From Anaeromyxobacter diazotrophicus (GTDB lineage: Bacteria; Myxococcota; Myxococcia; Myxococcales; Anaeromyxobacteraceae), in contig NZ_BJTG01000001.1 of assembly GCF_013340205.1 (NCBI RefSeq), positions 1 through 64,000 on the forward strand: DNA of 64,000 nt, read 5' to 3'. How positions within the stretch are numbered: position 1 is the first letter of the stretch; every line of letters begins with the position of its first letter. A program made the position numbers and the translations under genes. Shown here in pieces: positions 1-64,000 of this stretch. The notes under the pieces were generated by a model that made no database searches, was not told where the DNA came from, and saw nothing but the letters and a program-made list of their open reading frames with translations.

Positions 1-261
1 TCGGCCGCCGCCTGGAAGTGGTCCAGCCACCGGCACTATGCCTACGGCGAGCCGAACGATCTCATCACCGACGCGCCGGAGTACCTGGCGCTCGGCGCGA
101 CCGGGCCGCAGCGCCGCAAGAACTACCTGCACCTCTTCGCGCAGCGCTTTCTGAAGCCGCTGCTGGTTCGCCGCTCCGACCTGGTCGAGGCGCCATTCGT
201 CGGCGAGGCCTCGTGGCTCGCCCGGCGGCTCCTCGCCTGCGGGCTCTCGCCGCCAGGCTGA
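1..261 (+). CDS. REP-associated tyrosine transposase, C-terminal fragment (cut by window start)
   Basis: Frame 1 is open from the first base to the TGA at 259-261 and reads 86 residues. The segment W-K-W-S-S-H followed by a Y-x-Y-G block, then a conserved L-I-T-D-A-P-E-Y-L stretch and a basic R-R-K-N-Y-L-H-L-F segment is typical of the C-terminal half of Y1/IS200-like REP-associated transposases (RAYTs). These single-copy enzymes act on REP-type hairpins rather than on their own insertion sequence. The catalytic HUH histidines and tyrosine lie upstream, outside the window, so integrity cannot be judged. Repetitive DNA starts about 240 bp downstream, which fits the family's association with palindromic repeats but proves nothing. 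Confidence 0.72.
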   Translation, partial: SAAAWKWSSHRHYAYGEPNDLITDAPEYLALGATGPQRRKNYLHLFAQRFLKPLLVRRSDLVEAPFVGEASWLARRLLACGLSPPG

Positions 262-500
262 CGAGCTCGAAGTCCGCCTGAGCGGTGCGGTGCAGCGTCG
301 GGTTGGCTGCTGCTGGCCTGAGTTCGTCTCAGCAACGCCTTTGAGTCCGCGCAGCGCCCTTTCTGCAGCGCGATCGCTCCGCGCACGGAGCTCTCTCCCC
401 ATCCTGACGGGCGTGTTGGTGCCCGCCCCTAGCCTGCCGCCCCACTCCGTGACCTCTTGGAGGTCCGACGTTCTCCGATCCTCCCGTTTGTCGCAGGCTT

Positions 501-642
501 CTCGTCCGGCACCCGAGGCGAGGCTCGTCCGGCACCCGAGGCCGAGGGCATCGGTGGGAGCATCGGCATCGGGCATCGGTGCCGGAGCATCGGCATCGGG
601 CATCGGTGCCGGGCATCGGGGCACATCGGGGCATCGGGGCCC
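501..642. repeat. Tandem repeats in a 482-bp gene-free stretch
   Basis: A 19-bp unit occurs at 501-519 and 524-542 (period 23). It is followed by two identical 27-bp units at 558-584 and 585-611, which themselves consist of CATCGG-type hexamers. The hexamer pattern then decays to about 642. The stretch 262-743 has no other convincing gene. The carboxylase frame stays open upstream to 579 but would then translate the repeats, so I treat this region as non-coding leader. Confidence 0.85.
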
Positions 643-724
643 GCGCCCCCGCGAGCACCCCCATCCAGCGGGGCTGCGACTTTTCATCCTGCGTGCGCCT
701 CGCGCTGCAGGCGCTATCTAACGG

Positions 725-743
725 GCCACTCCCCGGGGGTGGC
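725..743 (+). promoter_or_regulatory. Palindrome covering the ribosome-binding region of the carboxylase gene
   Basis: The 19 bases directly before the ATG at 744 form GCCAC, then T-CCCC-GGGG, then GTGGC. The five outer bases and four inner bases pair, and the G-run that would serve as Shine-Dalgarno is in the 3' arm. In RNA this could hide the ribosome-binding site. A regulatory role is inference; in such GC-rich DNA short palindromes are frequent. Confidence 0.4.
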
Positions 744-3700
744 ATGGAACGGACGCTGGGGCTGGGCCGGGTGGCGGTGGTCGATCACGGCGAGAGCGCG
801 CGACGGGTGCTGCGCGCCGTGCGCGAGCTGGGGCGCGCCGGGGCGGTGGTGGCCGTCCACGATCCGCGCGACCGGCCGGGGCGCTTCATCCGGGAAGCCG
901 ACGAGTCGATCGAGGCGACCGGCGGGCCGGAGGAGCTCCTGCGGGCCTCCCGCGCCGAGAGCGCCTGGCTCGGACCGGCCAGTTCCGCCGAGCGGCTGGC
1001 GTTCGCGGAGGCGTGCCAGCACCTCGGTGTCCGGCACCTCGGCCCGCCGCTGGAGGCGCTCCGGCGGCTCGCGGCGCCAGGCGGGCTGGACCGGCTGGCC
1101 GGGCAGCTAGGCGTCGAGCGGGGCACGCTCGCCGACGCCCCTCCCGGGCACCACCTGGTGGAGGTGGTGGTAGCGCGCGACGCGCGCGGCGGCGCCTGGG
1201 CGCTCGGGGTCGGCGACGCCTCCCTGCGGCTCGGCGAGCTGACGCTCCTCGCCGAGTGCCCGTCCCCGGCGCTCACCCCCGCGGGCGACGGTCTCGCGCG
1301 CGACCTCGGCGTCCGCGCCGCGGCCGCCGCGGGTTGGGTCGGCGTCGCCGCCGTCCAGCTCCTCGTCGATCCGCACACGCGCCGCTGGGCGCTGGCCGGC
1401 CTCGAGCCCTTCGCGGAGTCCGCGCCCGCCGTCGAGGCGTTGTCCGGCACCGACCTGGTAGGCCTCGCGCTGCGCCTCGCCGCGGGCGACGTGCTGGAGG
1501 AGGCGCCCGCCCCCCTCCACGGCCACGCCTTCGCGGCGCGCCTCGCCGCGCGCGCGCCAGGAGAGGAGGCGGCCCGCCCCGGCCGCGTGCTCCTCCTGCG
1601 GCTCCCCTCCGGCCTGGGCGTGCGCGCCGACGCCGCGCTCGACGAGGGGGAGCGCGCGCCGCCGGGCCGAGGCGTGCTCGCCACGCTCGTCTCCCGCGGC
1701 GCGACGCGCCTCGAGGCGCTCGGCCGGCTCGAGCGGGCGCTGGCCGAGGCCGACGTGCTGCTGCGCGGCAGCGGGAGCAACAAGGCCTGGCTGCTCGCGC
1801 TCTGCGCCACGCCCGCCGTCCGCGCGGGCGAGGCCGGGCTGGGCGAGGTCGCCGCGCTCGCCGCGGGCGCGCCGCTGGTCGCGCCCCGGCCCGAGGCCGC
1901 GCTCCTCGCCGCCGCGGTCGAGGCGTACGAGACCGAGCTCGACCTCGAGCGGGCGCGCTTCCTGGCCGAGGCGCGCCGCGGTCGCCCGCGGGTCGGCCCG
2001 TCCTCCGGACGCGCCATCGAGCTGCGCCACGCCGGCGCCCGGCACCGCTTCCAGGTGCTGCAGATCGCGCCGCGGCTCTACCAGGTGGCGCCTCAGGGCG
2101 GCGGACCGGTCGAGGTGCGGGTCGACCGGCTCGGCCGGCTCGAGCGGCGGCTCGCATGGGCGGGCCAGCGCGCCCGCGTGCTCCTCGCCAGCGACGGCCT
2201 CGACCAGGTGCTGCAGGTCGACGGCGTGCCGCACCGCGTGGCGCGGGAGCCGGCCGGCCTGGTCGTCTCGCCCATGCCGGCGGTGGTGGTGGCCATCGCG
2301 GTCGAGCCCGGCCAGGAGGTCGCCGCCGGCGAGCCGCTCGCGCGCCTCGAGTCGATGAAGGTGGAGACCCAGATCACCTCGCCCGAGGCGGGCGTCGTGC
2401 GCGAGGTGCTGGTGGCCGTGAACGGCCAGGTCGACGCCGGCGCGCCGCTGCTCCGGCTCGAGCCGCTGCGCAGCGGCGCGGAGCCGACCGCCCCGGCGCT
2501 CGCGCTGCCCCCGCCGCCGCCGGCCCCCGCCGGCGCGCGCGAGCGGTGGGTGGCCGCGCTCCACCAGCTCCGGCGGCTGCTGCTCGGCTTCGACGTGGCC
2601 GCGGCCGACGCGCGGCGGCTCGCCGCCGGCTGGCGTGAGCTCGCCGCGGCCGCGCCCGCCGCCGACCCCGAGGTGCTCGAGCTCGAGGAGGAGGCGCTGC
2701 GGGCCTTCGCCGATCTGCAGTCGCTCTACAGCCGCGTCCGGCCCCCGGCCGCCGACGGCGGCAAGCCGCCGCTCGAGGAGCTCTGGCGCTACCTGCACGA
2801 GCCGGAGGCGGGCGGCGGCGGGCTGTCGACCGCCTTCGTCGCGCTCCTCGAGCGCGCGCTGGCGCACTACGGCGCGACGCTCGAGTCCACGGGGCGGGCG
2901 CTCTCGCTGGCGCTCCTGCGCCTGCAGAAGGGGCACGAGCGCGCCGACGAGCAGGTGGCGCCCATCCTCGGCCTGCTGGAGCGCAGGCTGGCCGAGCATC
3001 CCCCGCGCGGCCTCGCCGGCGAGGGGGCGCGCGCGTTGCTCGAGCGGCTGGTGGCGCTCGGGGACGAGCGCTTCCCGCCCCTCGCCGACCTCGCGCGCGA
3101 GGTCCGCTACCGCCGCCTCGACCAGCCCGCGCTGGAGGAGGCGCGCCGGGCGGCGTACGCCCAGGCCGAGGCCGACGTGGCGCGGCTGCCGGCGGCCTGC
3201 GGCGATCCGGCCGAGCGGGAGCGGCTCATCACCCGACTGGTCGAGGCGAGCCAGGCCATGGCGACGCTCCTCGTCTCGAGGATGGCCACCGCCGCGCCCG
3301 CCCCGCGCGCGGCGCTGGTCGAGACCTTGCTCCGCCGGTTCTACCGGGTCCGCCCGCTCGGGAAGGTCGCGATCCGTGAGGCGGACGGCCAGCCCTGCGC
3401 CACCGCCGACTACCAGCGGAACGGCGAGGAGTTCCGCGTCGCCGTCACCTGCGCGCCCGCCGACGGCGCTGCGGCGGCGGCGGCGCGGCTGGCGCGGCTC
3501 CAGGCCGAGGTGCCCGCCGGACGGGAGCTGGTGGCGGAGCTCTACCTCTGGCGCGACGCGGCCGCCGAGCCGGACGACGCCCTCGTGGAGCCGCTGCGCG
3601 CGGCGGTGGCCGCGGCGGGGTTCTTGCCCGGGCTGCGGCGCGTCTCGGTGATGGTGACGCTCCCGGCGGAAGGGCTCGGCGCCCGCAGCCAGCGTCACTT

Positions 3701-6038
3701 CACCTTCCGCCCGGAGCCCGGCGGAGCGCTCGCCGAGGACCGCCGCTACCGCGGCGTGCACCCCATGCTGTTCGAGCGCATGCAGCTGCAGCGGCTCGCG
3801 CGCTTCGAGCTGACGCAGCTCCCGGCGGTCGAGGACGTCTACCTGTTCCACGCGCGGGCGCAGGCGAACCCCAAGGACGAGCGGCTCTTCGCCATGGCCG
3901 AGGTGCGCGACGTCACCGCGGTGCGCGACGCGAGCGGGCGGCTCACCCAGCTCCCCGCCTTCGAGCGGATGTTCCACGAGGCGCTGGCCGGCATGCGCCG
4001 GTTCCAGGCGCGGCGTCCGCCCGGGCAGCGCCTCGAGTGGAACCGGATCCTGCTCACGGTGAGCCCGCCGCTCCCCGTCACCCGCGAGGAGGCGGAGCGC
4101 GTCGCCGAGCGGCTCGCCCCCGCCGCCGCCGGCGCCGGCCTCGAGATGGCGCTCGTCGACGCCCGCCTCCCCGACCCGGCCACCGGCGAGCTGCGGCAGA
4201 CGCTGCTGCGCGTCATCGCCCGCGACGGGCAGGGCGTGGCGCTGCGGTGGGACGAGCCCACCGACCGGCCGCTCGAGCCGATGGGCGAGTACCAGCAGAA
4301 GGTCGTGCAGCTCCGCCGGCGCGGGCTCGTCCACCCCTTCGAGCTGCTGCGGATGTGGGCGCCCGCCGAGCCACACGCCGGGATCCCGCGCGGCGAGTTC
4401 CTCGAGTACGACCTCGACGAGCGGCAGCGGCTCGTCCCCGTCCACCGCGGCCCGGGCCAGAACACCGCCAACGTGGTGGTGGGTGTCGTGAAGAGCTTCA
4501 CCGAACGCTATCCGGAGGGCATGCAGCGGGTGGTCGTGCTCGGCGATCCCGGGCGCGAGATGGGCTCGGTGGCGGAGCCGGAGTGCCGCCGGATCGCCGC
4601 CGCCCTCGACCTGGCGGAGCAGCTCGGGGTGCCGCTCGAGTGGTTCGAGGTGTGCGCGGGGGCCAAGATCTCGATGACCACCGGCACCGAGAACATGGAC
4701 TGGGTCTCGCGCGTGCTGCGCCGGATCATCGAGTTCACCCAAGGAGGCGGCGAGATCGACGTGGTCGTGATGGGCATCACCGTCGGCGCCCAGCCCTACT
4801 GGAACGCCGAGGCCACCATGCTCATGCACACGAAGGGCGTCCTCATCATGGCGCCCGGGAGCTCGATGGTGCTCACCGGCAAGCAGGCCCTCGAGTACTC
4901 GGGCTCGGTGTCGGCGGAGGACAACGAGGGCATCGGGGGGTACGACCGCATCATGGGCCCGAACGGCCAGGCGCAGTACCAGGCGCGCAGCGTGCCGGAG
5001 GCGCTCCAGCTCCTGCTGCGGCACCACGAGCACGCCTACCGGGCGCCCGGCGAGCGCTTCCCGCGCCAGGCGCGGACCGGCGACCCGCGCGACCGCGACG
5101 TGCGCCCGTACCCGCACGGCCCGGAGGGCGGCGCCGGCTTCGAGACGGTGGGCGACGTCTTCAGCCAGGAGAAGAACCCGGACCGCAAGAAGCCGTTCGA
5201 GATCCGCCGGGTGATGGCCGCCGTCTCCGACCAGGACCACCCGCCGCTCGAGCGCTGGAAGGACCTGCGCGGCGGCGACACCGCGGTGGTCTGGGACGCC
5301 CACCTGGGCGGCTGGCCGGTCTGCCTGGTCGGGATCCAGTCGCGCCCGCTGCCGCGGCTCGAGTTCGTGCCGGCCGACGGCCCCGAGGTGTGGTCGGCGG
5401 GGACCCTCTTCCCGCAGTCGTCGAAGAAGATCGCGCGCGCGGTGAGCTCCGCCAGCGGCAACCGCCCGCTGGTGGTGCTCGCGAACCTGTCGGGGTTCGA
5501 CGGCTCGCCCGAGTCGATGCGGCGCCTGCAGCTCGAGTACGGCGCCGAGATCGGCCGGGCGGTCGTGAACTTCCAGGGCCCCATCGTCTTCTGCGTGGTC
5601 TCGCGGTACCACGGCGGCGCCTTCGTGGTCTTCGCGAAGACGCTGCGCGAGGAGATGGAGATCGCCGCGGTGGAGGGCGCGCGCGCCTCGGTCATCGGCG
5701 GCGCGCCGGCGGCGGCGGTGGTCTTCGCCCGCGAGGTGGAGACGCGCACCCGCAAGGACCCGCGGGTGGCCGAGGCGGAGCGCGCCGCCCAGGCGGGCGG
5801 GGCGGCCCGGGCGCGGCTGGCCGAGGTCGTCGCGCGCGTCCGCTCGGAGAAGCTGGGCGAGGTGGGCGAGGAGTTCGACCGCGTGCACAGCGTCGAGCGC
5901 GCGCTCGAGGTCGGCTCACTCGACCGGATCATCGCGGCGCGCGATCTGCGGCCCTACCTCGTCGGCGCGGTGGAGCGCGGGATGGCGCGCGCGGCCGCCG
6001 GGCCGGCGGGGCCGCCGGCTACGCCGCCCTCACGATGA
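744..6038 (+). CDS. Multidomain acetyl-CoA carboxylase-type protein with degenerate biotin carboxylase domain
   Basis: 1764 residues in the order biotin carboxylase-like, biotinyl, ACC central and carboxyltransferase, the layout of eukaryotic acetyl-CoA carboxylase. Biotinyl lysine is Lys539 in E-S-M-K-V-E. Residues about 590-1240 resemble the ACC central region. About 1250-1665 carry both carboxyltransferase halves, with GAKISM and a later NLSGFDGSPE motif matching the acyl-CoA/biotin pockets. The N-terminal ~420 residues still follow the biotin carboxylase fold, but the ATP-grasp lid with its glycine-rich loop is missing and the Glu-x-Asn metal ligands are replaced (LAGLEPF where FIEMN is expected). 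ATP-dependent carboxylation of its own biotin is therefore unlikely; a separate carboxylase may supply it. The start at 744 is preceded by a G-rich site; earlier starts would translate repeats. The 3' end overlaps the next, convergent gene by 20 bp. Confidence 0.85.
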   Translation: MERTLGLGRVAVVDHGESARRVLRAVRELGRAGAVVAVHDPRDRPGRFIREADESIEATGGPEELLRASRAESAWLGPASSAERLAFAEACQHLGVRHLGPPLEALRRLAAPGGLDRLAGQLGVERGTLADAPPGHHLVEVVVARDARGGAWALGVGDASLRLGELTLLAECPSPALTPAGDGLARDLGVRAAAAAGWVGVAAVQLLVDPHTRRWALAGLEPFAESAPAVEALSGTDLVGLALRLAAGDVLEEAPAPLHGHAFAARLAARAPGEEAARPGRVLLLRLPSGLGVRADAALDEGERAPPGRGVLATLVSRGATRLEALGRLERALAEADVLLRGSGSNKAWLLALCATPAVRAGEAGLGEVAALAAGAPLVAPRPEAALLAAAVEAYETELDLERARFLAEARRGRPRVGPSSGRAIELRHAGARHRFQVLQIAPRLYQVAPQGGGPVEVRVDRLGRLERRLAWAGQRARVLLASDGLDQVLQVDGVPHRVAREPAGLVVSPMPAVVVAIAVEPGQEVAAGEPLARLESMKVETQITSPEAGVVREVLVAVNGQVDAGAPLLRLEPLRSGAEPTAPALALPPPPPAPAGARERWVAALHQLRRLLLGFDVAAADARRLAAGWRELAAAAPAADPEVLELEEEALRAFADLQSLYSRVRPPAADGGKPPLEELWRYLHEPEAGGGGLSTAFVALLERALAHYGATLESTGRALSLALLRLQKGHERADEQVAPILGLLERRLAEHPPRGLAGEGARALLERLVALGDERFPPLADLAREVRYRRLDQPALEEARRAAYAQAEADVARLPAACGDPAERERLITRLVEASQAMATLLVSRMATAAPAPRAALVETLLRRFYRVRPLGKVAIREADGQPCATADYQRNGEEFRVAVTCAPADGAAAAAARLARLQAEVPAGRELVAELYLWRDAAAEPDDALVEPLRAAVAAAGFLPGLRRVSVMVTLPAEGLGARSQRHFTFRPEPGGALAEDRRYRGVHPMLFERMQLQRLARFELTQLPAVEDVYLFHARAQANPKDERLFAMAEVRDVTAVRDASGRLTQLPAFERMFHEALAGMRRFQARRPPGQRLEWNRILLTVSPPLPVTREEAERVAERLAPAAAGAGLEMALVDARLPDPATGELRQTLLRVIARDGQGVALRWDEPTDRPLEPMGEYQQKVVQLRRRGLVHPFELLRMWAPAEPHAGIPRGEFLEYDLDERQRLVPVHRGPGQNTANVVVGVVKSFTERYPEGMQRVVVLGDPGREMGSVAEPECRRIAAALDLAEQLGVPLEWFEVCAGAKISMTTGTENMDWVSRVLRRIIEFTQGGGEIDVVVMGITVGAQPYWNAEATMLMHTKGVLIMAPGSSMVLTGKQALEYSGSVSAEDNEGIGGYDRIMGPNGQAQYQARSVPEALQLLLRHHEHAYRAPGERFPRQARTGDPRDRDVRPYPHGPEGGAGFETVGDVFSQEKNPDRKKPFEIRRVMAAVSDQDHPPLERWKDLRGGDTAVVWDAHLGGWPVCLVGIQSRPLPRLEFVPADGPEVWSAGTLFPQSSKKIARAVSSASGNRPLVVLANLSGFDGSPESMRRLQLEYGAEIGRAVVNFQGPIVFCVVSRYHGGAFVVFAKTLREEMEIAAVEGARASVIGGAPAAAVVFAREVETRTRKDPRVAEAERAAQAGGAARARLAEVVARVRSEKLGEVGEEFDRVHSVERALEVGSLDRIIAARDLRPYLVGAVERGMARAAAGPAGPPATPPSR

Positions 6039-7047
6039 AGCGGTCCGCCAGCCCGCCCGCGAGCGCCCGCTCGAGGCCGCGCGGGACGAGGAACATGGGC
6101 TCGAGCCCGCGGTCCAGGGCCGCCCCCGCGGCCTCCTCGGCGAGCGGGCTCACCGCCTCGGGCCGCGGCGGCGCCCGGCTCAGGTCCACCACCACCGCCG
6201 CCGCCTCCTGGCGCAGCCACTCCAGCGCGACGTGGAGCCGCCGCGCCGCGAGCGCGAGGTAGAGCGGCTCCTGCGCCGGCTCGCCGCGGAAGCCGGCGAG
6301 CTGCACGCGCGCACCGCCGGCGCTCACCAGCGGGCGGAGGCAGAGGGGCAGGAGCGGCGCGCGCAGGGCGTCCGGCGCGGCTGGCCACGGCAGGACCCCG
6401 TCCGCGCCGGCGGCGGCCTCGCCCAGGGCGAGCCGCGCGGCGGCGGGCGCGCTCGCCGAGAGCGCGCGCCGGAGCCCCTCGCCCGCCCCCGGCCCGAGCG
6501 CCAGCGCGCGGTAGGGCCGGGTCCGCGCGAGCGCCTCCGCCTCGGCGCCCCGCGCCTCGTCGAGCGCCGCGTGCGGCGGCAGGGCGCCCCGCAGCGCCGC
6601 CGCCGCGCCGGCGGGGCCGTCCACCAGGAGGAGCCGCCCCCCGTCCGGCTCGAGCCGCCGCGCCTCGGCCCCGAGGACGCGCTCCAGCACGGCGCGCAGG
6701 GCGGGGGCGTCGAACGGCTTCGGCAGGTAGTCCGAGACCCCCAGCTTGATGGTGGCGGCGACGGAGGCGGTCTCGGCGCTCGTGAGCAGCACCACGCGCG
6801 TGGGATCGCGGTGCTGGCGCATGAAGCGGAGCAGGGTCGGGCCGTCGAGCACCGGCATCTGCAGGTCGAGGAAGGCCAGGTCGAAGGCGCTCGTCCGCAG
6901 CAGCTGCAGCGCGGCCGCGCCGTGCTCGGCGTGGACGACCTCGAAGCCGAGCGGCTCCAGCAGCGCCTCGAGGGCGGCCCGGATCGCCGGGCTGTCGTCG
7001 ACGGCGAGCACCGTGCGCGCCGGCGGCGCGGGGAGCGGAGGCGGCAT
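6019..7047 (-). CDS. Response regulator: receiver plus uncharacterised C-terminal region
   Basis: 342 residues. Residues about 11-128 are a CheY-like receiver with acidic pair Asp17-Asp18, phospho-acceptor Asp61 (FLDLQMP), the Thr/Ser site in LLTSAE and the conserved Lys in LPKPF. No DNA-binding or enzymatic output domain follows. Instead about 210 Ala/Leu/Arg-rich residues include LLLVDGPAG and ALALGPGAG, which look like the beta strands of a degenerate second receiver, then an unknown tail ending in FIVRAA. It is divergent from tgt (92 bp between starts) and its stop lies inside the end of the carboxylase gene. The partner kinase and output are unknown. Confidence 0.75.
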   Translation of the reverse strand: MPPPLPAPPARTVLAVDDSPAIRAALEALLEPLGFEVVHAEHGAAALQLLRTSAFDLAFLDLQMPVLDGPTLLRFMRQHRDPTRVVLLTSAETASVAATIKLGVSDYLPKPFDAPALRAVLERVLGAEARRLEPDGGRLLLVDGPAGAAAALRGALPPHAALDEARGAEAEALARTRPYRALALGPGAGEGLRRALSASAPAAARLALGEAAAGADGVLPWPAAPDALRAPLLPLCLRPLVSAGGARVQLAGFRGEPAQEPLYLALAARRLHVALEWLRQEAAAVVVDLSRAPPRPEAVSPLAEEAAGAALDRGLEPMFLVPRGLERALAGGLADRFIVRAA

Positions 7048-7139
7048 CGGCGGCGAGGATACCCGGGAGCGCGGGGGGCGGGCGAGCCTCCCCTCCGGCG
7101 TGGCGCGGCGCGCGCCGCCCGTGGCATGGTGCGGGCCCC

Positions 7140-9173
7140 ATGGACTTCGCCTTCCACCCCGGCCCCGAGGACGGGGCCACCCGCGCCCGGCGCGGCACGC
7201 TCGTCACGCCGCACGGCCGCGTCGAGACGCCCGCCTTCATGCCGGTCGGCACCCGCGCCACCGTCACCGGCCTCACCCCCGCCGACGTGCGCGCCGCCGG
7301 CGCGACCATGATCCTCGGCAACACCTACCACCTGCTGCTCCGGCCCGGCCCCGAGGCGATGCGGCACTTCGGCGGCCTGCACAGGTTCATGGGCTGGGAC
7401 GGCCCCATCCTGACCGACTCGGGCGGCTTCCAGATCTTCTCGCTGGCGGCCGACCGGACGGTCACCGAGGAGGGGGCGCGGTTCCGCAGCTACGTGGACG
7501 CGCGCCGGCTCGACCTCAGCCCGGAGCGGTCGATCGAGGTGCAGACCGCGCTCGGCTCCGACGTGATGATGGTGCTCGACGTGTGCCTGCCCTCCACCGC
7601 CCCCGAGGCGGCGGTGCGCGAGGCGATGGAGCGCACCCACCGCTGGGCGCTGCGGAGCCTGGCGGCGCGCACCGACCGCTCGCAGGCGCTCTTCGCGATC
7701 GTGCAGGGCGGGCTCGACCCGTCGCTGCGCGCCGCCTCCGCGCGCTTCCTCACCAGCCACCCCTTCGACGGGTTCGCCATCGGCGGGCTGGCGGTGGGCG
7801 ACACCCGCGCGCAGCGCCGCGACATCGTCGGGTGGTCGGCGGAGCTCCTGCCGCGCGATCGCCCGCGCTACCTCATGGGCGTCGGCACGCCGCCCGACAT
7901 CCTGGAGGCGGTGGCGCAGGGCGTCGACCTGTTCGACTGCGTCATCCCCACCAACCTCGCCTGGCAGGGCACCGCGTTCACCTCCACCGGGCGGGTCCGG
8001 GTCACGCGCAGCGAGTACCGCCTCTCCGACGAGCCGCTCGACCGCGCCTGCGCCTGCCCCACCTGCGCGCTGCACGCGCGCGGGTACCTGCACCACCTCA
8101 TGAAGTGCCAGGAGCCGCTCGGGCCGCGCCTCCTCGCCATCCACAACCTCCACCACTACCTCGGGCTCATGCGCGGCGCGCGCGCCGCCATCGAGGCGGG
8201 CCGGTACGGCGCGTTCCTGCGCGCGACGCTCGCGGCCATCGACCGGCACGAGCACGACGCCACCGGCCGTTCGCCCGGGCGGAGAGCGCCCGCGCCCGCC
8301 CCGGCGCCGGGCGCCGAGGAGGGGTCCGATCGCCCGGGCACGGAGGCCGGTGGACCCGGCGAGGCGCGCTTCGCCATCGTCGACACCTCCAGCGGCGCGC
8401 CGGCCGTCCTCGACCGCGAGGTGGGGGAGGTCATGCACCCGGTCATCGGCGCCGCGGCCGAGTCGGAGCAGCTCTACGTCGCCCAGTCCCGGCTGCGGGA
8501 GCGCCTGGCCGAGGAGGGGCCGCCGCTCGTGCTCTTCGACGTCGGGCTCGGCGCGGGCTCCAACGCCCTCGCCGCGATCCGGACCGCGCGCGCCGCGCCG
8601 CCCGGCGGGCGGGGGCTCCTCGTCGTCAGCTTCGAGCGCGACCTGGGCGCCCTCGCGCTCGCGACCAGCGACGCGGGCGCGGCGCGGCTCGGCACCGCGC
8701 GGGAGGACCTCCTCGCGGCGCGCGCCCTGCTCGCCTCCGGCCGGCACGAGGAGGCGCGGGTGAGCTGGCGGCTCGCCGCGGGCGAGGCGCTGGCCGCGCT
8801 CCGCGCCGAGGCGGCGCGCGCCGACCTCGTCTTCTGGGACCCGTACTCGCCGCGCCACGACGGGGCGCTCTGGTCGGTGGAGGCGTTCTCGACCCTGCGT
8901 ACGCGCTGCGCCGCCCGGGCGGCCCTCTACACCTACAGCGCGGCGACCAAGGTCCGCACCGCGCTGCTCCTGGCCGGCTTCTGCGTCGGGGTCGGCGATC
9001 CCTCGGGCCCCAAGGACGAGACCACCGCCGCCGCCCTCTCCTGCGACGATCTGGACCGCCCCCTCGAGGGCGGGTTCGTGGACCGGGTGGCGCGCTCCTC
9101 CGACCCATGGCCGGAGGACGCGCCGGAGGACGCCCTGGCGCGGCTGCGCGCGCATCCCCAGTTCGCCCGGTGA
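7140..9173 (+). CDS. tgt: Queuine tRNA-ribosyltransferase fused to an MnmC-like methyltransferase domain
   Basis: 677 residues. Residues 1-372 are a complete bacterial tRNA-guanine transglycosylase, which swaps guanine-34 for the queuosine precursor preQ1. Catalytic Asp93 (DSGGFQ) and nucleophile Asp266 (FDCVIPTN) are present, and the zinc site is Cys304, Cys306, Cys309 and His335. After a Pro/Ala-rich linker (about 373-420) comes an extra domain of about 255 residues with an SAM-binding glycine motif (DVGLGAGSN) and WDPYSPR followed by TYSAATKVR. These match the methyltransferase part of MnmC (DUF752 family), which acts on U34 of other tRNAs. The FAD oxidase half of MnmC is absent. Both parts would target wobble position 34, so the fusion makes functional sense, but the methyltransferase substrate is inferred. 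Confidence 0.88.
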   Translation: MDFAFHPGPEDGATRARRGTLVTPHGRVETPAFMPVGTRATVTGLTPADVRAAGATMILGNTYHLLLRPGPEAMRHFGGLHRFMGWDGPILTDSGGFQIFSLAADRTVTEEGARFRSYVDARRLDLSPERSIEVQTALGSDVMMVLDVCLPSTAPEAAVREAMERTHRWALRSLAARTDRSQALFAIVQGGLDPSLRAASARFLTSHPFDGFAIGGLAVGDTRAQRRDIVGWSAELLPRDRPRYLMGVGTPPDILEAVAQGVDLFDCVIPTNLAWQGTAFTSTGRVRVTRSEYRLSDEPLDRACACPTCALHARGYLHHLMKCQEPLGPRLLAIHNLHHYLGLMRGARAAIEAGRYGAFLRATLAAIDRHEHDATGRSPGRRAPAPAPAPGAEEGSDRPGTEAGGPGEARFAIVDTSSGAPAVLDREVGEVMHPVIGAAAESEQLYVAQSRLRERLAEEGPPLVLFDVGLGAGSNALAAIRTARAAPPGGRGLLVVSFERDLGALALATSDAGAARLGTAREDLLAARALLASGRHEEARVSWRLAAGEALAALRAEAARADLVFWDPYSPRHDGALWSVEAFSTLRTRCAARAALYTYSAATKVRTALLLAGFCVGVGDPSGPKDETTAAALSCDDLDRPLEGGFVDRVARSSDPWPEDAPEDALARLRAHPQFAR

Positions 9174-9189
9174 GGGCCTGACCCTTGCA
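9174..9189 (+). promoter_or_regulatory. Candidate sigma-54 (-24/-12) promoter before the PstS-like gene
   Basis: GG at 9175-9176 and GC at 9187-9188 are spaced as in sigma-54 promoters. The -12 element is a perfect TTGCA, while the -24 element (GGGCCTG) matches only partly. The start codon is at 9240. GG-N10-GC alone is common at this GC content, so this is weaker than the sites before the hydrogenase and the second chemoreceptor. Confidence 0.35.
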
Positions 9190-9239
9190 ATCGAGTCGCT
9201 CCGGAGGCCCGCGGGCTCGCGCGGCCGAGGAGACGAACC

Positions 9240-10040
9240 ATGAACGGAACTGTGGGGAAGATGGCGACGGCCGCGGCGCTGGCCCTGGCCCTGGCGGCGA
9301 CGGCGCGCGCGGAGGAGCTCACCTACGACGGCGCCACGACCATCGGCGGGCGCATCGTCAAGGAGGCCGCGCCGGCCTTCCAGGCCAAGACGGGCGTGAA
9401 GTTCGCCGACATCCGGATGAACGGCGCGGGCAAGGGCCTCAAGGCCGTGCTCGCCGGAGAGGTGGCGGTGGCGGGCGTCTCGCGCAGCCTCAGCAACGAG
9501 GAGCTCAAGCAGCGCCCGTACTTCCAGATCATCGGCTACGACGCGCTGGGCGTCTTCGTGCACGAGAAGAACCCGGTCAAGGCGCTCTCGAAGGCGCAGC
9601 TCAAGGCCATCTTCGGGGGCAAGGTCCACAACTGGAAGGAGGTCGGCGGCCCCGATCTGCCCATCGTCGCCTGCAGCGAGGGCCTCCAGAGCGGCCGCGC
9701 CACGGTCGAGACCTTCAAGACCACGGTCCTCGACGGCGGCGCCTACGGCCCGGTGAAGGAGCTCGACGACGCGGCCGACTGCGTGAAGCTGGTCGCCTCG
9801 ACCCCCGGCGCCGTCGCCCCGGCCACCATGGCCTACGCCTCCGCCGGCGTCCGGGCTCTGCCGCTCGACGGCGTGAAGCCGACCCCCGAGGAGATCCGCG
9901 CCGGGAGCTACCTCCTCTCGCGCCCGCTCCTCCTCGTCGCGAAGGCGCGCCCCACCGGCGGCCTGAAGCAGTTCTTCGACTACATGCTGTCGGCCGAGGG
10001 CCAGCAGGTGGTGAAGAAGAGCTTCGTGGCGGCGCGGTAG
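9240..10040 (+). CDS. PstS-like periplasmic substrate-binding protein
   Basis: 266 residues with a Sec signal (charged start, Ala/Leu core, ATARA cleavage region near residue 24). The mature part is a type II periplasmic binding fold of the phosphate-binding PstS family: the opening L-T-Y-D-G-A-T-T-I-G, a central GVSRSLS loop, SKAQLKAIFGGKVHNWKEVGG (the characteristic I-F-x-G-x-x-x-x-W motif), and SAEGQQVV near the C-terminus. A GAGGAG site precedes the ATG. No pstCAB permease follows; instead a chemoreceptor begins 75 bp downstream. The protein could therefore present a ligand for taxis or be an orphan binding protein. Phosphate as ligand is not certain. Confidence 0.72.
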   Translation: MNGTVGKMATAAALALALAATARAEELTYDGATTIGGRIVKEAAPAFQAKTGVKFADIRMNGAGKGLKAVLAGEVAVAGVSRSLSNEELKQRPYFQIIGYDALGVFVHEKNPVKALSKAQLKAIFGGKVHNWKEVGGPDLPIVACSEGLQSGRATVETFKTTVLDGGAYGPVKELDDAADCVKLVASTPGAVAPATMAYASAGVRALPLDGVKPTPEEIRAGSYLLSRPLLLVAKARPTGGLKQFFDYMLSAEGQQVVKKSFVAAR

Positions 10041-10115
10041 CGTTCCGGGCGGGTCCGTCCGGCCGCACCCGCGGTCGGACGCGACCCGCGCGCCTCGAGC
10101 TCGAAAGGCGGCGTC

Positions 10116-12221
10116 ATGAAGATTCGCACGCGCATCCGGGTCTCGTTCGCCGGCGCGATGGCCATCCTGGCGCTGGTGGGCGGGCTCGCCTTCTGGAGCG
10201 CCGCCGCCATCCGCGGCCGGCTGGCGACCGTCGTCGGGGACACCGTCCCCACCCTGCAGGCGCTGGAAGACCTCCGCAACGGCCAGGCCGCCGTGATGCA
10301 CGCCCTCTACGCCGGCGCGGTGGCGCGCGGCGCCGAGGTGCGCCGCCTCGCGACCGGGCGGGCGCAGATGGGGTTCCAGCAGGTGGACGACGCGACCGCC
10401 GCCTTCGAGGCGCTGAAGCACGCCGGCGAGGTGCAGGCGCTGTGGGGCGCCGCCCAGGAGCCGCTCAAGGATTGGGCGGAATCGGCGCACGGGGCGCTCG
10501 ACGCGCTCGACGCCCGCACCGCCGCCGCGCAGGGCGAGGACCCGCGCGCCGCCGACGAGGCGGAGCGCAAGCTGGCGAGCGCGTTCACGGCGCTCGAGTC
10601 GCGCCACGCCTCCGCCGACGGGGCGCTCACCGATCTCGCGCAGAGCGTCCGGGGCGCGGCGGATCAGCTGCGCGCGGACGGGGAGCAGACCGCCGCGCGC
10701 GCCATCCGGCTCATCCTGGCCTCGATGGCCGCCGGCGTGGCGCTGCTCGTGGCGGTGTCGCTCCTGCTCGGGCGGCGCATCGGCCGCACCATCGCCTCGG
10801 CGCAGGCCGAGATGGGCCGGCTCTCCGCGGCGGTTCGCGCGGGCGAGCTCTCGGTGCGGGGCGATCCCGCCCGCGTGGACGTGGAGTTCCGCGGCATCGT
10901 GGCCGGGGTGAACGACACGCTCGAGGCGTTCACCGGGCCCATCGAGACCACCTCCGCCTATCTCTCGCGGCTGGCCCGCGGCGAGATCCCGCCGGCGCTC
11001 GAGGCGGAGTACCAGGGCGGCTTCAACGTCATCAAGGACAGCCTCAACGGCTGCATCGCGGCGGTGAACGCCCTCCTCGCCGACACGCGGCGCCTCGTGG
11101 ACGCGGCGGTGCGGGGCGAGCTCTCCGCCCGGGCCGACGCCGCGCGGCACCAGGGCGACTTCCGGGCCATCGTGCAGGGCGTGAACGAGACGCTCGACGC
11201 CGTCACCCGCCCCATCGACGATGCGGCGCAGGTCCTCGAGCGGCTGGCGGCGCGCGATCTCACCGCGCGGGTGGCCGGCGACCACGCCGGCGACCACGCG
11301 CGGGTGAAGGAGGCCGTGAACCGCACGGCCGAGGCGCTGCAGCAGGCGCTGCGGCAGGTCTCCGGCGCGGTGGAGGAGGTCTCGTCCGCGTCGGAGCAGA
11401 TCTCCACCTCCAGCCAGTCGGTGGCCGACGGGGCCGCGCGCCAGGCGGCCAGCCTCCAGGAGACGGCGGCCCAGCTCGACACCATGGCCAGCATGACCCG
11501 CCGCACCGCCGATCACGCGCAGCAGGCGGACGCGCTCGCCCGCGACGCGCGCGCCGCGGCCGACGAGGGCTCGACGGCGGTGGCGCAGATGACCGGCGCC
11601 ATGGCGGGCATCCAGGCCTCGGCCCAGGGCACCTCGCAGATCATCAAGGACATCAACGAGATCGCCTTCCAGACCAACCTCCTCGCGCTCAACGCGGCGG
11701 TCGAGGCCGCCCGCGCGGGCGAGGCGGGCCGCGGCTTCGCGGTGGTGGCGGAGGAGGTGCGGTCCCTGGCGCAGCGCTCGAAGGAGGCCGCGCACAAGAC
11801 CGAGGCGCTCATCGATCAGTCGGTGCGGCAGGCGACCGGCGGCGAGCTCACCGCGCGCCAGGTGAGCGAGAAGCTCGCGCACATCGCGGGCACGGTGGCC
11901 CGGGTGACCGAGATCGTGGCCGAGATGGCCGCCAGCGCCCGCGAGCAGGCGAGCGGGATCGGGCAGCTGCAGGAGGCGCTGCACCACGTCGACAGCGTGA
12001 CCCAGCAGACGGCCGCCACCTCCGAGCAGTCGTCCTCCGCCGCGAGCGAGCTCACGAGCCAGGCGCAGGAGCTGGCGTCGATGGTGGGCTCGTTCCAGCT
12101 CGCCGCGTCAGGCGGCCGAGGCGAGCGGCAGCTCGACCACGAAGGTGGAGCCGCGGCCGTGCTGGCTGTGGACCCGGATGGTGCCGCCGTGGGCCTTCAC
12201 GATCTCGCGGGCGGCCCATAG
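10116..12221 (+). CDS. Methyl-accepting chemotaxis protein with tandem HAMP-like segments
   Basis: 701 residues. TM1 is about residues 10-33, a helical periplasmic region of about 150 residues follows, and TM2 is about 200-222. Two or more HAMP-like repeats come next, each with a G-V-N-x-T-L-[DE]-A core, then a methyl-accepting signalling coiled coil. The hairpin tip has the canonical [18 protein letters not shown] and FAVVAEEVR segments that contact CheA/CheW. The natural end is near SMVGSFQL, but the frame runs another ~37 residues through sequence that is antisense to the kinase at 12108-13283. That tail is Gly/Asp-rich and probably not a folded domain. It may share a transcript with the PstS-like gene 75 bp upstream. 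Confidence 0.9.
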
Positions 12222-13283
12222 CCCGAAGCCGAAGCCGCCGTACTGGGAGACGGGCGCGGCGCGCCCGAACCGCTCGAAGATGCGCGCGTGGTCCTCGGCC
12301 GCGATGCCGATGCCGCGGTCGCGCACCACCAGCACCGCCCGGTCGTCGGCGCGCGCCACCGCGACCTCCACCGGCTCGTCGCCGCCGTACTTGAGCGCGT
12401 TGTCGATGAGGCTCGCCACGACCTGCTCGATGCGGGCGCCGTCGCAGCGCCCCAGCACGACCCCCCCGACGCTGAGCCGCAGCCGCCCCGGCTCGGGGAG
12501 CACCGCGCGCCGCCGCTCGACCAGGCCCGCCACCATCGGGCCGAGGCTCACCGGGGCGAGGTCCAGCCGGAGGTGGCCCGAGGCGATCCGGGCCACGTCG
12601 AGCAGCGTGTCGATGAGCGAGCTCATGCGGTCGACGTGCTGCTCGAGCTTGGCGGCGCGCGCGGGCAGGGACGCGACCGCCTCCTCGGGCTTGCGCCGCG
12701 CCGAGCGGGCCAGCGTCTGGAGGTGCAGGCGCAGCGCGGTGAGCGGGGTGCGCAGCTCGTGCGAGGCGAGCGAGAGGAACTCGTCGCGGGCCCGGAGCGC
12801 GATGCCCGCGTCGGCCAGGCGGTGCAGCGCCTCCTCCCGCCGCTTGCGCTCGGAGACGTCGCGCAGCACCGCGGCGAAGCCGCAGGTGCCGCCGGCCTCG
12901 TCTCGCAGCGGGTTCAACACCACCTGCGCCCAGAAGGTGCTCCCGTCGGCGCGCACCCGCAGCCCCTCCTCGGCGTGCCGGCCGTGGAGGAGCGCCTGCT
13001 CCAGCGCCTCGGCGACGCCTCCCTCGGCGACCTCCTGCCCGAGGTGGAGGCGCCCGACGTGCTCCCCGACGATCTCCTCCTGGGCGTAGCCGAGGAGCCG
13101 CTCGGCGCCGCGGTTCCAGGTGGTGATGTGGCCGGCCGGGTCGAGCGCGAAGATGGCGTGGTCCGAGATGCTGTCGAGGAGCCGCCACGCCTCGCCGTCG
13201 CGCTCGGGTTGCGCGCGGTCCTCGCGCTCCGCGCGCGCGGAGGCGCAGCTCGTGGCCGTTTGCGTCATGCAGGCGCGCACCAT
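12108..13283 (-). CDS. PAS-domain sensor histidine kinase
   Basis: 391 residues without membrane segments, so cytoplasmic. A PAS domain (about 33-147, [11 protein letters not shown]) with a PAC tail leads into HisKA with phospho-acceptor His175 (ASHELRTPL), then HATPase_c with N-box DNALKY, G1 DRGIGI, and G2 region GFGFGLW. An alternative start is Met6 at 13268. The partner regulator is not adjacent. The last 114 bp overlap the convergent chemoreceptor gene, so the kinase's G-box coding sequence fixes the antisense tail of the chemoreceptor. Confidence 0.88.
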
Positions 13284-13398
13284 AGCCGCTTCGGCCCCCG
13301 TCCGTCAGCGGGCTGCCGCTCGCGCGCCGGCCGGGAAAGCGGGCGCCCGCCGACGGGGGCGCCCAGCCGGGAGCGGAGGTTTCGATTACAACGACGGC

Positions 13399-14430
13399 AT
13401 GACCAGCCCGGCCTCCAGGCCCTCTGCCCTGCTCGCGCTCCCGCTCCTGCTCGCCGCCTGCGCCACCCACCCGCGCGCCGCCGGGGCCGACGGGCTCCTG
13501 CACGCCGACCACCCGCTCGCCGGGCGCATCTGGGACGTGCGGGCGGGGGCGTTCGTGGACGACGCGGCGCTCGAGCGGGCGCTCGTCTCCGCGGACTTCG
13601 TGCTGCTCGGCGAGACCCACGACAACCCCGAGCACCACCGCCTCCAGGCGCGCGCGCTCGCCGGGCTGGTCGCGGCCGGCAGGCGGCCAGCGGTCGCGTT
13701 CGAGATGCTCGACGTCGCCCAGCAGCCGCGCGTCGACGAGGCGCTGGCGGGGCCCGGCCCGCACGACCCCGGCGCCCTGGCGCGGGCGATCGGGTGGGCG
13801 AAGAGCGGCTGGCCCGACTTCGCGCTCTACCGCCCCATCTTCGAGGTGGCGCTCCGCGCCGGGCTGCCGATCGAGGCGGCGAACCTCTCCCGCAAGCAGG
13901 TGCACGAGGTGGTGCGGACGGGGGCGGCCTCGCTCGCGCCCGAGGTGCGCACGCTGCTCGACCGCGCGGGCCCGCTCTCGAAGGAGGCGACGGACGAGAT
14001 CCGCGACGAGATGTACGAGTCGCACTGCCGCGAGATGCCGCGGACCATGCTGGAGCCGTTCGTCACCATGCAGCGCGCCCGCGACGCGCAGATGGCGGAG
14101 CGGTTGCTGGCGGCGGCGCGCGGCCGCGAGGGCGGCGCGGTGCTGATCGCCGGCGCCGGCCACGTGCGCGACGACCGCGCCGTGCCGAGCTACCTGGCCC
14201 GCGAGGCGCCGGGGCGCACCCGGCGCGCGGTCGCCTTCCAGGAGGTCTCCCCCGCGCTTCGCACGCCGGCGGACTACGCCGCCGCCTTCGGCGCGGGCGG
14301 GCTGCCCTTCGACTACGTCGTCTTCACCGCCGCGGCCCCGCGCGAGGACCCGTGCCAGGGCCTGCGCGAGCACCAGCGCCGGCCGGGCCCCGGCCCCCAG
14401 GCGCCCGCGCCCGCCGGCGTCGACCTGTAG
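13399..14430 (+). CDS. ChaN-like haem/iron-binding lipoprotein
   Basis: 343 residues. The N-terminus is a lipoprotein signal with L-L-A-A-C-A, lipidated Cys expected near residue 17. The rest is the Cofac_haem_bdg (ChaN) fold: VLLGETHDNPEHH near the start, AFEMLD, a Y-R-P-I-F-E segment, and GAGHVRDDRAVP near the C-terminus. ChaN of Campylobacter binds haem and works with outer-membrane iron uptake; in other bacteria its role is unclear. The frame is open upstream to 13120, but the ATG at 13399 begins the signal peptide and is the sensible start. No iron-uptake gene is next to it. Confidence 0.8.
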   Translation: MTSPASRPSALLALPLLLAACATHPRAAGADGLLHADHPLAGRIWDVRAGAFVDDAALERALVSADFVLLGETHDNPEHHRLQARALAGLVAAGRRPAVAFEMLDVAQQPRVDEALAGPGPHDPGALARAIGWAKSGWPDFALYRPIFEVALRAGLPIEAANLSRKQVHEVVRTGAASLAPEVRTLLDRAGPLSKEATDEIRDEMYESHCREMPRTMLEPFVTMQRARDAQMAERLLAAARGREGGAVLIAGAGHVRDDRAVPSYLAREAPGRTRRAVAFQEVSPALRTPADYAAAFGAGGLPFDYVVFTAAAPREDPCQGLREHQRRPGPGPQAPAPAGVDL

Positions 14431-14440
14431 GCCCCCCGGC

Positions 14441-14470
14441 GGGCGCCTCGGGTGAATTCCCGATGCGCCC
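14441..14470 (+). terminator. Hairpin after the ChaN-like gene
   Basis: A 12-bp stem with one mismatch (14441-14452 with 14459-14470) and a TGAATT loop lies 10 bp past the stop codon. There is no T-run after it, so intrinsic termination would be weak; it could also be an RNA-end stabiliser. The rest of 14431-14642 shows nothing else I can name. Confidence 0.45.
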
Positions 14471-14642
14471 CTCGGGCGATCGCGCCGCGCGCGACCTGCG
14501 AACGCGCGCGCCGGCCCCGGAAACGAACTCTGCACGCTCGGTCATCGTCCCAATGTCGCCTTCCGCGCGGATTTGCGAGATTGGCGTCGTGAGGTTGCAG
14601 CGAGCTTCCAACCCCCGACGGACCGAAACGAGGAGAGGCGCC

Positions 14643-15074
14643 ATGACGACGATCGAGGCCGGCAACCGCGTGAAGAAGGGCTACTACTTCAGCGCCAAGA
14701 GCTGGACGCTCCAGCCCATGCCGAAGGACGGCGAGGCGCTGCCGGGAGAGGCGGGCGAGCGCTACGTGCACGTCCCGCTGCTGCTCGCCTTCGTGCTCGC
14801 CCCGCTCATGGGCGCCGCCTTCCTCATGTTCCTCCCCTTCGTCGGCTTCTACCTGGCGCTCGCCGCCGCCGTCCGGCCGGTGGTGAAGCTCTTCCGCAGC
14901 TCCGCCGAGGAGGTCGCGGCCAGCCTGCAGCCCGGCTGGGCGCCCGGCGAGGCCCACCTCACCGGCCGCCGTGCCGAGGGCGAGGGGGAGCCGGGGACGC
15001 CGGCCCCGAACGCCCAGCTCGACTCGCTCTCGAAGGAGATCGGCGCGCGGCGAGACGAGCAGAAGAAGGCGTAG
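14643..15074 (+). CDS. Small membrane protein of unknown function
   Basis: 143 residues preceded by AGGAGAGG, 5 bases before the ATG. The cytoplasmic-looking N-terminus (KKGYYFSAKSW) is followed by one long hydrophobic stretch or hairpin (about 42-80, rich in Leu/Ala/Phe with a central Pro). A charged tail then ends with several Glu/Arg/Lys and KKA. I recognise no family. The next gene, a TPR lipoprotein, is separated by a hairpin, so co-transcription is doubtful. Confidence 0.7.
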   Translation: MTTIEAGNRVKKGYYFSAKSWTLQPMPKDGEALPGEAGERYVHVPLLLAFVLAPLMGAAFLMFLPFVGFYLALAAAVRPVVKLFRSSAEEVAASLQPGWAPGEAHLTGRRAEGEGEPGTPAPNAQLDSLSKEIGARRDEQKKA

Positions 15075-15100
15075 CGCCCCCGCGGCGCGGGAGCCTCGGC

Positions 15101-15135
15101 GCGGCCGGGAGGGGTCGAGAGACTCTCCCGGCCGC
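15101..15135 (+). terminator. Hairpin between the small membrane protein and the TPR lipoprotein
   Basis: An 11-bp perfect stem (15101-15111 with 15125-15135) has a 13-base loop that can partly pair. It starts 27 bp after the stop codon. No T-tract follows. It is probably a transcription attenuator or 3'-end structure. Confidence 0.45.
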
Positions 15136-15194
15136 GGCGCGTTGCGTGCGAGAATCGCCGCCCGCGCCGCCGACCGGCGCCCGAGGAGGACACC

Positions 15195-15806
15195 TTGAAC
15201 CGACCCCTGCCGCGCCTCGCCCCGTGCGCGCTCGCCCTCGCGCTCGCCGCCGCCCCCGCCGCGTGCAAGCGCTCCGACCGCGAGCCTTCGTTCCCGCCCC
15301 CGCCGCCGCCGCCTGGCGGGATGGGGGGTGGCCTGGGCGCCGCCCCCGGGCTGCCGATGCCGCCCGCGGGCGGCCTCGACGTGCAGCGCCGCATCGCGGG
15401 CGAGGAGCAGGTCGTGGCGCAGGACCCGAAGAACGCGCAGGCCTGGATCGCGCTCGGCAACGACTACTTCGACACGAAGCAGCGGCAGAAGTCGGTGGAC
15501 GCCTACGCGCGCGCGCTCGAGCTCAAGCCCAACGACCCGGACGTCCTCACCGACCAGGGCGTCATGTACCGGGAGCTCGGGGCCTTCGACAAGGCGGTCG
15601 CGAACTTCAAGAAGGCGAGCCAGCTCGACCCGCGGCACGTCCAGAGCGTCTACAACCTGGGCGTCGTCTACGCCTTCGACCTCAAGGACCGCGACCAGGC
15701 GCTCGCGGCGTGGCGCCGCGTGGTCGACATCGCGCCCACGAGCCCGCAGGCGGCCCAGGCCCGGCAGGCGATGGCCGACCTGCAAGGTGCTCCCGCCGCG
15801 CGCTGA
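15195..15806 (+). CDS. TPR-repeat periplasmic protein, probable lipoprotein
   Basis: 203 residues from a TTG start placed after GAGGAGG. The N-terminus is a signal peptide ending in A-P-A-A-C-K. The Cys suits lipidation, although the -3 residue is Pro rather than Leu. A Pro/Gly-rich linker (about 35-60) is followed by at least three tetratricopeptide repeats (about 70-190) with the usual spacing (NAQAWIALGNDYF, NDPDVLTDQGVMY, HVQSVYNLGVVY). TPRs form protein-binding scaffolds, so a role in envelope complex assembly is plausible but unproven. Confidence 0.8.
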   Translation: MNRPLPRLAPCALALALAAAPAACKRSDREPSFPPPPPPPGGMGGGLGAAPGLPMPPAGGLDVQRRIAGEEQVVAQDPKNAQAWIALGNDYFDTKQRQKSVDAYARALELKPNDPDVLTDQGVMYRELGAFDKAVANFKKASQLDPRHVQSVYNLGVVYAFDLKDRDQALAAWRRVVDIAPTSPQAAQARQAMADLQGAPAAR

Positions 15807-15930
15807 CGCGGCCACGCACCCGCGCCGACAGCGACACACTCCGGGGCGCCCTGCCCGGTCGCGAGAGGCAAAACACCACCTCGACCCGTCAGGGGCCTCA
15901 TGCCTTTGATGCGCGCCGGAGGTGGCACCC

Positions 15931-17292
15931 ATGTCTCAGGCGATGTTCTGGATCCAGTTCGCGCTCGTGCTGGGCGCCATCCTGCTCGGCATCCGCCGGG
16001 GCGGGGTGGCGCTCGGGCTCATCGGCGGGCTGGGCGTGGCGGTCCTCGTCTTCGGCTTCCGCGTCCCGCCGTCGGAGCCGCCCATCGCGGTGATGCTCAT
16101 CATCCTCGCCGTGGTGACCGCCTCCGCCACGCTGCAGGTCGCTGGAGGCCTCGACTACCTCGTGCAGCTGACCGAGCGGCTCCTGCGCGCGCACCCGAAG
16201 CGCGTCACCCTGCTCGCGCCGTTCTGCACCTTCTTCCTCACCGTCTGCGTCGGCACGGGCCACGCCGTGTACGCGCTCCTGCCGGTCATCGCCGACGTCG
16301 CGCTGAAGACCCGGATCCGCCCCGAGCGGCCGATGGCGATCTCCAGCGTCGCGGCGCAGATGGGCATCACCGCGAGCCCGGTCGCCGCCGCCGTCACCAC
16401 CTTCCTCGGCTACGCGGCGCGGATGGGCACCCCCGTCACCATCTACGACATCGTCAAGATCACGCTCCCGGCCGGCCTCGTCGGCGTGCTGGCCGGCGCG
16501 CTGTGGAGCCTCAACCGCGGCCGGGATCTCGACCAGGATCCCGAGTTCCAGCGCCGCCTGGAGGACCCCGCCTTCCGGGCGCAGCTCGACGTCTCGGTCA
16601 CCACCCTCGACAAGCAGCTCCCCCGCACCGCCAAGCTGTCGGTGGCGCTGTTCTTCGGCGGCGTCCTCTTCATCGTGCTCCTCGCGCTCCGCGACACCTT
16701 CGCCAACGCCGGCTACCACCTGCCGCAGCTGCTCCCGCTCGCCGACGGCAAGCCCGTCCCCATGACGACGGTGGTACAGATGGTGATGCTCGGCTTCGGC
16801 GCGTTCATCCTCTTCGCGACGAACGTGAAGGCGGCCGACATCTCGAAGTCGAGCGTGTTCACGGCCGGCATGATCGCGGTGGTGTCCATCTTCGGCATCG
16901 CCTGGATGAGCGACACCTTCGTCACCTCCAACAAGGCGTTCCTGATCGCGAAGATCAAGACGATGGTGCAGCTCGCGCCCTGGACGTTCGCCATCGCGAT
17001 GTTCTGCGTCTCGGCGTTCGTCAAGAGCCAGGCGGCGACCCTGACGGTCATGATTCCCTTCGGGATCGCGCTCGGGCTCCCCGCTACACTCATGCTGGGG
17101 CTCATGCCGGCGAGCTACGCCTACTTCTTCTTCTGCTTCTACCCGTCGGATCTGGCCGCCATCAACATGGACCGGACCGGCACCACCCACATCGGGAAAT
17201 ACCTCTTGAACCACAGCTTCATGATCCCAGGGCTCATCGGCGTCTCGGTCTCGACCGCGGTCGCCTATCTCCTCTCCCGCGTGGCGTTCTGA
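15931..17292 (+). CDS. Anaerobic C4-dicarboxylate transporter, Dcu family
   Basis: 453 residues, nearly all hydrophobic, with about 10-12 membrane segments. The pattern matches DcuA/DcuB: a G-I-R-R-G-G-V-A-L-G start, FGFRVPPSEPP, FLTVCVGTGH, the conserved AAQMGITASPVAAAV segment, and a C-terminal FPSD-like YPSDLAAINMDRTGTTHIGK. Dcu carriers exchange external fumarate, malate or aspartate for succinate during fumarate respiration. I chose ATG 15931 because GGAGG lies 8 bases before it; a GTG at 15922 would add three residues. The carrier fits an anaerobic, fumarate-respiring lifestyle. Confidence 0.88.
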   Translation: MSQAMFWIQFALVLGAILLGIRRGGVALGLIGGLGVAVLVFGFRVPPSEPPIAVMLIILAVVTASATLQVAGGLDYLVQLTERLLRAHPKRVTLLAPFCTFFLTVCVGTGHAVYALLPVIADVALKTRIRPERPMAISSVAAQMGITASPVAAAVTTFLGYAARMGTPVTIYDIVKITLPAGLVGVLAGALWSLNRGRDLDQDPEFQRRLEDPAFRAQLDVSVTTLDKQLPRTAKLSVALFFGGVLFIVLLALRDTFANAGYHLPQLLPLADGKPVPMTTVVQMVMLGFGAFILFATNVKAADISKSSVFTAGMIAVVSIFGIAWMSDTFVTSNKAFLIAKIKTMVQLAPWTFAIAMFCVSAFVKSQAATLTVMIPFGIALGLPATLMLGLMPASYAYFFFCFYPSDLAAINMDRTGTTHIGKYLLNHSFMIPGLIGVSVSTAVAYLLSRVAF

Positions 17293-17960
17293 GCGGCCCC
17301 GGCGCGCTCGCGGACCTGACCGCCTTCATCCGGGCCCGCACGCGGCCGGCGCCGGTCCCCATCGTCCCCGAGGTCGTCACCTACCAGGCGGACGAGCTGA
17401 CGCCGCTCTGGCACGCCACGCAGCAGGAGCTCGGCGGCTCGGATCAGGCGCCCTTCTGGGCGTTCCCCTGGCCCGGTGGCCAGGCGGTGGCGCGCCACGT
17501 GCTCGACCACCCGGAGCTGGTGCGCGGGCGCCGGGTGCTCGACTTCGCGTCCGGCAGCGGCCTGGTCGCGATCGCGGCCGCCCGCGCCGGCGCGGCGCGG
17601 GTGGAGGCGTGCGATCTCGACCCCTTCGCGCGCGCCGCGCTCGACCTCAACGCGGCGCTCAACGGCGTGGAGATCTCCTGGCGCGCGGGCGACCTCATCG
17701 GCGCGCCGCTGCCGGAGGTCGAGGTGCTCCTGGCCGGGGACGTGTTCTACGAGCGCGCGCTCTCCGAGACCGCGCTGCGCTGGATGAGCGCGCTCGCGGC
17801 GCGCGGCGTGCTGGTGCTGGCCGGCGACCCGGGGCGCCTCTACACTCCGCGCTCGGGCCTGCGCGAGCGGGCGAGCTACGCCGTGCCGGCGTCGCCCGAG
17901 ATCGAGGCGGCGTCGCTCCTCGAGGCGACCGTGTACGAGGTGCTGCCGCCCCCGGCGTAG
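17289..17960 (+). CDS. Class I SAM methyltransferase, ETF-beta/nicotinamide methyltransferase-like
   Basis: About 223 residues. The N-terminal part has PFWAFPWPGGQAVARHVLDHPE. Next come the SAM motif I VLDFASGSGLVAIAAARAGA and the acidic loop ACDLDPFA, then LLAGDVFYE. This resembles the METTL20/ETFB lysine methyltransferase group, which also includes proteins annotated as nicotinamide N-methyltransferases. No ATG, GTG or TTG fits. A CTG at 17289 overlaps the stop of the Dcu gene (17290-17292), so a CTG start with translational coupling is the best guess. The substrate is not shown; no electron-transfer flavoprotein gene lies nearby. Confidence 0.72.
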   Translation: MSGPGALADLTAFIRARTRPAPVPIVPEVVTYQADELTPLWHATQQELGGSDQAPFWAFPWPGGQAVARHVLDHPELVRGRRVLDFASGSGLVAIAAARAGAARVEACDLDPFARAALDLNAALNGVEISWRAGDLIGAPLPEVEVLLAGDVFYERALSETALRWMSALAARGVLVLAGDPGRLYTPRSGLRERASYAVPASPEIEAASLLEATVYEVLPPPA

Positions 17961-18000
17961 CGCCGGCGGCCGCGAGAGGGCGGGCCGCGCCGCCGGCGCT
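17959..18000. terminator. Hairpin between convergent genes
   Basis: Perfect 12-bp arms at 17959-17970 and 17989-18000 with an 18-base GC-rich loop. It sits between the end of the methyltransferase gene and the end of the convergent Ser/Gly-rich gene, so it could serve both strands. There is no T-run. Confidence 0.5.
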
Positions 18001-18022
18001 CCCGCCCTCCGCGCTCCCGGCC

Positions 18023-18538
18023 CTACTTCGTCGTCGTGTCGGAAGAAGAGCCCGAGGTGCCGGGAGAGGTCGAGGTCCCGGAGGACCCCGTGCTGCTCCC
18101 CGTGCTCCCGCTGGTCCCGGAGGAGCCCGCGCCGGTCGAGCCGCTCGAGCCCGAGGAGCCGGAGCCCATGGAGCCGCTCGAGCCCGTCGAGCCGGAGGTG
18201 CCGCTCGTGCCGTAGCTGCCGCCCGAAGACCCGCCGGTCGTGTCGCTGCCGGTGGACGCGCCCGAGCCGGTGCCGCCGAGGCCCGCGTCGCTGCCGCTCG
18301 TGCTGCCCGGGCTCCCCATGGACCCCGAGCTGCCGCTGCCGGTCCCGCCCATCGTGGACGAGCCGCTCGTGTCGGACCCCGTCGTGCCGCCGGTGCTCGA
18401 GGAGCCGGTGGAGCTGCCCGTCCCGCTCGTCCCCGTCCCGCCCGTGCCGCCCGTGCCGCCCGCACCCTGAGCGTAGGCCCCCGACGCGCCCGCCAGCGCC
18501 AGCGCCCCTGCCACGATCATCGTGTAGCTGAGCTTCAT
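18023..18538 (-). CDS. Secreted Gly/Ser/Thr-rich low-complexity protein
   Basis: 171 residues. The ATG at 18538 is preceded by GGAGAGGGGAAG. A clear Sec signal peptide (MKLSYTMIVAGALALAG, cleavage about residue 23 after A-Y-A) is followed by about 145 residues composed almost only of Gly, Ser and Thr with scattered Asp, Met, Tyr and Pro, in irregular G-T-G-G and S-S-G-S repeats. There is no Cys and no recognisable domain. It may be a surface, matrix or spore-coat type protein. The frame extends upstream to 18736 but that part lacks sense. The gap 18539-18815 shows no gene. Confidence 0.7.
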   Translation of the reverse strand: MKLSYTMIVAGALALAGASGAYAQGAGGTGGTGGTGTSGTGSSTGSSSTGGTTGSDTSGSSTMGGTGSGSSGSMGSPGSTSGSDAGLGGTGSGASTGSDTTGGSSGGSYGTSGTSGSTGSSGSMGSGSSGSSGSTGAGSSGTSGSTGSSTGSSGTSTSPGTSGSSSDTTTK

Positions 18539-18815
18539 GTGCTTCCCCTCTCCGTTGAGCTTGCCGGCCGCACCATGCGGCGGCTCGACGGCGAGGCGGG
18601 GGAATGCGAGCCGCGGCGCCGGGCGGCGAGCCCCCCCTCCGCACCCGGGGAGCTCCCCTCCGGCGCCGCGGTCAGGCGAGCGATCTCTCGCTTTGCCCGG
18701 CACTCCTCCGTCGCGCGTCGCGGGTAAGCTGCGCACGCGCCGCCGGCCGACAACCGCCGGCCGGCGCCGCGGCGAGCGGGCGCCCGCGCGGCGGCGCGGC
18801 CGTACGGAGGCGCGA

Positions 18816-19532
18816 TCAGCGCGCGAGGGTGCGCGCGACGCGCGCGAGCGCCGCCGTCCACAGGCGCGCCTCGCGCGCGGACAGGCGCGCGCGCCGCAGC
18901 GTGTCCGCGAGATCGCGCACCGCGTGGCGCTCCGGCCCGGCGAGGAAGCGGCCGCCGCGCAGCACCTCCCGCAGCCGCTCCTCCACGCGCGCGACGTCGG
19001 CGTCCGTGGCGGGGGCGGCCCGTGGCGCCGGGGCGCGCGGCGCCGCGGCGAGCGCGGCCTCGCGCAGCGACCAGCAGTAGAGGAGCGCCGCCTGGGCCAG
19101 GTTGAGCGAGGGCTGCGCCGCCTCGGCGGGGATGGCGGAGAGCTCGTGGCAGCGGAGGGCGTCGGCGTTGCTGAGCCCGCTGCGCTCGTCGCCGAAGACG
19201 AGCGCGGTGCGGGCGGGCGCGCGCGCCACCGCCTCGCGCGCGAGCTCCGCCGGTCCGAGCCGGCGCCGGCCTGGCACCCGGCGCGGGGTGGTCCCGACCA
19301 CCCAGGCGCAGTCCGCCACCGCCTCCTCCAGCGTGGCGCAGCGCCGCACGGACTCGAGCAGGTCGCCCGCGTGGACGGCCAGCCGCCGCGCCGGCGCGAG
19401 GTCCTCGACCCGCGGCGCCACCAGCGCCCAGTCGTCGAGGCCGAAGTTCTTCATGGCGCGGGCGACCGCGCCGACGTTCTCGGCGTTGCGGGGTCCGAGG
19501 AGCACGAGGCGGACGGGCGGCGCCGCGCTCAC
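18816..19532 (-). CDS. TrmJ-type SpoU RNA 2'-O-methyltransferase
   Basis: 238 residues from a GTG that overlaps the TGA of the upstream HAD gene (GTGA, 4 bp), indicating translational coupling. The SPOUT knot motifs are present: LGPRNAENVGAVARAMKNFG at the N-terminus (motif 1), LVFGDERSGLSN (motif 2) and PSLNLAQAALLYCW (motif 3). The C-terminal ~70 residues form the helical extension seen in TrmJ. TrmJ methylates the ribose of position 32 in several tRNAs. TrmJ fits better than TrmH because of the motif spacing and this tail, but substrate specificity is inferred. Confidence 0.85.
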   Translation of the reverse strand: MSAAPPVRLVLLGPRNAENVGAVARAMKNFGLDDWALVAPRVEDLAPARRLAVHAGDLLESVRRCATLEEAVADCAWVVGTTPRRVPGRRRLGPAELAREAVARAPARTALVFGDERSGLSNADALRCHELSAIPAEAAQPSLNLAQAALLYCWSLREAALAAAPRAPAPRAAPATDADVARVEERLREVLRGGRFLAGPERHAVRDLADTLRRARLSAREARLWTAALARVARTLAR

Positions 19533-20200
19533 GCCGCGGCGCTCCGGGCGGCGAGCCGCGCCACGAGCGCGGGCAGCCCGGAGACGTCCTCGAGCAGGTG
19601 CGCCGGGCCGTGGGCGAGGAGGACCTCGCGCGAGGCCGCGCCCCAGAGCGCCGCGACCGTCGTCACCCCCGCGGCGCGGCCGGCCTGGAGGTCCACCGGC
19701 GCGTCCCCGAGGAAGAGCGCCTCGGTGGCGGGGCGGCCGAGCCTGGCGAGCGCGAGCAGCACCGGCGCCGGGTCCGGCTTGTGCTCGGGGCAGCTGTCGG
19801 CCGCCACCACGGTCTGGACGAAGGGCGCGAGGCCCACCAGCTCGAGCGCGCGCTGGGCGGTGTCGCCCAGCTTGCCGGTCACGACGCCCACCCGGTGGCC
19901 CGCGGCCGCGACCGCGCGCACCGCCTCCACCGCACCGGGGAAGGCGCGCGTCATCCGGTCGTGGTGCTCGCGCTGGTAGGCGCGGTAGCGCGCCAGGATG
20001 GCGTCGAGATCCTCGGGGCCGGTGGCGTACGGGGCCAGCTGGACCCGGAGCGGCTGGCCGATGCCGGCGAGCCACTCCGCCTCGCTCGGGCGGCGGGCGC
20101 GCCCCTCGAAGGCGGCGCCTACGGACTGCAAGATGAACGGGACGGTGTCGACGAGCGTGCCGTCGAGGTCGAGCAGCACGGCCAGGGAGCGGGCAGTCAC
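19529..20200 (-). CDS. HAD-superfamily phosphatase, phosphoglycolate phosphatase-like
   Basis: 223 residues. The GTG at 20200 gives the usual short lead-in to motif I D-L-D-G-T-L, with catalytic Asp11 and Asp13. Motif II is the Thr in VVTGK, motif III the Lys in EHKPDP, and motif IV the acidic FLGDAPVD. The helical cap inserted after motif I is of the Gph/PpaX type, which removes 2-phosphoglycolate or pyrophosphate. The frame remains open upstream to 20320 but begins with a non-conserved tail. It is the first gene of a coupled pair with the TrmJ-like gene. Confidence 0.82.
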   Translation of the reverse strand: MTARSLAVLLDLDGTLVDTVPFILQSVGAAFEGRARRPSEAEWLAGIGQPLRVQLAPYATGPEDLDAILARYRAYQREHHDRMTRAFPGAVEAVRAVAAAGHRVGVVTGKLGDTAQRALELVGLAPFVQTVVAADSCPEHKPDPAPVLLALARLGRPATEALFLGDAPVDLQAGRAAGVTTVAALWGAASREVLLAHGPAHLLEDVSGLPALVARLAARSAAA

Positions 20201-20253
20201 GGGGCGGCAGCGTAGCGGCGAGCGCCCCCGCGGGCCAGCGCACCGGGGCTCGG

Positions 20254-20268
20254 AAGGAGTCACTCCTT
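20254..20268. promoter_or_regulatory. 15-bp perfect palindrome between divergent genes
   Basis: AAGGAGT-C-ACTCCTT lies in the 156-bp space between the HAD gene (start 20200, minus) and the cytochrome gene (start 20357, plus). It is AT-richer than its surroundings, which makes chance less likely. An operator for a dimeric regulator of one or both genes is the simplest reading; I cannot name the regulator. Confidence 0.5.
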
Positions 20269-20356
20269 TGTCGCTGGTCAAGGAAACGCCCGCCCGCCCG
20301 CTCGTAGAGTGGCGCGCCAAACCGGCCTACGGCCGGCCCCCCCGGGAGGAAGCACC

Positions 20357-20932
20357 ATGTCTGCCGTCCGCAAGCTCGTCATCGCTCTCTGCACGCTCGC
20401 CCCCGCTGCGGCCTTCGCCGCCGGCGGCCACGACGCCGTCGGGTGCGGCGGCTGCCACTCGCTCCACGCCGCCAAGGGCGAGATCATCTTCGCCGTCCAG
20501 CCCAACACCAAGTACCTGAACCCCAAGACCAAGCAGCCGTACGGCGGGACGACCGCCCTCTGCCTCGCCTGCCACCAGGACACCGACAAGGGCGGGCAGG
20601 GCTTCGCGCCCGTCTCCCAGCACTCCAGCCACCCGTTCGGCCTCGCCTCGGTGAACCCGAAGGTCGCGAAGGTCCCCGCCGAGCTGCTGCGCGACGGCCG
20701 CTTCGAGTGCATCGGCTGCCACGACCCGCACCCGTCGAACCCGTACTACAAGTACCTGCGCGTCGACACCAAGGGCGGCAAGGAGATGGACAACTTCTGC
20801 GCCGCCTGCCACGCCATGAAGGCCGACGGCTCCGCCGCCCAGAAGGCGACGTTCTTCAGCAGCATGGACGAGCGCGGCACCCGCACCGCCGCCGCGGCCG
20901 CCGAGCCCGCCGCGCCGAAGAAGAAGAAGTAG
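20357..20932 (+). CDS. Periplasmic tetrahaem c-type cytochrome
   Basis: 191 residues. The signal peptide ends near residue 22 (AAAFA-AGG). There are four CxxCH haem sites, at Cys30-His34, Cys69-His73, Cys118-His122 and Cys148-His152. Several distal histidines (H37, H89, H92, H125) could serve as second axial ligands. The C-terminus is Ala-rich and ends in a lysine run. Spacing and size fit a periplasmic electron shuttle such as those used for metal or quinol-linked respiration. It is a single-gene unit, with an own ribosome-binding site (GGAGGAAG) and an intrinsic terminator directly after it. Confidence 0.88.
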   Translation: MSAVRKLVIALCTLAPAAAFAAGGHDAVGCGGCHSLHAAKGEIIFAVQPNTKYLNPKTKQPYGGTTALCLACHQDTDKGGQGFAPVSQHSSHPFGLASVNPKVAKVPAELLRDGRFECIGCHDPHPSNPYYKYLRVDTKGGKEMDNFCAACHAMKADGSAAQKATFFSSMDERGTRTAAAAAEPAAPKKKK

Positions 20933-20972
20933 CGGCTTCACCGAGGCGTGGGCCAGCTCCCGCGCCGACCCG

Positions 20973-21006
20973 AAGGGCTCCCCTCCGCGGGAGCCCTTCT
21001 CGTTTT
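20973..21006 (+). terminator. Intrinsic terminator of the tetrahaem cytochrome gene
   Basis: A perfect 10-bp stem (20973-20982 with 20989-20998) with a 6-base loop is followed by TCTCGTTTT. This is one of two textbook rho-independent terminators in the window. Confidence 0.9.
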
Positions 21007-21075
21007 CCCCTCCGCGGCCGCCGGACCACCTCCGCCCACCCGCCCCCCCGGGCGCGGCGGAGCCGCATCTGGTAG

Positions 21076-21732
21076 ATGGGGCGCGGCCGCCCCATGCTCG
21101 AGCACCCTTTCCAGACCGCCGTCGGCTTCGACCTGGCGGCCATCTTCCTCTTCGCCATCACCGGCGCGCTCGCGGGCGTGCGCAAGGGGTACGACCTCGT
21201 CGGCGCCGCCGTGCTCGCGCTGGTGACGGCGCTCGCGGGCGGCCTCCTGCGCGACATCCTGCTGCAGCGCGGGACCCCGGTGCTGCTGACCGACGGGCGC
21301 TACCTCTCGGCGGTGCTGCTCGGCACGGCGGCCGTGGCGGTGGCGCGCGGGCACCTGCACCGGCTGCGGCTCGTCATCCTCCTGGTGGACGCGCTCGGGC
21401 TCGGCATCTACGGCGTGGTGGGGGCGCAGAAGGCGCTCGCGGCCGGCCTGCCCCTCACCACCGCGCTCCTCCTCGGCACCATCAACGCGGTCGGCGGGGG
21501 CCTGGTGCGCGACCTGCTCACGGGCGAGGAGCCGCTCATCTTCAAGCCGGGCGAGTGGTACGCGCTCTCGTCGGTGGCGGGCTGCGGCGCGTTCCTGGCC
21601 TGCGTGGCGGGCGCGCACCTCGACCCTCGCCCCGCCGCGCTGGTCGGGATCGCCGTAGCCTTCTCGACCCGCCTGCTCTCGATCCGCCTCGGCTGGAGGA
21701 CCGGCCCGCTGTCCGTCGAGCGGGACGCCTGA
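21076..21732 (+). CDS. TRIC/UPF0126-family membrane protein
   Basis: 218 residues (212 if the internal ATG at 21094 is used, which begins nearer to the conserved part). It has seven predicted membrane helices in two similar halves, each with a Gly-rich G-G-[LG]-x-R-D motif (AGGLLRDILL and GGGLVRDLLTG). This duplicated glycine-rich pattern defines the bacterial YadS/YicG family, homologous to trimeric intracellular cation channels; purified members conduct K+ or Na+. The physiological role is unknown. The gene stands alone after the cytochrome terminator. Confidence 0.82.
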   Translation: MGRGRPMLEHPFQTAVGFDLAAIFLFAITGALAGVRKGYDLVGAAVLALVTALAGGLLRDILLQRGTPVLLTDGRYLSAVLLGTAAVAVARGHLHRLRLVILLVDALGLGIYGVVGAQKALAAGLPLTTALLLGTINAVGGGLVRDLLTGEEPLIFKPGEWYALSSVAGCGAFLACVAGAHLDPRPAALVGIAVAFSTRLLSIRLGWRTGPLSVERDA

Positions 21733-21828
21733 CGGCCGGGCGCGCCCCCTCCGGCGCCCGCCTGCCCGCCCGCCGGGGGGTCGCCGGCGCGCCGTCGCGA
21801 CCTCACGTTGGAGCGCGGAGGTCTCGCC

Positions 21829-22380
21829 ATGCGCCCGCTCGCCCTCATCCTGCTCGCCGCGCTCCCGGCCGCGGCCCAGCAGCAGGCGGTCCCGGGCTCC
21901 GTGCGTGCCGACCGCGCCGCCGTCGAGGTGCTCCCGCCGAAGCCGGGGGCCACGGAGCTCCGCACCCCGGAGGGCTTCCTCCGGCTCGAGGGCGGCCCGC
22001 CGCTGGCCGGGACGGGCACGTTCGGCGTCTACCCCGCGGGCTCGCGCATGCCTCCGCCGCCGGCGCTCGTCGCCGGCGCCGCGCGGGCGCAGGCGTCCGA
22101 CGCGGCCGTGGCCGCGCCGCCCGCGAAGCCCGGCGAGCCCTGCCGCCCCGAGCGCGCGCGGTACCTGCGGCGGCTGCTCTACATGTCGGGCATCGACCTC
22201 GCGGATCCGGTCGGGTTCCTCGACGGGCTCGCCGGGCGCGAGGGGGCGGCGGGGTCGTTCCTGTTCACCGCGTACGGGCTCCTGCCCGGCGTCGATCCCA
22301 TCCGGCCGCTCGCGTGGGACTTCGAGCTCCAGTCGCTCGCGCGTGAGCTCGCGGCGTGCCAGCGCGCCCGCGCGCCGTGA
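21829..22380 (+). CDS. Exported protein of unknown function
   Basis: 183 residues. The ATG at 21829 follows GGAGG and starts a signal peptide (RPLALILLAALPAAAQ, cleavage about 17-18). The middle is Pro/Ala/Gly-rich. The C-terminal third is better structured, with Cys in EPCRPERARYL, DPVGFLDGL and a last Cys at AACQRA, so a disulfide is possible. I do not recognise a family. It precedes aceK by 93 bp on the same strand. Confidence 0.6.
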   Translation: MRPLALILLAALPAAAQQQAVPGSVRADRAAVEVLPPKPGATELRTPEGFLRLEGGPPLAGTGTFGVYPAGSRMPPPPALVAGAARAQASDAAVAAPPAKPGEPCRPERARYLRRLLYMSGIDLADPVGFLDGLAGREGAAGSFLFTAYGLLPGVDPIRPLAWDFELQSLARELAACQRARAP

Positions 22381-22473
22381 CGGCCGCGCTCGCCTGAAGC
22401 CGCGCCCCGCCGCGGCCCCGCCCGGCAGGGGCTCGGCCTCGCCGCGGGCGTTATGGCCCTGGTCGGAGGGTCG

Positions 22474-24228
22474 ATGCTCCACGAGTCGCACGCCGAGTCG
22501 CACGCCGAGCTGGCGCAGTGGGGCGCCGCCTCGGTGCGGGAGTCCTTCGCCTCGTACCAGGCCGAGTTCAAGCACATCACGCGCCGCGCCCGGCTGCGCT
22601 TCGAGGCGCGCGACTGGCGCGGGGCGCAGGCGGACGCGCTGGAGCGGCTCGAGCTCCGGACGCGCGCCGTGGCCCGGGCGGGGAGCGAGCTCAGGGGCGT
22701 GCTCGGGACCGCCGCCGCCGACCCCGTCCTGCGCGAGCAGATGAAGGCCGAGTTCGAGCGCGAGCTGGCGGATCGGCCCGACCCGGAGCTGGCGAAGACC
22801 TTCTTCAACTCGGTGACGCGGCGGCTCTTCGGGACCGTCGGGGTGAACCCTCGCGCCGAGTTCGTCAGCGCCGACGTCGAGACGTCCCCGGCCGCCGGGG
22901 GCCCGCCGGTGCACACCGCCTACCCTCTGCAGGGGTCGAGCGAGGCGGTGATCCGCGCCATCCTCGCCGAGCACGCGTTCACGGCGCCGTTCCGCGACCT
23001 CGGGGCGGACGCGCGGCTGGCCGCCGCGGAGCTGGACGCCCACCTCCGCGCCTCGGACGACCCGCGGCCGGCCGAGGCCCTGGAGGTCCTGAAGCCCGTC
23101 TTCTTCCGCGGCAAGGGCGCCTACCTGGTGGGCCGCGTCCGCCGCGGCGCGTCCTTCGCGCCGGTGGTGCTGGCGCTGCTGCACGAGGAGGGCGGGGTGT
23201 TCCTCGACGCGGTGCTGCTCGGCGCCCACGACGCGAGCATCGTCTTCAGCTTCACCCGCTCCTACTTCCACGTGGACGCCGAGCGCCCGAGCGAGGTGAT
23301 CGCCTTCCTCCGGACGATCCTCCCGCAGAAGCCGCTCTCCGAGCTCTACATCGCCATCGGCCACAACAAGCACGGCAAGACCGTGCTCTACCGCGAGCTG
23401 GTCGCGCACCTGGCGCGCACCACCGACCGGTTCGAGCTGGCGCGCGGCGACCGCGGGATGGTGATGATCGTGTTCACCCTCCCCTCGCTCGACGTGGTGT
23501 TCAAGGTCATCCGCGACCGGTTCGCGCCGCCGAAGAACGTCACGCGGCAGGAGGTCATGCAGAAGTACGCGCTGGTGTTCCGGCACGACCGCGCTGGCCG
23601 GCTCGTCGACGCCCAGGAGTTCGAGCACCTCGTCTTCGACCGGTCCCGCTTCGCGCCCGAGCTCCTCCAGGAGCTCCTGGCCGAGTCGGGCGACACGGCG
23701 CGGGTGGAGGGGGATCGCGTCTTCATCCGGCACCTGTACGCCGAGCGCCGGGTGAGCCCGCTCAACCTGTTCATCCGGGAGCGCGACGAGTGGACCGCCC
23801 GCGACGCGCTGCTCGACTACGGCCAGGCGCTGCGGGATCTCGCCGCCACCAACACCTTCCCGGGCGACCTGCTGCTCAAGAACTTCGGCGTCACCCGCAC
23901 CGGGCGCGTCATCTTCTACGACTACGACGAGCTGTGCCTCGTCACCGACTGCAACTTCAGGGACCTGCCCGCCCCGCGCGACGACGACGAGGCCTGGTCC
24001 GGCGAGCCCACCTTCTACGTCGGCGAGGACGACGTCTTCCCCGAGGAGTTCCTGGCCTTCCTGGGCCTCCCCGAGCAGCTCCGCGGCGCCTTCGTGGCCG
24101 CCCACGGGGAGATCCTCACCGCCGCCTTCTGGCGCCGCATGCAGGCGCGCCACCGGGCCGGCGACATCGTCGACATCTTCCCGTACCGGGAGGCGCAGCG
24201 GCTGCGGCACGGGAGAGGGCGGGGGTGA
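22474..24228 (+). CDS. aceK: Isocitrate dehydrogenase kinase/phosphatase
   Basis: 584 residues, the usual size. AceK both phosphorylates and dephosphorylates isocitrate dehydrogenase and so splits carbon between the TCA cycle and the glyoxylate bypass. The N-terminal regulatory region has the family opening (YQAEFKHITRRARLRFEARDW). The kinase-like core shows IGHNKHGKT with Lys302 near the ATP site, GMVMIVFTLPSLDVVFKVI, and DAQEFEHLVF. I chose ATG 22474 because GGAGG lies 5 bases before it; the ATG at 22453 has no such site. Neither aceA/aceB nor icd is in the window. Confidence 0.92.
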   Translation: MLHESHAESHAELAQWGAASVRESFASYQAEFKHITRRARLRFEARDWRGAQADALERLELRTRAVARAGSELRGVLGTAAADPVLREQMKAEFERELADRPDPELAKTFFNSVTRRLFGTVGVNPRAEFVSADVETSPAAGGPPVHTAYPLQGSSEAVIRAILAEHAFTAPFRDLGADARLAAAELDAHLRASDDPRPAEALEVLKPVFFRGKGAYLVGRVRRGASFAPVVLALLHEEGGVFLDAVLLGAHDASIVFSFTRSYFHVDAERPSEVIAFLRTILPQKPLSELYIAIGHNKHGKTVLYRELVAHLARTTDRFELARGDRGMVMIVFTLPSLDVVFKVIRDRFAPPKNVTRQEVMQKYALVFRHDRAGRLVDAQEFEHLVFDRSRFAPELLQELLAESGDTARVEGDRVFIRHLYAERRVSPLNLFIRERDEWTARDALLDYGQALRDLAATNTFPGDLLLKNFGVTRTGRVIFYDYDELCLVTDCNFRDLPAPRDDDEAWSGEPTFYVGEDDVFPEEFLAFLGLPEQLRGAFVAAHGEILTAAFWRRMQARHRAGDIVDIFPYREAQRLRHGRGRG

Positions 24229-24270
24229 GCGGAGGGCCCGCGGGGCGAGGGAGGTGCTACCTTCGCGCGC

Positions 24271-25008
24271 GTGAACCTGATCCTCCTCGAGCCCTCCGAG
24301 CTCTCCCCCGCCGGCGCGCTGCGGCTCACGGGGCGGCGCGCCGCGCACGTGCTCGAGGTGCTGCGGCCCTCGGTCGGCGATCGGCTCCAGGTCGGGGTGG
24401 CGGGCGGCCTCCTCGGGACGGGCGAGGTCCTCGCGCTCGCGCCGGACTCGGTCACGCTCCAGGTCCGGCTCGAGCGGGCGCCCCCGCCGCGCGCGCCGGT
24501 CGACCTCCTCCTCGCGCTGCCCCGGCCCAAGATCCTGCGCAAGGTGCTGCACGCCGCGGCCGCCATGGGGGTCGGGCGCCTCGTGCTCCTCGGCAGCTGG
24601 CGCGTCGAGAAGAGCTACTTCGGCTCGCCGCTGCTCGAGGCCGGCGCGCTCGACGCGGAGCTGCGGCTCGGGCTCGAGCAGGGCCGCGACACCGTGGCGC
24701 CGGAGGTGCTGCTGCGGCGGCGCTTCAAGCCGTTCGTCGAGGACGAGCTCGACGCCGCGTTCCCGGGCGCACAGCGGCTGCTGGCGCACCCGGCGGCGGC
24801 GGGGCCGCTCGAGGCCCTCGCGCCGCGGGCGCCGCGGGCGGTGGTGGCGGTGGGGCCCGAGGGCGGCTGGACGCCCTACGAGGCGGACGCGCTGGCCCGC
24901 CACGGGTTCGAGGGCTTCTCGCTCGGCCCGCGCGTCCTGCGCGTGGACGCCGCCGTCCCCTACGTCGCGGGCCAGGTGGAGCTGTGGATCCGGACGGGGT
25001 CCCGCTGA
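24271..25008 (+). CDS. rsmE: 16S rRNA (uracil1498-N3)-methyltransferase
   Basis: 245 residues from GTG. The PUA-like N-terminal domain (H-V-L-E-V-L-R) is followed by a SPOUT fold: LALPRPKILRKVLHAAAAMGV, the SAM-binding GPEGGW near residue 194, and SLGPRVLRVDAAVP at the C-terminus. RsmE methylates U1498 of 16S rRNA in the assembled 30S subunit. It lies 42 bp after aceK with no functional link apparent. Confidence 0.92.
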   Translation: MNLILLEPSELSPAGALRLTGRRAAHVLEVLRPSVGDRLQVGVAGGLLGTGEVLALAPDSVTLQVRLERAPPPRAPVDLLLALPRPKILRKVLHAAAAMGVGRLVLLGSWRVEKSYFGSPLLEAGALDAELRLGLEQGRDTVAPEVLLRRRFKPFVEDELDAAFPGAQRLLAHPAAAGPLEALAPRAPRAVVAVGPEGGWTPYEADALARHGFEGFSLGPRVLRVDAAVPYVAGQVELWIRTGSR

Positions 25009-25137
25009 CCGCCGCCGGCGCCGCCCGCCAGCGTGGGTCTTTCGGGGCGCGCGCGGGGCCCCGCGGCACGTTCCAGGGGCTCCACGCGTCTTCCCCGCAT
25101 GCCCACCGTGTGGACCGTCGAGCCCGAGGAGCGCGTC

Positions 25138-25515
25138 ATGTGGAACGGGTATCGCCTGCTCGTGGTGGAGGACGATCTCGAGCTGTGCGAGAGCATCGCC
25201 GAGGTCCTGCGGCTCACCGGCTACGAGGTGGAGACCGCGCTCGACGCCGAGACCGCGCTGGCGATGCTGCGCGGCGCGCCCGCGCCCGACGCCATCGTGC
25301 TCGACCTGGTGCTCCCCACCATGAGCGCCTCGGAGCTCGTCGCCGCGCTCGACCGTGCGCCGGCCCTCGTGCTCATGAGCGGCCTCGCGCAGCCGCGCGC
25401 CAGCGCCTTTCCGCCCGGCGACGTCCTCTTGAAGCCGTTCGGGGCCGAGCAGCTGCTGTCGCGGGTGGCGCGCGCCTGCGGCCACCTCGGCGGCGAGGAC
25501 GCCGCGGCGCCCTGA
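25138..25515 (+). CDS. Single-domain response regulator
   Basis: 125 residues: only a CheY-like receiver. The acidic pair is Glu11-Asp12-Asp13, the phospho-acceptor Asp56 (VLDLVLP), Ser in LMSG replaces the usual Thr/Ser position, and Lys sits in LLKPFG. GAGGAG precedes the ATG at 25138; starts further up would add a non-conserved tail. It ends 6 bp before the convergent map gene. The output must be through protein contact; the partner kinase is unknown, although a PAS kinase starts 2.6 kb away. Confidence 0.82.
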   Translation: MWNGYRLLVVEDDLELCESIAEVLRLTGYEVETALDAETALAMLRGAPAPDAIVLDLVLPTMSASELVAALDRAPALVLMSGLAQPRASAFPPGDVLLKPFGAEQLLSRVARACGHLGGEDAAAP

Positions 25516-25521
25516 GGCCGG

Positions 25522-26505
25522 TCAGCGCACCTGCGCCACCGCCGGCTCGGCCGGCGCGACGGTCAGGATCTCGGCCCCATCCCGCGTCACCACCAGGGTG
25601 TGCTCGTACTGCGCCGCGCGCTGGCCGTCGACGGTCGAGGCGGTCCAGCCGTCCGGCCACACCACGTGCTCCGGGCGGCCCATGGTGAGCATGGGCTCGA
25701 TGGTGAAGACCATGCCCTCCTCGAGGACCGTGCGCGCGCGCGGCTCGTAGTAGTGCAGCACCTGCGGCTCCATGTGGAAGTCCTCTCCGATGCCGTGACC
25801 GCAGAAGGCGCGCACCACGCCGTACCCGTGCGCCGCGGCGTGCTTCTCGATGGCGCGCCCGATGTCGGAGATGGGCCGCCCCGGGCGGACCGCGGAGATG
25901 CCGAGCTCGAGGCACTCGCGCGTCACGCGCAGCAGCCGCTGCGAGGCCTCGTCGATCTTCCCGACCGGGTAGGTGGCGGAGCAGTCGCCGTGCATGCCGT
26001 CGAGGTAGATGGTGACGTCGAGGTTCACGATGTCGCCGTCCTCGAGCGGCCGCGAGTCCGGGATGCCGTGCAGGATGACCTCGTTCACCGAGGTGCAGAG
26101 CGACTTCGGGAACCCGTGGTAGTTGAGCGTGCTCGGGTAGCCGCCGCGCGCCAGGTACGCCTGGTGCACGACGCCGTCGATGGCGTCGGTGGTGACGCCG
26201 GGCCGGAGCGCGCGCGCCCCCTCCGCCAGCACCTCGGCCGCCGCCCGGCAGGCGCGGCGGATCCGCTCGAGGCGCAGCCGGGGGTCCGCCACGCGCGGCG
26301 CGGAGCGCGGCCGGCCGGTGAGCGCGTAGCTCGGCCGCGGGATCTCCGGCGGGACCGCCCGGCGCGGGGAGACGACGCCCGGCCGCACCGCACCGGGGCG
26401 GACGGGCGAGCCCGGTCCGGCCGCCAGGTCGGCCTCGCGGTGGCAGCGCTTGTACTTCTGGCCGCTGCCGCACCAGCAGAGATCGTTCGCGCCCGGCTTG
26501 CCCAC
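25522..26505 (-). CDS. map: Type I methionine aminopeptidase with N-terminal SEC-C zinc finger
   Basis: 327 residues. Residues 5-25 are a SEC-C motif (C-W-C-G-S-G-x-K-Y-K-R-C-H: Cys10, Cys12, Cys21, His22), as found at the SecA C-terminus, where it binds zinc and the ribosome. A Pro/Arg-rich linker leads to the catalytic pita-bread domain (about 75-320) with metal ligands Asp163, Asp174, His237, Glu270 and Glu301, and His146 in ILHGIP. It removes the initiator Met from nascent proteins. The finger probably helps ribosome docking, as proposed for extended MAPs. Confidence 0.93.
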   Translation of the reverse strand: MGKPGANDLCWCGSGQKYKRCHREADLAAGPGSPVRPGAVRPGVVSPRRAVPPEIPRPSYALTGRPRSAPRVADPRLRLERIRRACRAAAEVLAEGARALRPGVTTDAIDGVVHQAYLARGGYPSTLNYHGFPKSLCTSVNEVILHGIPDSRPLEDGDIVNLDVTIYLDGMHGDCSATYPVGKIDEASQRLLRVTRECLELGISAVRPGRPISDIGRAIEKHAAAHGYGVVRAFCGHGIGEDFHMEPQVLHYYEPRARTVLEEGMVFTIEPMLTMGRPEHVVWPDGWTASTVDGQRAAQYEHTLVVTRDGAEILTVAPAEPAVAQVR

Positions 26506-26554
26506 CCCCCAGGTGTAACCGAGGTCCGCGAGCGACGCCAGGCGCGAGCGCGCC

Positions 26555-28114
26555 CTAGCCGAGCCGATCGGCGGTCGGCAGCCGGACGCGGAAGGTGCTG
26601 CCGCGCCCCCGCTCGCTGTGCACGGCGATGGTGCCGCCGTGCGCCTCGACCAGGCAGCGGGCCGTGTAGAGGCCGAGGCCCATGCCCTCGTACCGGCGGT
26701 GCCCCAGCGCGCGGAAGTAGCGCTCGAAGAGGTGCGGCAGGTCCGCCGGCTCGATCCCGGGACCGCGGTCGACCACCTCCAGGACCACCTCCGCCTCCTG
26801 CCCGCCGAGGCGCACGAGCACCTCGGTGCCGGGCTCCGAGTACTTGAGGGCGTTCGTGAAGAGGTTCACGAGCACGCGCTCGAGGCGCGCCGGATCGGCG
26901 CTCACCTTCGGGAGCTGTGGCCCCTCCTCGATGCGGATGCGCTCGCCGTCGTACGGCGCCGCCAGCCGGCCGCGCAGGTCGCGCGCCATGGCGGCCAGGT
27001 CCACCGGCTCGCGCTCGAGGCGGAGCTTGCCCGCCTCGAGCAGCGTCGACTCGACGAGGTCGTTCAGCATCGAGGTCATGCGCTGGGCGCTGGTCGCGAT
27101 GGCGTCGGCGCGCGTCCGGACCGCGTCGGTGGCCTCCGCGCGGCGCCCGATGAGCTTGGCCTGGGCCAGGATCACCCCGAGCGGCGTGCGCAGGTCGTGC
27201 GAGATCATGCGCGACAGGTCCTCGCGCTGCTCCTGCACCTCGCGCAGCCGGGTGACGTCGCCCAGGGTGAGGACCGCGCCGCCGATGGACCCGTCCGGCG
27301 CGCGGATGGGCGCCGCGCCGCAGACGGCCCAGGTCTTCCGGCCGTCGGCGAGGTCGAGGCAATAGGGCTGGGCGCGCACCAGCTCGCCCCGCAACGCCAG
27401 CACGACCGGCAGCCGCTCGTGCGGCACCACCTTGCCGTCGACGTCGAGGAGGTGCACCCGCGACATGCGCTCGGCGGTCGTCATCGCCGCCTCCGCCTCG
27501 CCGAAGCCCAGCATCTGCGCGGCGGTCGGGTTCATGCGGGTGATGCGGCCGTCCGGCGCGAAGAGCACCAGCCCGTCCGTCATCGAGGCGAAGATCGACT
27601 CGAGGTACGCCTCGGAGCGCGCCAGCGCCCGCAGCGCCGCCTCGGCGGTGCCGGTCGCGAGCTGCGCCTGGTGCCGCTCGCGCGCCTCGAGCCGGAGCCG
27701 GAGCTCCAGCGCCTCCTCGGCCTCGCGCCGCTGGCTCACGTCGACCAGCAGCGCGCTGGCGCGGGCGCCGCCCGCCGGCCCCGCCACCGCCCGCCCGCGC
27801 TCCTCGACCCAGCGCTGGCCGCCGCCCACCAGGCGGAAGGCGCAGCTCCACGTCCCGCCCCGCTGCAGCGCGCGCGCGACGGCGGTGCGGCGGGCGCCGC
27901 GGTCGTCCTCGTGCACGAGCTGCTCGAGCTCCAGGAGCGTGCCCGGCACCGCGCGCAGCAGCGCGCCGGGCGCGCCCTCCCAGGCCAGGCGACCGGGCGT
28001 CTCCTCCCACCGCCAGACGCAGGCGTGGGCCGCCGCGAGCGCATCCGCCACCCAGCCCTCCCCGGTCGGCTGGACCTCGAGCACGTCTCCATCGTGGAGC
28101 AACGACGTTCGCAT
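26555..28114 (-). CDS. PAS-domain sensor histidine kinase
   Basis: 519 residues from ATG 28114, which follows a G-run; the frame extends to 28186. Soluble. The order is a PAS-like/sensory region (about 20-130), a coiled segment, a second PAS (about 170-300, MTDGLVLFAPDGRITRMN), HisKA with phospho-His in MISHDLRTPLG, and HATPase_c with N-box FTNALKYSE, G1 DRGPGI and G2 GMGLGLYTAR. The HWE-free classical arrangement suggests transfer to a separate regulator; none is adjacent on the same strand. Confidence 0.87.
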   Translation of the reverse strand: MRTSLLHDGDVLEVQPTGEGWVADALAAAHACVWRWEETPGRLAWEGAPGALLRAVPGTLLELEQLVHEDDRGARRTAVARALQRGGTWSCAFRLVGGGQRWVEERGRAVAGPAGGARASALLVDVSQRREAEEALELRLRLEARERHQAQLATGTAEAALRALARSEAYLESIFASMTDGLVLFAPDGRITRMNPTAAQMLGFGEAEAAMTTAERMSRVHLLDVDGKVVPHERLPVVLALRGELVRAQPYCLDLADGRKTWAVCGAAPIRAPDGSIGGAVLTLGDVTRLREVQEQREDLSRMISHDLRTPLGVILAQAKLIGRRAEATDAVRTRADAIATSAQRMTSMLNDLVESTLLEAGKLRLEREPVDLAAMARDLRGRLAAPYDGERIRIEEGPQLPKVSADPARLERVLVNLFTNALKYSEPGTEVLVRLGGQEAEVVLEVVDRGPGIEPADLPHLFERYFRALGHRRYEGMGLGLYTARCLVEAHGGTIAVHSERGRGSTFRVRLPTADRLG

Positions 28115-28339
28115 GGCGGCCCCCCCGGGCTGCACGCCGAACCTTTGACGGTGCGTACGGAACCATACCCTGCTTCGGACCCGCACCAGCGCCGCGATCG
28201 AGGCTGTGGGTGTAGGTCCCCGGAATCAGGCGCTTTGCGTGTTGCGGCCCGTTGACGCACCTTGTCCCACATCAAGCCGCCGCGCGGGCCGCGCACCCCC
28301 TGCCGCGCCTGCGCCGCCTGCGATATGGGTCGCGGCTCG

Positions 28340-29899
28340 ATGAAGCCACGGCTCGCCGCCCTGGGTCTCCTGGCCCTGCTCTACCTGCCCGCGCTCGGGA
28401 GCTCCTCCTCGGGCACGCACCCCGACGAGTCGTACTACCTCGGCATCAGCGCCGAGATGGACGCGCGCGGCGCCTGGCTCACCCCGACCATCGACGGCGC
28501 GGCGAAGTGGTTCAAGCCGCCGCTCCTCTACTGGGCCGAGCGCGCCGCCTACGCCGCCTTCGGCCGCGGCTTCTTCGGCGGGCGCCTGCCGGCGGCGCTG
28601 TGCGCGATCGCGCTGGCGCTCCTCACCGGCGCCCTCGCCCGCCGCATGTACGGCGAGCCGGCGGAGCTCCTCGCCACCCTCCTCGTCGGCAGCACCTTCG
28701 GCTGGGTGAAGTTCGGCCGGATGGCGATGATGGACGCGCCCATGACGCTCGCCTTCACCGCCGCCGCGTACGGCGCCTGGCGCGCCTGCGAGGAGGATCG
28801 CCCCCGGCAGCTCCTCTGGGCGGGCCTCGGCGCGGGCGCCGCCTTCATGCTGAAGGGGCCGGTCGGCGCGGTGATCATCCTCCTCCTGGCCGGCGGCTTC
28901 GTCGCGCTGCGGCGGCCGCGCCTGCTGGCAGGCCGGTACACGCTGGGCGCGTTCGCGCTGGGCGCGCTCGTCGGCCTGCCCTGGTACGTCGCGAGCTTCG
29001 CCGTGCACGGCCGCCGCTTCTACGACTTCTTCGTGGTGGAGCAGAACCTCGACCGGTTCCGCCACCCCTGGACGCTGGGGGGCGAGGCGACGCTGCTCGT
29101 CGGGCTGCTGGTGTTCCTCCTGCCCTGGACGCTGCTCGTGCTCGCGGCGCTGCCAGGCGCGCTGCGCACCTGGCGCGAGCCCGGCTCGCTCCTGCCGCTC
29201 CTCTGGATGGCGGTGGTGCTGGCGGTCTTCACCGTCCCGTCGCTCAAGTGGCCGCACTACGGCCTCGGCTGCGCGCCGGCGGCGGCCCTGCTCGCCGCGC
29301 GCGCCGCGCCGCCGCGCTGGGCCCGCCTCGGCACGGCCGCGCTGCTGGCCGCGCTGGCGGCCGGCGCGCTGGCGGTGCTGCGGTGGCCGCTCGCGCCCGC
29401 GGCGGTGGCGGCCATCGCCCCCGCCGCGCTCGCCTTCGCGGCGGCCGCGGCGCTCTGCGCGCGCGGGCGGCTGGCGCCCGCGGCCGCCAGCGCCGGCGGC
29501 GGGCTGGCGCTGCTGCTCGCCTTCGCCATCCCCGCCGTGAACCCGCCCGTCATCCCGCGCGAGGCGCTGGCGCGCCTCGCCGGGCGCGACCTCCACGTCT
29601 ACGACTACGTGCCGGGCATCTTCACGCTGGGCGCGGGCCGGCCGGTCCACCGCGTCGAGCGCGCGGCCCTCGCGCCGACGCTCGCCGGGGGCGGGGTGGT
29701 CATCCTGGCGCGGGGCGCGCTCGACCACCTGCCGCCGGAGCTCGCGGCGCGCCTCGCGCCCGTCGCCCGCTGGGAGCACATCCCCGGCTACCTGCCGCCG
29801 GCGGTCGTGGCGCGCAGCTGGCTCGAGCGCGACCCGTCGCTGCTCTTCGAGCCGATGCTGGCGGTCGAGCTGCGGAGCGGGGCGGTGGGCGCGCGCTGA
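28340..29899 (+). CDS. GT39/ArnT-like membrane glycosyltransferase
   Basis: 519 residues with about 11-12 transmembrane helices. The periplasmic acidic motif after TM1 (HPDESYYLG) is the hallmark Asp-Glu of GT-C enzymes such as ArnT and PMT, followed by KWFKPPLLYW typical of ArnT-like proteins, and GFVVEQNLDR-type FFVVEQNLDRFRHP. Such enzymes use polyprenyl-phosphate sugars to modify lipid A, proteins or other envelope targets. The C-terminal ~120 residues are a soluble periplasmic tail. I chose ATG 28340; a longer start at 28262 adds a Cys-rich non-membrane tail. Confidence 0.85.
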   Translation: MKPRLAALGLLALLYLPALGSSSSGTHPDESYYLGISAEMDARGAWLTPTIDGAAKWFKPPLLYWAERAAYAAFGRGFFGGRLPAALCAIALALLTGALARRMYGEPAELLATLLVGSTFGWVKFGRMAMMDAPMTLAFTAAAYGAWRACEEDRPRQLLWAGLGAGAAFMLKGPVGAVIILLLAGGFVALRRPRLLAGRYTLGAFALGALVGLPWYVASFAVHGRRFYDFFVVEQNLDRFRHPWTLGGEATLLVGLLVFLLPWTLLVLAALPGALRTWREPGSLLPLLWMAVVLAVFTVPSLKWPHYGLGCAPAAALLAARAAPPRWARLGTAALLAALAAGALAVLRWPLAPAAVAAIAPAALAFAAAAALCARGRLAPAAASAGGGLALLLAFAIPAVNPPVIPREALARLAGRDLHVYDYVPGIFTLGAGRPVHRVERAALAPTLAGGGVVILARGALDHLPPELAARLAPVARWEHIPGYLPPAVVARSWLERDPSLLFEPMLAVELRSGAVGAR

Positions 29900-29935
29900 G
29901 CCGCGCACCGCGGGGGTGCCGGCGGGGGAGGAGTG

Positions 29936-29995
29936 CGACCTCGACCGTCGACCGTCGACCTCGACCATCGACCATCGACCTCGACCTCGACCTCG
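29936..29995. repeat. TCGACC-type hexamer repeat cluster 1
   Basis: About ten imperfect copies of TCGACC, some as GTCGACC or ATCGACC, lie immediately after the glycosyltransferase gene and end at the ATG of the small remnant frame at 29996. The rest of the gap 29900-30527 holds the remnant, a hairpin and a second cluster. Confidence 0.85.
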
Positions 29996-30157
29996 ATGCG
30001 GCGCAAGCACTTCGCGCTGGCCAACGGCTCGCTGCACGAGGTGGTCGGCGCCGTGGATCTGGCGCGTGCGATCGGGGCGCTCGCGCCCGAGCCCGCGCGG
30101 CGCGCGCAGGCGCTCGCGGTCCGGGTGAAGCACATGCTGCGCGCGCTGGCGAGGTGA
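29996..30157 (+). pseudogene. C-terminal remnant of a four-helix-bundle (23S rRNA IVS-type) protein
   Basis: 53 residues beginning MRRKHFALANGSLHEV, then VDLARAIGAL, then a basic helix ending VKHMLRALAR. The K-H-F-x-x-A-x-G-S-x-x-E pattern with the following amphipathic helix matches the second half of the four-helix-bundle family (PF05635-like), whose full members have about 120 residues. The first two helices are missing and a simple repeat takes their place, so this is probably a broken copy. The function of the family is unknown. Confidence 0.5.
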
Positions 30158-30307
30158 GTCCCGCAGGCACTCAGCCGCGCACGCCGCCCCGGCCGTGCCG
30201 CACCGCGCCCGCGCGCGCACGAGGCGCCATTGCGGAGCGCCGCCCCCGGCGCCAGGTTCGCCGGAACGCGCCCACGGGGACCTCGACCGCGGCGAGGACT
30301 GACCGAA

Positions 30308-30335
30308 GCACCGCGGCGCGCAGGCGCCGCGGTGC
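30308..30335. terminator. Hairpin between convergent glycosyltransferase genes
   Basis: A perfect 12-bp stem (30308-30319 with 30324-30335) with a 4-base loop in the space between two convergent genes. There is no T-tract. It could act as a bidirectional barrier or be a REP-like element. Confidence 0.45.
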
Positions 30336-30460
30336 AAGATTCCGCAGCCGCCTCTCGAGGACCGCGGTGCGCGTTCTGGCCATGAGGACCCCGGCGCGGC
30401 GCGGAGCACGGGCGCCGACGCGCGCGCGGGCGCGGGGCGGCCAGGGTAGGAACGTGGCGG

Positions 30461-30526
30461 CACCCCGACCCCGACCCCGACATCGACCTCGACCCCGACC
30501 GCGGCTTCGACGCCGACCGCGACTTC
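30461..30526. repeat. CGACC-type repeat cluster 2
   Basis: Imperfect CCCGACC, TCGACC and GCCGACC units run up to two bases before the stop codon (30528-30530) of the minus-strand glycosyltransferase. They resemble cluster 1 about 0.5 kb away and the coding repeat at 49771-49850. Confidence 0.75.
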
Positions 30527-30527
30527 G

Positions 30528-31934
30528 TTACCGCGCCGGGGCAGGCGGCGCGGGCGGCGGCCGCGGCGCGTAGAAGCGGTAGCGCCGCACCACGCGCCCG
30601 CGCCACGTCGCCGCCAGCTCACCCCGCTCCTCCAGCGGACCGAGCAGCTCCTCCAGCTTCGCCCGCGACGGCCCGAGCCGCTCCGGCGCGACCACGAGGA
30701 GCGGGCGCGGGTCGGGCGGCGCCGGCGGGTAGTAGCTGGGCCCGGCCGGCCGGTCGGAGACGTAGGCGAGCGGCTCGGCGGAGCGCCACCCGAGCTGGCC
30801 CACCGCCATCCAGTGCGTCGTCGCGAGCCGCGCCCCGGGCGCGAGGCGGCGCGCCACCGCGAGCGGCTCCTCCCAGCCGCGCAGCTCGTCGAGCGGGCTC
30901 GCCCACGGGAGGGGCAGCGCCAGGGCGAGGAGGAGCGCCGCCACCAGCGCGCCGCCGGTCCACAGCGCGGCCCGGGCCCAGCGCGCGCCGGCCGCGGCGA
31001 GGAGCAGGAGCGCGGAGAGCCAGGCCGGGGCCGGCCAGTGCGGGAGCGCGCCGGGGGTGCGCGCGGCGGCGAGCGTGAAGAAGGCGGCCACCGGGAGCGC
31101 GGTCAGGGCCGCCGCGAGCCGGGCCGGAGGCTGCGCCGCGCCGGCCCGGAGCGCGCGCCACGCCGCCGCGGCGGCGAGCGCGAGCAGCACCGGCGAGACG
31201 TAGGCGGCCTGCGCCCCGGCCGACTGCGCCAGGCGGGCCCACGAGAAGCTGCGCCCGGAGAGCCCGTGCTGGAGCTGGAAGGCGAACGACGGCCAGCCGT
31301 GCGCGGCGTTCCACCGCAGCATGGGGGCGGCGAGGAGGAGCGCCAGCCCCGCGCCGAGCCAGGGCCAGGGGGTGGCGAGCGCGCGGCGCCCTTCGCCGGT
31401 CGCGAGGAGCGCGCCCAGCACCCCGGCCGCGAGCAGGCCGGCGGTGAGCTTCGAGAGCGCCGCCATCCCCAGCAGCGCGCCGGCGAGGAGGAAGAGCCGC
31501 CGGTCGGCCCGCAGCGCCCGGTCCACGGCCCACAGCGCGCCGGCCCACGCGAACGCGAGCGGCGCGTCGGGCGTGGCGAGCACCGCGCCGACCGAGAACA
31601 CCGGGGCCGCCTGCAGGAGCGCCGCCGCCAGCACCGCCGCGCGCGGCCCGGCCCAGGCGCGCGCCAGCGAGGCGGCGAAGAGGGTCGTCCCCGCCTGCAG
31701 CAGCAGCGAGGGCAGGCGCACCGCCAGCGCGCACCGGCCGAAGAGCCGCAGCGGGCCGGCGATGAGCCAGGCGACGAGCGGCGGGTGATCGAGGTACCCG
31801 GGCGCGAGGTGGCGCGCCCAGTCGACGTAGTAGGCCTCGTCGGTGGTGATCGGCGCGAGCGCCGCGAGCGCCGCCCGCCCCGCGAGGCCTAGGCCGGTGA
31901 TGAGCAACACCGCGCGGGTGGCGGACCGGGGCAA
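30528..31934 (-). CDS. GT39-family membrane glycosyltransferase
   Basis: 468 residues with about 10 membrane helices and the GT-C acidic motif TTDEAYYVDWARHL after TM1, followed by YLDHPPLVAWLI (H-P-P as in the PMT_2 family) and ATPDAPLAFAW. The last ~110 residues are soluble. TTG start at 31934, the only start that places TM1 correctly. It probably transfers a polyprenyl-linked sugar in the periplasm. The sequence is clearly distinct from the convergent enzyme at 28340-29899, so the two are not a recent duplication. Confidence 0.82.
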   Translation of the reverse strand: MPRSATRAVLLITGLGLAGRAALAALAPITTDEAYYVDWARHLAPGYLDHPPLVAWLIAGPLRLFGRCALAVRLPSLLLQAGTTLFAASLARAWAGPRAAVLAAALLQAAPVFSVGAVLATPDAPLAFAWAGALWAVDRALRADRRLFLLAGALLGMAALSKLTAGLLAAGVLGALLATGEGRRALATPWPWLGAGLALLLAAPMLRWNAAHGWPSFAFQLQHGLSGRSFSWARLAQSAGAQAAYVSPVLLALAAAAAWRALRAGAAQPPARLAAALTALPVAAFFTLAAARTPGALPHWPAPAWLSALLLLAAAGARWARAALWTGGALVAALLLALALPLPWASPLDELRGWEEPLAVARRLAPGARLATTHWMAVGQLGWRSAEPLAYVSDRPAGPSYYPPAPPDPRPLLVVAPERLGPSRAKLEELLGPLEERGELAATWRGRVVRRYRFYAPRPPPAPPAPAR

Positions 31935-32043
31935 GGCCCGAGGGTGGCTCGGTTCGGGGCGTATGTCGAGCCCGCGCGTTCGCTATGATGAACCCCCCGC
32001 ACGCCCTCACGTGCGGCCCCTTCCCCTCGCCGGAGGTTCACCC

Positions 32044-33231
32044 ATGGCCAGCACCGTCCCCGAGCTCAAGCCCTCCTCGCGCCTGCTCCTCGGCCCCGGC
32101 CCGAGCATGGTCCACCCGCGCGTCCTGCGCGCGATGTCGACGCCGCTGCTCGGCCACCTCGACCCCGAGTTCCTCGTCATCATGAACGAGGTGCAGGGGA
32201 TGCTGCGCACAGTCTTCCAGACGGAGAACCCGTTTACCATCGCCATCTCCGGCACCGGCTCCGCCGGCATGGAGGCGGCGCTCGTGAACGTCGTCGAGCC
32301 GGGCGACAAGGTGATCGTGTGCGTGGCGGGCGTCTTCGGCGCCCGGCTGGCGGAGATCGTCGGCCGCTGCGGCGGGCAGCTCGTGAAGCTCGAGGTGCCC
32401 TGGGGCCAGGTCTTCACGCTCGACCGCATCGAGGAGGCGCTGCGCAAGGAGGGGCGGGTCAGGGCGGTGGCGATCGTGCACGCCGAGACCTCCACCGGCG
32501 CCCAGCAACCGCTCGACGGGCTCGGCAAGCTCTGCCGCGACCACGGCGCGCTCCTGGTGGTGGACGCCGTCACCTCCCTCGGCGGCGTGCCGGTCGAGGT
32601 GGATCGGAACGGGATCGACGTCTGCTACTCCGGGACGCAGAAGTGCCTCTCCTGCCCGCCCGGCCTGGCCCCGCTCACCTTCTCGCCGCGCGCGCTCGAG
32701 CTGGTGCGGGCCCGCAAGCACAAGGTCCAGAGCTGGTACCTCGACGTCTCGATGATCGCGGACTACTGGGCCGACGGGAAGCGCGCCTACCACCACACCG
32801 CGCCCATCAGCATGGTGTACGCGCTCCGCGAGTCGCTGCGCCTGGTGCTGGAGGAGGGGCTCGAGCCGCGCTTCGCGCGGCACCGCCGCCACTCGGCCGC
32901 GGTCATGGCCGGCCTGGCCGAGCTGGGCTGCACCCCCAACGCGGCCGAGGGGCACCGGCTGCCGAGCCTCAACTGCGTGCGGACGCCCGAGGGCGTGAAC
33001 GACGAGGCGCCCATCCGGAAGGCGCTCCTCGCCGACCACGGCATCGAGATCGGCGGCGGCCTCGGGCCGCTCGTCGGCAAGATCTGGCGCATCGGGCTCA
33101 TGGGCGAGTCGTCGCGGCAGGAGCACGTGCTGGCGGTGCTCGCCGCGCTGGAGCAGGCCCTGGCCCGGACCGGGCGCGCCGTCGCGCCGGGCGCGGCGGT
33201 CTCGGCGGCGCTGAAGACCTACGCGCGGTAG
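32044..33231 (+). CDS. Class V aminotransferase, alanine-glyoxylate / serine-pyruvate type
   Basis: 395 residues with GGAGG 8 bases before the ATG. The family start LLGPGPSMVHPRVL, AISGTGSAGMEAALVN, HAETSTGAQQPL, VVDAVTSLGGVPVEVD and the PLP lysine Lys200 (SGTQKCLSCPPG) all fit the alanine:glyoxylate / serine:pyruvate group. It would interconvert glyoxylate and glycine or serine and hydroxypyruvate, connecting the glyoxylate metabolism suggested by aceK with amino acids. The frame is open upstream to 31843, but that part overlaps the divergent gene. It ends 9 bp before the convergent kinase. Confidence 0.9.
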   Translation: MASTVPELKPSSRLLLGPGPSMVHPRVLRAMSTPLLGHLDPEFLVIMNEVQGMLRTVFQTENPFTIAISGTGSAGMEAALVNVVEPGDKVIVCVAGVFGARLAEIVGRCGGQLVKLEVPWGQVFTLDRIEEALRKEGRVRAVAIVHAETSTGAQQPLDGLGKLCRDHGALLVVDAVTSLGGVPVEVDRNGIDVCYSGTQKCLSCPPGLAPLTFSPRALELVRARKHKVQSWYLDVSMIADYWADGKRAYHHTAPISMVYALRESLRLVLEEGLEPRFARHRRHSAAVMAGLAELGCTPNAAEGHRLPSLNCVRTPEGVNDEAPIRKALLADHGIEIGGGLGPLVGKIWRIGLMGESSRQEHVLAVLAALEQALARTGRAVAPGAAVSAALKTYAR

Positions 33232-33240
33232 GGCGCCCGC

Positions 33241-34617
33241 TCAGCCCCCGGCGCCGCCGTCGGTCGCGGCGCCGGGCGCGGCCGCGAGCGGCAGCCGCAG
33301 CGTGAAGAGGGCGCCGCCCCGCGGGTGGTTCGCGGCGGAGAGCGCGCCCCCGTGCCGCTCGACGATGCCGTAGCTGATGGCGAGGCCGAGCCCGGTGCCC
33401 TTCCCGACCGGCTTGGTGGTGAAGAACGGGTCGAAGAGCCGCGGCAGGTTCTCCGGCTCGATCCCCGGGCCGTTGTCGTGGAACTCGAGCACCGCCGCGC
33501 CGCCCTCCACCCGGGCCGCGACCTCGAGCCGCGGGGCGGGCTGCGCCGCGGTGGCGTCGTGGGCGTTCTGCACCAGGTTCATGAGCACCTGCTGCAGCTG
33601 GCCGGGCGAGCCCTCCAGCTCCAGCGCGGGCGGCAGGTGGAGCTCGACCTCGAAGTTGGTCTTGGCCGCCTTGGCCACCCAATGGATCGCGCTCCGCACC
33701 ACCGCCGTGAGGTCGAAGCGGCGGCGCTCCTCGCGGTCCACCGCCGAGAACCGCTTCAGCCCGTCCACGATGGCGCGCGTGCGCTCGGCGCCCTCGATGG
33801 TCCCCTCGATGAGCGGCTGCAGATCCTCGATGACCCGGTCGATGCGCAGCTCCGCCCGGAGCGCGGCCAGCTCGGCCGGCGGCGCGCCCCGGTGGACCGC
33901 GCCGAGGTAGCGCGCGAGCCGCGCCGTGTAGCGCTGCAGCGAGTAGACGTTGCCGAGCACGAAGCTGATGGGGTTGTTGAGCTCGTGGGCGACGCCGGCC
34001 ACGAGCCGCCCGAGCGAGGCCATCTTCTCCGCGTGCACGAGCTGCTGCTGCGCGCGCTTCAGCTTCTCGTGCGCCTCGCGCAGGCCGTCGTAGGCGCGCC
34101 GGAGCTCGCCCACCGGCCGCCCGGTCACCACCATCCCCAGCACCCGGCCGGTGGGGCCGTGGCGCGGCGTGCCGTTGAGCGAGACCGGGATGGCGCTCCC
34201 GTCGGCGGCGCGCAGCTGCAGCTCGAGGTCGTGCACGGGGTCGCCGCCGGGCCGCACCAGGATCCGGGTCGCCTGCTCGCGCGACGCCGCGTCGGCGAAC
34301 AGCTCGGCCACCGGCTGGCCGCGCAGCTCCTGCTCGGAGCGGCCGGTCAGCTTCACCAGCGAGTGGTTCACGTCCTCGATGGCGCCGTCGCGCCCGGAGA
34401 CGAGCAGGATGTCGGACATCGAGCCGAGGACGCTCTCGATGAAGCGCTGCGACGCCTCCAGCGCCGCGTTCTTCTCCTCCAGCGCCACCTCGTACTGGAG
34501 CAGGTCGTTGTAGACCTCCTCCATCTTCTGGATCACCTGGATCCAGACGCCCTCGCCGACGCCCTCCGGCACCTGGCTCCAGTGCAGCGCCTCGTCCATG
34601 GGCACGCGCAGGGTCAT
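33241..34617 (-). CDS. hoxJ: PAS histidine kinase of the H2-sensing system (HoxJ-like)
   Basis: 458 residues, soluble. An N-terminal segment (about 1-55) precedes a PAS domain (about 56-165, SMSDILLVSGRDGAIEDVN) and a coiled coil (168-200). HisKA follows with phospho-acceptor His211 (GVAHELNNP, the NtrB-type box), then HATPase_c with NLVQNAHDA, DNGPGI and GTGLGLAIS. The ATG shares one base with the TGA of hoxC (TGATG), so it is translationally coupled to the sensor hydrogenase. In Ralstonia eutropha HoxJ associates with the regulatory hydrogenase and its autophosphorylation stops when H2 is present; that behaviour is assumed here. Confidence 0.88.
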   Translation of the reverse strand: MTLRVPMDEALHWSQVPEGVGEGVWIQVIQKMEEVYNDLLQYEVALEEKNAALEASQRFIESVLGSMSDILLVSGRDGAIEDVNHSLVKLTGRSEQELRGQPVAELFADAASREQATRILVRPGGDPVHDLELQLRAADGSAIPVSLNGTPRHGPTGRVLGMVVTGRPVGELRRAYDGLREAHEKLKRAQQQLVHAEKMASLGRLVAGVAHELNNPISFVLGNVYSLQRYTARLARYLGAVHRGAPPAELAALRAELRIDRVIEDLQPLIEGTIEGAERTRAIVDGLKRFSAVDREERRRFDLTAVVRSAIHWVAKAAKTNFEVELHLPPALELEGSPGQLQQVLMNLVQNAHDATAAQPAPRLEVAARVEGGAAVLEFHDNGPGIEPENLPRLFDPFFTTKPVGKGTGLGLAISYGIVERHGGALSAANHPRGGALFTLRLPLAAAPGAATDGGAGG

Positions 34618-36059
34618 CAGTGCACCGTGCACACCATGCAGGGGTCGAACGACCGCACCACGTGCTGCACCAGGACCGCCGCCTCGCCGTCCCCCACCGG
34701 CAGCCCGGTGAGCGCCTGCTCGAGCGGCCCGGGCTGGCCGCCGGCGTCGCGCGGCGAGAAGTTCCAGGTGGTGGGCGCGATGATCTGGTAGCCGTGGATG
34801 CGGCCGCCGCGCACCTCGAGCCAGTGGCCGAGGCCGCCGCGGGCCGCCTCGACGAGGCCCACGCCGCTCGCCTCGTCCGGCAGCGCGCCGTCGGCGCAGA
34901 ACGGCTCGCCGGGCGCGAGCGCCGCCACCCACCGCTCCATCTCCGGCACCAGCCGCGCCAGCTCGAGCAGCCGCCCCGCCACGCGCGAGAGCACGTTGCC
35001 CCCGCCCCGCGCCACCAGGTCGCGGGCCAGCGGGTGCCCCGCCACCACCTGGCGCGCCAGCGCCCCCACCTCGACCACGCGCCCGCCGAGCCGGGGCGCC
35101 TTGCACCAGGTGTACGCGCCGGGCTTGTCCGGAGCGGGGCGCGTCACTCCCTGGGCCGGGTGGCGGGGGACGTCGTCGGCGAGCCAGGCGTGGCTCACGT
35201 CCTCGTCGATGGAGGCGGGATCGAGCGGGTGGAGCGCGCCGTCGTACACGCCCGGCGCGAGCCACGGGGCGCCGTCGGGCCCGTACGCGCCCACGCTCAT
35301 GAAGGCGTCGTGCGCCCGCCCGTACCGCTCGAGCCCGAGGTCGTCGGCCACGCGGAGGAAGGCCGCGAAGTCGCTCGCGCCGGCCGGGCGCGCGTCGCGC
35401 CAGGCCGCGAGCGCCGCCGCGTCGTCGAGCGCCGCCACGCGCTCGAGCGCGTCCCCGTAGAGCGTCCGCTCCAGGAAGGCGCGGAACGCGCGCAGCGTGA
35501 GGAGCAGCTGGAGCTTCTCGTGCGGGAGCACGGCGCGCGAGGTGCCGCCCGGCTGCAGCGCCAGCGTGTGCGGCCACTTCCCGGCCAGGAGCCCCATGAG
35601 ATCGAGGAGCCGCGCCCGCGCCTCGAGCGCCTCGGCCGCGGCGCTCCCGCGCACCGCCTGGAAGCGCGCCTGGACGGCGTCGAACCAGGGGCGCCGCGCG
35701 TAGGCCTCGCGCGCGAAGTCGGGCATGAAGAAGAGGTAGAAGTGGGTGAGGTGGTCGGCGGCGCTCTCGGCCGCGCGGACCAGGTCCGAGGCGAGCCGCC
35801 CGTTGGCCGGCGCCTCGAGGCCCATGGCGGAGGCGAGCGCGCGCGCGGCCGCCGCCGACTGCGCGACCGAGCAGATGCCGCACACGCGCGGCACGATGGT
35901 GAGCGCGTCGAGCGGTGTCTTCCCGGCCAGGAGCTGCTCGAACCCGCGGTACATCGGCGAGCACACCCGCGCCGCCCGCACCGCGCCCCCCTCCACGTCG
36001 AGCGTGACCTCGAGGTCCCCCTCGACGCGGTTGAACGGGCCGACGACGACGCGCTTCAC
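34617..36059 (-). CDS. hoxC: Regulatory (H2-sensing) [NiFe] hydrogenase large subunit
   Basis: 480 residues. Nickel ligands are Cys60/Cys63 (PRVCGICSVAQ, motif L1) and Cys474/Cys477 (DPCMVCTVH, motif L2). The protein ends exactly at the L2 histidine. Catalytic hydrogenases carry a C-terminal peptide there that a protease removes, whereas H2-sensor hydrogenases (HoxC/HupV) lack it, so this ending identifies a sensor. The GTG start overlaps the TGA of hoxB (GTGA). It should form a cytoplasmic dimer with HoxB and pass the H2 signal to HoxJ. Confidence 0.93.
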   Translation of the reverse strand: MKRVVVGPFNRVEGDLEVTLDVEGGAVRAARVCSPMYRGFEQLLAGKTPLDALTIVPRVCGICSVAQSAAAARALASAMGLEAPANGRLASDLVRAAESAADHLTHFYLFFMPDFAREAYARRPWFDAVQARFQAVRGSAAAEALEARARLLDLMGLLAGKWPHTLALQPGGTSRAVLPHEKLQLLLTLRAFRAFLERTLYGDALERVAALDDAAALAAWRDARPAGASDFAAFLRVADDLGLERYGRAHDAFMSVGAYGPDGAPWLAPGVYDGALHPLDPASIDEDVSHAWLADDVPRHPAQGVTRPAPDKPGAYTWCKAPRLGGRVVEVGALARQVVAGHPLARDLVARGGGNVLSRVAGRLLELARLVPEMERWVAALAPGEPFCADGALPDEASGVGLVEAARGGLGHWLEVRGGRIHGYQIIAPTTWNFSPRDAGGQPGPLEQALTGLPVGDGEAAVLVQHVVRSFDPCMVCTVH

Positions 36060-37081
36060 TTGCGCCCCGCGGTCCGGATTCCGGGGGGGACGAGCGGGTG
36101 GTCGGCGACCGCGTTCTCGCGGACGCGCCGCGGGGTGGCCGACTTGGACAGCGCCGCCAGCGCCACGAACCAGGCCTTGGGCATGTCGATGGGCAGCGCG
36201 ATGGGGATGCCGGCCACCTTCGGCGTGGCGGCGAAGGGGTGGCCCGGCTCCTCGAACCCGGGCGCGGTGCAGTCGATGCACGCGAACCCGCCGCGGAGGC
36301 ACGACCCCGAGCCGTTCCACAGGCGCGTGTTGCAGTCGGCGTGCGCCTGCGTCGCCTTGCACCCCATGTTCTCCATGAGGCAGCCCAGGTCCGAAGGCCG
36401 GTGCGCGCTCGCCTTGAACTCGTAGTACTCGTTGCGCGGGCAGCCGTGGTGCACGAGCTGGTCGGCGTAGGCCCTGGGGCGCCCCAGCCGGTCGAGGTCG
36501 GCCGGGCCGAGCGCGCCCATCCCGAGCGCGACCAGCGTCTCGACCATCCAGTCGGGGTGGGGCGGGCACCCCGCCACGTTGACCACCGGCAGCCCGTCCG
36601 GCGCGCGCCACTCCGCGCCGAGCAGCCCGCCCGGCGCGTCGCCCTCGTACTGCAGGCCGCAGGCGTCGGCCGGGTTGCCGCCGCCCGAGCTCATCCCGCC
36701 GAAGGCGGCGCAGGTGCCCACCGCCACCACCTGCCGCGCCCGCGCCGCCAGGCGGCGCACCCAGGCCATCATCGGCTCGCCGGTCCCGGCCGCCAGGTGG
36801 AAGCGGCCCGTGCCCGCCGGCCCGCGCAGCACCGCGCCCTCCAGGCAGAGCACGTCGAGCCGCGTCCGGCCGTCGGCGCAGGCGCGCCACACCTCGAGCG
36901 CCTCGGCGCCGCTCGCCTCGGAGAGGCTCGGGTGCCAGAGCAGCTCCACCCCGGCGCCGGCCAGCGTCCGGTGGAGGTCGCCCGCCTTGGAGCCGAGGAG
37001 CGACATGCTGCAGCCGCCGCACCCGCCGGACTGGAGCCACAGGACGTTGAGGCGCCCGCCGGCGCTGGAGTCGCCCGGCAT
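36056..37081 (-). CDS. hoxB: Regulatory [NiFe] hydrogenase small subunit
   Basis: 341 residues. Proximal cluster ligands begin with Cys21/Cys24 (SGGCGGCSMSLL), followed by GTCAAFGG, NVAGCPPHPDW, HHGCPRNEYYEF for the distal cluster, and CIDCTAPGFEEP. There is no twin-arginine signal and no C-terminal membrane anchor, so the protein stays in the cytoplasm, as HoxB/HupU sensors do. This contrasts with the exported small subunit at 38887-39978. It starts 3 bp after the end of hoxA and overlaps hoxC by 4 bp. Confidence 0.93.
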   Translation of the reverse strand: MPGDSSAGGRLNVLWLQSGGCGGCSMSLLGSKAGDLHRTLAGAGVELLWHPSLSEASGAEALEVWRACADGRTRLDVLCLEGAVLRGPAGTGRFHLAAGTGEPMMAWVRRLAARARQVVAVGTCAAFGGMSSGGGNPADACGLQYEGDAPGGLLGAEWRAPDGLPVVNVAGCPPHPDWMVETLVALGMGALGPADLDRLGRPRAYADQLVHHGCPRNEYYEFKASAHRPSDLGCLMENMGCKATQAHADCNTRLWNGSGSCLRGGFACIDCTAPGFEEPGHPFAATPKVAGIPIALPIDMPKAWFVALAALSKSATPRRVRENAVADHPLVPPGIRTAGRK

Positions 37082-37084
37082 CCG

Positions 37085-38584
<1,500 letters not shown>

Positions 38585-38639
38585 GGACCTACCTCCTCGC
38601 CGATATTCGCCGTTCCCACCCGGGACGTTCAACCCCGCA

Positions 38640-38715
38640 CGCTCCCGGCGTGAATTCCGCGCGGGAGCGGGACCGGAATACACGCTTCCGCCCCTTCAGC
38701 CAAAGCGGAAAGCGA
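38640..38715. promoter_or_regulatory. Dyad-symmetry region upstream of the hydrogenase promoter (candidate activator sites)
   Basis: Two imperfect dyads lie 70-145 bp before the -24 element. CGCTCCCG at 38640-38647 pairs with CGGGAGCG at 38662-38669. CGCTTCCGC at about 38683-38691 pairs with GCGGAAAGCG at about 38706-38715, with one bulge. NtrC-type activators bind dyads in this range, so these are candidate HoxA sites. The distance and symmetry are the only evidence. Confidence 0.35.
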
Positions 38716-38784
38716 CCTGCCGGGCGTGTTTCCACCGTAACTCGCAAGCACTTGAATTTACTCCGTGGCTCCGCCGTGGACGGA

Positions 38785-38800
38785 CGGCACACCTCGTGCT
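38785..38800 (+). promoter_or_regulatory. Sigma-54 promoter of the hydrogenase operon
   Basis: CGGCACA-N4-GTGCT places GG at 38786-38787 and GC at 38798-38799, the exact -24/-12 spacing, and matches 5 of 6 bases of TGGCAC and 4 of 5 of TTGCW. Expected transcription start is about 38811, 76 bp before the hybO start. An NtrC-family activator is encoded divergently. The 302-bp gap 38585-38886 holds no gene. Confidence 0.65.
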
Positions 38801-38886
38801 GCATCCCCGTCCGGGGAATGGATCACTCGCAACCGCTCGCTCGGCGTCGGCCACGGGCCACCTGGGCGGGCCTCACGGAGAACCTC

Positions 38887-39978
38887 ATGAGCGAGCTGGA
38901 AACCAAGGGCGTTTCGCGCCGCGACTTCCTGAAGGTGGCCACCATGGCCGCCGGCGCGGTCGGCCTGCCGGCCTGGGCCGGCGAGAAGATGGCGGAGAAG
39001 GCCGCCTCGAGCGCCAAGCCGCCCGTCATCTGGCTGCACTTCCAGGAGTGCACCGGCTGCTCGGAGTCGCTGCTCCGCACGAGCGCCCCCGACGTCGCCC
39101 AGCTCATCCTGGGCCTCATCTCGCTCGACTACCACGAGACGCTCATGGTGCCGTCCGGCTACCAGGCGGAGAAGTCGCTCGAGGAGTCGATGGAGAAGAA
39201 CGCCGGGAAGTACGTGCTCGTGGTCGAGGGCGCCATCCCGACGAAGGAGGACGGCATCTACTGCCGCGTCGGCGGCAAGACCGCCATGGAGACGCTGAAG
39301 AAGGTCGCCGCCAAGGCGGGCGCCATCGTCTCCATCGGCTCCTGCGCCTCCTGGGGCGGCATCCCCTCGGCCGACCCGAACCCCACGGGCGCGGTGGGCG
39401 TGAACAAGCTCGTCACCGACAAGCCGGTGGTGAACATCCCCGGCTGCCCGGCGAACCCGTACAACCTGCTCGGCACCGTGCTCCAGTTCGCGACCTTCGG
39501 CACGCTGCCGGCGCTCGACGACCTGGGCCGCCCGAAGTTCGCCTACGCCCGCACCATCCACGAGGACTGCCCGCGCCGGCCGCACTTCGACGCCGGCCGC
39601 TTCGCGCAGAAGTACGGCGACGAGGGCCACAAGGCCGGCTACTGCCTCTACAAGCTCGGCTGCAAGGGCCCGGCGACGCACGCCAACTGCTCGCTCAACC
39701 ACTTCGTCGAGGTCCCCGGCGCCTGGCCCATCGGCATCGGCCACCCGTGCTTCGGCTGCACCGAGCAGAAGCTCGGCTTCCGCATGCCGCTGCACGACAC
39801 GGTCGACGTCGAGCGCCCGACCGCCCCGGGCACCTACCCGGCCATCCGCCCCGACCACAGCGTCGTGACGCCGGCCTCGGTGGGCGTGGCGGGCCTCATC
39901 GTCGGCGGGCTGGTCGGCGCCGGCTACATGGCCTCGAAGAAGCTCTCGAACGACACCGAGAAGCAGGGGAAGGAGTAG
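38887..39978 (+). CDS. hybO: Respiratory [NiFe] hydrogenase small subunit (HybO-like)
   Basis: 363 residues with GGAGAA before the ATG. The twin-arginine signal S-R-R-D-F-L-K (residues 10-16) exports the folded dimer. Proximal cluster ligands start at Cys55/Cys58 (ECTGCSE), followed by GSCASWGG, NIPGCPANP, HEDCPRRPHF for the distal cluster, and GHPCFGCTE. A C-terminal membrane helix (about 330-350, GVAGLIVGGLVGAGY) anchors it. It carries electrons from the NiFe site to HybA/HybB. First gene of hybOABC, the order of E. coli hydrogenase-2. Confidence 0.94.
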   Translation: MSELETKGVSRRDFLKVATMAAGAVGLPAWAGEKMAEKAASSAKPPVIWLHFQECTGCSESLLRTSAPDVAQLILGLISLDYHETLMVPSGYQAEKSLEESMEKNAGKYVLVVEGAIPTKEDGIYCRVGGKTAMETLKKVAAKAGAIVSIGSCASWGGIPSADPNPTGAVGVNKLVTDKPVVNIPGCPANPYNLLGTVLQFATFGTLPALDDLGRPKFAYARTIHEDCPRRPHFDAGRFAQKYGDEGHKAGYCLYKLGCKGPATHANCSLNHFVEVPGAWPIGIGHPCFGCTEQKLGFRMPLHDTVDVERPTAPGTYPAIRPDHSVVTPASVGVAGLIVGGLVGAGYMASKKLSNDTEKQGKE

Positions 39979-39982
39979 CGCG

Positions 39983-40930
39983 ATGCGCATCTCCCGTCGA
40001 AGCCTGCTGAAGGGGGCGGTGGCGGCCGGGGCCGCGACCGCCGTCGTCGGCCGGGCCGAAGCCCGCGAGAAGCGGGAGGTCGAGGCGGAAGCGGTCGGCA
40101 TGCTGTACGACTCGACCCTCTGCATCGGCTGCCGCGCCTGCGTCACGAAGTGCAAGGAGGCGAACGGCCTCCCCTACGACCGCAGCGCGGACGGCCTCTA
40201 CGACCAGCCCGACGACCTGAACGGCAACACCAAGAACGTCATCAAGGTGCTCGCTTCCGAGGGCGGCCAGTACGCCTTCATGAAGCAGCAGTGCATGCAC
40301 TGCGTCGACCCGTCCTGCGTCTCGGTCTGCATGATGGGCGCCCTCCACAAGGAGGGCCAGGGCACCCGCCACCACGACGGCGAGGTGCGCGGCAGCGGCA
40401 TCGTCCTCTACGACAAGAACACCTGCGTCGGCTGCCGCTACTGCCAGATCGCCTGCCCGTACCTCATCCCGAAGTTCGAGTGGACGAAGGCGTTCCCGCT
40501 CATCGTGAAGTGCGAGCTGTGCCGGCACCGGGCAGATCCCAAGAAGGCGGGCCCGCTGGCGGTGGCGAACCCTGCCTGCTGCGAGGTGTGCCCGCGCGAG
40601 GCGGTGGTCTACGGCAAGCGCGCGGAGCTGCTCGCCGAGGCGAAGCGCCGCCTGGCGGCGAACCCGCAGAAGTACAACGGCCACGTCTACGGCGAGGTCG
40701 AGGGCGGCGGGACGCAGGTGCTGTACCTCGCCGCGAAGGGCGTCGAGTTCAAGCAGCTCGGCCTGCCCGAGCTGCCGGAGGAGTCGCAGGCCTACTTCTC
40801 CGAGCACGTCTCGCACATGCCGTACCTGAACGGCATCACGCCCATCGCGCTCTACGCGGCGGCCGCGTTCGTGGTGCGCCGGAACCGGAAGAAGGAAGAG
40901 GCGGCCGAGCACCATGGGGAGGGCAAGTAG
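39983..40930 (+). CDS. hybA: Hydrogenase-2-type ferredoxin subunit (HybA-like)
   Basis: 315 residues. A twin-arginine signal (R-I-S-R-R-S-L-L-K-G) is followed by four cysteine clusters for [4Fe-4S] centres: CIGCRACVTKC from Cys47, CMHCVDPSCVSVC, CVGCRYCQIAC, and CELC with a later CCEVCP. A C-terminal membrane helix (ITPIALYAAAAFVV) follows. HybA passes electrons between the small subunit and the quinone-reactive HybB. It starts 4 bp after hybO and abuts hybB without a gap. Confidence 0.92.
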   Translation: MRISRRSLLKGAVAAGAATAVVGRAEAREKREVEAEAVGMLYDSTLCIGCRACVTKCKEANGLPYDRSADGLYDQPDDLNGNTKNVIKVLASEGGQYAFMKQQCMHCVDPSCVSVCMMGALHKEGQGTRHHDGEVRGSGIVLYDKNTCVGCRYCQIACPYLIPKFEWTKAFPLIVKCELCRHRADPKKAGPLAVANPACCEVCPREAVVYGKRAELLAEAKRRLAANPQKYNGHVYGEVEGGGTQVLYLAAKGVEFKQLGLPELPEESQAYFSEHVSHMPYLNGITPIALYAAAAFVVRRNRKKEEAAEHHGEGK

Positions 40931-42154
40931 ATGAGCGGCCACGATCATCCGAAGGCCATCGGCGGCAAGCTGTTCAGCCCGCTGATGAACGTCTGCCTGG
41001 GTCTCTTCGCGCTGTCGGTCGCGGTCATGGCCTACCGGTTCTTCGCCGGCGTCGGGCCGGTGAGCGCCATGTCCGACGGCTACGCCTGGGGCATCTGGGA
41101 GCCGGTCAACGTCGTCGTCTTCACCGGCATCGGCGCGGGCGCCTACTCGACGGGCCTGCTCTGCTACCTCCTCAACCAGGGCAAGTACCACCCGCTGGTC
41201 CGCCCGGCGGTGCTGCTCGGCGCCATCGCGTACTCGCTGGCGGGCGCCTCCATCCTCATCGCGCTGGGCCGGTACTGGAACGTCTACTGGCTGTTCCTGC
41301 CCGGCGTGTGGAACCTCGGCTCGGTGCTGCTCGAGGTCGCCGCCTGCGTGATGACCTACGTGATGGTGCTGTGGATCGAGGTGCTCCCGGCCGTCCTCGA
41401 GGGCGCCGCCGACAGCAAGCACCCGTTCTGGGCGAAGATCGGCAAGAAGTGGGGGCCGGTGCTGGCGAAGGCCATGCCCTACTTCATCGCCGCGGCGATG
41501 ATCCTGCCCACCATGCACCAGAGCTCGCTCGGCGGCCTCATGCTCATCGCCGGGCCGAAGCTGAACCCGCTCTGGCACACCGCGCTCCTGCCCACCCTGG
41601 CCCTCATCTCCTGCCTCGCCATGGGCTACGGCGCGGTGGTGGCGCTGACGAACATCCTGCACATGACCTGGAACGCGAAGGCCGACCAGCGGCTCTTCGC
41701 CGACCTCTCCAAGGTGAACGGCGGCCTGCTCTTCCTGTTCGTCGTGGTCCGCCTGGTCGACATCGCCGCCCACGGCAAGCTCAAGTACCTGGGGGTCTTC
41801 GACTTCCACCTGTTCTTCTTCCTGCTCGAGACGGCGCTCTTCCTCGTCCCGGCCTTCATGTTCTTCTCGAAGAAGGTCCAGCAGAACCGGGGCAAGCTCC
41901 TCGGCGCCGCGCTGCTCTCCATCCTCGCCGGCGCGCTGTGGCGCATCGACGCCTACCTCACGGCCTACAACGGCGGGGATGGCTTCGAGTACATGCCGTC
42001 CCTCGGCGAGATCGCCGTCACCGTCGGAATGGCGGCCGTCGGGGTCGCCGTGTTCCTCGTCGTCGCTCGGTTCTTCCCGGTCGTGGTCGTCGATGACGCC
42101 CGCGATCACTCCCATGTCGGCGCGGGTCAGGTTCAGGCCGCTGCCGGTCGATAG
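40931..42154 (+). CDS. hybB: NrfD/PsrC-type quinone-reactive membrane subunit (HybB-like)
   Basis: 407 residues with about 10 membrane helices and no haem-ligand pattern, typical of the NrfD/PsrC family rather than cytochrome b. Conserved W-G-I-W-E-P-V-N near the first helices and MHQSSLGGLMLI are family signatures. It should exchange electrons with menaquinone and may translocate protons, which lets Hyd-2 work in both directions. It starts directly after the hybA stop and lies 10 bp before hybC. Confidence 0.9.
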   Translation: MSGHDHPKAIGGKLFSPLMNVCLGLFALSVAVMAYRFFAGVGPVSAMSDGYAWGIWEPVNVVVFTGIGAGAYSTGLLCYLLNQGKYHPLVRPAVLLGAIAYSLAGASILIALGRYWNVYWLFLPGVWNLGSVLLEVAACVMTYVMVLWIEVLPAVLEGAADSKHPFWAKIGKKWGPVLAKAMPYFIAAAMILPTMHQSSLGGLMLIAGPKLNPLWHTALLPTLALISCLAMGYGAVVALTNILHMTWNAKADQRLFADLSKVNGGLLFLFVVVRLVDIAAHGKLKYLGVFDFHLFFFLLETALFLVPAFMFFSKKVQQNRGKLLGAALLSILAGALWRIDAYLTAYNGGDGFEYMPSLGEIAVTVGMAAVGVAVFLVVARFFPVVVVDDARDHSHVGAGQVQAAAGR

Positions 42155-42164
42155 AGGTGCGTAA

Positions 42165-43883
42165 ATGAGCCAGAGAGTCACCATCGACCCCGTCACCCGC
42201 ATCGAGGGCCACCTCCGCATCGACCTCGAGGTGGAGGGGAACAAGGTCAAGAACGCCTGGTCGTCGGGCACCATGTGGCGCGGGATCGAGACCATCCTGC
42301 AGGGTCGCGATCCGCGCGAGGCCTGGATCTTCGCCCAGCGCATCTGCGGCGTGTGCACCACCGTGCACGCCATGGCGTCGGTGCGCTCGGTCGAGAACGC
42401 GCTCGACCTCGAAGTGCCGATGAACGCGCAGTACATCCGCAACATCATCGTCGCGGCGCACTGCCTGCACGATCACATCGTCCACTTCTACCATCTGTCC
42501 GCGCTGGACTGGGTGGACGTGACGAGCGCGCTCAAGGCCGATCCGGCCGCGGCGTCGAAGCTCGCCGAGTCGCTCTCCCCGTGGAAGCACAACTCCACCC
42601 GGGACCTGGCGGCGGTGAAGGAGAAGCTGGCCGGCTTCGTCGCGGGCGGCCAGCTCGGCATCTTCCAGAACGGCTACTGGGGCCACCCGGCGATGCGGCT
42701 GCCGCCGGAGGTGAACCTGCTCGCCGTCTCGCACTACCTGCAGGCGCTCGAGTACCAGCGCAAGGCGCTGCAGGTGGTGGCGATCCTCGGCTCGAAGACG
42801 CCGAACATCCAGAACCTGGCCGTGGGCGGCGTGGCCAACGCCATCAACCTCGACAACCCGGCCACGCTCAACATGCAGAAGCTGTATCAGGTGAAGGAGC
42901 TGCTCGACGAGGTGTCCGCGTTCGTCCAGCAGGCGTACTTCCCCGACGTGGCGGCGGTGGGCGGCCTGTACGCCGAGTGGACCAAGTACGGCGCCGGCGT
43001 CACCGACTACCTGTCGGTCCCGGAGCTGCCGCTCGACACGAAGGGCACGAAGTTCGACATGCCCGGCGGCACGATCATCGCCGGCCAGACGAAGCCGATC
43101 GGCGGCTTCGGCGACGCGTACTTCCGCGACGGCGTGACCGAGTCGTCGAAGTACGCCTACTACGCCGACTCCGGCTCGCCGCTCCACCCGTGGAAGGGCG
43201 AGACCAAGCCCCACTACACCGGCGACTGGAAGGCCGAGACCCCCGCCCCCGACAAGTACACCTGGGTGAAGGCGCCCCGCTTCAACGGGAAGCCCATGCA
43301 GGTCGGCCCGCTGGCGCAGGTCATGTACGCGCTCAAGGCCGGCGACCCGCTCACCACCAAGTACGCGACGGCCATGCTCAACACGGCCGGCGCGGTGGCG
43401 AAGACGAAGCTCACCCCGGCCGTCCTCGAGTCCACCGTCGGCCGCATCGCCGCCCGCGCCATCCGCGCGGCGGTGATGAGCGAGCTCGCCCAGAAGCACT
43501 GGAAGCTGCTGGTCGAGAACATCGGCAAGGGCGACACCACCATCTTCAACGACCCGATGCCGAAGCTGGCCAAGGGCGAGTACCAGGGCGTCGGCTTCCA
43601 CGAGGCGCCGCGCGGGACGCTCTCGCACTGGACGGTCATCAAGAACGGCAAGCTCGCCAACTACCAGGCGGTCGTGCCCTCGACCTGGAACGCCGGCCCC
43701 CGCGCCAAGGACGACAAGGACCTCGGCCCGTACGAGAAGTCGCTCGTCGGCAACCCCATCGCCGACCCGAAGAAGCCGCTCGAGGCGCTCCGCACGGTCC
43801 ACTCGTTCGACCCGTGCCTCGCCTGCGCCATCCACACCGTGGACGGCGAGGGGCAGGAGATCGCCCGCGTGAAGGTGCTGTAA
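42165..43883 (+). CDS. hybC: Respiratory [NiFe] hydrogenase large subunit (HybC-like)
   Basis: 572 residues. The NiFe site ligands are Cys61/Cys64 (QRICGVCTTVH) and Cys551/Cys554 (DPCLACAIH, His557). Fifteen residues follow the His, ending in ARVKVL; this matches the C-terminal peptide of E. coli HybC, which a maturation protease cuts off after nickel insertion. The protein has no signal and is exported with HybO. It oxidises H2 in the periplasm for menaquinone-linked anaerobic respiration. hyp maturation genes are not in the window. Confidence 0.94.
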   Translation: MSQRVTIDPVTRIEGHLRIDLEVEGNKVKNAWSSGTMWRGIETILQGRDPREAWIFAQRICGVCTTVHAMASVRSVENALDLEVPMNAQYIRNIIVAAHCLHDHIVHFYHLSALDWVDVTSALKADPAAASKLAESLSPWKHNSTRDLAAVKEKLAGFVAGGQLGIFQNGYWGHPAMRLPPEVNLLAVSHYLQALEYQRKALQVVAILGSKTPNIQNLAVGGVANAINLDNPATLNMQKLYQVKELLDEVSAFVQQAYFPDVAAVGGLYAEWTKYGAGVTDYLSVPELPLDTKGTKFDMPGGTIIAGQTKPIGGFGDAYFRDGVTESSKYAYYADSGSPLHPWKGETKPHYTGDWKAETPAPDKYTWVKAPRFNGKPMQVGPLAQVMYALKAGDPLTTKYATAMLNTAGAVAKTKLTPAVLESTVGRIAARAIRAAVMSELAQKHWKLLVENIGKGDTTIFNDPMPKLAKGEYQGVGFHEAPRGTLSHWTVIKNGKLANYQAVVPSTWNAGPRAKDDKDLGPYEKSLVGNPIADPKKPLEALRTVHSFDPCLACAIHTVDGEGQEIARVKVL

Positions 43884-43904
43884 ACGCGGCCTTGCGGTAG
43901 CTCG

Positions 43905-43941
43905 AAGGGTGAGGGCCCAGCGGCCCTCACCCTTTCCTTTT
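43905..43941 (+). terminator. Intrinsic terminator of the hydrogenase operon
   Basis: A perfect 13-bp stem (43905-43917 with 43922-43934), a 4-base loop and then TCCTTTT, starting 22 bp after the hybC stop. This closes the hybOABC transcript. Confidence 0.93.
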
Positions 43942-44020
43942 GCCCTGGCCGGAGGACGTCGAGACGCGCGCGCCCGCCCCGGAGGGCGGGCGCGCGGCCC
44001 AGCCTGGTGCTCGCGGACCG

Positions 44021-46525
44021 CTACTTCACCGGGTTCCCCTCGGAGTACTTGAGGACGAACGGCGGGCGCGCGCCGAGGCCGGTCGCCACCCAGGCCGGCA
44101 CCGTCGAGAGGTCGAGCGCGCCGGCGGCCGCGAGGTCGAGGCCGCCCGGGTCGGCGGCGGTGGCGAGGTACTCGCTGACCTGGAGCTGCTTGAACACGTA
44201 CTGCCTGGAGGCGTCGGCGGCGTCGGTCACCACCGTGCCCGTCGGGATGGCCACGGCCTTGGCCTGGATGGCCGGGGTGATCTGGTAACCCGCCGCCTGC
44301 AGGTCGGCGTGCAGATCGGGCAAGCCGCTCACCCACGACCCGTCGAACTGCATCGAGTACCGGTGGTGCTCGCCGGCGCCGTTCACGAGGTCCATCGCGG
44401 CGAGGCGGATGGGGTCGTCGAGCTGCACGATCTGCCCGCCCGCGTCGAGGAGGAACTGCTGCGTGCCGCAGGTGGTGCACGCGCCGCTCGCATCCGGGTA
44501 CTCCCAGTTGAACTGCACCTGCGTCCCGCCGATGGTCGCGCTGAGCCCCCACTGGCCCGAGGTGACGACGCCCCCGGCCACCGCCGTCGGGTGCTGCTGC
44601 AGGTCCTGCTGCCCGACCGTCAGGTAGACGAGCTCCATGAAGCTCGGGTCCGCGGGGTCCGTCACGAGCGTGTAGGTCGAGGGCGTGGCGCCCCAGGACG
44701 GCTGCGTGAACACCGTGCCGGCCGGGACGAGGGCCGCCACGTTGGCCGGGTTCGCCACCGCCTGGTTCTCGAGCTTCGCGGTGCAAGCGCCGCCCGAGCA
44801 GCTCACGACGTAGCGCACGCCCATGTTGTCGAGGTAGTACTCACGGCCGTCGGGGATCGCGTAGGCGGTGTCGCCAGGGCCGAACGTCGGCTGGTGCGTG
44901 GTCGGGTCGATCGACACGACCTGCTTCTTCACCCAGCCCGAGCCCGTGTACGCGATCCAGATCGGGCCGCTCGCGTTGACGCCGACCTGGGTGCCGAGCG
45001 TGGGCAGGAACGCCGCGCCGGTGGCGTCGACGAGCCCGTCCCGCGTCGCGTTCACCCCGAGGGTGGTGCGCGTCGACGGCGTCCCCATGCCGCTCGACCA
45101 GGAGGCGAGGTCGACCTGCGTCCCGATGGCAGGGTCGGCCACCAGGTCCGCGAACCCGGTGAAGGTGCCCGGGTCGCACACCGGCTGCGGCGCGGGCATG
45201 CCGGGCGCCGGCGGCGGAGACATGACGCACCGCTGCCAGGCGGCGCCGGTCCCCACCAGCGTGAAGCTCTGGAAGTCCCACGCCCCGACCACCACGTCCT
45301 TGATGTCGTCGAGCGCGGCGCCGACGTAGGAACGCTTCACCAGGATGCCCGGGTAGACCCGGCTCGTGGTGTACGTCTCGGTCGGCTGGTCGGGCCCGCG
45401 GTCACCTCTCGTGACGGTGACGCCCGCGGCGACCGTCTCGCCGTTCGCCCAGATCTGGTGCCGGCCCTGCCAGGCGCCGTAGTAGCCCCAGCTTCCACCG
45501 TTCGCCCCGTACCGGAACGGGAAGCCGAAGTGGCGCGACTTCGCGACGTCCGCGCCGCCGGAGTCGTACAGCCCGTAGCGCTCGACCAGATCGACGACCG
45601 TGTCGCGGTCCTTGAAGAGCGTCTCCGTCTGGCCGCCCTTCGTGAGTGCCATCTTCACGTGGTGCGCGTCGTACGCGTAAGCCACCGTCACCGGCTGCGG
45701 CTGGCAGCCGGAGGAGCCGCAGTTCTGGTCGAAGAACGAGACCTTGCCGTACCCCGCCGCGCCGGATTTGTGCATGATCCCGCGCGTCTCGAGCGGCCCG
45801 CCACCGCCACCGCCACCGTCGGTGTTGTGCACCTTCACGATCGAGGCGCCGTCCGGGCCGAGCTCGGCCGAGGCGACGAAGTACTGCGAGCCGTCCGGGG
45901 AGAGGTCCGCGTCGATCGTCCAGACGCCGTAGTCCGAGTATGACCCGTCGGCGTTCTGCGCCGGCGCCCGATAGACCTTGAGGACGGCCGTCACCAGGCC
46001 GCCGCGGTCCGCGATCCAGCAGTGCAGCACGTTCACCGGCTGCCCGCCCTCCGTCGCCACGGTCGAGTCGACGACCCACGTCTGGAGCGCCTTCTGCTGA
46101 GCCCCGTCGCCGCCCCCGTCGCCGACCGAGGTCACGTTCGCGCCGTACGGCCCGGCGCCGACGTTCGCCGGGTCGGCGTAGTTCGTCTGACCGATGGCCT
46201 TGAAGATCGAATTCAGGATGTCGAAGCGGGAGAGCGCCTGCTCGTTCACCCACTTGACGGTCGAGGCGGTCCCGTAGTCGGAGCCGGCAGGGAGGGAGCT
46301 GACCGTCAGCGCCCGCCCGAGGTCGCGGAACGCGCTCATCCGGAGCGCGCTGGCGCCCGCCGTCGCCAGCGCCGTCTGGGGCTTCGGCGGCAGGGCCGAG
46401 ATCTCCTTCGGCAGCGCGACGCCGCCGGTCGCTGGCGCGCTCGCCGCCGGAGGGGACCCCTTGCTGCAGGCCACGGCCAGCAGCGCGGTGAGGCTCAAGG
46501 TGTACAGCTTCGACGTTCGGCTCAT
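44021..46525 (-). CDS. Large exported protein, probable lipoprotein, unknown function
   Basis: 834 residues. The ATG at 46525 follows GAGGAC and starts a signal peptide with A-V-A-C-S-K at about residues 17-22, a fair lipobox. The long mature part is rich in Gly, Asp, Thr and Tyr, with few Lys, a run of seven Gly after HNTD (about residue 235), and paired cysteines in SSGCQP, CVMSPPPAP, SCSGGACTA and ACTTCG that could form disulfides. I recognise no domain; the composition suggests beta-rich extracellular modules. It points against its neighbours and separates hybOABC from the chemoreceptor-protease pair. Confidence 0.7.
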   Translation of the reverse strand: MSRTSKLYTLSLTALLAVACSKGSPPAASAPATGGVALPKEISALPPKPQTALATAGASALRMSAFRDLGRALTVSSLPAGSDYGTASTVKWVNEQALSRFDILNSIFKAIGQTNYADPANVGAGPYGANVTSVGDGGGDGAQQKALQTWVVDSTVATEGGQPVNVLHCWIADRGGLVTAVLKVYRAPAQNADGSYSDYGVWTIDADLSPDGSQYFVASAELGPDGASIVKVHNTDGGGGGGGPLETRGIMHKSGAAGYGKVSFFDQNCGSSGCQPQPVTVAYAYDAHHVKMALTKGGQTETLFKDRDTVVDLVERYGLYDSGGADVAKSRHFGFPFRYGANGGSWGYYGAWQGRHQIWANGETVAAGVTVTRGDRGPDQPTETYTTSRVYPGILVKRSYVGAALDDIKDVVVGAWDFQSFTLVGTGAAWQRCVMSPPPAPGMPAPQPVCDPGTFTGFADLVADPAIGTQVDLASWSSGMGTPSTRTTLGVNATRDGLVDATGAAFLPTLGTQVGVNASGPIWIAYTGSGWVKKQVVSIDPTTHQPTFGPGDTAYAIPDGREYYLDNMGVRYVVSCSGGACTAKLENQAVANPANVAALVPAGTVFTQPSWGATPSTYTLVTDPADPSFMELVYLTVGQQDLQQHPTAVAGGVVTSGQWGLSATIGGTQVQFNWEYPDASGACTTCGTQQFLLDAGGQIVQLDDPIRLAAMDLVNGAGEHHRYSMQFDGSWVSGLPDLHADLQAAGYQITPAIQAKAVAIPTGTVVTDAADASRQYVFKQLQVSEYLATAADPGGLDLAAAGALDLSTVPAWVATGLGARPPFVLKYSEGNPVK

Positions 46526-46733
46526 GCAGGTGTCCTCGCGAGGTGGCGTGATTCCCCCACCCGCGCTCCAGGCACGAAGCGCGCCAGCCCGCGATCGCCG
46601 CGGTTCCGGGAGGTGCGGCCATGTGTCGCTCCACTCTGGGTCGCACGTACCCTCGGTCCGTCGGCGCGGCGCCGTGCGCTCGAAATGCAGAAGCGGCCTC
46701 GGGGGAGGGAGCTGCTCGACGCACGCTTTGCGC

Positions 46734-46749
46734 GCGGGTCGCGACCCGC
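46734..46749. promoter_or_regulatory. 16-bp perfect palindrome upstream of the chemoreceptor promoter
   Basis: GCGGGTCG-CGACCCGC is a perfect dyad centred about 120 bp before the -24 element at 46863. This is the distance at which NtrC-type activators usually bind. It has no close copy before the hydrogenase operon, so shared use by HoxA is uncertain. The remaining part of the 426-bp gap 46526-46951 shows no gene. Confidence 0.4.
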
Positions 46750-46861
46750 CCCCGGGTGCCGCACGCCCCGTCCGCGCATCCCGTGCGTCCCCGGCCTGCG
46801 CGCCCGCGCGCACCCTTGAAATCACCCGGCTCGCCCGCCGGCGCGCGGCCCGGGCGGCGGG

Positions 46862-46877
46862 TGGCACAGCCGGTGCT
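46862..46877 (+). promoter_or_regulatory. Sigma-54 promoter of the chemoreceptor-protease pair
   Basis: TGGCACA-N4-GTGCT: the -24 hexamer TGGCAC is perfect, the -12 element matches 4 of 5, and GG (46863-46864) to GC (46875-46876) spacing is exact. The motif is nearly the same as the one before hybO (GGCACA and GTGCT shared). Expected start is about 46888, 64 bp before the ATG. Confidence 0.65.
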
Positions 46878-46951
46878 CAGCGGCCCTGGTGGGCGGCGGC
46901 GGCACGGACGTAGAGTCCGGCCCGCACGCCGGCTCCGGCCGGGAGGCCCGC

Positions 46952-49066
46952 ATGTTCCGCTGGCTCAAGACGACGGTGGGCCGCGTCGCGCTCGGCTTCT
47001 TCGTCGCGGGCGCGATGATGCTGGCCGGTTCCGCGCTCGCCTACCTGGGCCAGCGCAAGGTCGCGAACCAGCTCGAGACCGTGGCGAGCGTGCACTACCC
47101 GAGCGCGCTGGCCCTGGACCGGCTCGCGCTCGGGCAGATGCAGGTCTTCCGCTTCGTGAATGGTTGCCTGATCCGGGGCCTGTCGGCGGAGGACCGCCAG
47201 CTCTCGCTCGACCGGCTCGAGCGGGGGTTGAGCGCGGTGGAGGAGGCGCGCCGCGCTTACGAGGCGCTGCCGCGCGGCGCGCGCGCCAGCGCGCTGTGGC
47301 AGGAGACTGCCGCGCCGCTCGTGGCCTGGCAGCGCGCGGTCCGGTCGGTCATGGAGGCGGCGCGGGCGCGCAACGCCGCCGAGGCGGCGGCGCGCGCGGC
47401 GGGAGCGGAGGGCCCCCAGCTGGCCGCGGCGGAGCAGGACCTGTACCGCGCCTGGTACGACGCGCGAAAGGCGCTCGCCGCGGTCGACGCCCCCGTGCAG
47501 GCGGTGGTGCAGGAGAACACCGCCTCGCTCGAGGCGGAGCGCCGCCTCGCGCGGCAGGTCGTGTCCTGGTGCGGGGTCCTCATGGCAGCGGCGGTGGTCC
47601 TGGCGCTGGCAGGCCTGGCGGCGATCGGCCTCACCATCGCCCGCAGCACGGGAGCCGCCCTCCGGAACCTCGCCTCCGAGACGGGGCGGGTGCGCAACGC
47701 GCTGGTCGAGGGGCAGCTCCAGGCGCGCGTCGACCCCGGCGCCGTGGCGGAGGAGTTCCGGCCCGTGATCGCCGGCCTGAACGAGGCCATGGACGCGGTC
47801 GCGCGGCCGCTCGACGAGGCGATCGACTGGCTCGTGGCCTTCTGCGCGGGCGAGATCCCGCCGAACGTCGAGGGGGACTACCGCGGCCGGTTCGACGAGC
47901 TGAAGCGCGGGCTCAACGACCTCATGACCACGGTGGCGAGCCGCGGGCGGGACCTCGACGCGCTCATCCGGTCCGCCAAGGAGGGGCAGCTCTCCGCTCG
48001 CGCGGACGCGTCGCGCTACCGCGGCTCGCACCGCAAGATCCTCGACCACGTGAACGAGCTGCTGGAGCTCGTCGAGGCGCCCGGCCGCGAGGCGCGGCGG
48101 GTGCTCGAGGCGCTGGCGCAGCGCGACCTCACGGTCCGGATGGAGGGCAGCTACCAGGGCGACCACGCCCGGATGCGCGAGGCGGTGAACGCGACCGCGC
48201 AGGCGCTCCACGACGCGCTGGGGCAGGTCGCCGAGGCGGCCCACCAGGTCGCCTCCGCCTCGGGCCAGATCGCCTCGTCGAGCCAGGTCGTGGCGGGCGG
48301 CGCGAGCCAGCAGGCGAGCGCGCTGGAGGAGACGGCCGCCAGCCTCGCGACCATGACCTCGACCACCGCGCAGGCGGCCGACCACGCCCGCCAGGCGGAC
48401 GCGCTGGCGAAGACGGCGCACGCCGCCGCCACCGCCGGCGCGGCGGCGGTCGGGCAGATGACCAGCTCCATGGCGCGGATCCGCGCCTCGGCCGAGGGCA
48501 CCTCCCAGATCATCAAGGACATCGGCGAGATCGCCTTCCAGACGAACCTCCTCGCCCTCAACGCCGCCGTCGAGGCCGCGCGCGCGGGGGAGGCCGGCCG
48601 CGGCTTCGCCGTGGTCGCGGAGGAGGTCCGCTCGCTCGCCCTGCGCTCCAAGGAGGCCGCGCACAAGACCGAGGAGCTCATCCGGCAGGCGGTGAAGCAG
48701 GCCGGGGAAGGCGACGCCATGGCGCGGGAGGTGTCGTCGCAGCTGGGCGAGATCGTCGGCTCCGTCGCCCGCGTGACGGAGATCGTGGCCGAGCTCTCCG
48801 CGTCGGCGAAGGAGCAGGCGGCTGGCATCGTGCAGATCAGCAAGGCCGTCGGCGAGATGGACGCGGTCGTGCAACAGAACGCCGCCAGCTCCGAGGAGTC
48901 GTCCTCGGCGGCCGAGGAGCTGTCGAGCCAGTCTCAGGAGCTCGCCGGCATGGTGGCGACCTTCCAGCTCTCGCGCGCCGGCCAGCCCGGCCGGGCGCCG
49001 GCGAAGACCGCACGCCCCCGGAGAGCTGGGACCGACGAACGCGCTGGCAACGCCGCGGCTCGCTAG
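46952..49066 (+). CDS. Methyl-accepting chemotaxis protein in the hydrogenase locus
   Basis: 704 residues with GGGAGG before the ATG. TM1 is about residues 10-32, a helical periplasmic sensor of about 160 residues follows (four-helix type, no Cache fold visible), and TM2 is about 205-228. Several HAMP-like repeats come next, including a [13 protein letters not shown] block also seen in the chemoreceptor at 10116. The signalling hairpin has [18 protein letters not shown] and [16 protein letters not shown]. The ligand is unknown. It precedes the protease homologue by 72 bp on the same strand, so a joint transcript is likely, and its promoter looks sigma-54 dependent. Confidence 0.9.
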
Positions 49067-49138
49067 GCAGACTGGGGAGATGACGGACCGGGGCGGAAGC
49101 CACGCCGCCCTGCCCTCCCCTCCTTGCGGCGGAGCACC

Positions 49139-49684
49139 ATGTCACGCATCGCGATCATCGGACTCGGCAACGTCCTCATGGGCGACGACGGCTTCGGCCC
49201 GTACGTCGCGCAGCTCCTCGAGGGCTGGTACGACTGGCCCGACGACGTGCAGGTCACGGAGATCGGCACGCAGGGCGTCGACCTGACGCCCTTCGTGCGC
49301 GGCGCCGAGGCGCTGGTGGTGGTCTCGAGCGTCCACCGCAAGGCGCCGCCCGGCACCCTGCACCGGGTGTCGCACGCCGAGGTGATGGACCGGGAGCTCC
49401 CGAACCGCGAGCCGGCGCTCCGCAACAGCCCCTACGAGCCGGCGCTGCGGAACCTGGTCCTCACGCTCGAGTTCACCGGCGGCGCCCCGCGCCAGGTGGC
49501 GGTGGTCGGGGCCGAGCCCGAGAGCGTGGAGCTCAACGGCGGGCTCTCCGACCGGGTCCGCCCGGCGCTCGAGCCGGCGGTGGCGGCGGTGCTGGAGGTG
49601 CTCGCCACGCACGGCGTGCGGCCGCGGCCTCGCCAGCCCAGGCCGGAAGTGCTGCCGTGGTGGGAGATCCGGCAGGGAGCCTAG
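49139..49684 (+). CDS. Hydrogenase maturation protease homologue with altered metal site
   Basis: 181 residues from ATG 49139 (GGCGGAG site). The start IAIIGLGNVLMGDDGFGPYVAQLL and the later APPGTL place it in the M52 family (HybD/HyaD), which removes the C-terminal peptide of the large subunit once nickel is in. E. coli HybD binds metal through Glu16, Asp62 and His93. Here the first position is Asp in DDGFG, the second is Ser (VVSSVHRKAPPG where D-A-V or D-T-V is usual), and the third is Tyr (NSPYEPAL where S-P-H is usual). It may be inactive or use another mode. HybC next door keeps a peptide to be cut, so another active protease may exist elsewhere. Confidence 0.83.
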   Translation: MSRIAIIGLGNVLMGDDGFGPYVAQLLEGWYDWPDDVQVTEIGTQGVDLTPFVRGAEALVVVSSVHRKAPPGTLHRVSHAEVMDRELPNREPALRNSPYEPALRNLVLTLEFTGGAPRQVAVVGAEPESVELNGGLSDRVRPALEPAVAAVLEVLATHGVRPRPRQPRPEVLPWWEIRQGA

Positions 49685-49693
49685 CGAGGCGCG

Positions 49694-50995
49694 GTGGTCT
49701 CGATCGCGCTCGCGCTCTGGCTCGCCGCGGCGGGGGACGCACCCTCGGACGGCGCCGCGCGCGCGCCGACCTCGACCTCGACCACGACCGCGCCGCCGAC
49801 TTCGAGCTCGACGTCGGATCTGGACGAGCCGTCGACGCCGACCCGCACCGAGCCGGCCAGCCCTACCCCGCCCCCGCCGGTGCCGCCCACGCCGCCCACG
49901 CCGCCAGCGGCACCGGCCGCGCCGCGCGAGCCGGTCGTGCAGCTCACGGCCATCCCCCTCGTCACCTACGGCAGCGACATCGGGCTCCAGGCGGGCGCCG
50001 CGAGCTACCTCTACCAGCTCGACCGCGAGGGGCAGCGTGGCGACTGGGGTGCGCTGGGGTTCGCCTGGTCGACGCACGGGCCGCGCGGGATCGAGACCAA
50101 GGGCGAGCTCCTCCGGCTCTTCGACACCTCGCTGCGGGCGCTCTTCCAGGCGAAGGTCTGGTTCGACCCCGAGGCGCCGTACTGGGGCGAGGGGGCCGGG
50201 CTGGGCGGCCTCCCGGTCGCCCCGGGGGCGGGGAACCCGCCCGATCCGTTCCGGTGGCGCAGCTCCGGCCCCTGGCTGTCGCTCATCCTGCGCGGGGATC
50301 TCCTGGGGCCGCTCGGCTGGTGGGTGCGCTACCGGTTCACCGACATCTCCGTGGCGGACCCGGGCGAGGCGCTCCGCGCCGGTGCGCCGCCGGGCCGGGG
50401 CGGCGGGCCGTCGTCGCTCGTCCACCTCGGGCTCGTCTACGACCGGCGCGATCGCCCCTCCTCCCCGCGCCGCGGCGTCCTCGCGGACGCCTCGATCTTC
50501 GCCTCGCCGCCGCTCTCGCCCCTGGCGGCGCAGCAGCTCGCCGGCGGGGACGTCGGGCTCCGCGTCTACGTGCCGCTCTGGCGCGACACGGTGCTCGCCT
50601 TTCGCGGGCTCTACGACCTCAAGCTCGGCGACGTGCCGTTCTACGAGCGCTCGCAGTACGAGGGGCTCACGTACGGCGAGGGGCTCGGCGGCAACGGCAC
50701 GGTGCGCGGGCTCGCGCGCGACCGCCTCTCTGGCGAGGAGAAGCTCCTGGCCGGGGTCGAGCTGCGCGCGTGGCTCACCGAGACGCGCTGGCTGGGGCGG
50801 CGCCAGCAGTGGGGCGTGTCGGCCGGCGGCGACGCCGGGCGCGCCCGCGACCGCGGCCACGCCCCCGTGGTCGGCGCCGGCGCGTTCGGCGGCGTCCGGG
50901 CGCTGCTCGACGAGGCGGTGGTGATCCGCTTCGAGGTCGGCTTCGCCGGCCAGGGCGCCACCGCCTACTACCTCGCGTTCGACGAGGCGTTCTGA
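49694..50995 (+). CDS. Omp85/surface-antigen-like outer-membrane protein
   Basis: 433 residues from GTG. A short hydrophobic lead (SIALALWLAAAG) acts as signal. It is followed by a Thr/Ser/Asp- and Pro-rich linker (about 20-78) encoded partly by TCGACC-like repeats, and then about 350 residues of alternating beta strands. Features resembling the D15/BamA barrel are VYDRRDRPSSPRRGVLADAS, the aromatic ending YYLAFDEAF with terminal Phe, and a GDAGRAR loop. POTRA domains are absent, so it is a short barrel-only relative, possibly a secretion or lipid-handling pore. It starts 9 bp after the protease homologue and may be co-transcribed. Confidence 0.68.
   Translation: MVSIALALWLAAAGDAPSDGAARAPTSTSTTTAPPTSSSTSDLDEPSTPTRTEPASPTPPPPVPPTPPTPPAAPAAPREPVVQLTAIPLVTYGSDIGLQAGAASYLYQLDREGQRGDWGALGFAWSTHGPRGIETKGELLRLFDTSLRALFQAKVWFDPEAPYWGEGAGLGGLPVAPGAGNPPDPFRWRSSGPWLSLILRGDLLGPLGWWVRYRFTDISVADPGEALRAGAPPGRGGGPSSLVHLGLVYDRRDRPSSPRRGVLADASIFASPPLSPLAAQQLAGGDVGLRVYVPLWRDTVLAFRGLYDLKLGDVPFYERSQYEGLTYGEGLGGNGTVRGLARDRLSGEEKLLAGVELRAWLTETRWLGRRQQWGVSAGGDAGRARDRGHAPVVGAGAFGGVRALLDEAVVIRFEVGFAGQGATAYYLAFDEAF
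49771..49850 (+). repeat. Coding CGACC-type repeat in the Omp85-like gene
   Basis: Imperfect TCGACC, CCGACTTCGA and TCGACGCCGACC units encode the Thr/Ser/Asp linker after the signal peptide. They match the non-coding clusters at 29936 and 30461 in unit and drift, and suggest that the same simple repeat expands inside genes. Confidence 0.6.
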
Positions 50996-52110
50996 TCCCG
51001 CCGGAGCCGCCGCCCGCAGAGCAGCGCGTTCGCCGCGAGCGCCGCCGCCTGGGCGGCCACGCAGGCCGCCACCACCCCGGGCCAGCCGCCGCGCTGCCAG
51101 GCGAGGCCCGGCACCGACGCGCCGAACGTCCCGCCCACGTAATAGAAGGTGAGGTAGAGCGCGTTCGCGCCGCCCTTGGCCGTCCGCGCGCTGGCGTTCA
51201 CGAACGAGGGCGCCACCGCCTGGGCGGTGTAGGCGCCGCCGACGAAGACCACCAGCCCCAGCACCACGATCGGCAAGGGCCCCGCCAGCGTGAGGACCGC
51301 CCCCAGCGCGCCGGCGGCGAGCCCGGCCGCCATCACCGCGCGCGGCGAGACGCGCTGGACGAGCCGCCCCGCCACCGGGGAGGCCACCACCCCCGCCGCG
51401 TACACGAGGTAGACGCTCGACACGAGCGCGGTCGGCAGCCGGTAGCGGGCGGAGGTGAGGTGGTAGGGCAAGAAGGTGAAGAGCCCCATCCAGCCGAAGA
51501 AGAGGCAGGCGCCGATGAGGAAGGCGCCGACCAGCCGCGGCTCGCGCAGGTGGCCCAGCACGCCGGCGTAGGCGCGGCGGAGCCCGAGCGGCTGCCGCGC
51601 GTCCGCCGGCGCGAGCTCGCGGGCGAGCCCGGCCGCCCCGAGCGCGGTGGCGGCCGCGCCGACGAGGAACGTCGCGCGCCAGCCGAAGGCGGCCGTGACC
51701 GGCCCCGCCATGACGCGGCCGAGGAGCCCGCCCGCGACCGCCGCCCCCATGATGCCGGCCACGACCCGCGTCAGCCGGTCGGGCGGCCAGCGGTCGCCGG
51801 CGTAGGCCACCGAGACCGCGGTCACCCCGGGGATGAAGGCGCCCTGGAGCGCGCGGAGCGCCAGGAGCCACCGGAAGGACGGGGCGAGGGCGCAGGCGAC
51901 GGTGGGCACGACCAGCAGCGCCGCCGCGGTGACCATCACCCGCCGGCGGCCCCACGCGTCGGAGAGCGCGCCGTAGGAGGTGGAGGTGACCGCGATGGCG
52001 AACACCACCGCGGCGACGGTGAGGCCCGCCTGCGCCGGCGCCACCCCGAACTCGCGCGAGAGCTCGGGCAGCACCGGCTGGGTGAGGTACATGTCGGCGT
52101 AGCACGCCAC
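50968..52110 (-). CDS. MFS transporter, YnfM-like
   Basis: 380 residues with about 12 membrane helices. The first helix contains the family signature YLTQPVLPELSREFGV, followed by GALSDAWGRRRVM (motif A of the major facilitator superfamily). The profile resembles drug or arabinose efflux proteins of the YnfM group. The substrate cannot be told. The GTG at 52110 cuts into TM1; open sequence upstream (LYLATV) suggests the true start may lie slightly further up, overlapping the pyruvate carboxylase gene. The 3' end overlaps the convergent outer-membrane gene by 28 bp. Confidence 0.8.
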   Translation of the reverse strand: MACYADMYLTQPVLPELSREFGVAPAQAGLTVAAVVFAIAVTSTSYGALSDAWGRRRVMVTAAALLVVPTVACALAPSFRWLLALRALQGAFIPGVTAVSVAYAGDRWPPDRLTRVVAGIMGAAVAGGLLGRVMAGPVTAAFGWRATFLVGAAATALGAAGLARELAPADARQPLGLRRAYAGVLGHLREPRLVGAFLIGACLFFGWMGLFTFLPYHLTSARYRLPTALVSSVYLVYAAGVVASPVAGRLVQRVSPRAVMAAGLAAGALGAVLTLAGPLPIVVLGLVVFVGGAYTAQAVAPSFVNASARTAKGGANALYLTFYYVGGTFGASVPGLAWQRGGWPGVVAACVAAQAAALAANALLCGRRLRRDQNASSNAR

Positions 52111-52165
52111 GGTCGCCAGGTAGAGGGCGGCCGTGTCGCGCCGGCGCCGGCCGGCCCCGCGCGGC

Positions 52166-55100
52166 TCAGGCGAGGAGGACGAGGAGGTCCTCCTTCTCGA
52201 CCAGGGCGCCCTCCGGGAAGCGGACCTCCGCCACCCGCCCGGCCGCCTTCGCCTTCACGTTCGTCTCCATCTTCATGGCCTCGGTCACGAGCAGGACCGT
52301 GCCCGCCGCCACCTCCTCGCCCGGCTTCACGCACAGCTTCACGATCTTGCCGGGCATGGGCGCGCCGACCTGCCGCGGGTCGGCCCGATCGGCCTTGGGC
52401 CGCGCCGCCCCGTCGCGCGCCGCCGAGAGGTCGCGCACGATGACGTTGCGCCCCTCCCCGTTCAGCTCGAAGAAGGCCTCGCGCGTGCCGTCCTTGGCGA
52501 GCGGCCCCACCAGCACGAGCTTCACGATGAGCGTCTTGCCCGGCTCGATCTCGACGCTGGTCTCCTGCCCCGGCTCGAGCCCGTACAGGAAGTGAGGCGT
52601 CGGCAGCACCGAGGTGTCGGAGTAGTCGGCGCGGTGCCGCTCCAGCTCCGCCCAGACGCTCGGGTAGAGGAGCCAGCTCACGAGCTGCTCGTCGGAGACG
52701 CGCCGCCCGGCGCGCTCCGAGGCCTTCCGCCGCTCCGCCTCGAGGTCGGCGGGCTCGAGGAGCTCTCCCGGCCGGACGTGGATGGGCTCCTCGCCCTTCA
52801 GCACGAGCTGCTGCAGCGCCGGGGGCCAGCCGCCGTGCGGCTGCCCCAGCATGCCCTTGAACATCCCCACCACCGAGGCCGGGAAGGCGAGGTCCTGACC
52901 CGGCCGGAAGAGGTCCTCCGGCTCGAGGTCGTTCTTCACCAGGAACATGGCCATGTCGCCCACGACCTTGGACGAGGGCGTGACCTTGACGATGTCGCCG
53001 AAGAGGAGGTTCACCTTCCGGTACATCTCCTTGCACTCCTCCCACCGGTCGAGGAGGCCCAGCCCCGCCACCTGCGGCTTGAAGTTGGAGTACTGGCCGC
53101 CCGGGATCTCGTGGCGGTAGACCTCGGCGGTGCCGCTCCGGAGGCCCGACTCGAAGGGCGCGTAGTGCTCGCGCACCGTCTCCCAGTACGCGGCGAGCTG
53201 CTGCAGCCCGCCCTGGTCGAGGCCGGTGTCCCACGGCGTGCCCCGCAGCACCGCCACCAGCGTGTCGAGCGACGGCTGCGAGGTGAGCCCGGAGAGCGGC
53301 GAGAGCGCCGCGTCGACGATGTCCACCCCGGCCTGGGCCGCCTCGAGCAGCGTGGCGCCCGCGTAGCCGGAGGTGTCGTGGGTGTGGAGGTGGACCGGGA
53401 TCCCGAGCTCGTCCTTGAGCGCCTTGACGAGCTTGCGGGCGGCGAACGGCTTGAGGAGCCCCGCCATGTCCTTCACGCCCAGCACGTGGGCGCCCATGCG
53501 CTCCAGCTCCTTCGCGAGCGCCACGTAGTAGGTGAGCGGGTACTTGTCGCGCCTCGGGTCGGTGAGGTCGCCCGTGTAGCACATGGCGCCCTCGCAGAGC
53601 TTCCCGCTCCGCCGCACCGCCCCCATGGCGACCGCCATGCCCTTCGTCCAGTTGAGCGCGTCGAAGACGCGGAACACGTCCACGCCGGCCTGGGCGGCGG
53701 TGGCGACGAACGCCTCCACCACGTTGTCGGGGTAGTTGGTGTAGCCGACCGCGTTCGAGCCGCGGAGCAGCATCTGCAGGCAGACGTTGGGGACCGCCTC
53801 CGAGAGGCGGTGCAGCCGCTCCCACGGGTCCTCCTTGAGGAACCGCATGCAGACGTCGAAGGTGGCGCCGCCCCAGGCCTCGAGCGAGAAGAGGCCGGGC
53901 GCCAGCCGCGCCGTGGCGGGCGCGACGCGCAAGAGGTCGTAGGAGCGGACCCGGGTGGCGAGGAGCGACTGGTGCGCGTCGCGCATGGTGGTGTCGGTGA
54001 CGAGCAGCCGCTCCTGCGCCAGCACCCAGCGCGCGAGCGCCTCCGGCCCCTGCTCGCGGAGGAGGTCGCGCGTCCCCTTCGCCGGGGCCGCCGCCAGGTC
54101 CACCGCCGGCAGGCGCGGCTCGCGCAGCTTCGAGGGCGCGAGCTTCGACGGGACGCCGGGCGAGCCGTTCACCACCACCTCGCCCAGGAACTGGAGCAGC
54201 TTCGAGCCGCGGTCCTGGCGCCGGCGAGCCTCGCGCAGCTCCGGGTGCTCGTCGATGAAGGAGGTGTCGCAGCGGCCGGCGAGGAAGTCCGGGTGCGTGA
54301 TCACGTTCTCGAGGAACGGGATGTTGGTCTTCACGCCCCGGATGCGGAACTCCTGCAGGCACCGGTGCATGATGCGCGAGGCCTCGTCGAGCGTGAGGCC
54401 CCAGCTGCTCACCTTGACGAGCAGCGAGTCGTAGTGCGGCGTGATGACCGCGCCGGTGAAGGCGCTGCCGGCGTCGAGCCGGACCCCGGCGCCGCCCGGC
54501 GAGCGGTAGGCCTTGAGCGTGCCGGTGTCGGGCATGAACCCGTTCTGCGGGTCCTCGGTCGTGACGCGGCACTGGATGGCGTGGCCGCGCGCCTCGATGG
54601 CGCGCTGGTCGGGCATGCCCAGCTCCGCCAGGGTGGCGCCCTCGGCGATGCGGAGCTGGGCCTGGACCAGGTTCCGCCCGGTGATCATCTCGGTCACCGT
54701 GTGCTCGACCTGGATGCGCGGGTTCATCTCGATGAAGTAGAAGCGCCCCTCGCGATCGAGGAGGAACTCGCAGGTCCCGGCCGAGCGGTAGCGCACCAGG
54801 CCCGCGATCTTCAGCGCCGCCGCGCAGATCGCCTCCCGCAGCGCGGGGGCGAGCCCCGGCGCCGGCGCCTGCTCCACCACCTTCTGGTGGCGCCGCTGGA
54901 TGGAGCAGTCGCGCTCGAAGAAGTGGACCAGGTGGCCGTGCGCGTCCCCCAGGACCTGCACCTCGATGTGCTTCGGGCGCTCGAGGAAGCGCTCCAGGAA
55001 GACGGTGGCGTTGCCGAAGGACGCGCGCGCCTCGCTCCGCGCCGAGGCGAGCCCCTCGAGGAGCTCGCGCCGGTCGCGCGCCACGCGCATCCCGCGCCCG

Positions 55101-55624
55101 CCGCCGCCCGCGGCCGCCTTGACGATGAGCGGGTAGCCGTGGGTCTTCGCGAAGAGGAGCGCCTCCTCCTCGTGCGCGATGGGCCCGTCGGTCCCCGGCA
55201 CGACCGGCACCCCCGCCTCCAGGGCGGCCTTCCGCCCCGCCACCTTGTCGCCGAGGCGCCGCTGCTGCTCGGCGGTGGGGCCGACGAAGACCAGCCCGGC
55301 CGCCTCGACGCGCTCCGCGAAGTCCGGGTTCTCCGAGAGGAAGCCGTACCCGGGGTGGATGGCGTCCACGTCCTTCTCGCGCGCCAGGGCGATGAGCTCG
55401 TCGATCCCGAGGTAGGCGTCGATGGGCCCGCGGCCCTTCCCGACGAGGTACGCCTCGTCCGCCTTGTAGCGGTGGAGCGAGAGCCGGTCCTCGTGGGAGT
55501 AGACGGCCACCGTGCCCATGCCGAGCTCGGTGGCTGCGCGGAAGATGCGGATCGCGATCTCGCCGCGGTTCGCGACGAGCACCTTGCGGATCCGGCGGGC
55601 GGGGGTCGGGGCGGTGGGGGGCAC
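52166..55624 (-). CDS. pyc: Pyruvate carboxylase
   Basis: 1152 residues, the normal single-chain length. The N-terminal biotin carboxylase (about 10-460) is intact: VLVANRGEIAIRI, the ATP loop KAAAGGGGRGM, and FIEMNPRIQVEHTVTE. The carboxyltransferase (about 540-820) has TDTTMRDAHQSLLATR, a Lys in VKDMAGLL for carboxybiotin handling, and HLHTHDTSG for the metal site. The biotinyl domain carries Lys1118 in E-A-M-K-M-E-T. It converts pyruvate, ATP and bicarbonate to oxaloacetate. GTG 55624 is favoured over GTG 55630 because GAGG is spaced better. It stands in contrast to the degenerate carboxylase at 744-6038. Confidence 0.95.
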   Translation of the reverse strand: MPPTAPTPARRIRKVLVANRGEIAIRIFRAATELGMGTVAVYSHEDRLSLHRYKADEAYLVGKGRGPIDAYLGIDELIALAREKDVDAIHPGYGFLSENPDFAERVEAAGLVFVGPTAEQQRRLGDKVAGRKAALEAGVPVVPGTDGPIAHEEEALLFAKTHGYPLIVKAAAGGGGRGMRVARDRRELLEGLASARSEARASFGNATVFLERFLERPKHIEVQVLGDAHGHLVHFFERDCSIQRRHQKVVEQAPAPGLAPALREAICAAALKIAGLVRYRSAGTCEFLLDREGRFYFIEMNPRIQVEHTVTEMITGRNLVQAQLRIAEGATLAELGMPDQRAIEARGHAIQCRVTTEDPQNGFMPDTGTLKAYRSPGGAGVRLDAGSAFTGAVITPHYDSLLVKVSSWGLTLDEASRIMHRCLQEFRIRGVKTNIPFLENVITHPDFLAGRCDTSFIDEHPELREARRRQDRGSKLLQFLGEVVVNGSPGVPSKLAPSKLREPRLPAVDLAAAPAKGTRDLLREQGPEALARWVLAQERLLVTDTTMRDAHQSLLATRVRSYDLLRVAPATARLAPGLFSLEAWGGATFDVCMRFLKEDPWERLHRLSEAVPNVCLQMLLRGSNAVGYTNYPDNVVEAFVATAAQAGVDVFRVFDALNWTKGMAVAMGAVRRSGKLCEGAMCYTGDLTDPRRDKYPLTYYVALAKELERMGAHVLGVKDMAGLLKPFAARKLVKALKDELGIPVHLHTHDTSGYAGATLLEAAQAGVDIVDAALSPLSGLTSQPSLDTLVAVLRGTPWDTGLDQGGLQQLAAYWETVREHYAPFESGLRSGTAEVYRHEIPGGQYSNFKPQVAGLGLLDRWEECKEMYRKVNLLFGDIVKVTPSSKVVGDMAMFLVKNDLEPEDLFRPGQDLAFPASVVGMFKGMLGQPHGGWPPALQQLVLKGEEPIHVRPGELLEPADLEAERRKASERAGRRVSDEQLVSWLLYPSVWAELERHRADYSDTSVLPTPHFLYGLEPGQETSVEIEPGKTLIVKLVLVGPLAKDGTREAFFELNGEGRNVIVRDLSAARDGAARPKADRADPRQVGAPMPGKIVKLCVKPGEEVAAGTVLLVTEAMKMETNVKAKAAGRVAEVRFPEGALVEKEDLLVLLA

Positions 55625-55734
55625 GGCCACCTCGGCTCGGTGTGGGGTTGAACTCCCAGGAGAGCACAGGCGGGTGTGGGTTGTCGACCCACGATCACGC
55701 TGCGCCGGCCCCCCACGCGCCGGAGCCCCGCCCC

Positions 55735-56412
55735 CTACCCGCGCCGCAGGCCGTGCTGCGAGAGCGGGGCGAGCCGACGGGCGGCGGCCCCGGCGCCGCC
55801 CGGCGCGTGCGCGGCGGACGGGCGGGTCCGCGCCCACAGCGCCGGCACGCGCGCGGCGGGGAACGCATTGGCCTCGACGCGCTCGCCCACGAAGCGCGCC
55901 GCCGGGACGAACGTCCAGGAGGGGAGCGGCGCCGGCCCGTCCGGCGGGAGCGGCGCCCAGCCGACCACCTCGCGGTCCCAGCGCCACGCCACCCACGCCG
56001 GCGCCCAGGTGCGGCCCGGCACCCACACCCAGCCGTACGCGCCGTCGAGCACCCAGCGGCCGTAGTGGTAGGTCGCGAAGCCCCACGGCTCGTCGGTGAC
56101 CCAGAACCAGCCGTCCTCGGTATAGGTCCACGATCCGTGAAAATAGGGGCGCCAGTCCCCGTCGACGCCGGCCGGGCGCCAGGCGCGCCCCCAGCGCGCG
56201 GCGCGGACCCAGTCGCCCTGCTCGGCCAGCAGCGCCTCGAAGTCCCCGGAATCCGGGGCGCTGGCGGCCGGCGCCGGGCGCGGCTCGCCGGCGCGCGCCG
56301 GGGCGGCGCCCGCCAGCGCGGCCGAGAGCGCCACCCACGCCACGAGCCGCGGCGCCGCGCGCAGGGCGCGGGCGGCGTGGGCGCGCGGGAGGCCAGGGGG
56401 ACGGTGGGCCAT
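55735..56412 (-). CDS. Exported DUF6600-like Trp-rich protein
   Basis: 225 residues. A signal peptide (hydrophobic VAWVALSAALAGAAPARA, cleavage about 41) is followed by a Trp/Tyr/Gly-rich domain with three related units (GSWTYTEDGWFWV, WGFATYHYGRWV and YGWVWVPGRTWAPAWVAW), then WAPLPP. This pattern is the DUF6600 family of periplasmic or surface proteins of unknown function. The C-terminus is basic and Ala-rich. It is upstream of pyc on the same strand, with a 110-bp gap. Confidence 0.72.
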   Translation of the reverse strand: MAHRPPGLPRAHAARALRAAPRLVAWVALSAALAGAAPARAGEPRPAPAASAPDSGDFEALLAEQGDWVRAARWGRAWRPAGVDGDWRPYFHGSWTYTEDGWFWVTDEPWGFATYHYGRWVLDGAYGWVWVPGRTWAPAWVAWRWDREVVGWAPLPPDGPAPLPSWTFVPAARFVGERVEANAFPAARVPALWARTRPSAAHAPGGAGAAARRLAPLSQHGLRRG

Positions 56413-56500
56413 TGCTGCCCAGCCGTAGCACGCGCCGGGCCAGCTCCGCCGCGGCGCCCGCGGACCCGGCGGGCTGGGTCGGCCGGGCGGGTCGTCCGCG

Positions 56501-57541
56501 CTACCGGAGCTCCGCCAGGAGCGTCTCCAGCACCTCGCGCGAGGGACGCGTCGCGCGCTCGGGCAGCGTCGCCAGCGGCGCGTCCACCAGCGCCAGCTGG
56601 TCGAGCAGCGTGGGCGCGCCGGTGTTCACGTAGAAGAGGCCGGTCAGCACCTCGCCGCGCTGCTGCGCCGTCGCGAGCCGCGTCAGCGCCCGGATCCGGT
56701 CGCGCGGGTCGTACCCCTCCTCCAGCTTGGAGAGCCGGAGCCGCGAGCCGTCGTGCAGCTCGACGTCGAGCGAGGTGCCGGGCGCGTACTCCACCGCGAT
56801 GTCCTCGCGCGCCGGGACGAACGAGAGCTCCTCCAGCGCCTCGGCGTGCTCCTTCACGTAGGCGAACGACTTGGTCGAGCCCTCGTGGTCGTTGAAGGTG
56901 ACGCAGGGCGAGAGCACGTCGAGCATCGACGTGCCGCGGTGCGCGAGCGCCGCCTTGAGCAGCGCCGAGAGCTGGCGCTTGTCGCCGGAGAAGCTGCGGG
57001 CGACGAAGGTGGCGCCGAGCTCCACCGCCAGGGCGCAGGTGTCGATGGGCGGCAGCTCGTTGACCGCGCCGCTCTTCGCCCGGGAGCCCACGTCGGCGGT
57101 CGCGCTGAACTGGCCCTTGGTGAGCCCGTACACGCCGTTGTCCTCCACCACGTACACGATGGGCAGGTTGCGCCGCATGAGGTGCACGAACTGGCCGACG
57201 CCGATGGAGGCGGTGTCGCCGTCGCCCGAGACCCCCACCGCCGTGAGCCCCTGGTTCGCGAGGAGCGCGCCGGTCGCGACCGACGGCATGCGCCCGTGCA
57301 GCGCGTTGAACGCGTGCGCGCGGGAGAGGAAGTAGGCGGGGCTCTTCGAGCTGCAGCCGATCCCGGAGAGCTTCACCACCCGCTCCGGCGGGATGCCCAG
57401 CTCGTAGAACGCGTCCACCAACCGCTCGCTGATGGCGTTGTGGCCGCAGCCGGCGCAGAGCGTGCTCTTGCCGCCCCTGTACTCGGCGAGGGGCAGGCCG
57501 AGGCGGTTCGCGCGCGGGGCGGCGGGGGTGGAGTCGGCCAT
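56501..57541 (-). CDS. korB: 2-oxoacid:ferredoxin oxidoreductase, beta subunit
   Basis: 346 residues. The thiamine diphosphate motif is GDGD at 106-109 with Asn135 closing it (VEDNGVYGLTKGQ). Cysteines Cys29, Cys32 (LCAGCGHNA) and Cys63 fit the cluster ligands of this subunit, and GCSSKSPAYF is typical of 2-oxoglutarate-type enzymes. With KorA it decarboxylates a 2-oxoacid to the acyl-CoA and reduces ferredoxin, or runs in reverse. It starts 1 bp after the alpha subunit gene ends. Substrate choice (2-oxoglutarate or pyruvate) is inferred. Confidence 0.88.
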   Translation of the reverse strand: MADSTPAAPRANRLGLPLAEYRGGKSTLCAGCGHNAISERLVDAFYELGIPPERVVKLSGIGCSSKSPAYFLSRAHAFNALHGRMPSVATGALLANQGLTAVGVSGDGDTASIGVGQFVHLMRRNLPIVYVVEDNGVYGLTKGQFSATADVGSRAKSGAVNELPPIDTCALAVELGATFVARSFSGDKRQLSALLKAALAHRGTSMLDVLSPCVTFNDHEGSTKSFAYVKEHAEALEELSFVPAREDIAVEYAPGTSLDVELHDGSRLRLSKLEEGYDPRDRIRALTRLATAQQRGEVLTGLFYVNTGAPTLLDQLALVDAPLATLPERATRPSREVLETLLAELR

Positions 57542-57542
57542 G

Positions 57543-59384
57543 TCAGCGTCCCTCCTCGGCGGCGCCGATGGCGCCGGTGAGCGTGCGGGCGTCGAGCGGC
57601 AGCCCGGTGATGCGCGCCAGCGGCCGCACGCGCGCGGCGAGCTCGGGGCCGAGGTCGCCCCGCAGGAGCGTCGCGAGCTGGGCGTCGCGGTTCTGCTCGA
57701 CGACGTAGACGCGCGCGTGGCGCGCCACGAAGGCGCGCACCTCCTCCGGGAACGGGTAGGCGCGCAGGCGCTGGTAGTCGGTGGCGAGGCCGCGCTCCTC
57801 GGCCAGCTGATCGCGCGCCTCCACCACCGCGTGGTGCGAGCTCCCGTAGGCGATGATCCCGACCTCCGCGCCGCGGTCGTCCGTCACCGGCGGCGGGACG
57901 AGCCCGCGGGCCGTGTCGAGTTTCCGCCGCAGGCGCAGCAGGTTCCGCTCCCAGTCCTCGGCGCGCTCGCTGTAGCGCGCCTCGTCGTCGTGGCCAGTGC
58001 CGCGGGTGAAGTAGGCCGCCTTCGGGTGGTCGGTGCCGGGCAGGGTGCGCCAGGCGATCCCGTCGCCGTCCACGTCGCGGTACCGCGCGAAGCCGCCCAG
58101 GCGCTCCAGGTCCTCCTTCGAGAGCACCTTGCCCCGGTCGAGCGGGCGCTCCGGGTACGGGAACGGGTCGGACATCCAGACGTTCATGCCGAGATCGAGG
58201 TCGGTGAGGACGAAGACCGGCGTCTGCAGCCGCTCGGCCAGGTCGAACGCCTGCGCGCCGAGCGTGAAGCACTCCTCCACGGCGGCCGGCAGGAGCAGCA
58301 CGTGCTGGGTGTCGCCGTGGGAGAGCAAGGCGGCCGAGAGGACGTCGCCCTGCGAGGTGCGCGTCGGCAGCCCGGTGGAGGGGCCCACCCGCTGCACGTC
58401 GAAGACCACCGCCGGCACCTCGGCGAAGTAGCCGAGCCCCGCGAACTCCGCCATGAGCGAGAGCCCCGGGCCCGAGGTGGCGGTCATGGCGCGGGCGCCC
58501 GCCCAGCCCGCGCCGATGACCATCCCCATCGCCGCGAGCTCGTCCTCGGCCTGCACGACCGCGAAGGTGGCCCGGCCGTCCTCGCCGACGCGGGTGCGCT
58601 GCAGGTACCGGGTGAGGCTCTCGACCAGCGACGACGAGGGCGTGATGGGGTACCAGGTCACGACCGTCACCCCGGCGAACAGCGCGCCCAGGGCGCAGGC
58701 GGCGTTGCCGTCGACGATGAGCTTCCCCCGCGTGAGGTCGAGGCGCCGGATCGTGAACGGGTCCTGCTTGCGGAGCTGGCCGGCGTGCTCGAAGCCGGCG
58801 CGGGCGGCGGCGACGTTGAGCTCGGCCGCCTTCGCCTTCTTCGCGAACTGCCGCGCGATGGCGCGCTCCACCTCCGGCAGCTCGATCTCCAGCAGCCGCG
58901 CCAGCACCCCGACGTAGGCCATGTTGCGGAGCAGCTTCTTCACCCGCGCATCGGAGCTGACCTGCCCCGCCAGCCGGTCGAAGGGGACGGGGTAGAAGGC
59001 GAGGTCGGTGCGGAGCGACGAGAGCCCCAGCGGCTCGTCGTAGACCACCGCCGCGCCGGCGGCGAGCCCGGCCACGTCCTCGCGCGCCGTCTCCGGGTTC
59101 ATGGCGACGAGGACGTCCACCTCCGGCTTGCGCGCCACGTAGCCGCGCGCGCTGGCGCGCAGCGTGTACCAGGTCGGGAGCCCCGCGATGTTGGAGGGGA
59201 AGAGGTTCTTGCCGGAGACCGGCACGCCCATCTGGAAGATCGCGCGCAGGAGGACGGTGTTGGCGCTCTGCGAGCCCGAGCCGTTCACCGTCGCCACCTG
59301 GATGCTGAGGTCGTTCACGACCGCGGCGCGCGCGCCGCCTGGCGAGGACGGATCGCCGTCCCCGGCCGCCATGCTCTCGGACAT
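57543..59384 (-). CDS. korA: 2-oxoacid:ferredoxin oxidoreductase, fused gamma-alpha subunit
   Basis: 613 residues. The N-terminal ~200 residues are the gamma domain (VATVNGSGSQSANTVLLRAIF, then GKNLFPSNIAGLPTWY). The alpha domain follows with WYPITPSSSLVE, ATSGPGLSLMAEF and ENVWMSDPF-like NVWMSDPFPYP. The gamma-alpha fusion is the common bacterial KorA form. Together with korB it completes the enzyme except for a delta-type ferredoxin domain. ATG 59384 (MSESMAAG) begins a short non-conserved lead. It is divergent from the FAD/Fe-S dehydrogenase gene, with 142 bp between starts. Confidence 0.9.
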   Translation of the reverse strand: MSESMAAGDGDPSSPGGARAAVVNDLSIQVATVNGSGSQSANTVLLRAIFQMGVPVSGKNLFPSNIAGLPTWYTLRASARGYVARKPEVDVLVAMNPETAREDVAGLAAGAAVVYDEPLGLSSLRTDLAFYPVPFDRLAGQVSSDARVKKLLRNMAYVGVLARLLEIELPEVERAIARQFAKKAKAAELNVAAARAGFEHAGQLRKQDPFTIRRLDLTRGKLIVDGNAACALGALFAGVTVVTWYPITPSSSLVESLTRYLQRTRVGEDGRATFAVVQAEDELAAMGMVIGAGWAGARAMTATSGPGLSLMAEFAGLGYFAEVPAVVFDVQRVGPSTGLPTRTSQGDVLSAALLSHGDTQHVLLLPAAVEECFTLGAQAFDLAERLQTPVFVLTDLDLGMNVWMSDPFPYPERPLDRGKVLSKEDLERLGGFARYRDVDGDGIAWRTLPGTDHPKAAYFTRGTGHDDEARYSERAEDWERNLLRLRRKLDTARGLVPPPVTDDRGAEVGIIAYGSSHHAVVEARDQLAEERGLATDYQRLRAYPFPEEVRAFVARHARVYVVEQNRDAQLATLLRGDLGPELAARVRPLARITGLPLDARTLTGAIGAAEEGR

Positions 59385-59526
59385 GCCGGGTCGATAACCC
59401 GGCGCGCGCTCACCTGCCGCCCAGGACGGGGATCCGGGCGCCCGCTCGGCCGGCGCCGCCCCGGCCAGGCCGGCGCTGAAGGTGGGTCGCCCCCACCCGG
59501 GTGACTCTGCTAGAAACGGAGGTCCG

Positions 59527-62500
59527 ATGAGCACCACCGCCGCGACGCCGCGGGAGATTCCCTTCAACTACACCTCGGCGGACGACCGGCAGGCCGTCTC
59601 GCACCTGCTCGGGCCCGAGGTGTGGGGCAAGCTGGAGGCGCTCCGGGCGCGCCGCGTCACCGGCCGCTCGGCGCGCCTGCTGCTGCGGGTGTTCGGCGAG
59701 GTGCTGGTCCACCGCCGCAACGCCTACCTCTACGAGGAGCTGCTCGCCTCCGCCGCCCGGCGCCGCCGGCTCTTCCGGAACCTGCAGGAGGACCTCGCGG
59801 TCGTCGCGCAGCACGCCGGCGGGGAGCCGCTCGTGGCGGAGGTGATCGCGGCCACCCGCGGCCTGGTGGACGGCTTCGCCCGCGAGCTGGCCGAGCTGCC
59901 GCAGGCGCGCGCCCGGACGGCCGCCGCCCTCGCCCCCATCGTCGGTCGCGAGAACGTCCTCTTCGACCCCTTCACGCTCGTCTCGCACGCCACCGACGCC
60001 ACCGACTGGCGGCTCCACCTCCCGTTCGCGGTGGTGATGCCGTCCGAGGAGCGGCAGGTGGCGCCGCTGCTCGCCGCCATCGAGGCGCTCGGCCTCAAGG
60101 CCATCCCGCGCGGCGCCGGCACCGGCCTCACCGGCGGCGCGGTGCCGCTCCACGCCCGGTGCGTGATGGTGAACACCGAGAAGCTCAACCGGATCCTGGC
60201 GGTGGAGGAGCGCGACTTCGCGCTCGCCGGCGGCCGGGCGATGAAGGCGAGCGTGATGCGGCTCGAGGCGGGCGTCATCACCGAGCACGCCATGGAGCAC
60301 GCGGCCGAGCGCGGGCTGGTCTTCGCGACCGACCCCACCAGCGCCTGGGCCTGCTCCATCGGCGGCAACATCGCCGAGAACGCCGGCGGCAAGACGGCGG
60401 TGCTGTGGGGCACCTGCATCGACAACCTGCTCGCCTGGGACATGGCGATGCCGGGCGGCGCCACCTTCCACGTGCGCCGCACCGACCACCAGCTGCGCAA
60501 GATCCTGCCCGCCGACCCGGTCACCTTCGAGGTGACCGACGCGGGCGGCAGCCCGGTGAGGACCATCGCGCTCACCGGCCGCGACCTGCGCCGGAACGGG
60601 CTGTGGAAGGACATCACCAACAAGACGCTCAAGGGCCTGCCGGGCGTGCAGAAGGAGGGCACCGACGGCGTCATCACCTCGGCCGAGTTCGTCCTCCACC
60701 GCGCCTACCCCTCCAGCCGGACGCTCTGCCTCGAGTTCTTCGGGCCGGACATGGACGAGGCGAGCCACGTCATCCTGGGCCTGGCGCGCGCCTTCCCGGA
60801 CCGCGGGCAGGAGGTGCTGCAGGCGCTGGAGCACTTCGACGACGAGTACGTGCGCGCCATCGGCTACAAGGTGAAGGCCCCCCGGGCCGAGGCGCCCAAG
60901 GCGGTGCTGCTCATCGACGTGGTGGGGCACGACGCCGCCCAGACCGCCCGCGGGGTGGAGCGCGTCCGCGCGCTGCTGGCGGAGCACGCCAACACCTTCC
61001 TCTTCGAGGCCAAGGACGCCGCCGAGGCGAAGCGCTTCTGGGCCGACCGCAAGAAGCTCGGCGCCATCGCAGCGCGCACCAACGCCTTCAAGCTCAACGA
61101 GGACATCGTCCTCCCGCTCGACGCGCTGGCCGAGTTCGCCCGCTTCTGCGACCGGGTGAACGTGGAGGAGGAGCGCGCCGCCCAGCGCGCGTTCGCCTGG
61201 CGCGTGCGCGAGTACCTCGAGGCGGCCCAGGAGGAGGACGGCGCGTTCCTGCCCGAGAAGATCGCGCGGGCGCGCCTGCGCTGCGACGCCGGGCTGCAGG
61301 CCGTGGACGCCGCCGGGGAGCGCGAGCTGCGCGCGCTGGCGCTGGTCGAGGCGCTCCGCAAGGACCTGCTCGACCTGGTGCGCGGCTACGCGCGCGTCTC
61401 GGCCGGCATCGAGGCGCTCTTCGCCGAGGAGCGGCGCCGGCGCATCGTCATCGCCACCCACATGCACGCCGGCGACGGCAACGTGCACGTGAACATCCCC
61501 GTCCTCTCCAACGACCGCGGCATGATGCGGCGCGCCGAGGAGACGGTGGACCGGGTGATGGCCGAGGTGGCGCGCCTCGGCGGCGTCTGCTCGGGCGAGC
61601 ACGGCATCGGGGTCACCAAGCTCAAGTACCTGGAGCCGGCGCTGGTGGCGGAGCTCTCGGCCTACCGGCGCGAGGTGGACCCGCGCGGCACGATGAACCC
61701 CGGCAAGCTGGAGGACCTGGCGCTCGTCGACCGCATCTTCACGCCCTCGTTCAACCTGCTCGAGCTCGAGGCGCGGATCCTCCGCCACGGCAAGCTCGAG
61801 GAGCTGGCGCAGAAGATCGCGAAGTGCGTCCGCTGCGGGAAGTGCAAGCCGGACTGCTGCGTCTACCACCCGGCGCGCGGGCTCTTCTTCCACCCACGCA
61901 ACAAGAACCTCGCCATCGGAGCCCTCATCGAGGCGCTCCTCTACGAGGTGCAGCGCGACCGGTCGGCCTCCTTCGAGCTGCTGCGCCACCTCGAGGAGGT
62001 GGCCGACCACTGCACCATCTGCCACAAGTGCGCGAAGCCGTGCCCGGTGGACATCGACACCGGCGAGGTCTCGGTGCTCGAGCGCGAGATCCTGATGGCG
62101 CACGGGTACAAGCACCACGCCGCCCCGACCCGCGCCACGCTGCGCTACCTCGAGTCCACCTCGCCCGCCTACAACGCGGCCTTCCGCGCCGGGGTGGTCC
62201 GGCTCGGCGGCGCGCTGCAGCGGGCCGTGGCCCGGGTCGCCGGGCGCCCCGGCGCCGAAGGGGCGGGCGAGGCGCCCTACCCGCTCCAGCTCCTGCGCTC
62301 GCCGCTGCCGCCCATCGACGCGGCCACCATGCGGGCCGCGCTCCCGGAGTGCGGGCCGGGCGAGGCGCTCGTGCTCGAGCCGGACGGGGAGGCCGCGGCG
62401 ACGGTGCTCTACTTCCCGGGCTGCGGCTCGGAGCGGCTCTACGGCTCGGTGGGCATGGCGGCGCTGCACGTCCTGCTCGAGAGCGGCGCGCGGGTGGTGC

Positions 62501-63162
62501 TGCCGCCGCCGTTCCTGTGCTGCGGGTTCCCGGCCTGGGCCAACGCCCGCACCGAGCAGCACGGCCGGATGGTGCTGCGGGACACGCTGGTGCTGAGCCA
62601 GATCCGCGAGATGCTCTCCTACCTCGCCTTCGACGCGGTGGTCGTCACTTGCGGCACCTGCCGCGAGGGGCTCGTCGCGATGGAGGCCGGGCCCATCTTC
62701 GGCTGCGAGGTGCAGGACCTCGCCCGGTTCGCGCTCTCGCGCGGGCTCGCCGAGCGCACCCGCGCCGCCGCCCCCGCCGGCGGGTACCTGTACCACGCCC
62801 CCTGCCACGACTCCCTCGACGGCCAGGGCCCAGCGGTCATCGCCCAGCTCACCGGGGGCGCCGCGGAGAAGGTGCCGCACTGCTGCTCGGAGGCGGGCAC
62901 GCTGGCGCTCTCGCGCCCCGACATCACCGACGCCATGCTCCACCGCAAGCGCGCCGCCCTGGGCGAGGCGCTGGCGGAGCGCCCCGAGGGCGCGGTGGTG
63001 CTCACGAACTGCCCGTCCTGCCTGCAGGGCCTCGGCCGCAACGCCGCGCTCGGCGCCGCGCCGCGCCACCTCGCCGTCGAGCTGGCGCGCGCGCTCTCGG
63101 GCGACCGCTGGCCGGAGCTCCTGCGCGAGCGCGCGGCCCGGGCGCAGGCCGTCCGGTTCTGA
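59527..63162 (+). CDS. FAD-linked D-lactate/glycolate-type dehydrogenase fused to Fe-S and CCG domains
   Basis: 1211 residues with GGAGG before the ATG. An N-terminal DUF3683-like region (1-130) precedes the FAD-binding PCMH domain (about 135-380, PRGAGTGLTGGAV near residue 195) and the GlcD C-terminal domain (THMHAGDGNVH, GEHGIGVTK). Then come two [4Fe-4S] motifs (CVRCGKCKPDC at about 766, CTICHKCAKPCP at about 828) and two CCG cysteine-rich repeats (CCGFPAW at about 997, HCCSEAG at about 1119). It should oxidise a 2-hydroxyacid such as D-lactate and hand electrons to the respiratory chain, combining what GlcD, GlcF or LldE-like subunits do separately. The substrate is inferred. Confidence 0.87.
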   Translation: MSTTAATPREIPFNYTSADDRQAVSHLLGPEVWGKLEALRARRVTGRSARLLLRVFGEVLVHRRNAYLYEELLASAARRRRLFRNLQEDLAVVAQHAGGEPLVAEVIAATRGLVDGFARELAELPQARARTAAALAPIVGRENVLFDPFTLVSHATDATDWRLHLPFAVVMPSEERQVAPLLAAIEALGLKAIPRGAGTGLTGGAVPLHARCVMVNTEKLNRILAVEERDFALAGGRAMKASVMRLEAGVITEHAMEHAAERGLVFATDPTSAWACSIGGNIAENAGGKTAVLWGTCIDNLLAWDMAMPGGATFHVRRTDHQLRKILPADPVTFEVTDAGGSPVRTIALTGRDLRRNGLWKDITNKTLKGLPGVQKEGTDGVITSAEFVLHRAYPSSRTLCLEFFGPDMDEASHVILGLARAFPDRGQEVLQALEHFDDEYVRAIGYKVKAPRAEAPKAVLLIDVVGHDAAQTARGVERVRALLAEHANTFLFEAKDAAEAKRFWADRKKLGAIAARTNAFKLNEDIVLPLDALAEFARFCDRVNVEEERAAQRAFAWRVREYLEAAQEEDGAFLPEKIARARLRCDAGLQAVDAAGERELRALALVEALRKDLLDLVRGYARVSAGIEALFAEERRRRIVIATHMHAGDGNVHVNIPVLSNDRGMMRRAEETVDRVMAEVARLGGVCSGEHGIGVTKLKYLEPALVAELSAYRREVDPRGTMNPGKLEDLALVDRIFTPSFNLLELEARILRHGKLEELAQKIAKCVRCGKCKPDCCVYHPARGLFFHPRNKNLAIGALIEALLYEVQRDRSASFELLRHLEEVADHCTICHKCAKPCPVDIDTGEVSVLEREILMAHGYKHHAAPTRATLRYLESTSPAYNAAFRAGVVRLGGALQRAVARVAGRPGAEGAGEAPYPLQLLRSPLPPIDAATMRAALPECGPGEALVLEPDGEAAATVLYFPGCGSERLYGSVGMAALHVLLESGARVVLPPPFLCCGFPAWANARTEQHGRMVLRDTLVLSQIREMLSYLAFDAVVVTCGTCREGLVAMEAGPIFGCEVQDLARFALSRGLAERTRAAAPAGGYLYHAPCHDSLDGQGPAVIAQLTGGAAEKVPHCCSEAGTLALSRPDITDAMLHRKRAALGEALAERPEGAVVLTNCPSCLQGLGRNAALGAAPRHLAVELARALSGDRWPELLRERAARAQAVRF

Positions 63163-63207
63163 CGCGCGGGCGCGGGCCGCGCCCCGCGGCCGGCCGCCGG
63201 GGGGAGA

Positions 63208-63234
63208 CGGGGGCGGGGCCTCACCCCGCCCCCG
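63208..63234. terminator. Hairpin between convergent genes
   Basis: A perfect 11-bp stem (63208-63218 with 63224-63234) with a 5-base loop. It lies between the ends of the dehydrogenase gene and the binding-protein gene, so it could stop both transcripts, although neither side has a T-run. Confidence 0.55.
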
Positions 63235-63246
63235 AGCCCGGTTCCG

Positions 63247-64000
63247 CTACTTCCAGCCCGGGAACGGCCACACGGCCTTCCCGGCGGCGAGCTCCTGCGG
63301 CCACACGGTGACGTGCTTGCCGTCCTGGACCTGCTCCACCAGCATCTGGTGCTTGTTCTGGTTGGTGTAGCCCTCGTAGTCCTGGAACTTCACCGGGCCG
63401 TCCACGCCGTTCCAGCTGCCCGCGTCGAGCCCCTGGCGAAGCTTCTCGCGGTCGCCGTTCGCCTTGGCGGCCTCCTCCCCCAGGATCATCATCGCGGCGT
63501 AGGCGGTGGCGGCGTGGTAGGTCGGCGGCTTGCCGAACTGCTTCACGTACCGGTCGTTGAACTCCTTCGCGCCCGGCCAGCTCACCTGCGGCGTCCACTG
63601 CGACGAGGCGAAGACGCCGTTCGAGATCGCCTTCTCGTTCGCGAACGGGACCGTCGAGAAGCCGGCCCCGGCGCCCAGGAACGCCTGCGGCGAGAGGCCG
63701 ATCTCGCGCGACTGCCGCATGAGCAGGATGGCGTCCGCGACGTACGACACCATGAAGACGACGTCGGGGTTCGTGCCCTTGAGCTTCACCAGCGTCGAGC
63801 GGTAGTCCGGCGAGCCCTTCGAGTAGGCCTCCTCGAACACCACCTTGAGCCCCTTCTTCTCCGCGTACGCCTTGGCGCTCTTCGAGCCGGAGATGCCGAA
63901 GTCGGTGTTCTCCCCGAGGATGGCGATGGTCTTCGGCTTCCCCAGCGAGAGCGCCATGTCGAGCAGGATCGAGGCGTAGTCGCCGGTGGTGGCCGACACG
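63247..64000 (-). CDS. Branched-chain amino-acid type ABC transporter binding protein (cut by window end)
   Basis: The last 251 residues of a type I periplasmic binding protein (LivJ/LivK, Peripla_BP_6). Signs are ILGENTDFGISGSKSAKAYAEK, the DYRSTLVKLKGTNPDVVF repeat strand, YHAATAYAAMMIL, and a WPFPGWK end. The N-terminus with the signal peptide is outside the window, so 64000 is not the true start. Members bind leucine, amides, aromatic acids or short-chain fatty acids; the ligand is not predictable from this part. Confidence 0.88.
   Translation of the reverse strand, partial: VSATTGDYASILLDMALSLGKPKTIAILGENTDFGISGSKSAKAYAEKKGLKVVFEEAYSKGSPDYRSTLVKLKGTNPDVVFMVSYVADAILLMRQSREIGLSPQAFLGAGAGFSTVPFANEKAISNGVFASSQWTPQVSWPGAKEFNDRYVKQFGKPPTYHAATAYAAMMILGEEAAKANGDREKLRQGLDAGSWNGVDGPVKFQDYEGYTNQNKHQMLVEQVQDGKHVTVWPQELAAGKAVWPFPGWK

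Follow-up and report, generated by a model that had tools for sequence, protein, structure and literature searches.

Domain layout of the window protein

Near the start of the 64,000-nucleotide window (by which we mean the whole stretch of DNA analysed), an open reading frame runs from an ATG at 744 to a stop at 6038 without internal stops. Based on Pfam as well as profile and fold comparison, its product carries biotin carboxylase (BC), BT, biotin carboxyl carrier (BCCP), central region and carboxyltransferase (CT) in this order in a single chain (Table 1). The CPSase_L_D2 match in the BC part comprises only profile positions 94-210 of a profile of length 211; the ACC_central Pfam match lies at residues 963-1122 (3630-4109; 45.5 bits vs a curated cut-off of 23.2), and the structural match of MCC holoenzymes to the model of the window protein extends to residue 498-500. 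A profile made from residues 576-1750 of the window protein and 16 homologues retrieved Chaetomium, yeast and human ACC (E 2.5e-50 to 3e-33), the matched eukaryotic chains being either full-length or central-plus-CT. Given the Pfam order and these profile matches, the eukaryote-type layout is real, and the domain order and central region of eukaryotic multidomain ACC, which the initial annotation had recognized, are borne out by both sequence profile and predicted fold. The BC-BT-BCCP-central-CT order is the same as in the eukaryotic single-chain ACC of yeast (5csl) and human (8xkz); these, however, exceed 2200 aa, whereas the window protein has 1764 aa and what appears to be a dead, lid-less BC.

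Table 1. Features of the ACC-like gene in the window, and the gene run around a second homologue
Feature	Coordinates	Strand	Evidence
Gene for eukaryote-type ACC-like protein with apparently dead BC domain, 1764 aa	744..6038	+	Open frame, Pfam layout
BC N-terminal subdomain, residues 9-106, kept	768..1061	+	Biotin_carb_N, 38.6 bits vs cut-off 25.5
Lid (B-domain) deletion site, residues 107-137	1062..1154	+	Residue counts from GP to E140
ATP-grasp remnant, residues 138-253, catalytic/metal residues gone	1155..1502	+	CPSase_L_D2, site table
BC C-terminal subdomain, residues 265-363, R338 equivalent present	1536..1832	+	Biotin_carb_C, alignment
BT-like region, BC-BCCP interval, about residues 380-500	1881..2243	+	Predicted long helix and beta strands
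Biotin carboxyl carrier domain, residues 507-572, ESMKVE	2262..2459	+	Biotin_lipoyl, 58.4 bits
Lys539 codon, biotin-accepting	2358..2360	+	MK motif invariant in 21/21 aligned homologues
Central region, eukaryotic ACC type, about residues 576-1190	2469..4313	+	Pfam, profile search, fold
Carboxyltransferase, N and C halves, residues 1258-1742	4515..5969	+	Carboxyl_trans, 115.3 bits, conserved motifs
Gene run with apparently dead-BC ACC-like gene	L108:92-11354, G016:C518	-	

Downstream parts of the window hold further genes. A 677-aa frame at 7140-9173 (+) joins a queuine tRNA-ribosyltransferase (TGT, residues 15-365) to a Methyltransf_30 domain (537-632), possibly a fusion of two tRNA-modification enzymes. 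According to Pfam, a NiFe hydrogenase set lies at 38650-43883 (+), with the small subunit at 38650-39978, the large subunit at 42165-43883 and two further frames between the two genes.

Loss of the lid and active site in the BC domain

In the window protein GPPLEAL ends at residue 106 and, as initially annotated, only about 30 residues follow before HHLVEVVV. Counted from GP100-101 to E140 the distance is 38 residues, within the 35-38 found across the nine full proteins of the near clade (see below), vs 99-104 in 11 intact-BC homologues, and the shortened segment is indeed without the glycine-rich ATP loop. For the catalytic, ATP and metal positions we adopted the residue names and roles of AccC. 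At these positions, the window BC is without K116, K159, the GGGG loop, E201, H209, Q233, K238, Q294 and E296, and R338 is present. The claimed absence of the Glu-x-Asn metal ligands also held, since E288 and N290 of the AccC EMN motif are gone, as is R292. The protein scores 79.9 bits on the NCBIfam accC equivalog, below the AccC cut-off of 626.5, and fails to provide the set expected of a catalytically competent BC (lid, glycine loop, K116, K159, K238 and E288/N290/R292). Supported by the lid and catalytic residue loss in alignment with AccC and homologues, the domain, as judged from its sequence, is almost certainly dead, as had been proposed.

Alignment with E. coli AccC and homologues extends the same pattern to the nine full proteins of the near clade. 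Deletion has removed the glycine loop together with K159, E201 and R292, K116 is Pro in 9/9, and H209, Q233, K238, E288, N290, Q294, V295 and E296 are substituted, the alignment beside the deletion being uncertain by a few residues, which affects the calls at K116 and E201 and not the loss itself. A BC domain still working with an altered, lid-less active site could draw on R338, present in 8/9 of these proteins, and on a Glu at the E276 position in 6/9, but with K116, K159, the glycine loop, E201, H209, K238, E288, N290, R292 and E296 gone in 9/9 we find it barely credible.

Distribution among homologues

The CT part was run against 195 Myxococcota genomes with a threshold of E <= 1e-50 and matched in 20 of them: 11 of the 24 genomes of the window's own family, one of a neighbouring family (G029) and eight elsewhere. 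No match at this threshold was obtained in 11 genomes from three other genera of the window's family. The rarity in bacteria that the initial annotation had stressed therefore stands only in relative terms, since about one tenth of the searched Myxococcota genomes match and eukaryote-type ACCs are already published from actinobacteria, namely SACE_4237 of Saccharopolyspora erythraea (PMC6491548).

The near clade comprises 12 genomes whose CT is 78-84% identical to that of the window protein. Its BC is readable in 11, all of them lid-less (11/11), which confirms that the deletion is clade-wide and answers the survey of homologues that had been suggested. Uninterrupted frames are found in 9/9 full copies, the window included, while the G037 copy ends at a contig end, an N run together with a frame change disrupts the G040 copy, and the G029 copy (L104:1254-6044, +) has three broken frames and has apparently lost most of the conserved central segment, so that it is apparently a pseudogene or an assembly error. 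A scan of a genome collection recovered five lid-less relatives, matched along most of their length, from Anaeromyxobacter soli, terrae and oryzae and two MAGs, as well as a sixth match that covers the BC N-terminus only (locus identities: L001=L053, L002=L059, L003=L054, L005=L046, L004=L104). An assembly error or frameshift behind the deletion was considered and rejected, given that all 11 readable near-clade relatives are without the lid, that the junction is in frame and that the independent genomes include five single-contig assemblies (G031, G032, G033, G036 and G041).

Homologues with an intact lid, named initially as a sign of local deletion or assembly error, do exist, but only at greater distance, in other Myxococcota and actinobacteria, and none in the near clade. 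Within the eight other genomes, intact BC copies occur at L047, L048, L051, L055, L062, L063, L065 and L106 and one dead-BC copy at L064, whereas at L050, L057 and L105 the BC lies outside the contig or too little of it inside. Records of a plasmid collection gave five near-full-length matches, of which four were retrieved (L074-L077), all with intact BC. The 11 intact rows used in our counts are L047, L048, L051, L055, L062, L063, L065 and L074-L077, with L106 left out. These four actinobacterial relatives, homodimeric multidomain ACCs, share with the window protein the domain order, the central region, the CT motifs NLSGFDGSPES and SRYHGGA and 62-67% CT identity, but unlike it they have the full lid and all BC catalytic residues (the sequence comparison concerns L074-L077 and not SACE_4237). 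The Tsukamurella plasmid copy, with intact BC (L076:1-9451), adjoins a type I polyketide synthase and a holo-ACP synthase gene.

A second dead-BC homologue

The dead-BC copy L064 (G016:C518) comes from another Myxococcota genome, a fragmented assembly that is 92% complete with 6% contamination. It has 1807 aa and a full-length lid segment of 105 residues, but is without K116, K159, the glycine loop, H209, K238, E276, E288, N290 and R292. Its gene shares 4 bases with a MaoC/mesaconyl-CoA hydratase-like gene, before which lie genes for an HpcH/HpaI lyase, a 2-methylfumaryl-CoA isomerase (TIGR04253, 712.5 bits vs a cut-off of 725) and two family III CoA-transferases (CoA_transf_3). We take this run to resemble the glyoxylate-assimilation half of the 3-hydroxypropionate bi-cycle. 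A link of Anaeromyxobacter to such a module was rejected, as the mesaconyl-CoA isomerase/transferase model matches G016 only among the 195 genomes (E <= 1e-60), and thus the G016 cluster gives nothing direct on Anaeromyxobacter.

Concerning the number of origins of the dead BC, neither the CT nor the central-plus-CT tree resolves how the Anaeromyxobacter clade, the pair L057/L064 and the rows from actinobacteria relate to each other; in one of the two, from which seven short, long-branched or near-duplicate rows were dropped, the one-clade arrangement has an AU p of 0.27. The BC tree joins L064 with the dead clade at a support of only 69/60, L064 being a long branch. Moreover, both carry the same replacement at 10/44 changed sites, vs a shuffle mean of 4.6 (P 0.011), in a shuffle that ignores relatedness.

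Selection on and predicted fold of the BC domain

Over columns spanning residues 6-360, the ratio of BC to CT distance has a median of 3.71 in dead pairs (range 1.13-5.51, n=36), 1.14 in intact pairs (range 0.71-1.51, n=55) and a value of 2.47 for L064 vs the intact rows, although the intact set is more divergent than the dead one and saturation could lower its ratio. Five close pairs gave dN/dS values of 0.10-0.37 in the dead BC; in the central region the values were 0.11-0.29, in CT 0.11-0.19 and in BCCP 0.08-0.38. Based on the distance ratios together with dN/dS, selection on the dead BC is relaxed but still present. The 11 intact rows have 116 invariant BC columns, and 36 of these are retained by 7 or more of the 9 dead rows. 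At what we presume to be the dimer-interface positions (R16, R19, E23, R366 and F363), the dead rows have R16 and R19 in 9/9 and E23 and R366 in 6/9 each; at F363, Pro is found in most of the intact homologues as well.

An AlphaFold2 model of residues 6-575 was built from 17 sequences and reached a mean pLDDT of 89.5; as seven of the input rows have an intact BC, it leans on the intact fold. Its BC (model residues 1-370) matches E. coli BC 2j9g_B with Z 43.0 at 2.3 A over 363 residues, within a template range of 1-446. The model thus predicts the fold of E. coli AccC minus the lid, with the catalytic residues absent as well, and we regard the dead BC as a maintained shell.

BCCP, central region and carboxyltransferase

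The ESMK biotin motif is found in 9/9 full near-clade rows, and in the alignment dead and intact rows share the conserved CT motifs, in agreement with the earlier claim of an intact biotin Lys539 and two intact carboxyltransferase halves. From these motifs, both BCCP and CT look alive. For residues 576-1750 the model is less confident (pLDDT 76.0, pTM 0.60, with poor parts in CT); its best matches are human ACC 8xkz (Z 32.1) and yeast ACC 5csl (Z 31.5), with an rmsd of 7.2 A over 905 and 928 residues, respectively. The CT model also matches the Propionibacterium transcarboxylase 12S subunit (1on3; Z 21.9, 7.4 A, 453 residues), and intact-BC carboxylases match it as well as 12S does.

Other carboxylase genes and gene neighbourhood

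The window genome (4.83 Mb in 17 contigs, listed as 100% complete) contains AccB adjoining AccC (TIGR00531, 173.2 bits, and TIGR00514, 679.1 bits) and AccD (377.9 bits), each above its cut-off, as well as AccA (E 1.8e-142). The stand-alone accC that the initial annotation had proposed to look for is thus present and intact. AccA occurs in 188/195 Myxococcota genomes, including 11/11 Anaeromyxobacteraceae carriers, in all of which AccC is also above the curated cut-off. Replacement of the normal ACC was therefore rejected, and with the four Acc proteins in the same genome, the window protein would be an extra carboxyltransferase and not the sole ACC.

Elsewhere in the genome there are three further BC proteins. 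The window itself encodes a complete pyruvate carboxylase (PRK12999, 1761 bits) at 52166-55597 (-), directly downstream of two 2-oxoacid:ferredoxin oxidoreductase genes (56501-59567, -). In G000:C3 (L066:1086-5979, +), a CT protein is followed by a 998-aa protein whose BC has the catalytic residues and a long insertion. Close to the C-terminus this second protein carries a biotin-type motif, and on accC it scores 148 bits vs a cut-off of 626.5; the two may form an unusual acyl-CoA carboxylase pair.

An operon partner was sought and rejected, since near-clade neighbours are conserved only as synteny of close species. The immediate neighbours examined belong to unrelated families or to no family, and within the near clade no adjoining biotin carboxylase gene is conserved. 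With regard to a membrane or CO2-releasing partner as in biotin decarboxylases, the visible neighbourhoods have no family in common beyond closely related species; as the contig begins 743 bases upstream, the left side of the window gene is not visible.

Possible roles of the protein

As to the biotinylation, dimer role, carboxyl source and substrate of the window protein, we infer the following. The ancestor would have been a bacterial ACC of eukaryote type, in which active-site decay and lid loss turned the BC into a pseudoenzyme; most likely the shell was kept to fix the position of the dimer and of the BT/BCCP arm. Once biotinylated, the BCCP would swing to the CT, where a short acyl-CoA would gain or lose a carboxyl. 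Because the BC of the protein itself would be unable to make carboxybiotin, the carboxyl must come from outside, most likely from the stand-alone biotin carboxylase AccC acting in trans on the tethered BCCP. Taken as a whole, we hold this combination of a BC pseudoenzyme shell with a live BCCP-CT charged by AccC in trans to be about evenly balanced between right and wrong. The adjacent accB and accC and the presence of accD in the window genome speak for charging in trans; on the other side, docking of AccC to this BCCP would have to be assumed, conserved neighbours include no gene for a biotin carboxylase, the G029 copy, from a MAG, is broken, and transcarboxylation fits equally well and needs no partner. 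The partly kept dimer-interface set (E23 and R366 in 6/9 each) counts against the scaffold role, for which the homologue SACE_4237 offers a reason, being active only as a dimer and inactive as a monomer (PMC6491548); it accepts both acetyl-CoA and propionyl-CoA. The Chloroflexus aurantiacus ACC becomes active through an interaction of BC with CT across different chains (PMC11077971), but there BC is live and fused to BCCP, and CT is on separate chains. Shewanella has a multi-domain ACC (PMC11602165) and a biotin-carboxylase phylogeny is published (PMC3199775). In the open-licence literature, where absence is weak evidence, we found no description of a dead BC inside an ACC.

An ATP-free and BC-free acyl-CoA transcarboxylase, in which CT would take the carboxyl from malonyl-CoA (or methylmalonyl-CoA) to biotin and then to propionyl-CoA (or acetyl-CoA), is possible but rather unlikely. 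The Propionibacterium transcarboxylase is a biotin enzyme working without BC, although its acceptor differs, being pyruvate via 5S. From its sequence the window protein appears to combine, as such an enzyme would, an intact BCCP and CT with a dead BC; its CT fold is common to 12S, which is among the structural matches, and L064 adjoins propionyl-CoA/glyoxylate-type genes. However, the Propionibacterium enzyme has separate subunits with neither central region nor BC shell, the CT model fits intact-BC carboxylases equally well, the use of two substrates here would have to be assumed, and the complete ACC and other CT/BC sets in the cell leave no apparent need for it. A fuller version, which we consider doubtful, is a single-chain, ATP-free malonyl-CoA:propionyl-CoA exchanger whose BC died first (L064, lid present), whose lid was deleted later (Anaeromyxobacter) and of which one genome's copy joined a 3-hydroxypropionate-type glyoxylate cluster.

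A decaying relic with no present function is improbable. BC evolves faster than in intact homologues, the G029 copy is broken and 11 genomes from three other genera of the family have no match, but the frames are uninterrupted in all full copies and dN/dS is low in CT, BCCP and BC alike. Slightly less probable still is a malonyl-CoA or methylmalonyl-CoA decarboxylase, in which carboxybiotin derived from an acyl-CoA would be discharged as CO2. Energy-conserving biotin decarboxylases use a membrane subunit. The neighbourhoods examined gave no conserved neighbour, whatever its kind, and it is not evident why a slow side reaction would be selected for. In its favour, the anatomy is the same and biotin decarboxylases have no BC (PMC3199775).

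A pseudo-BC in an otherwise live single-chain ACC would be a natural separation of the two half-reactions. Such a protein would reveal if the role of BC in homodimeric ACCs is solely structural, if charging in trans is possible for a tethered BCCP, and how carboxylases could give rise to transcarboxylases.
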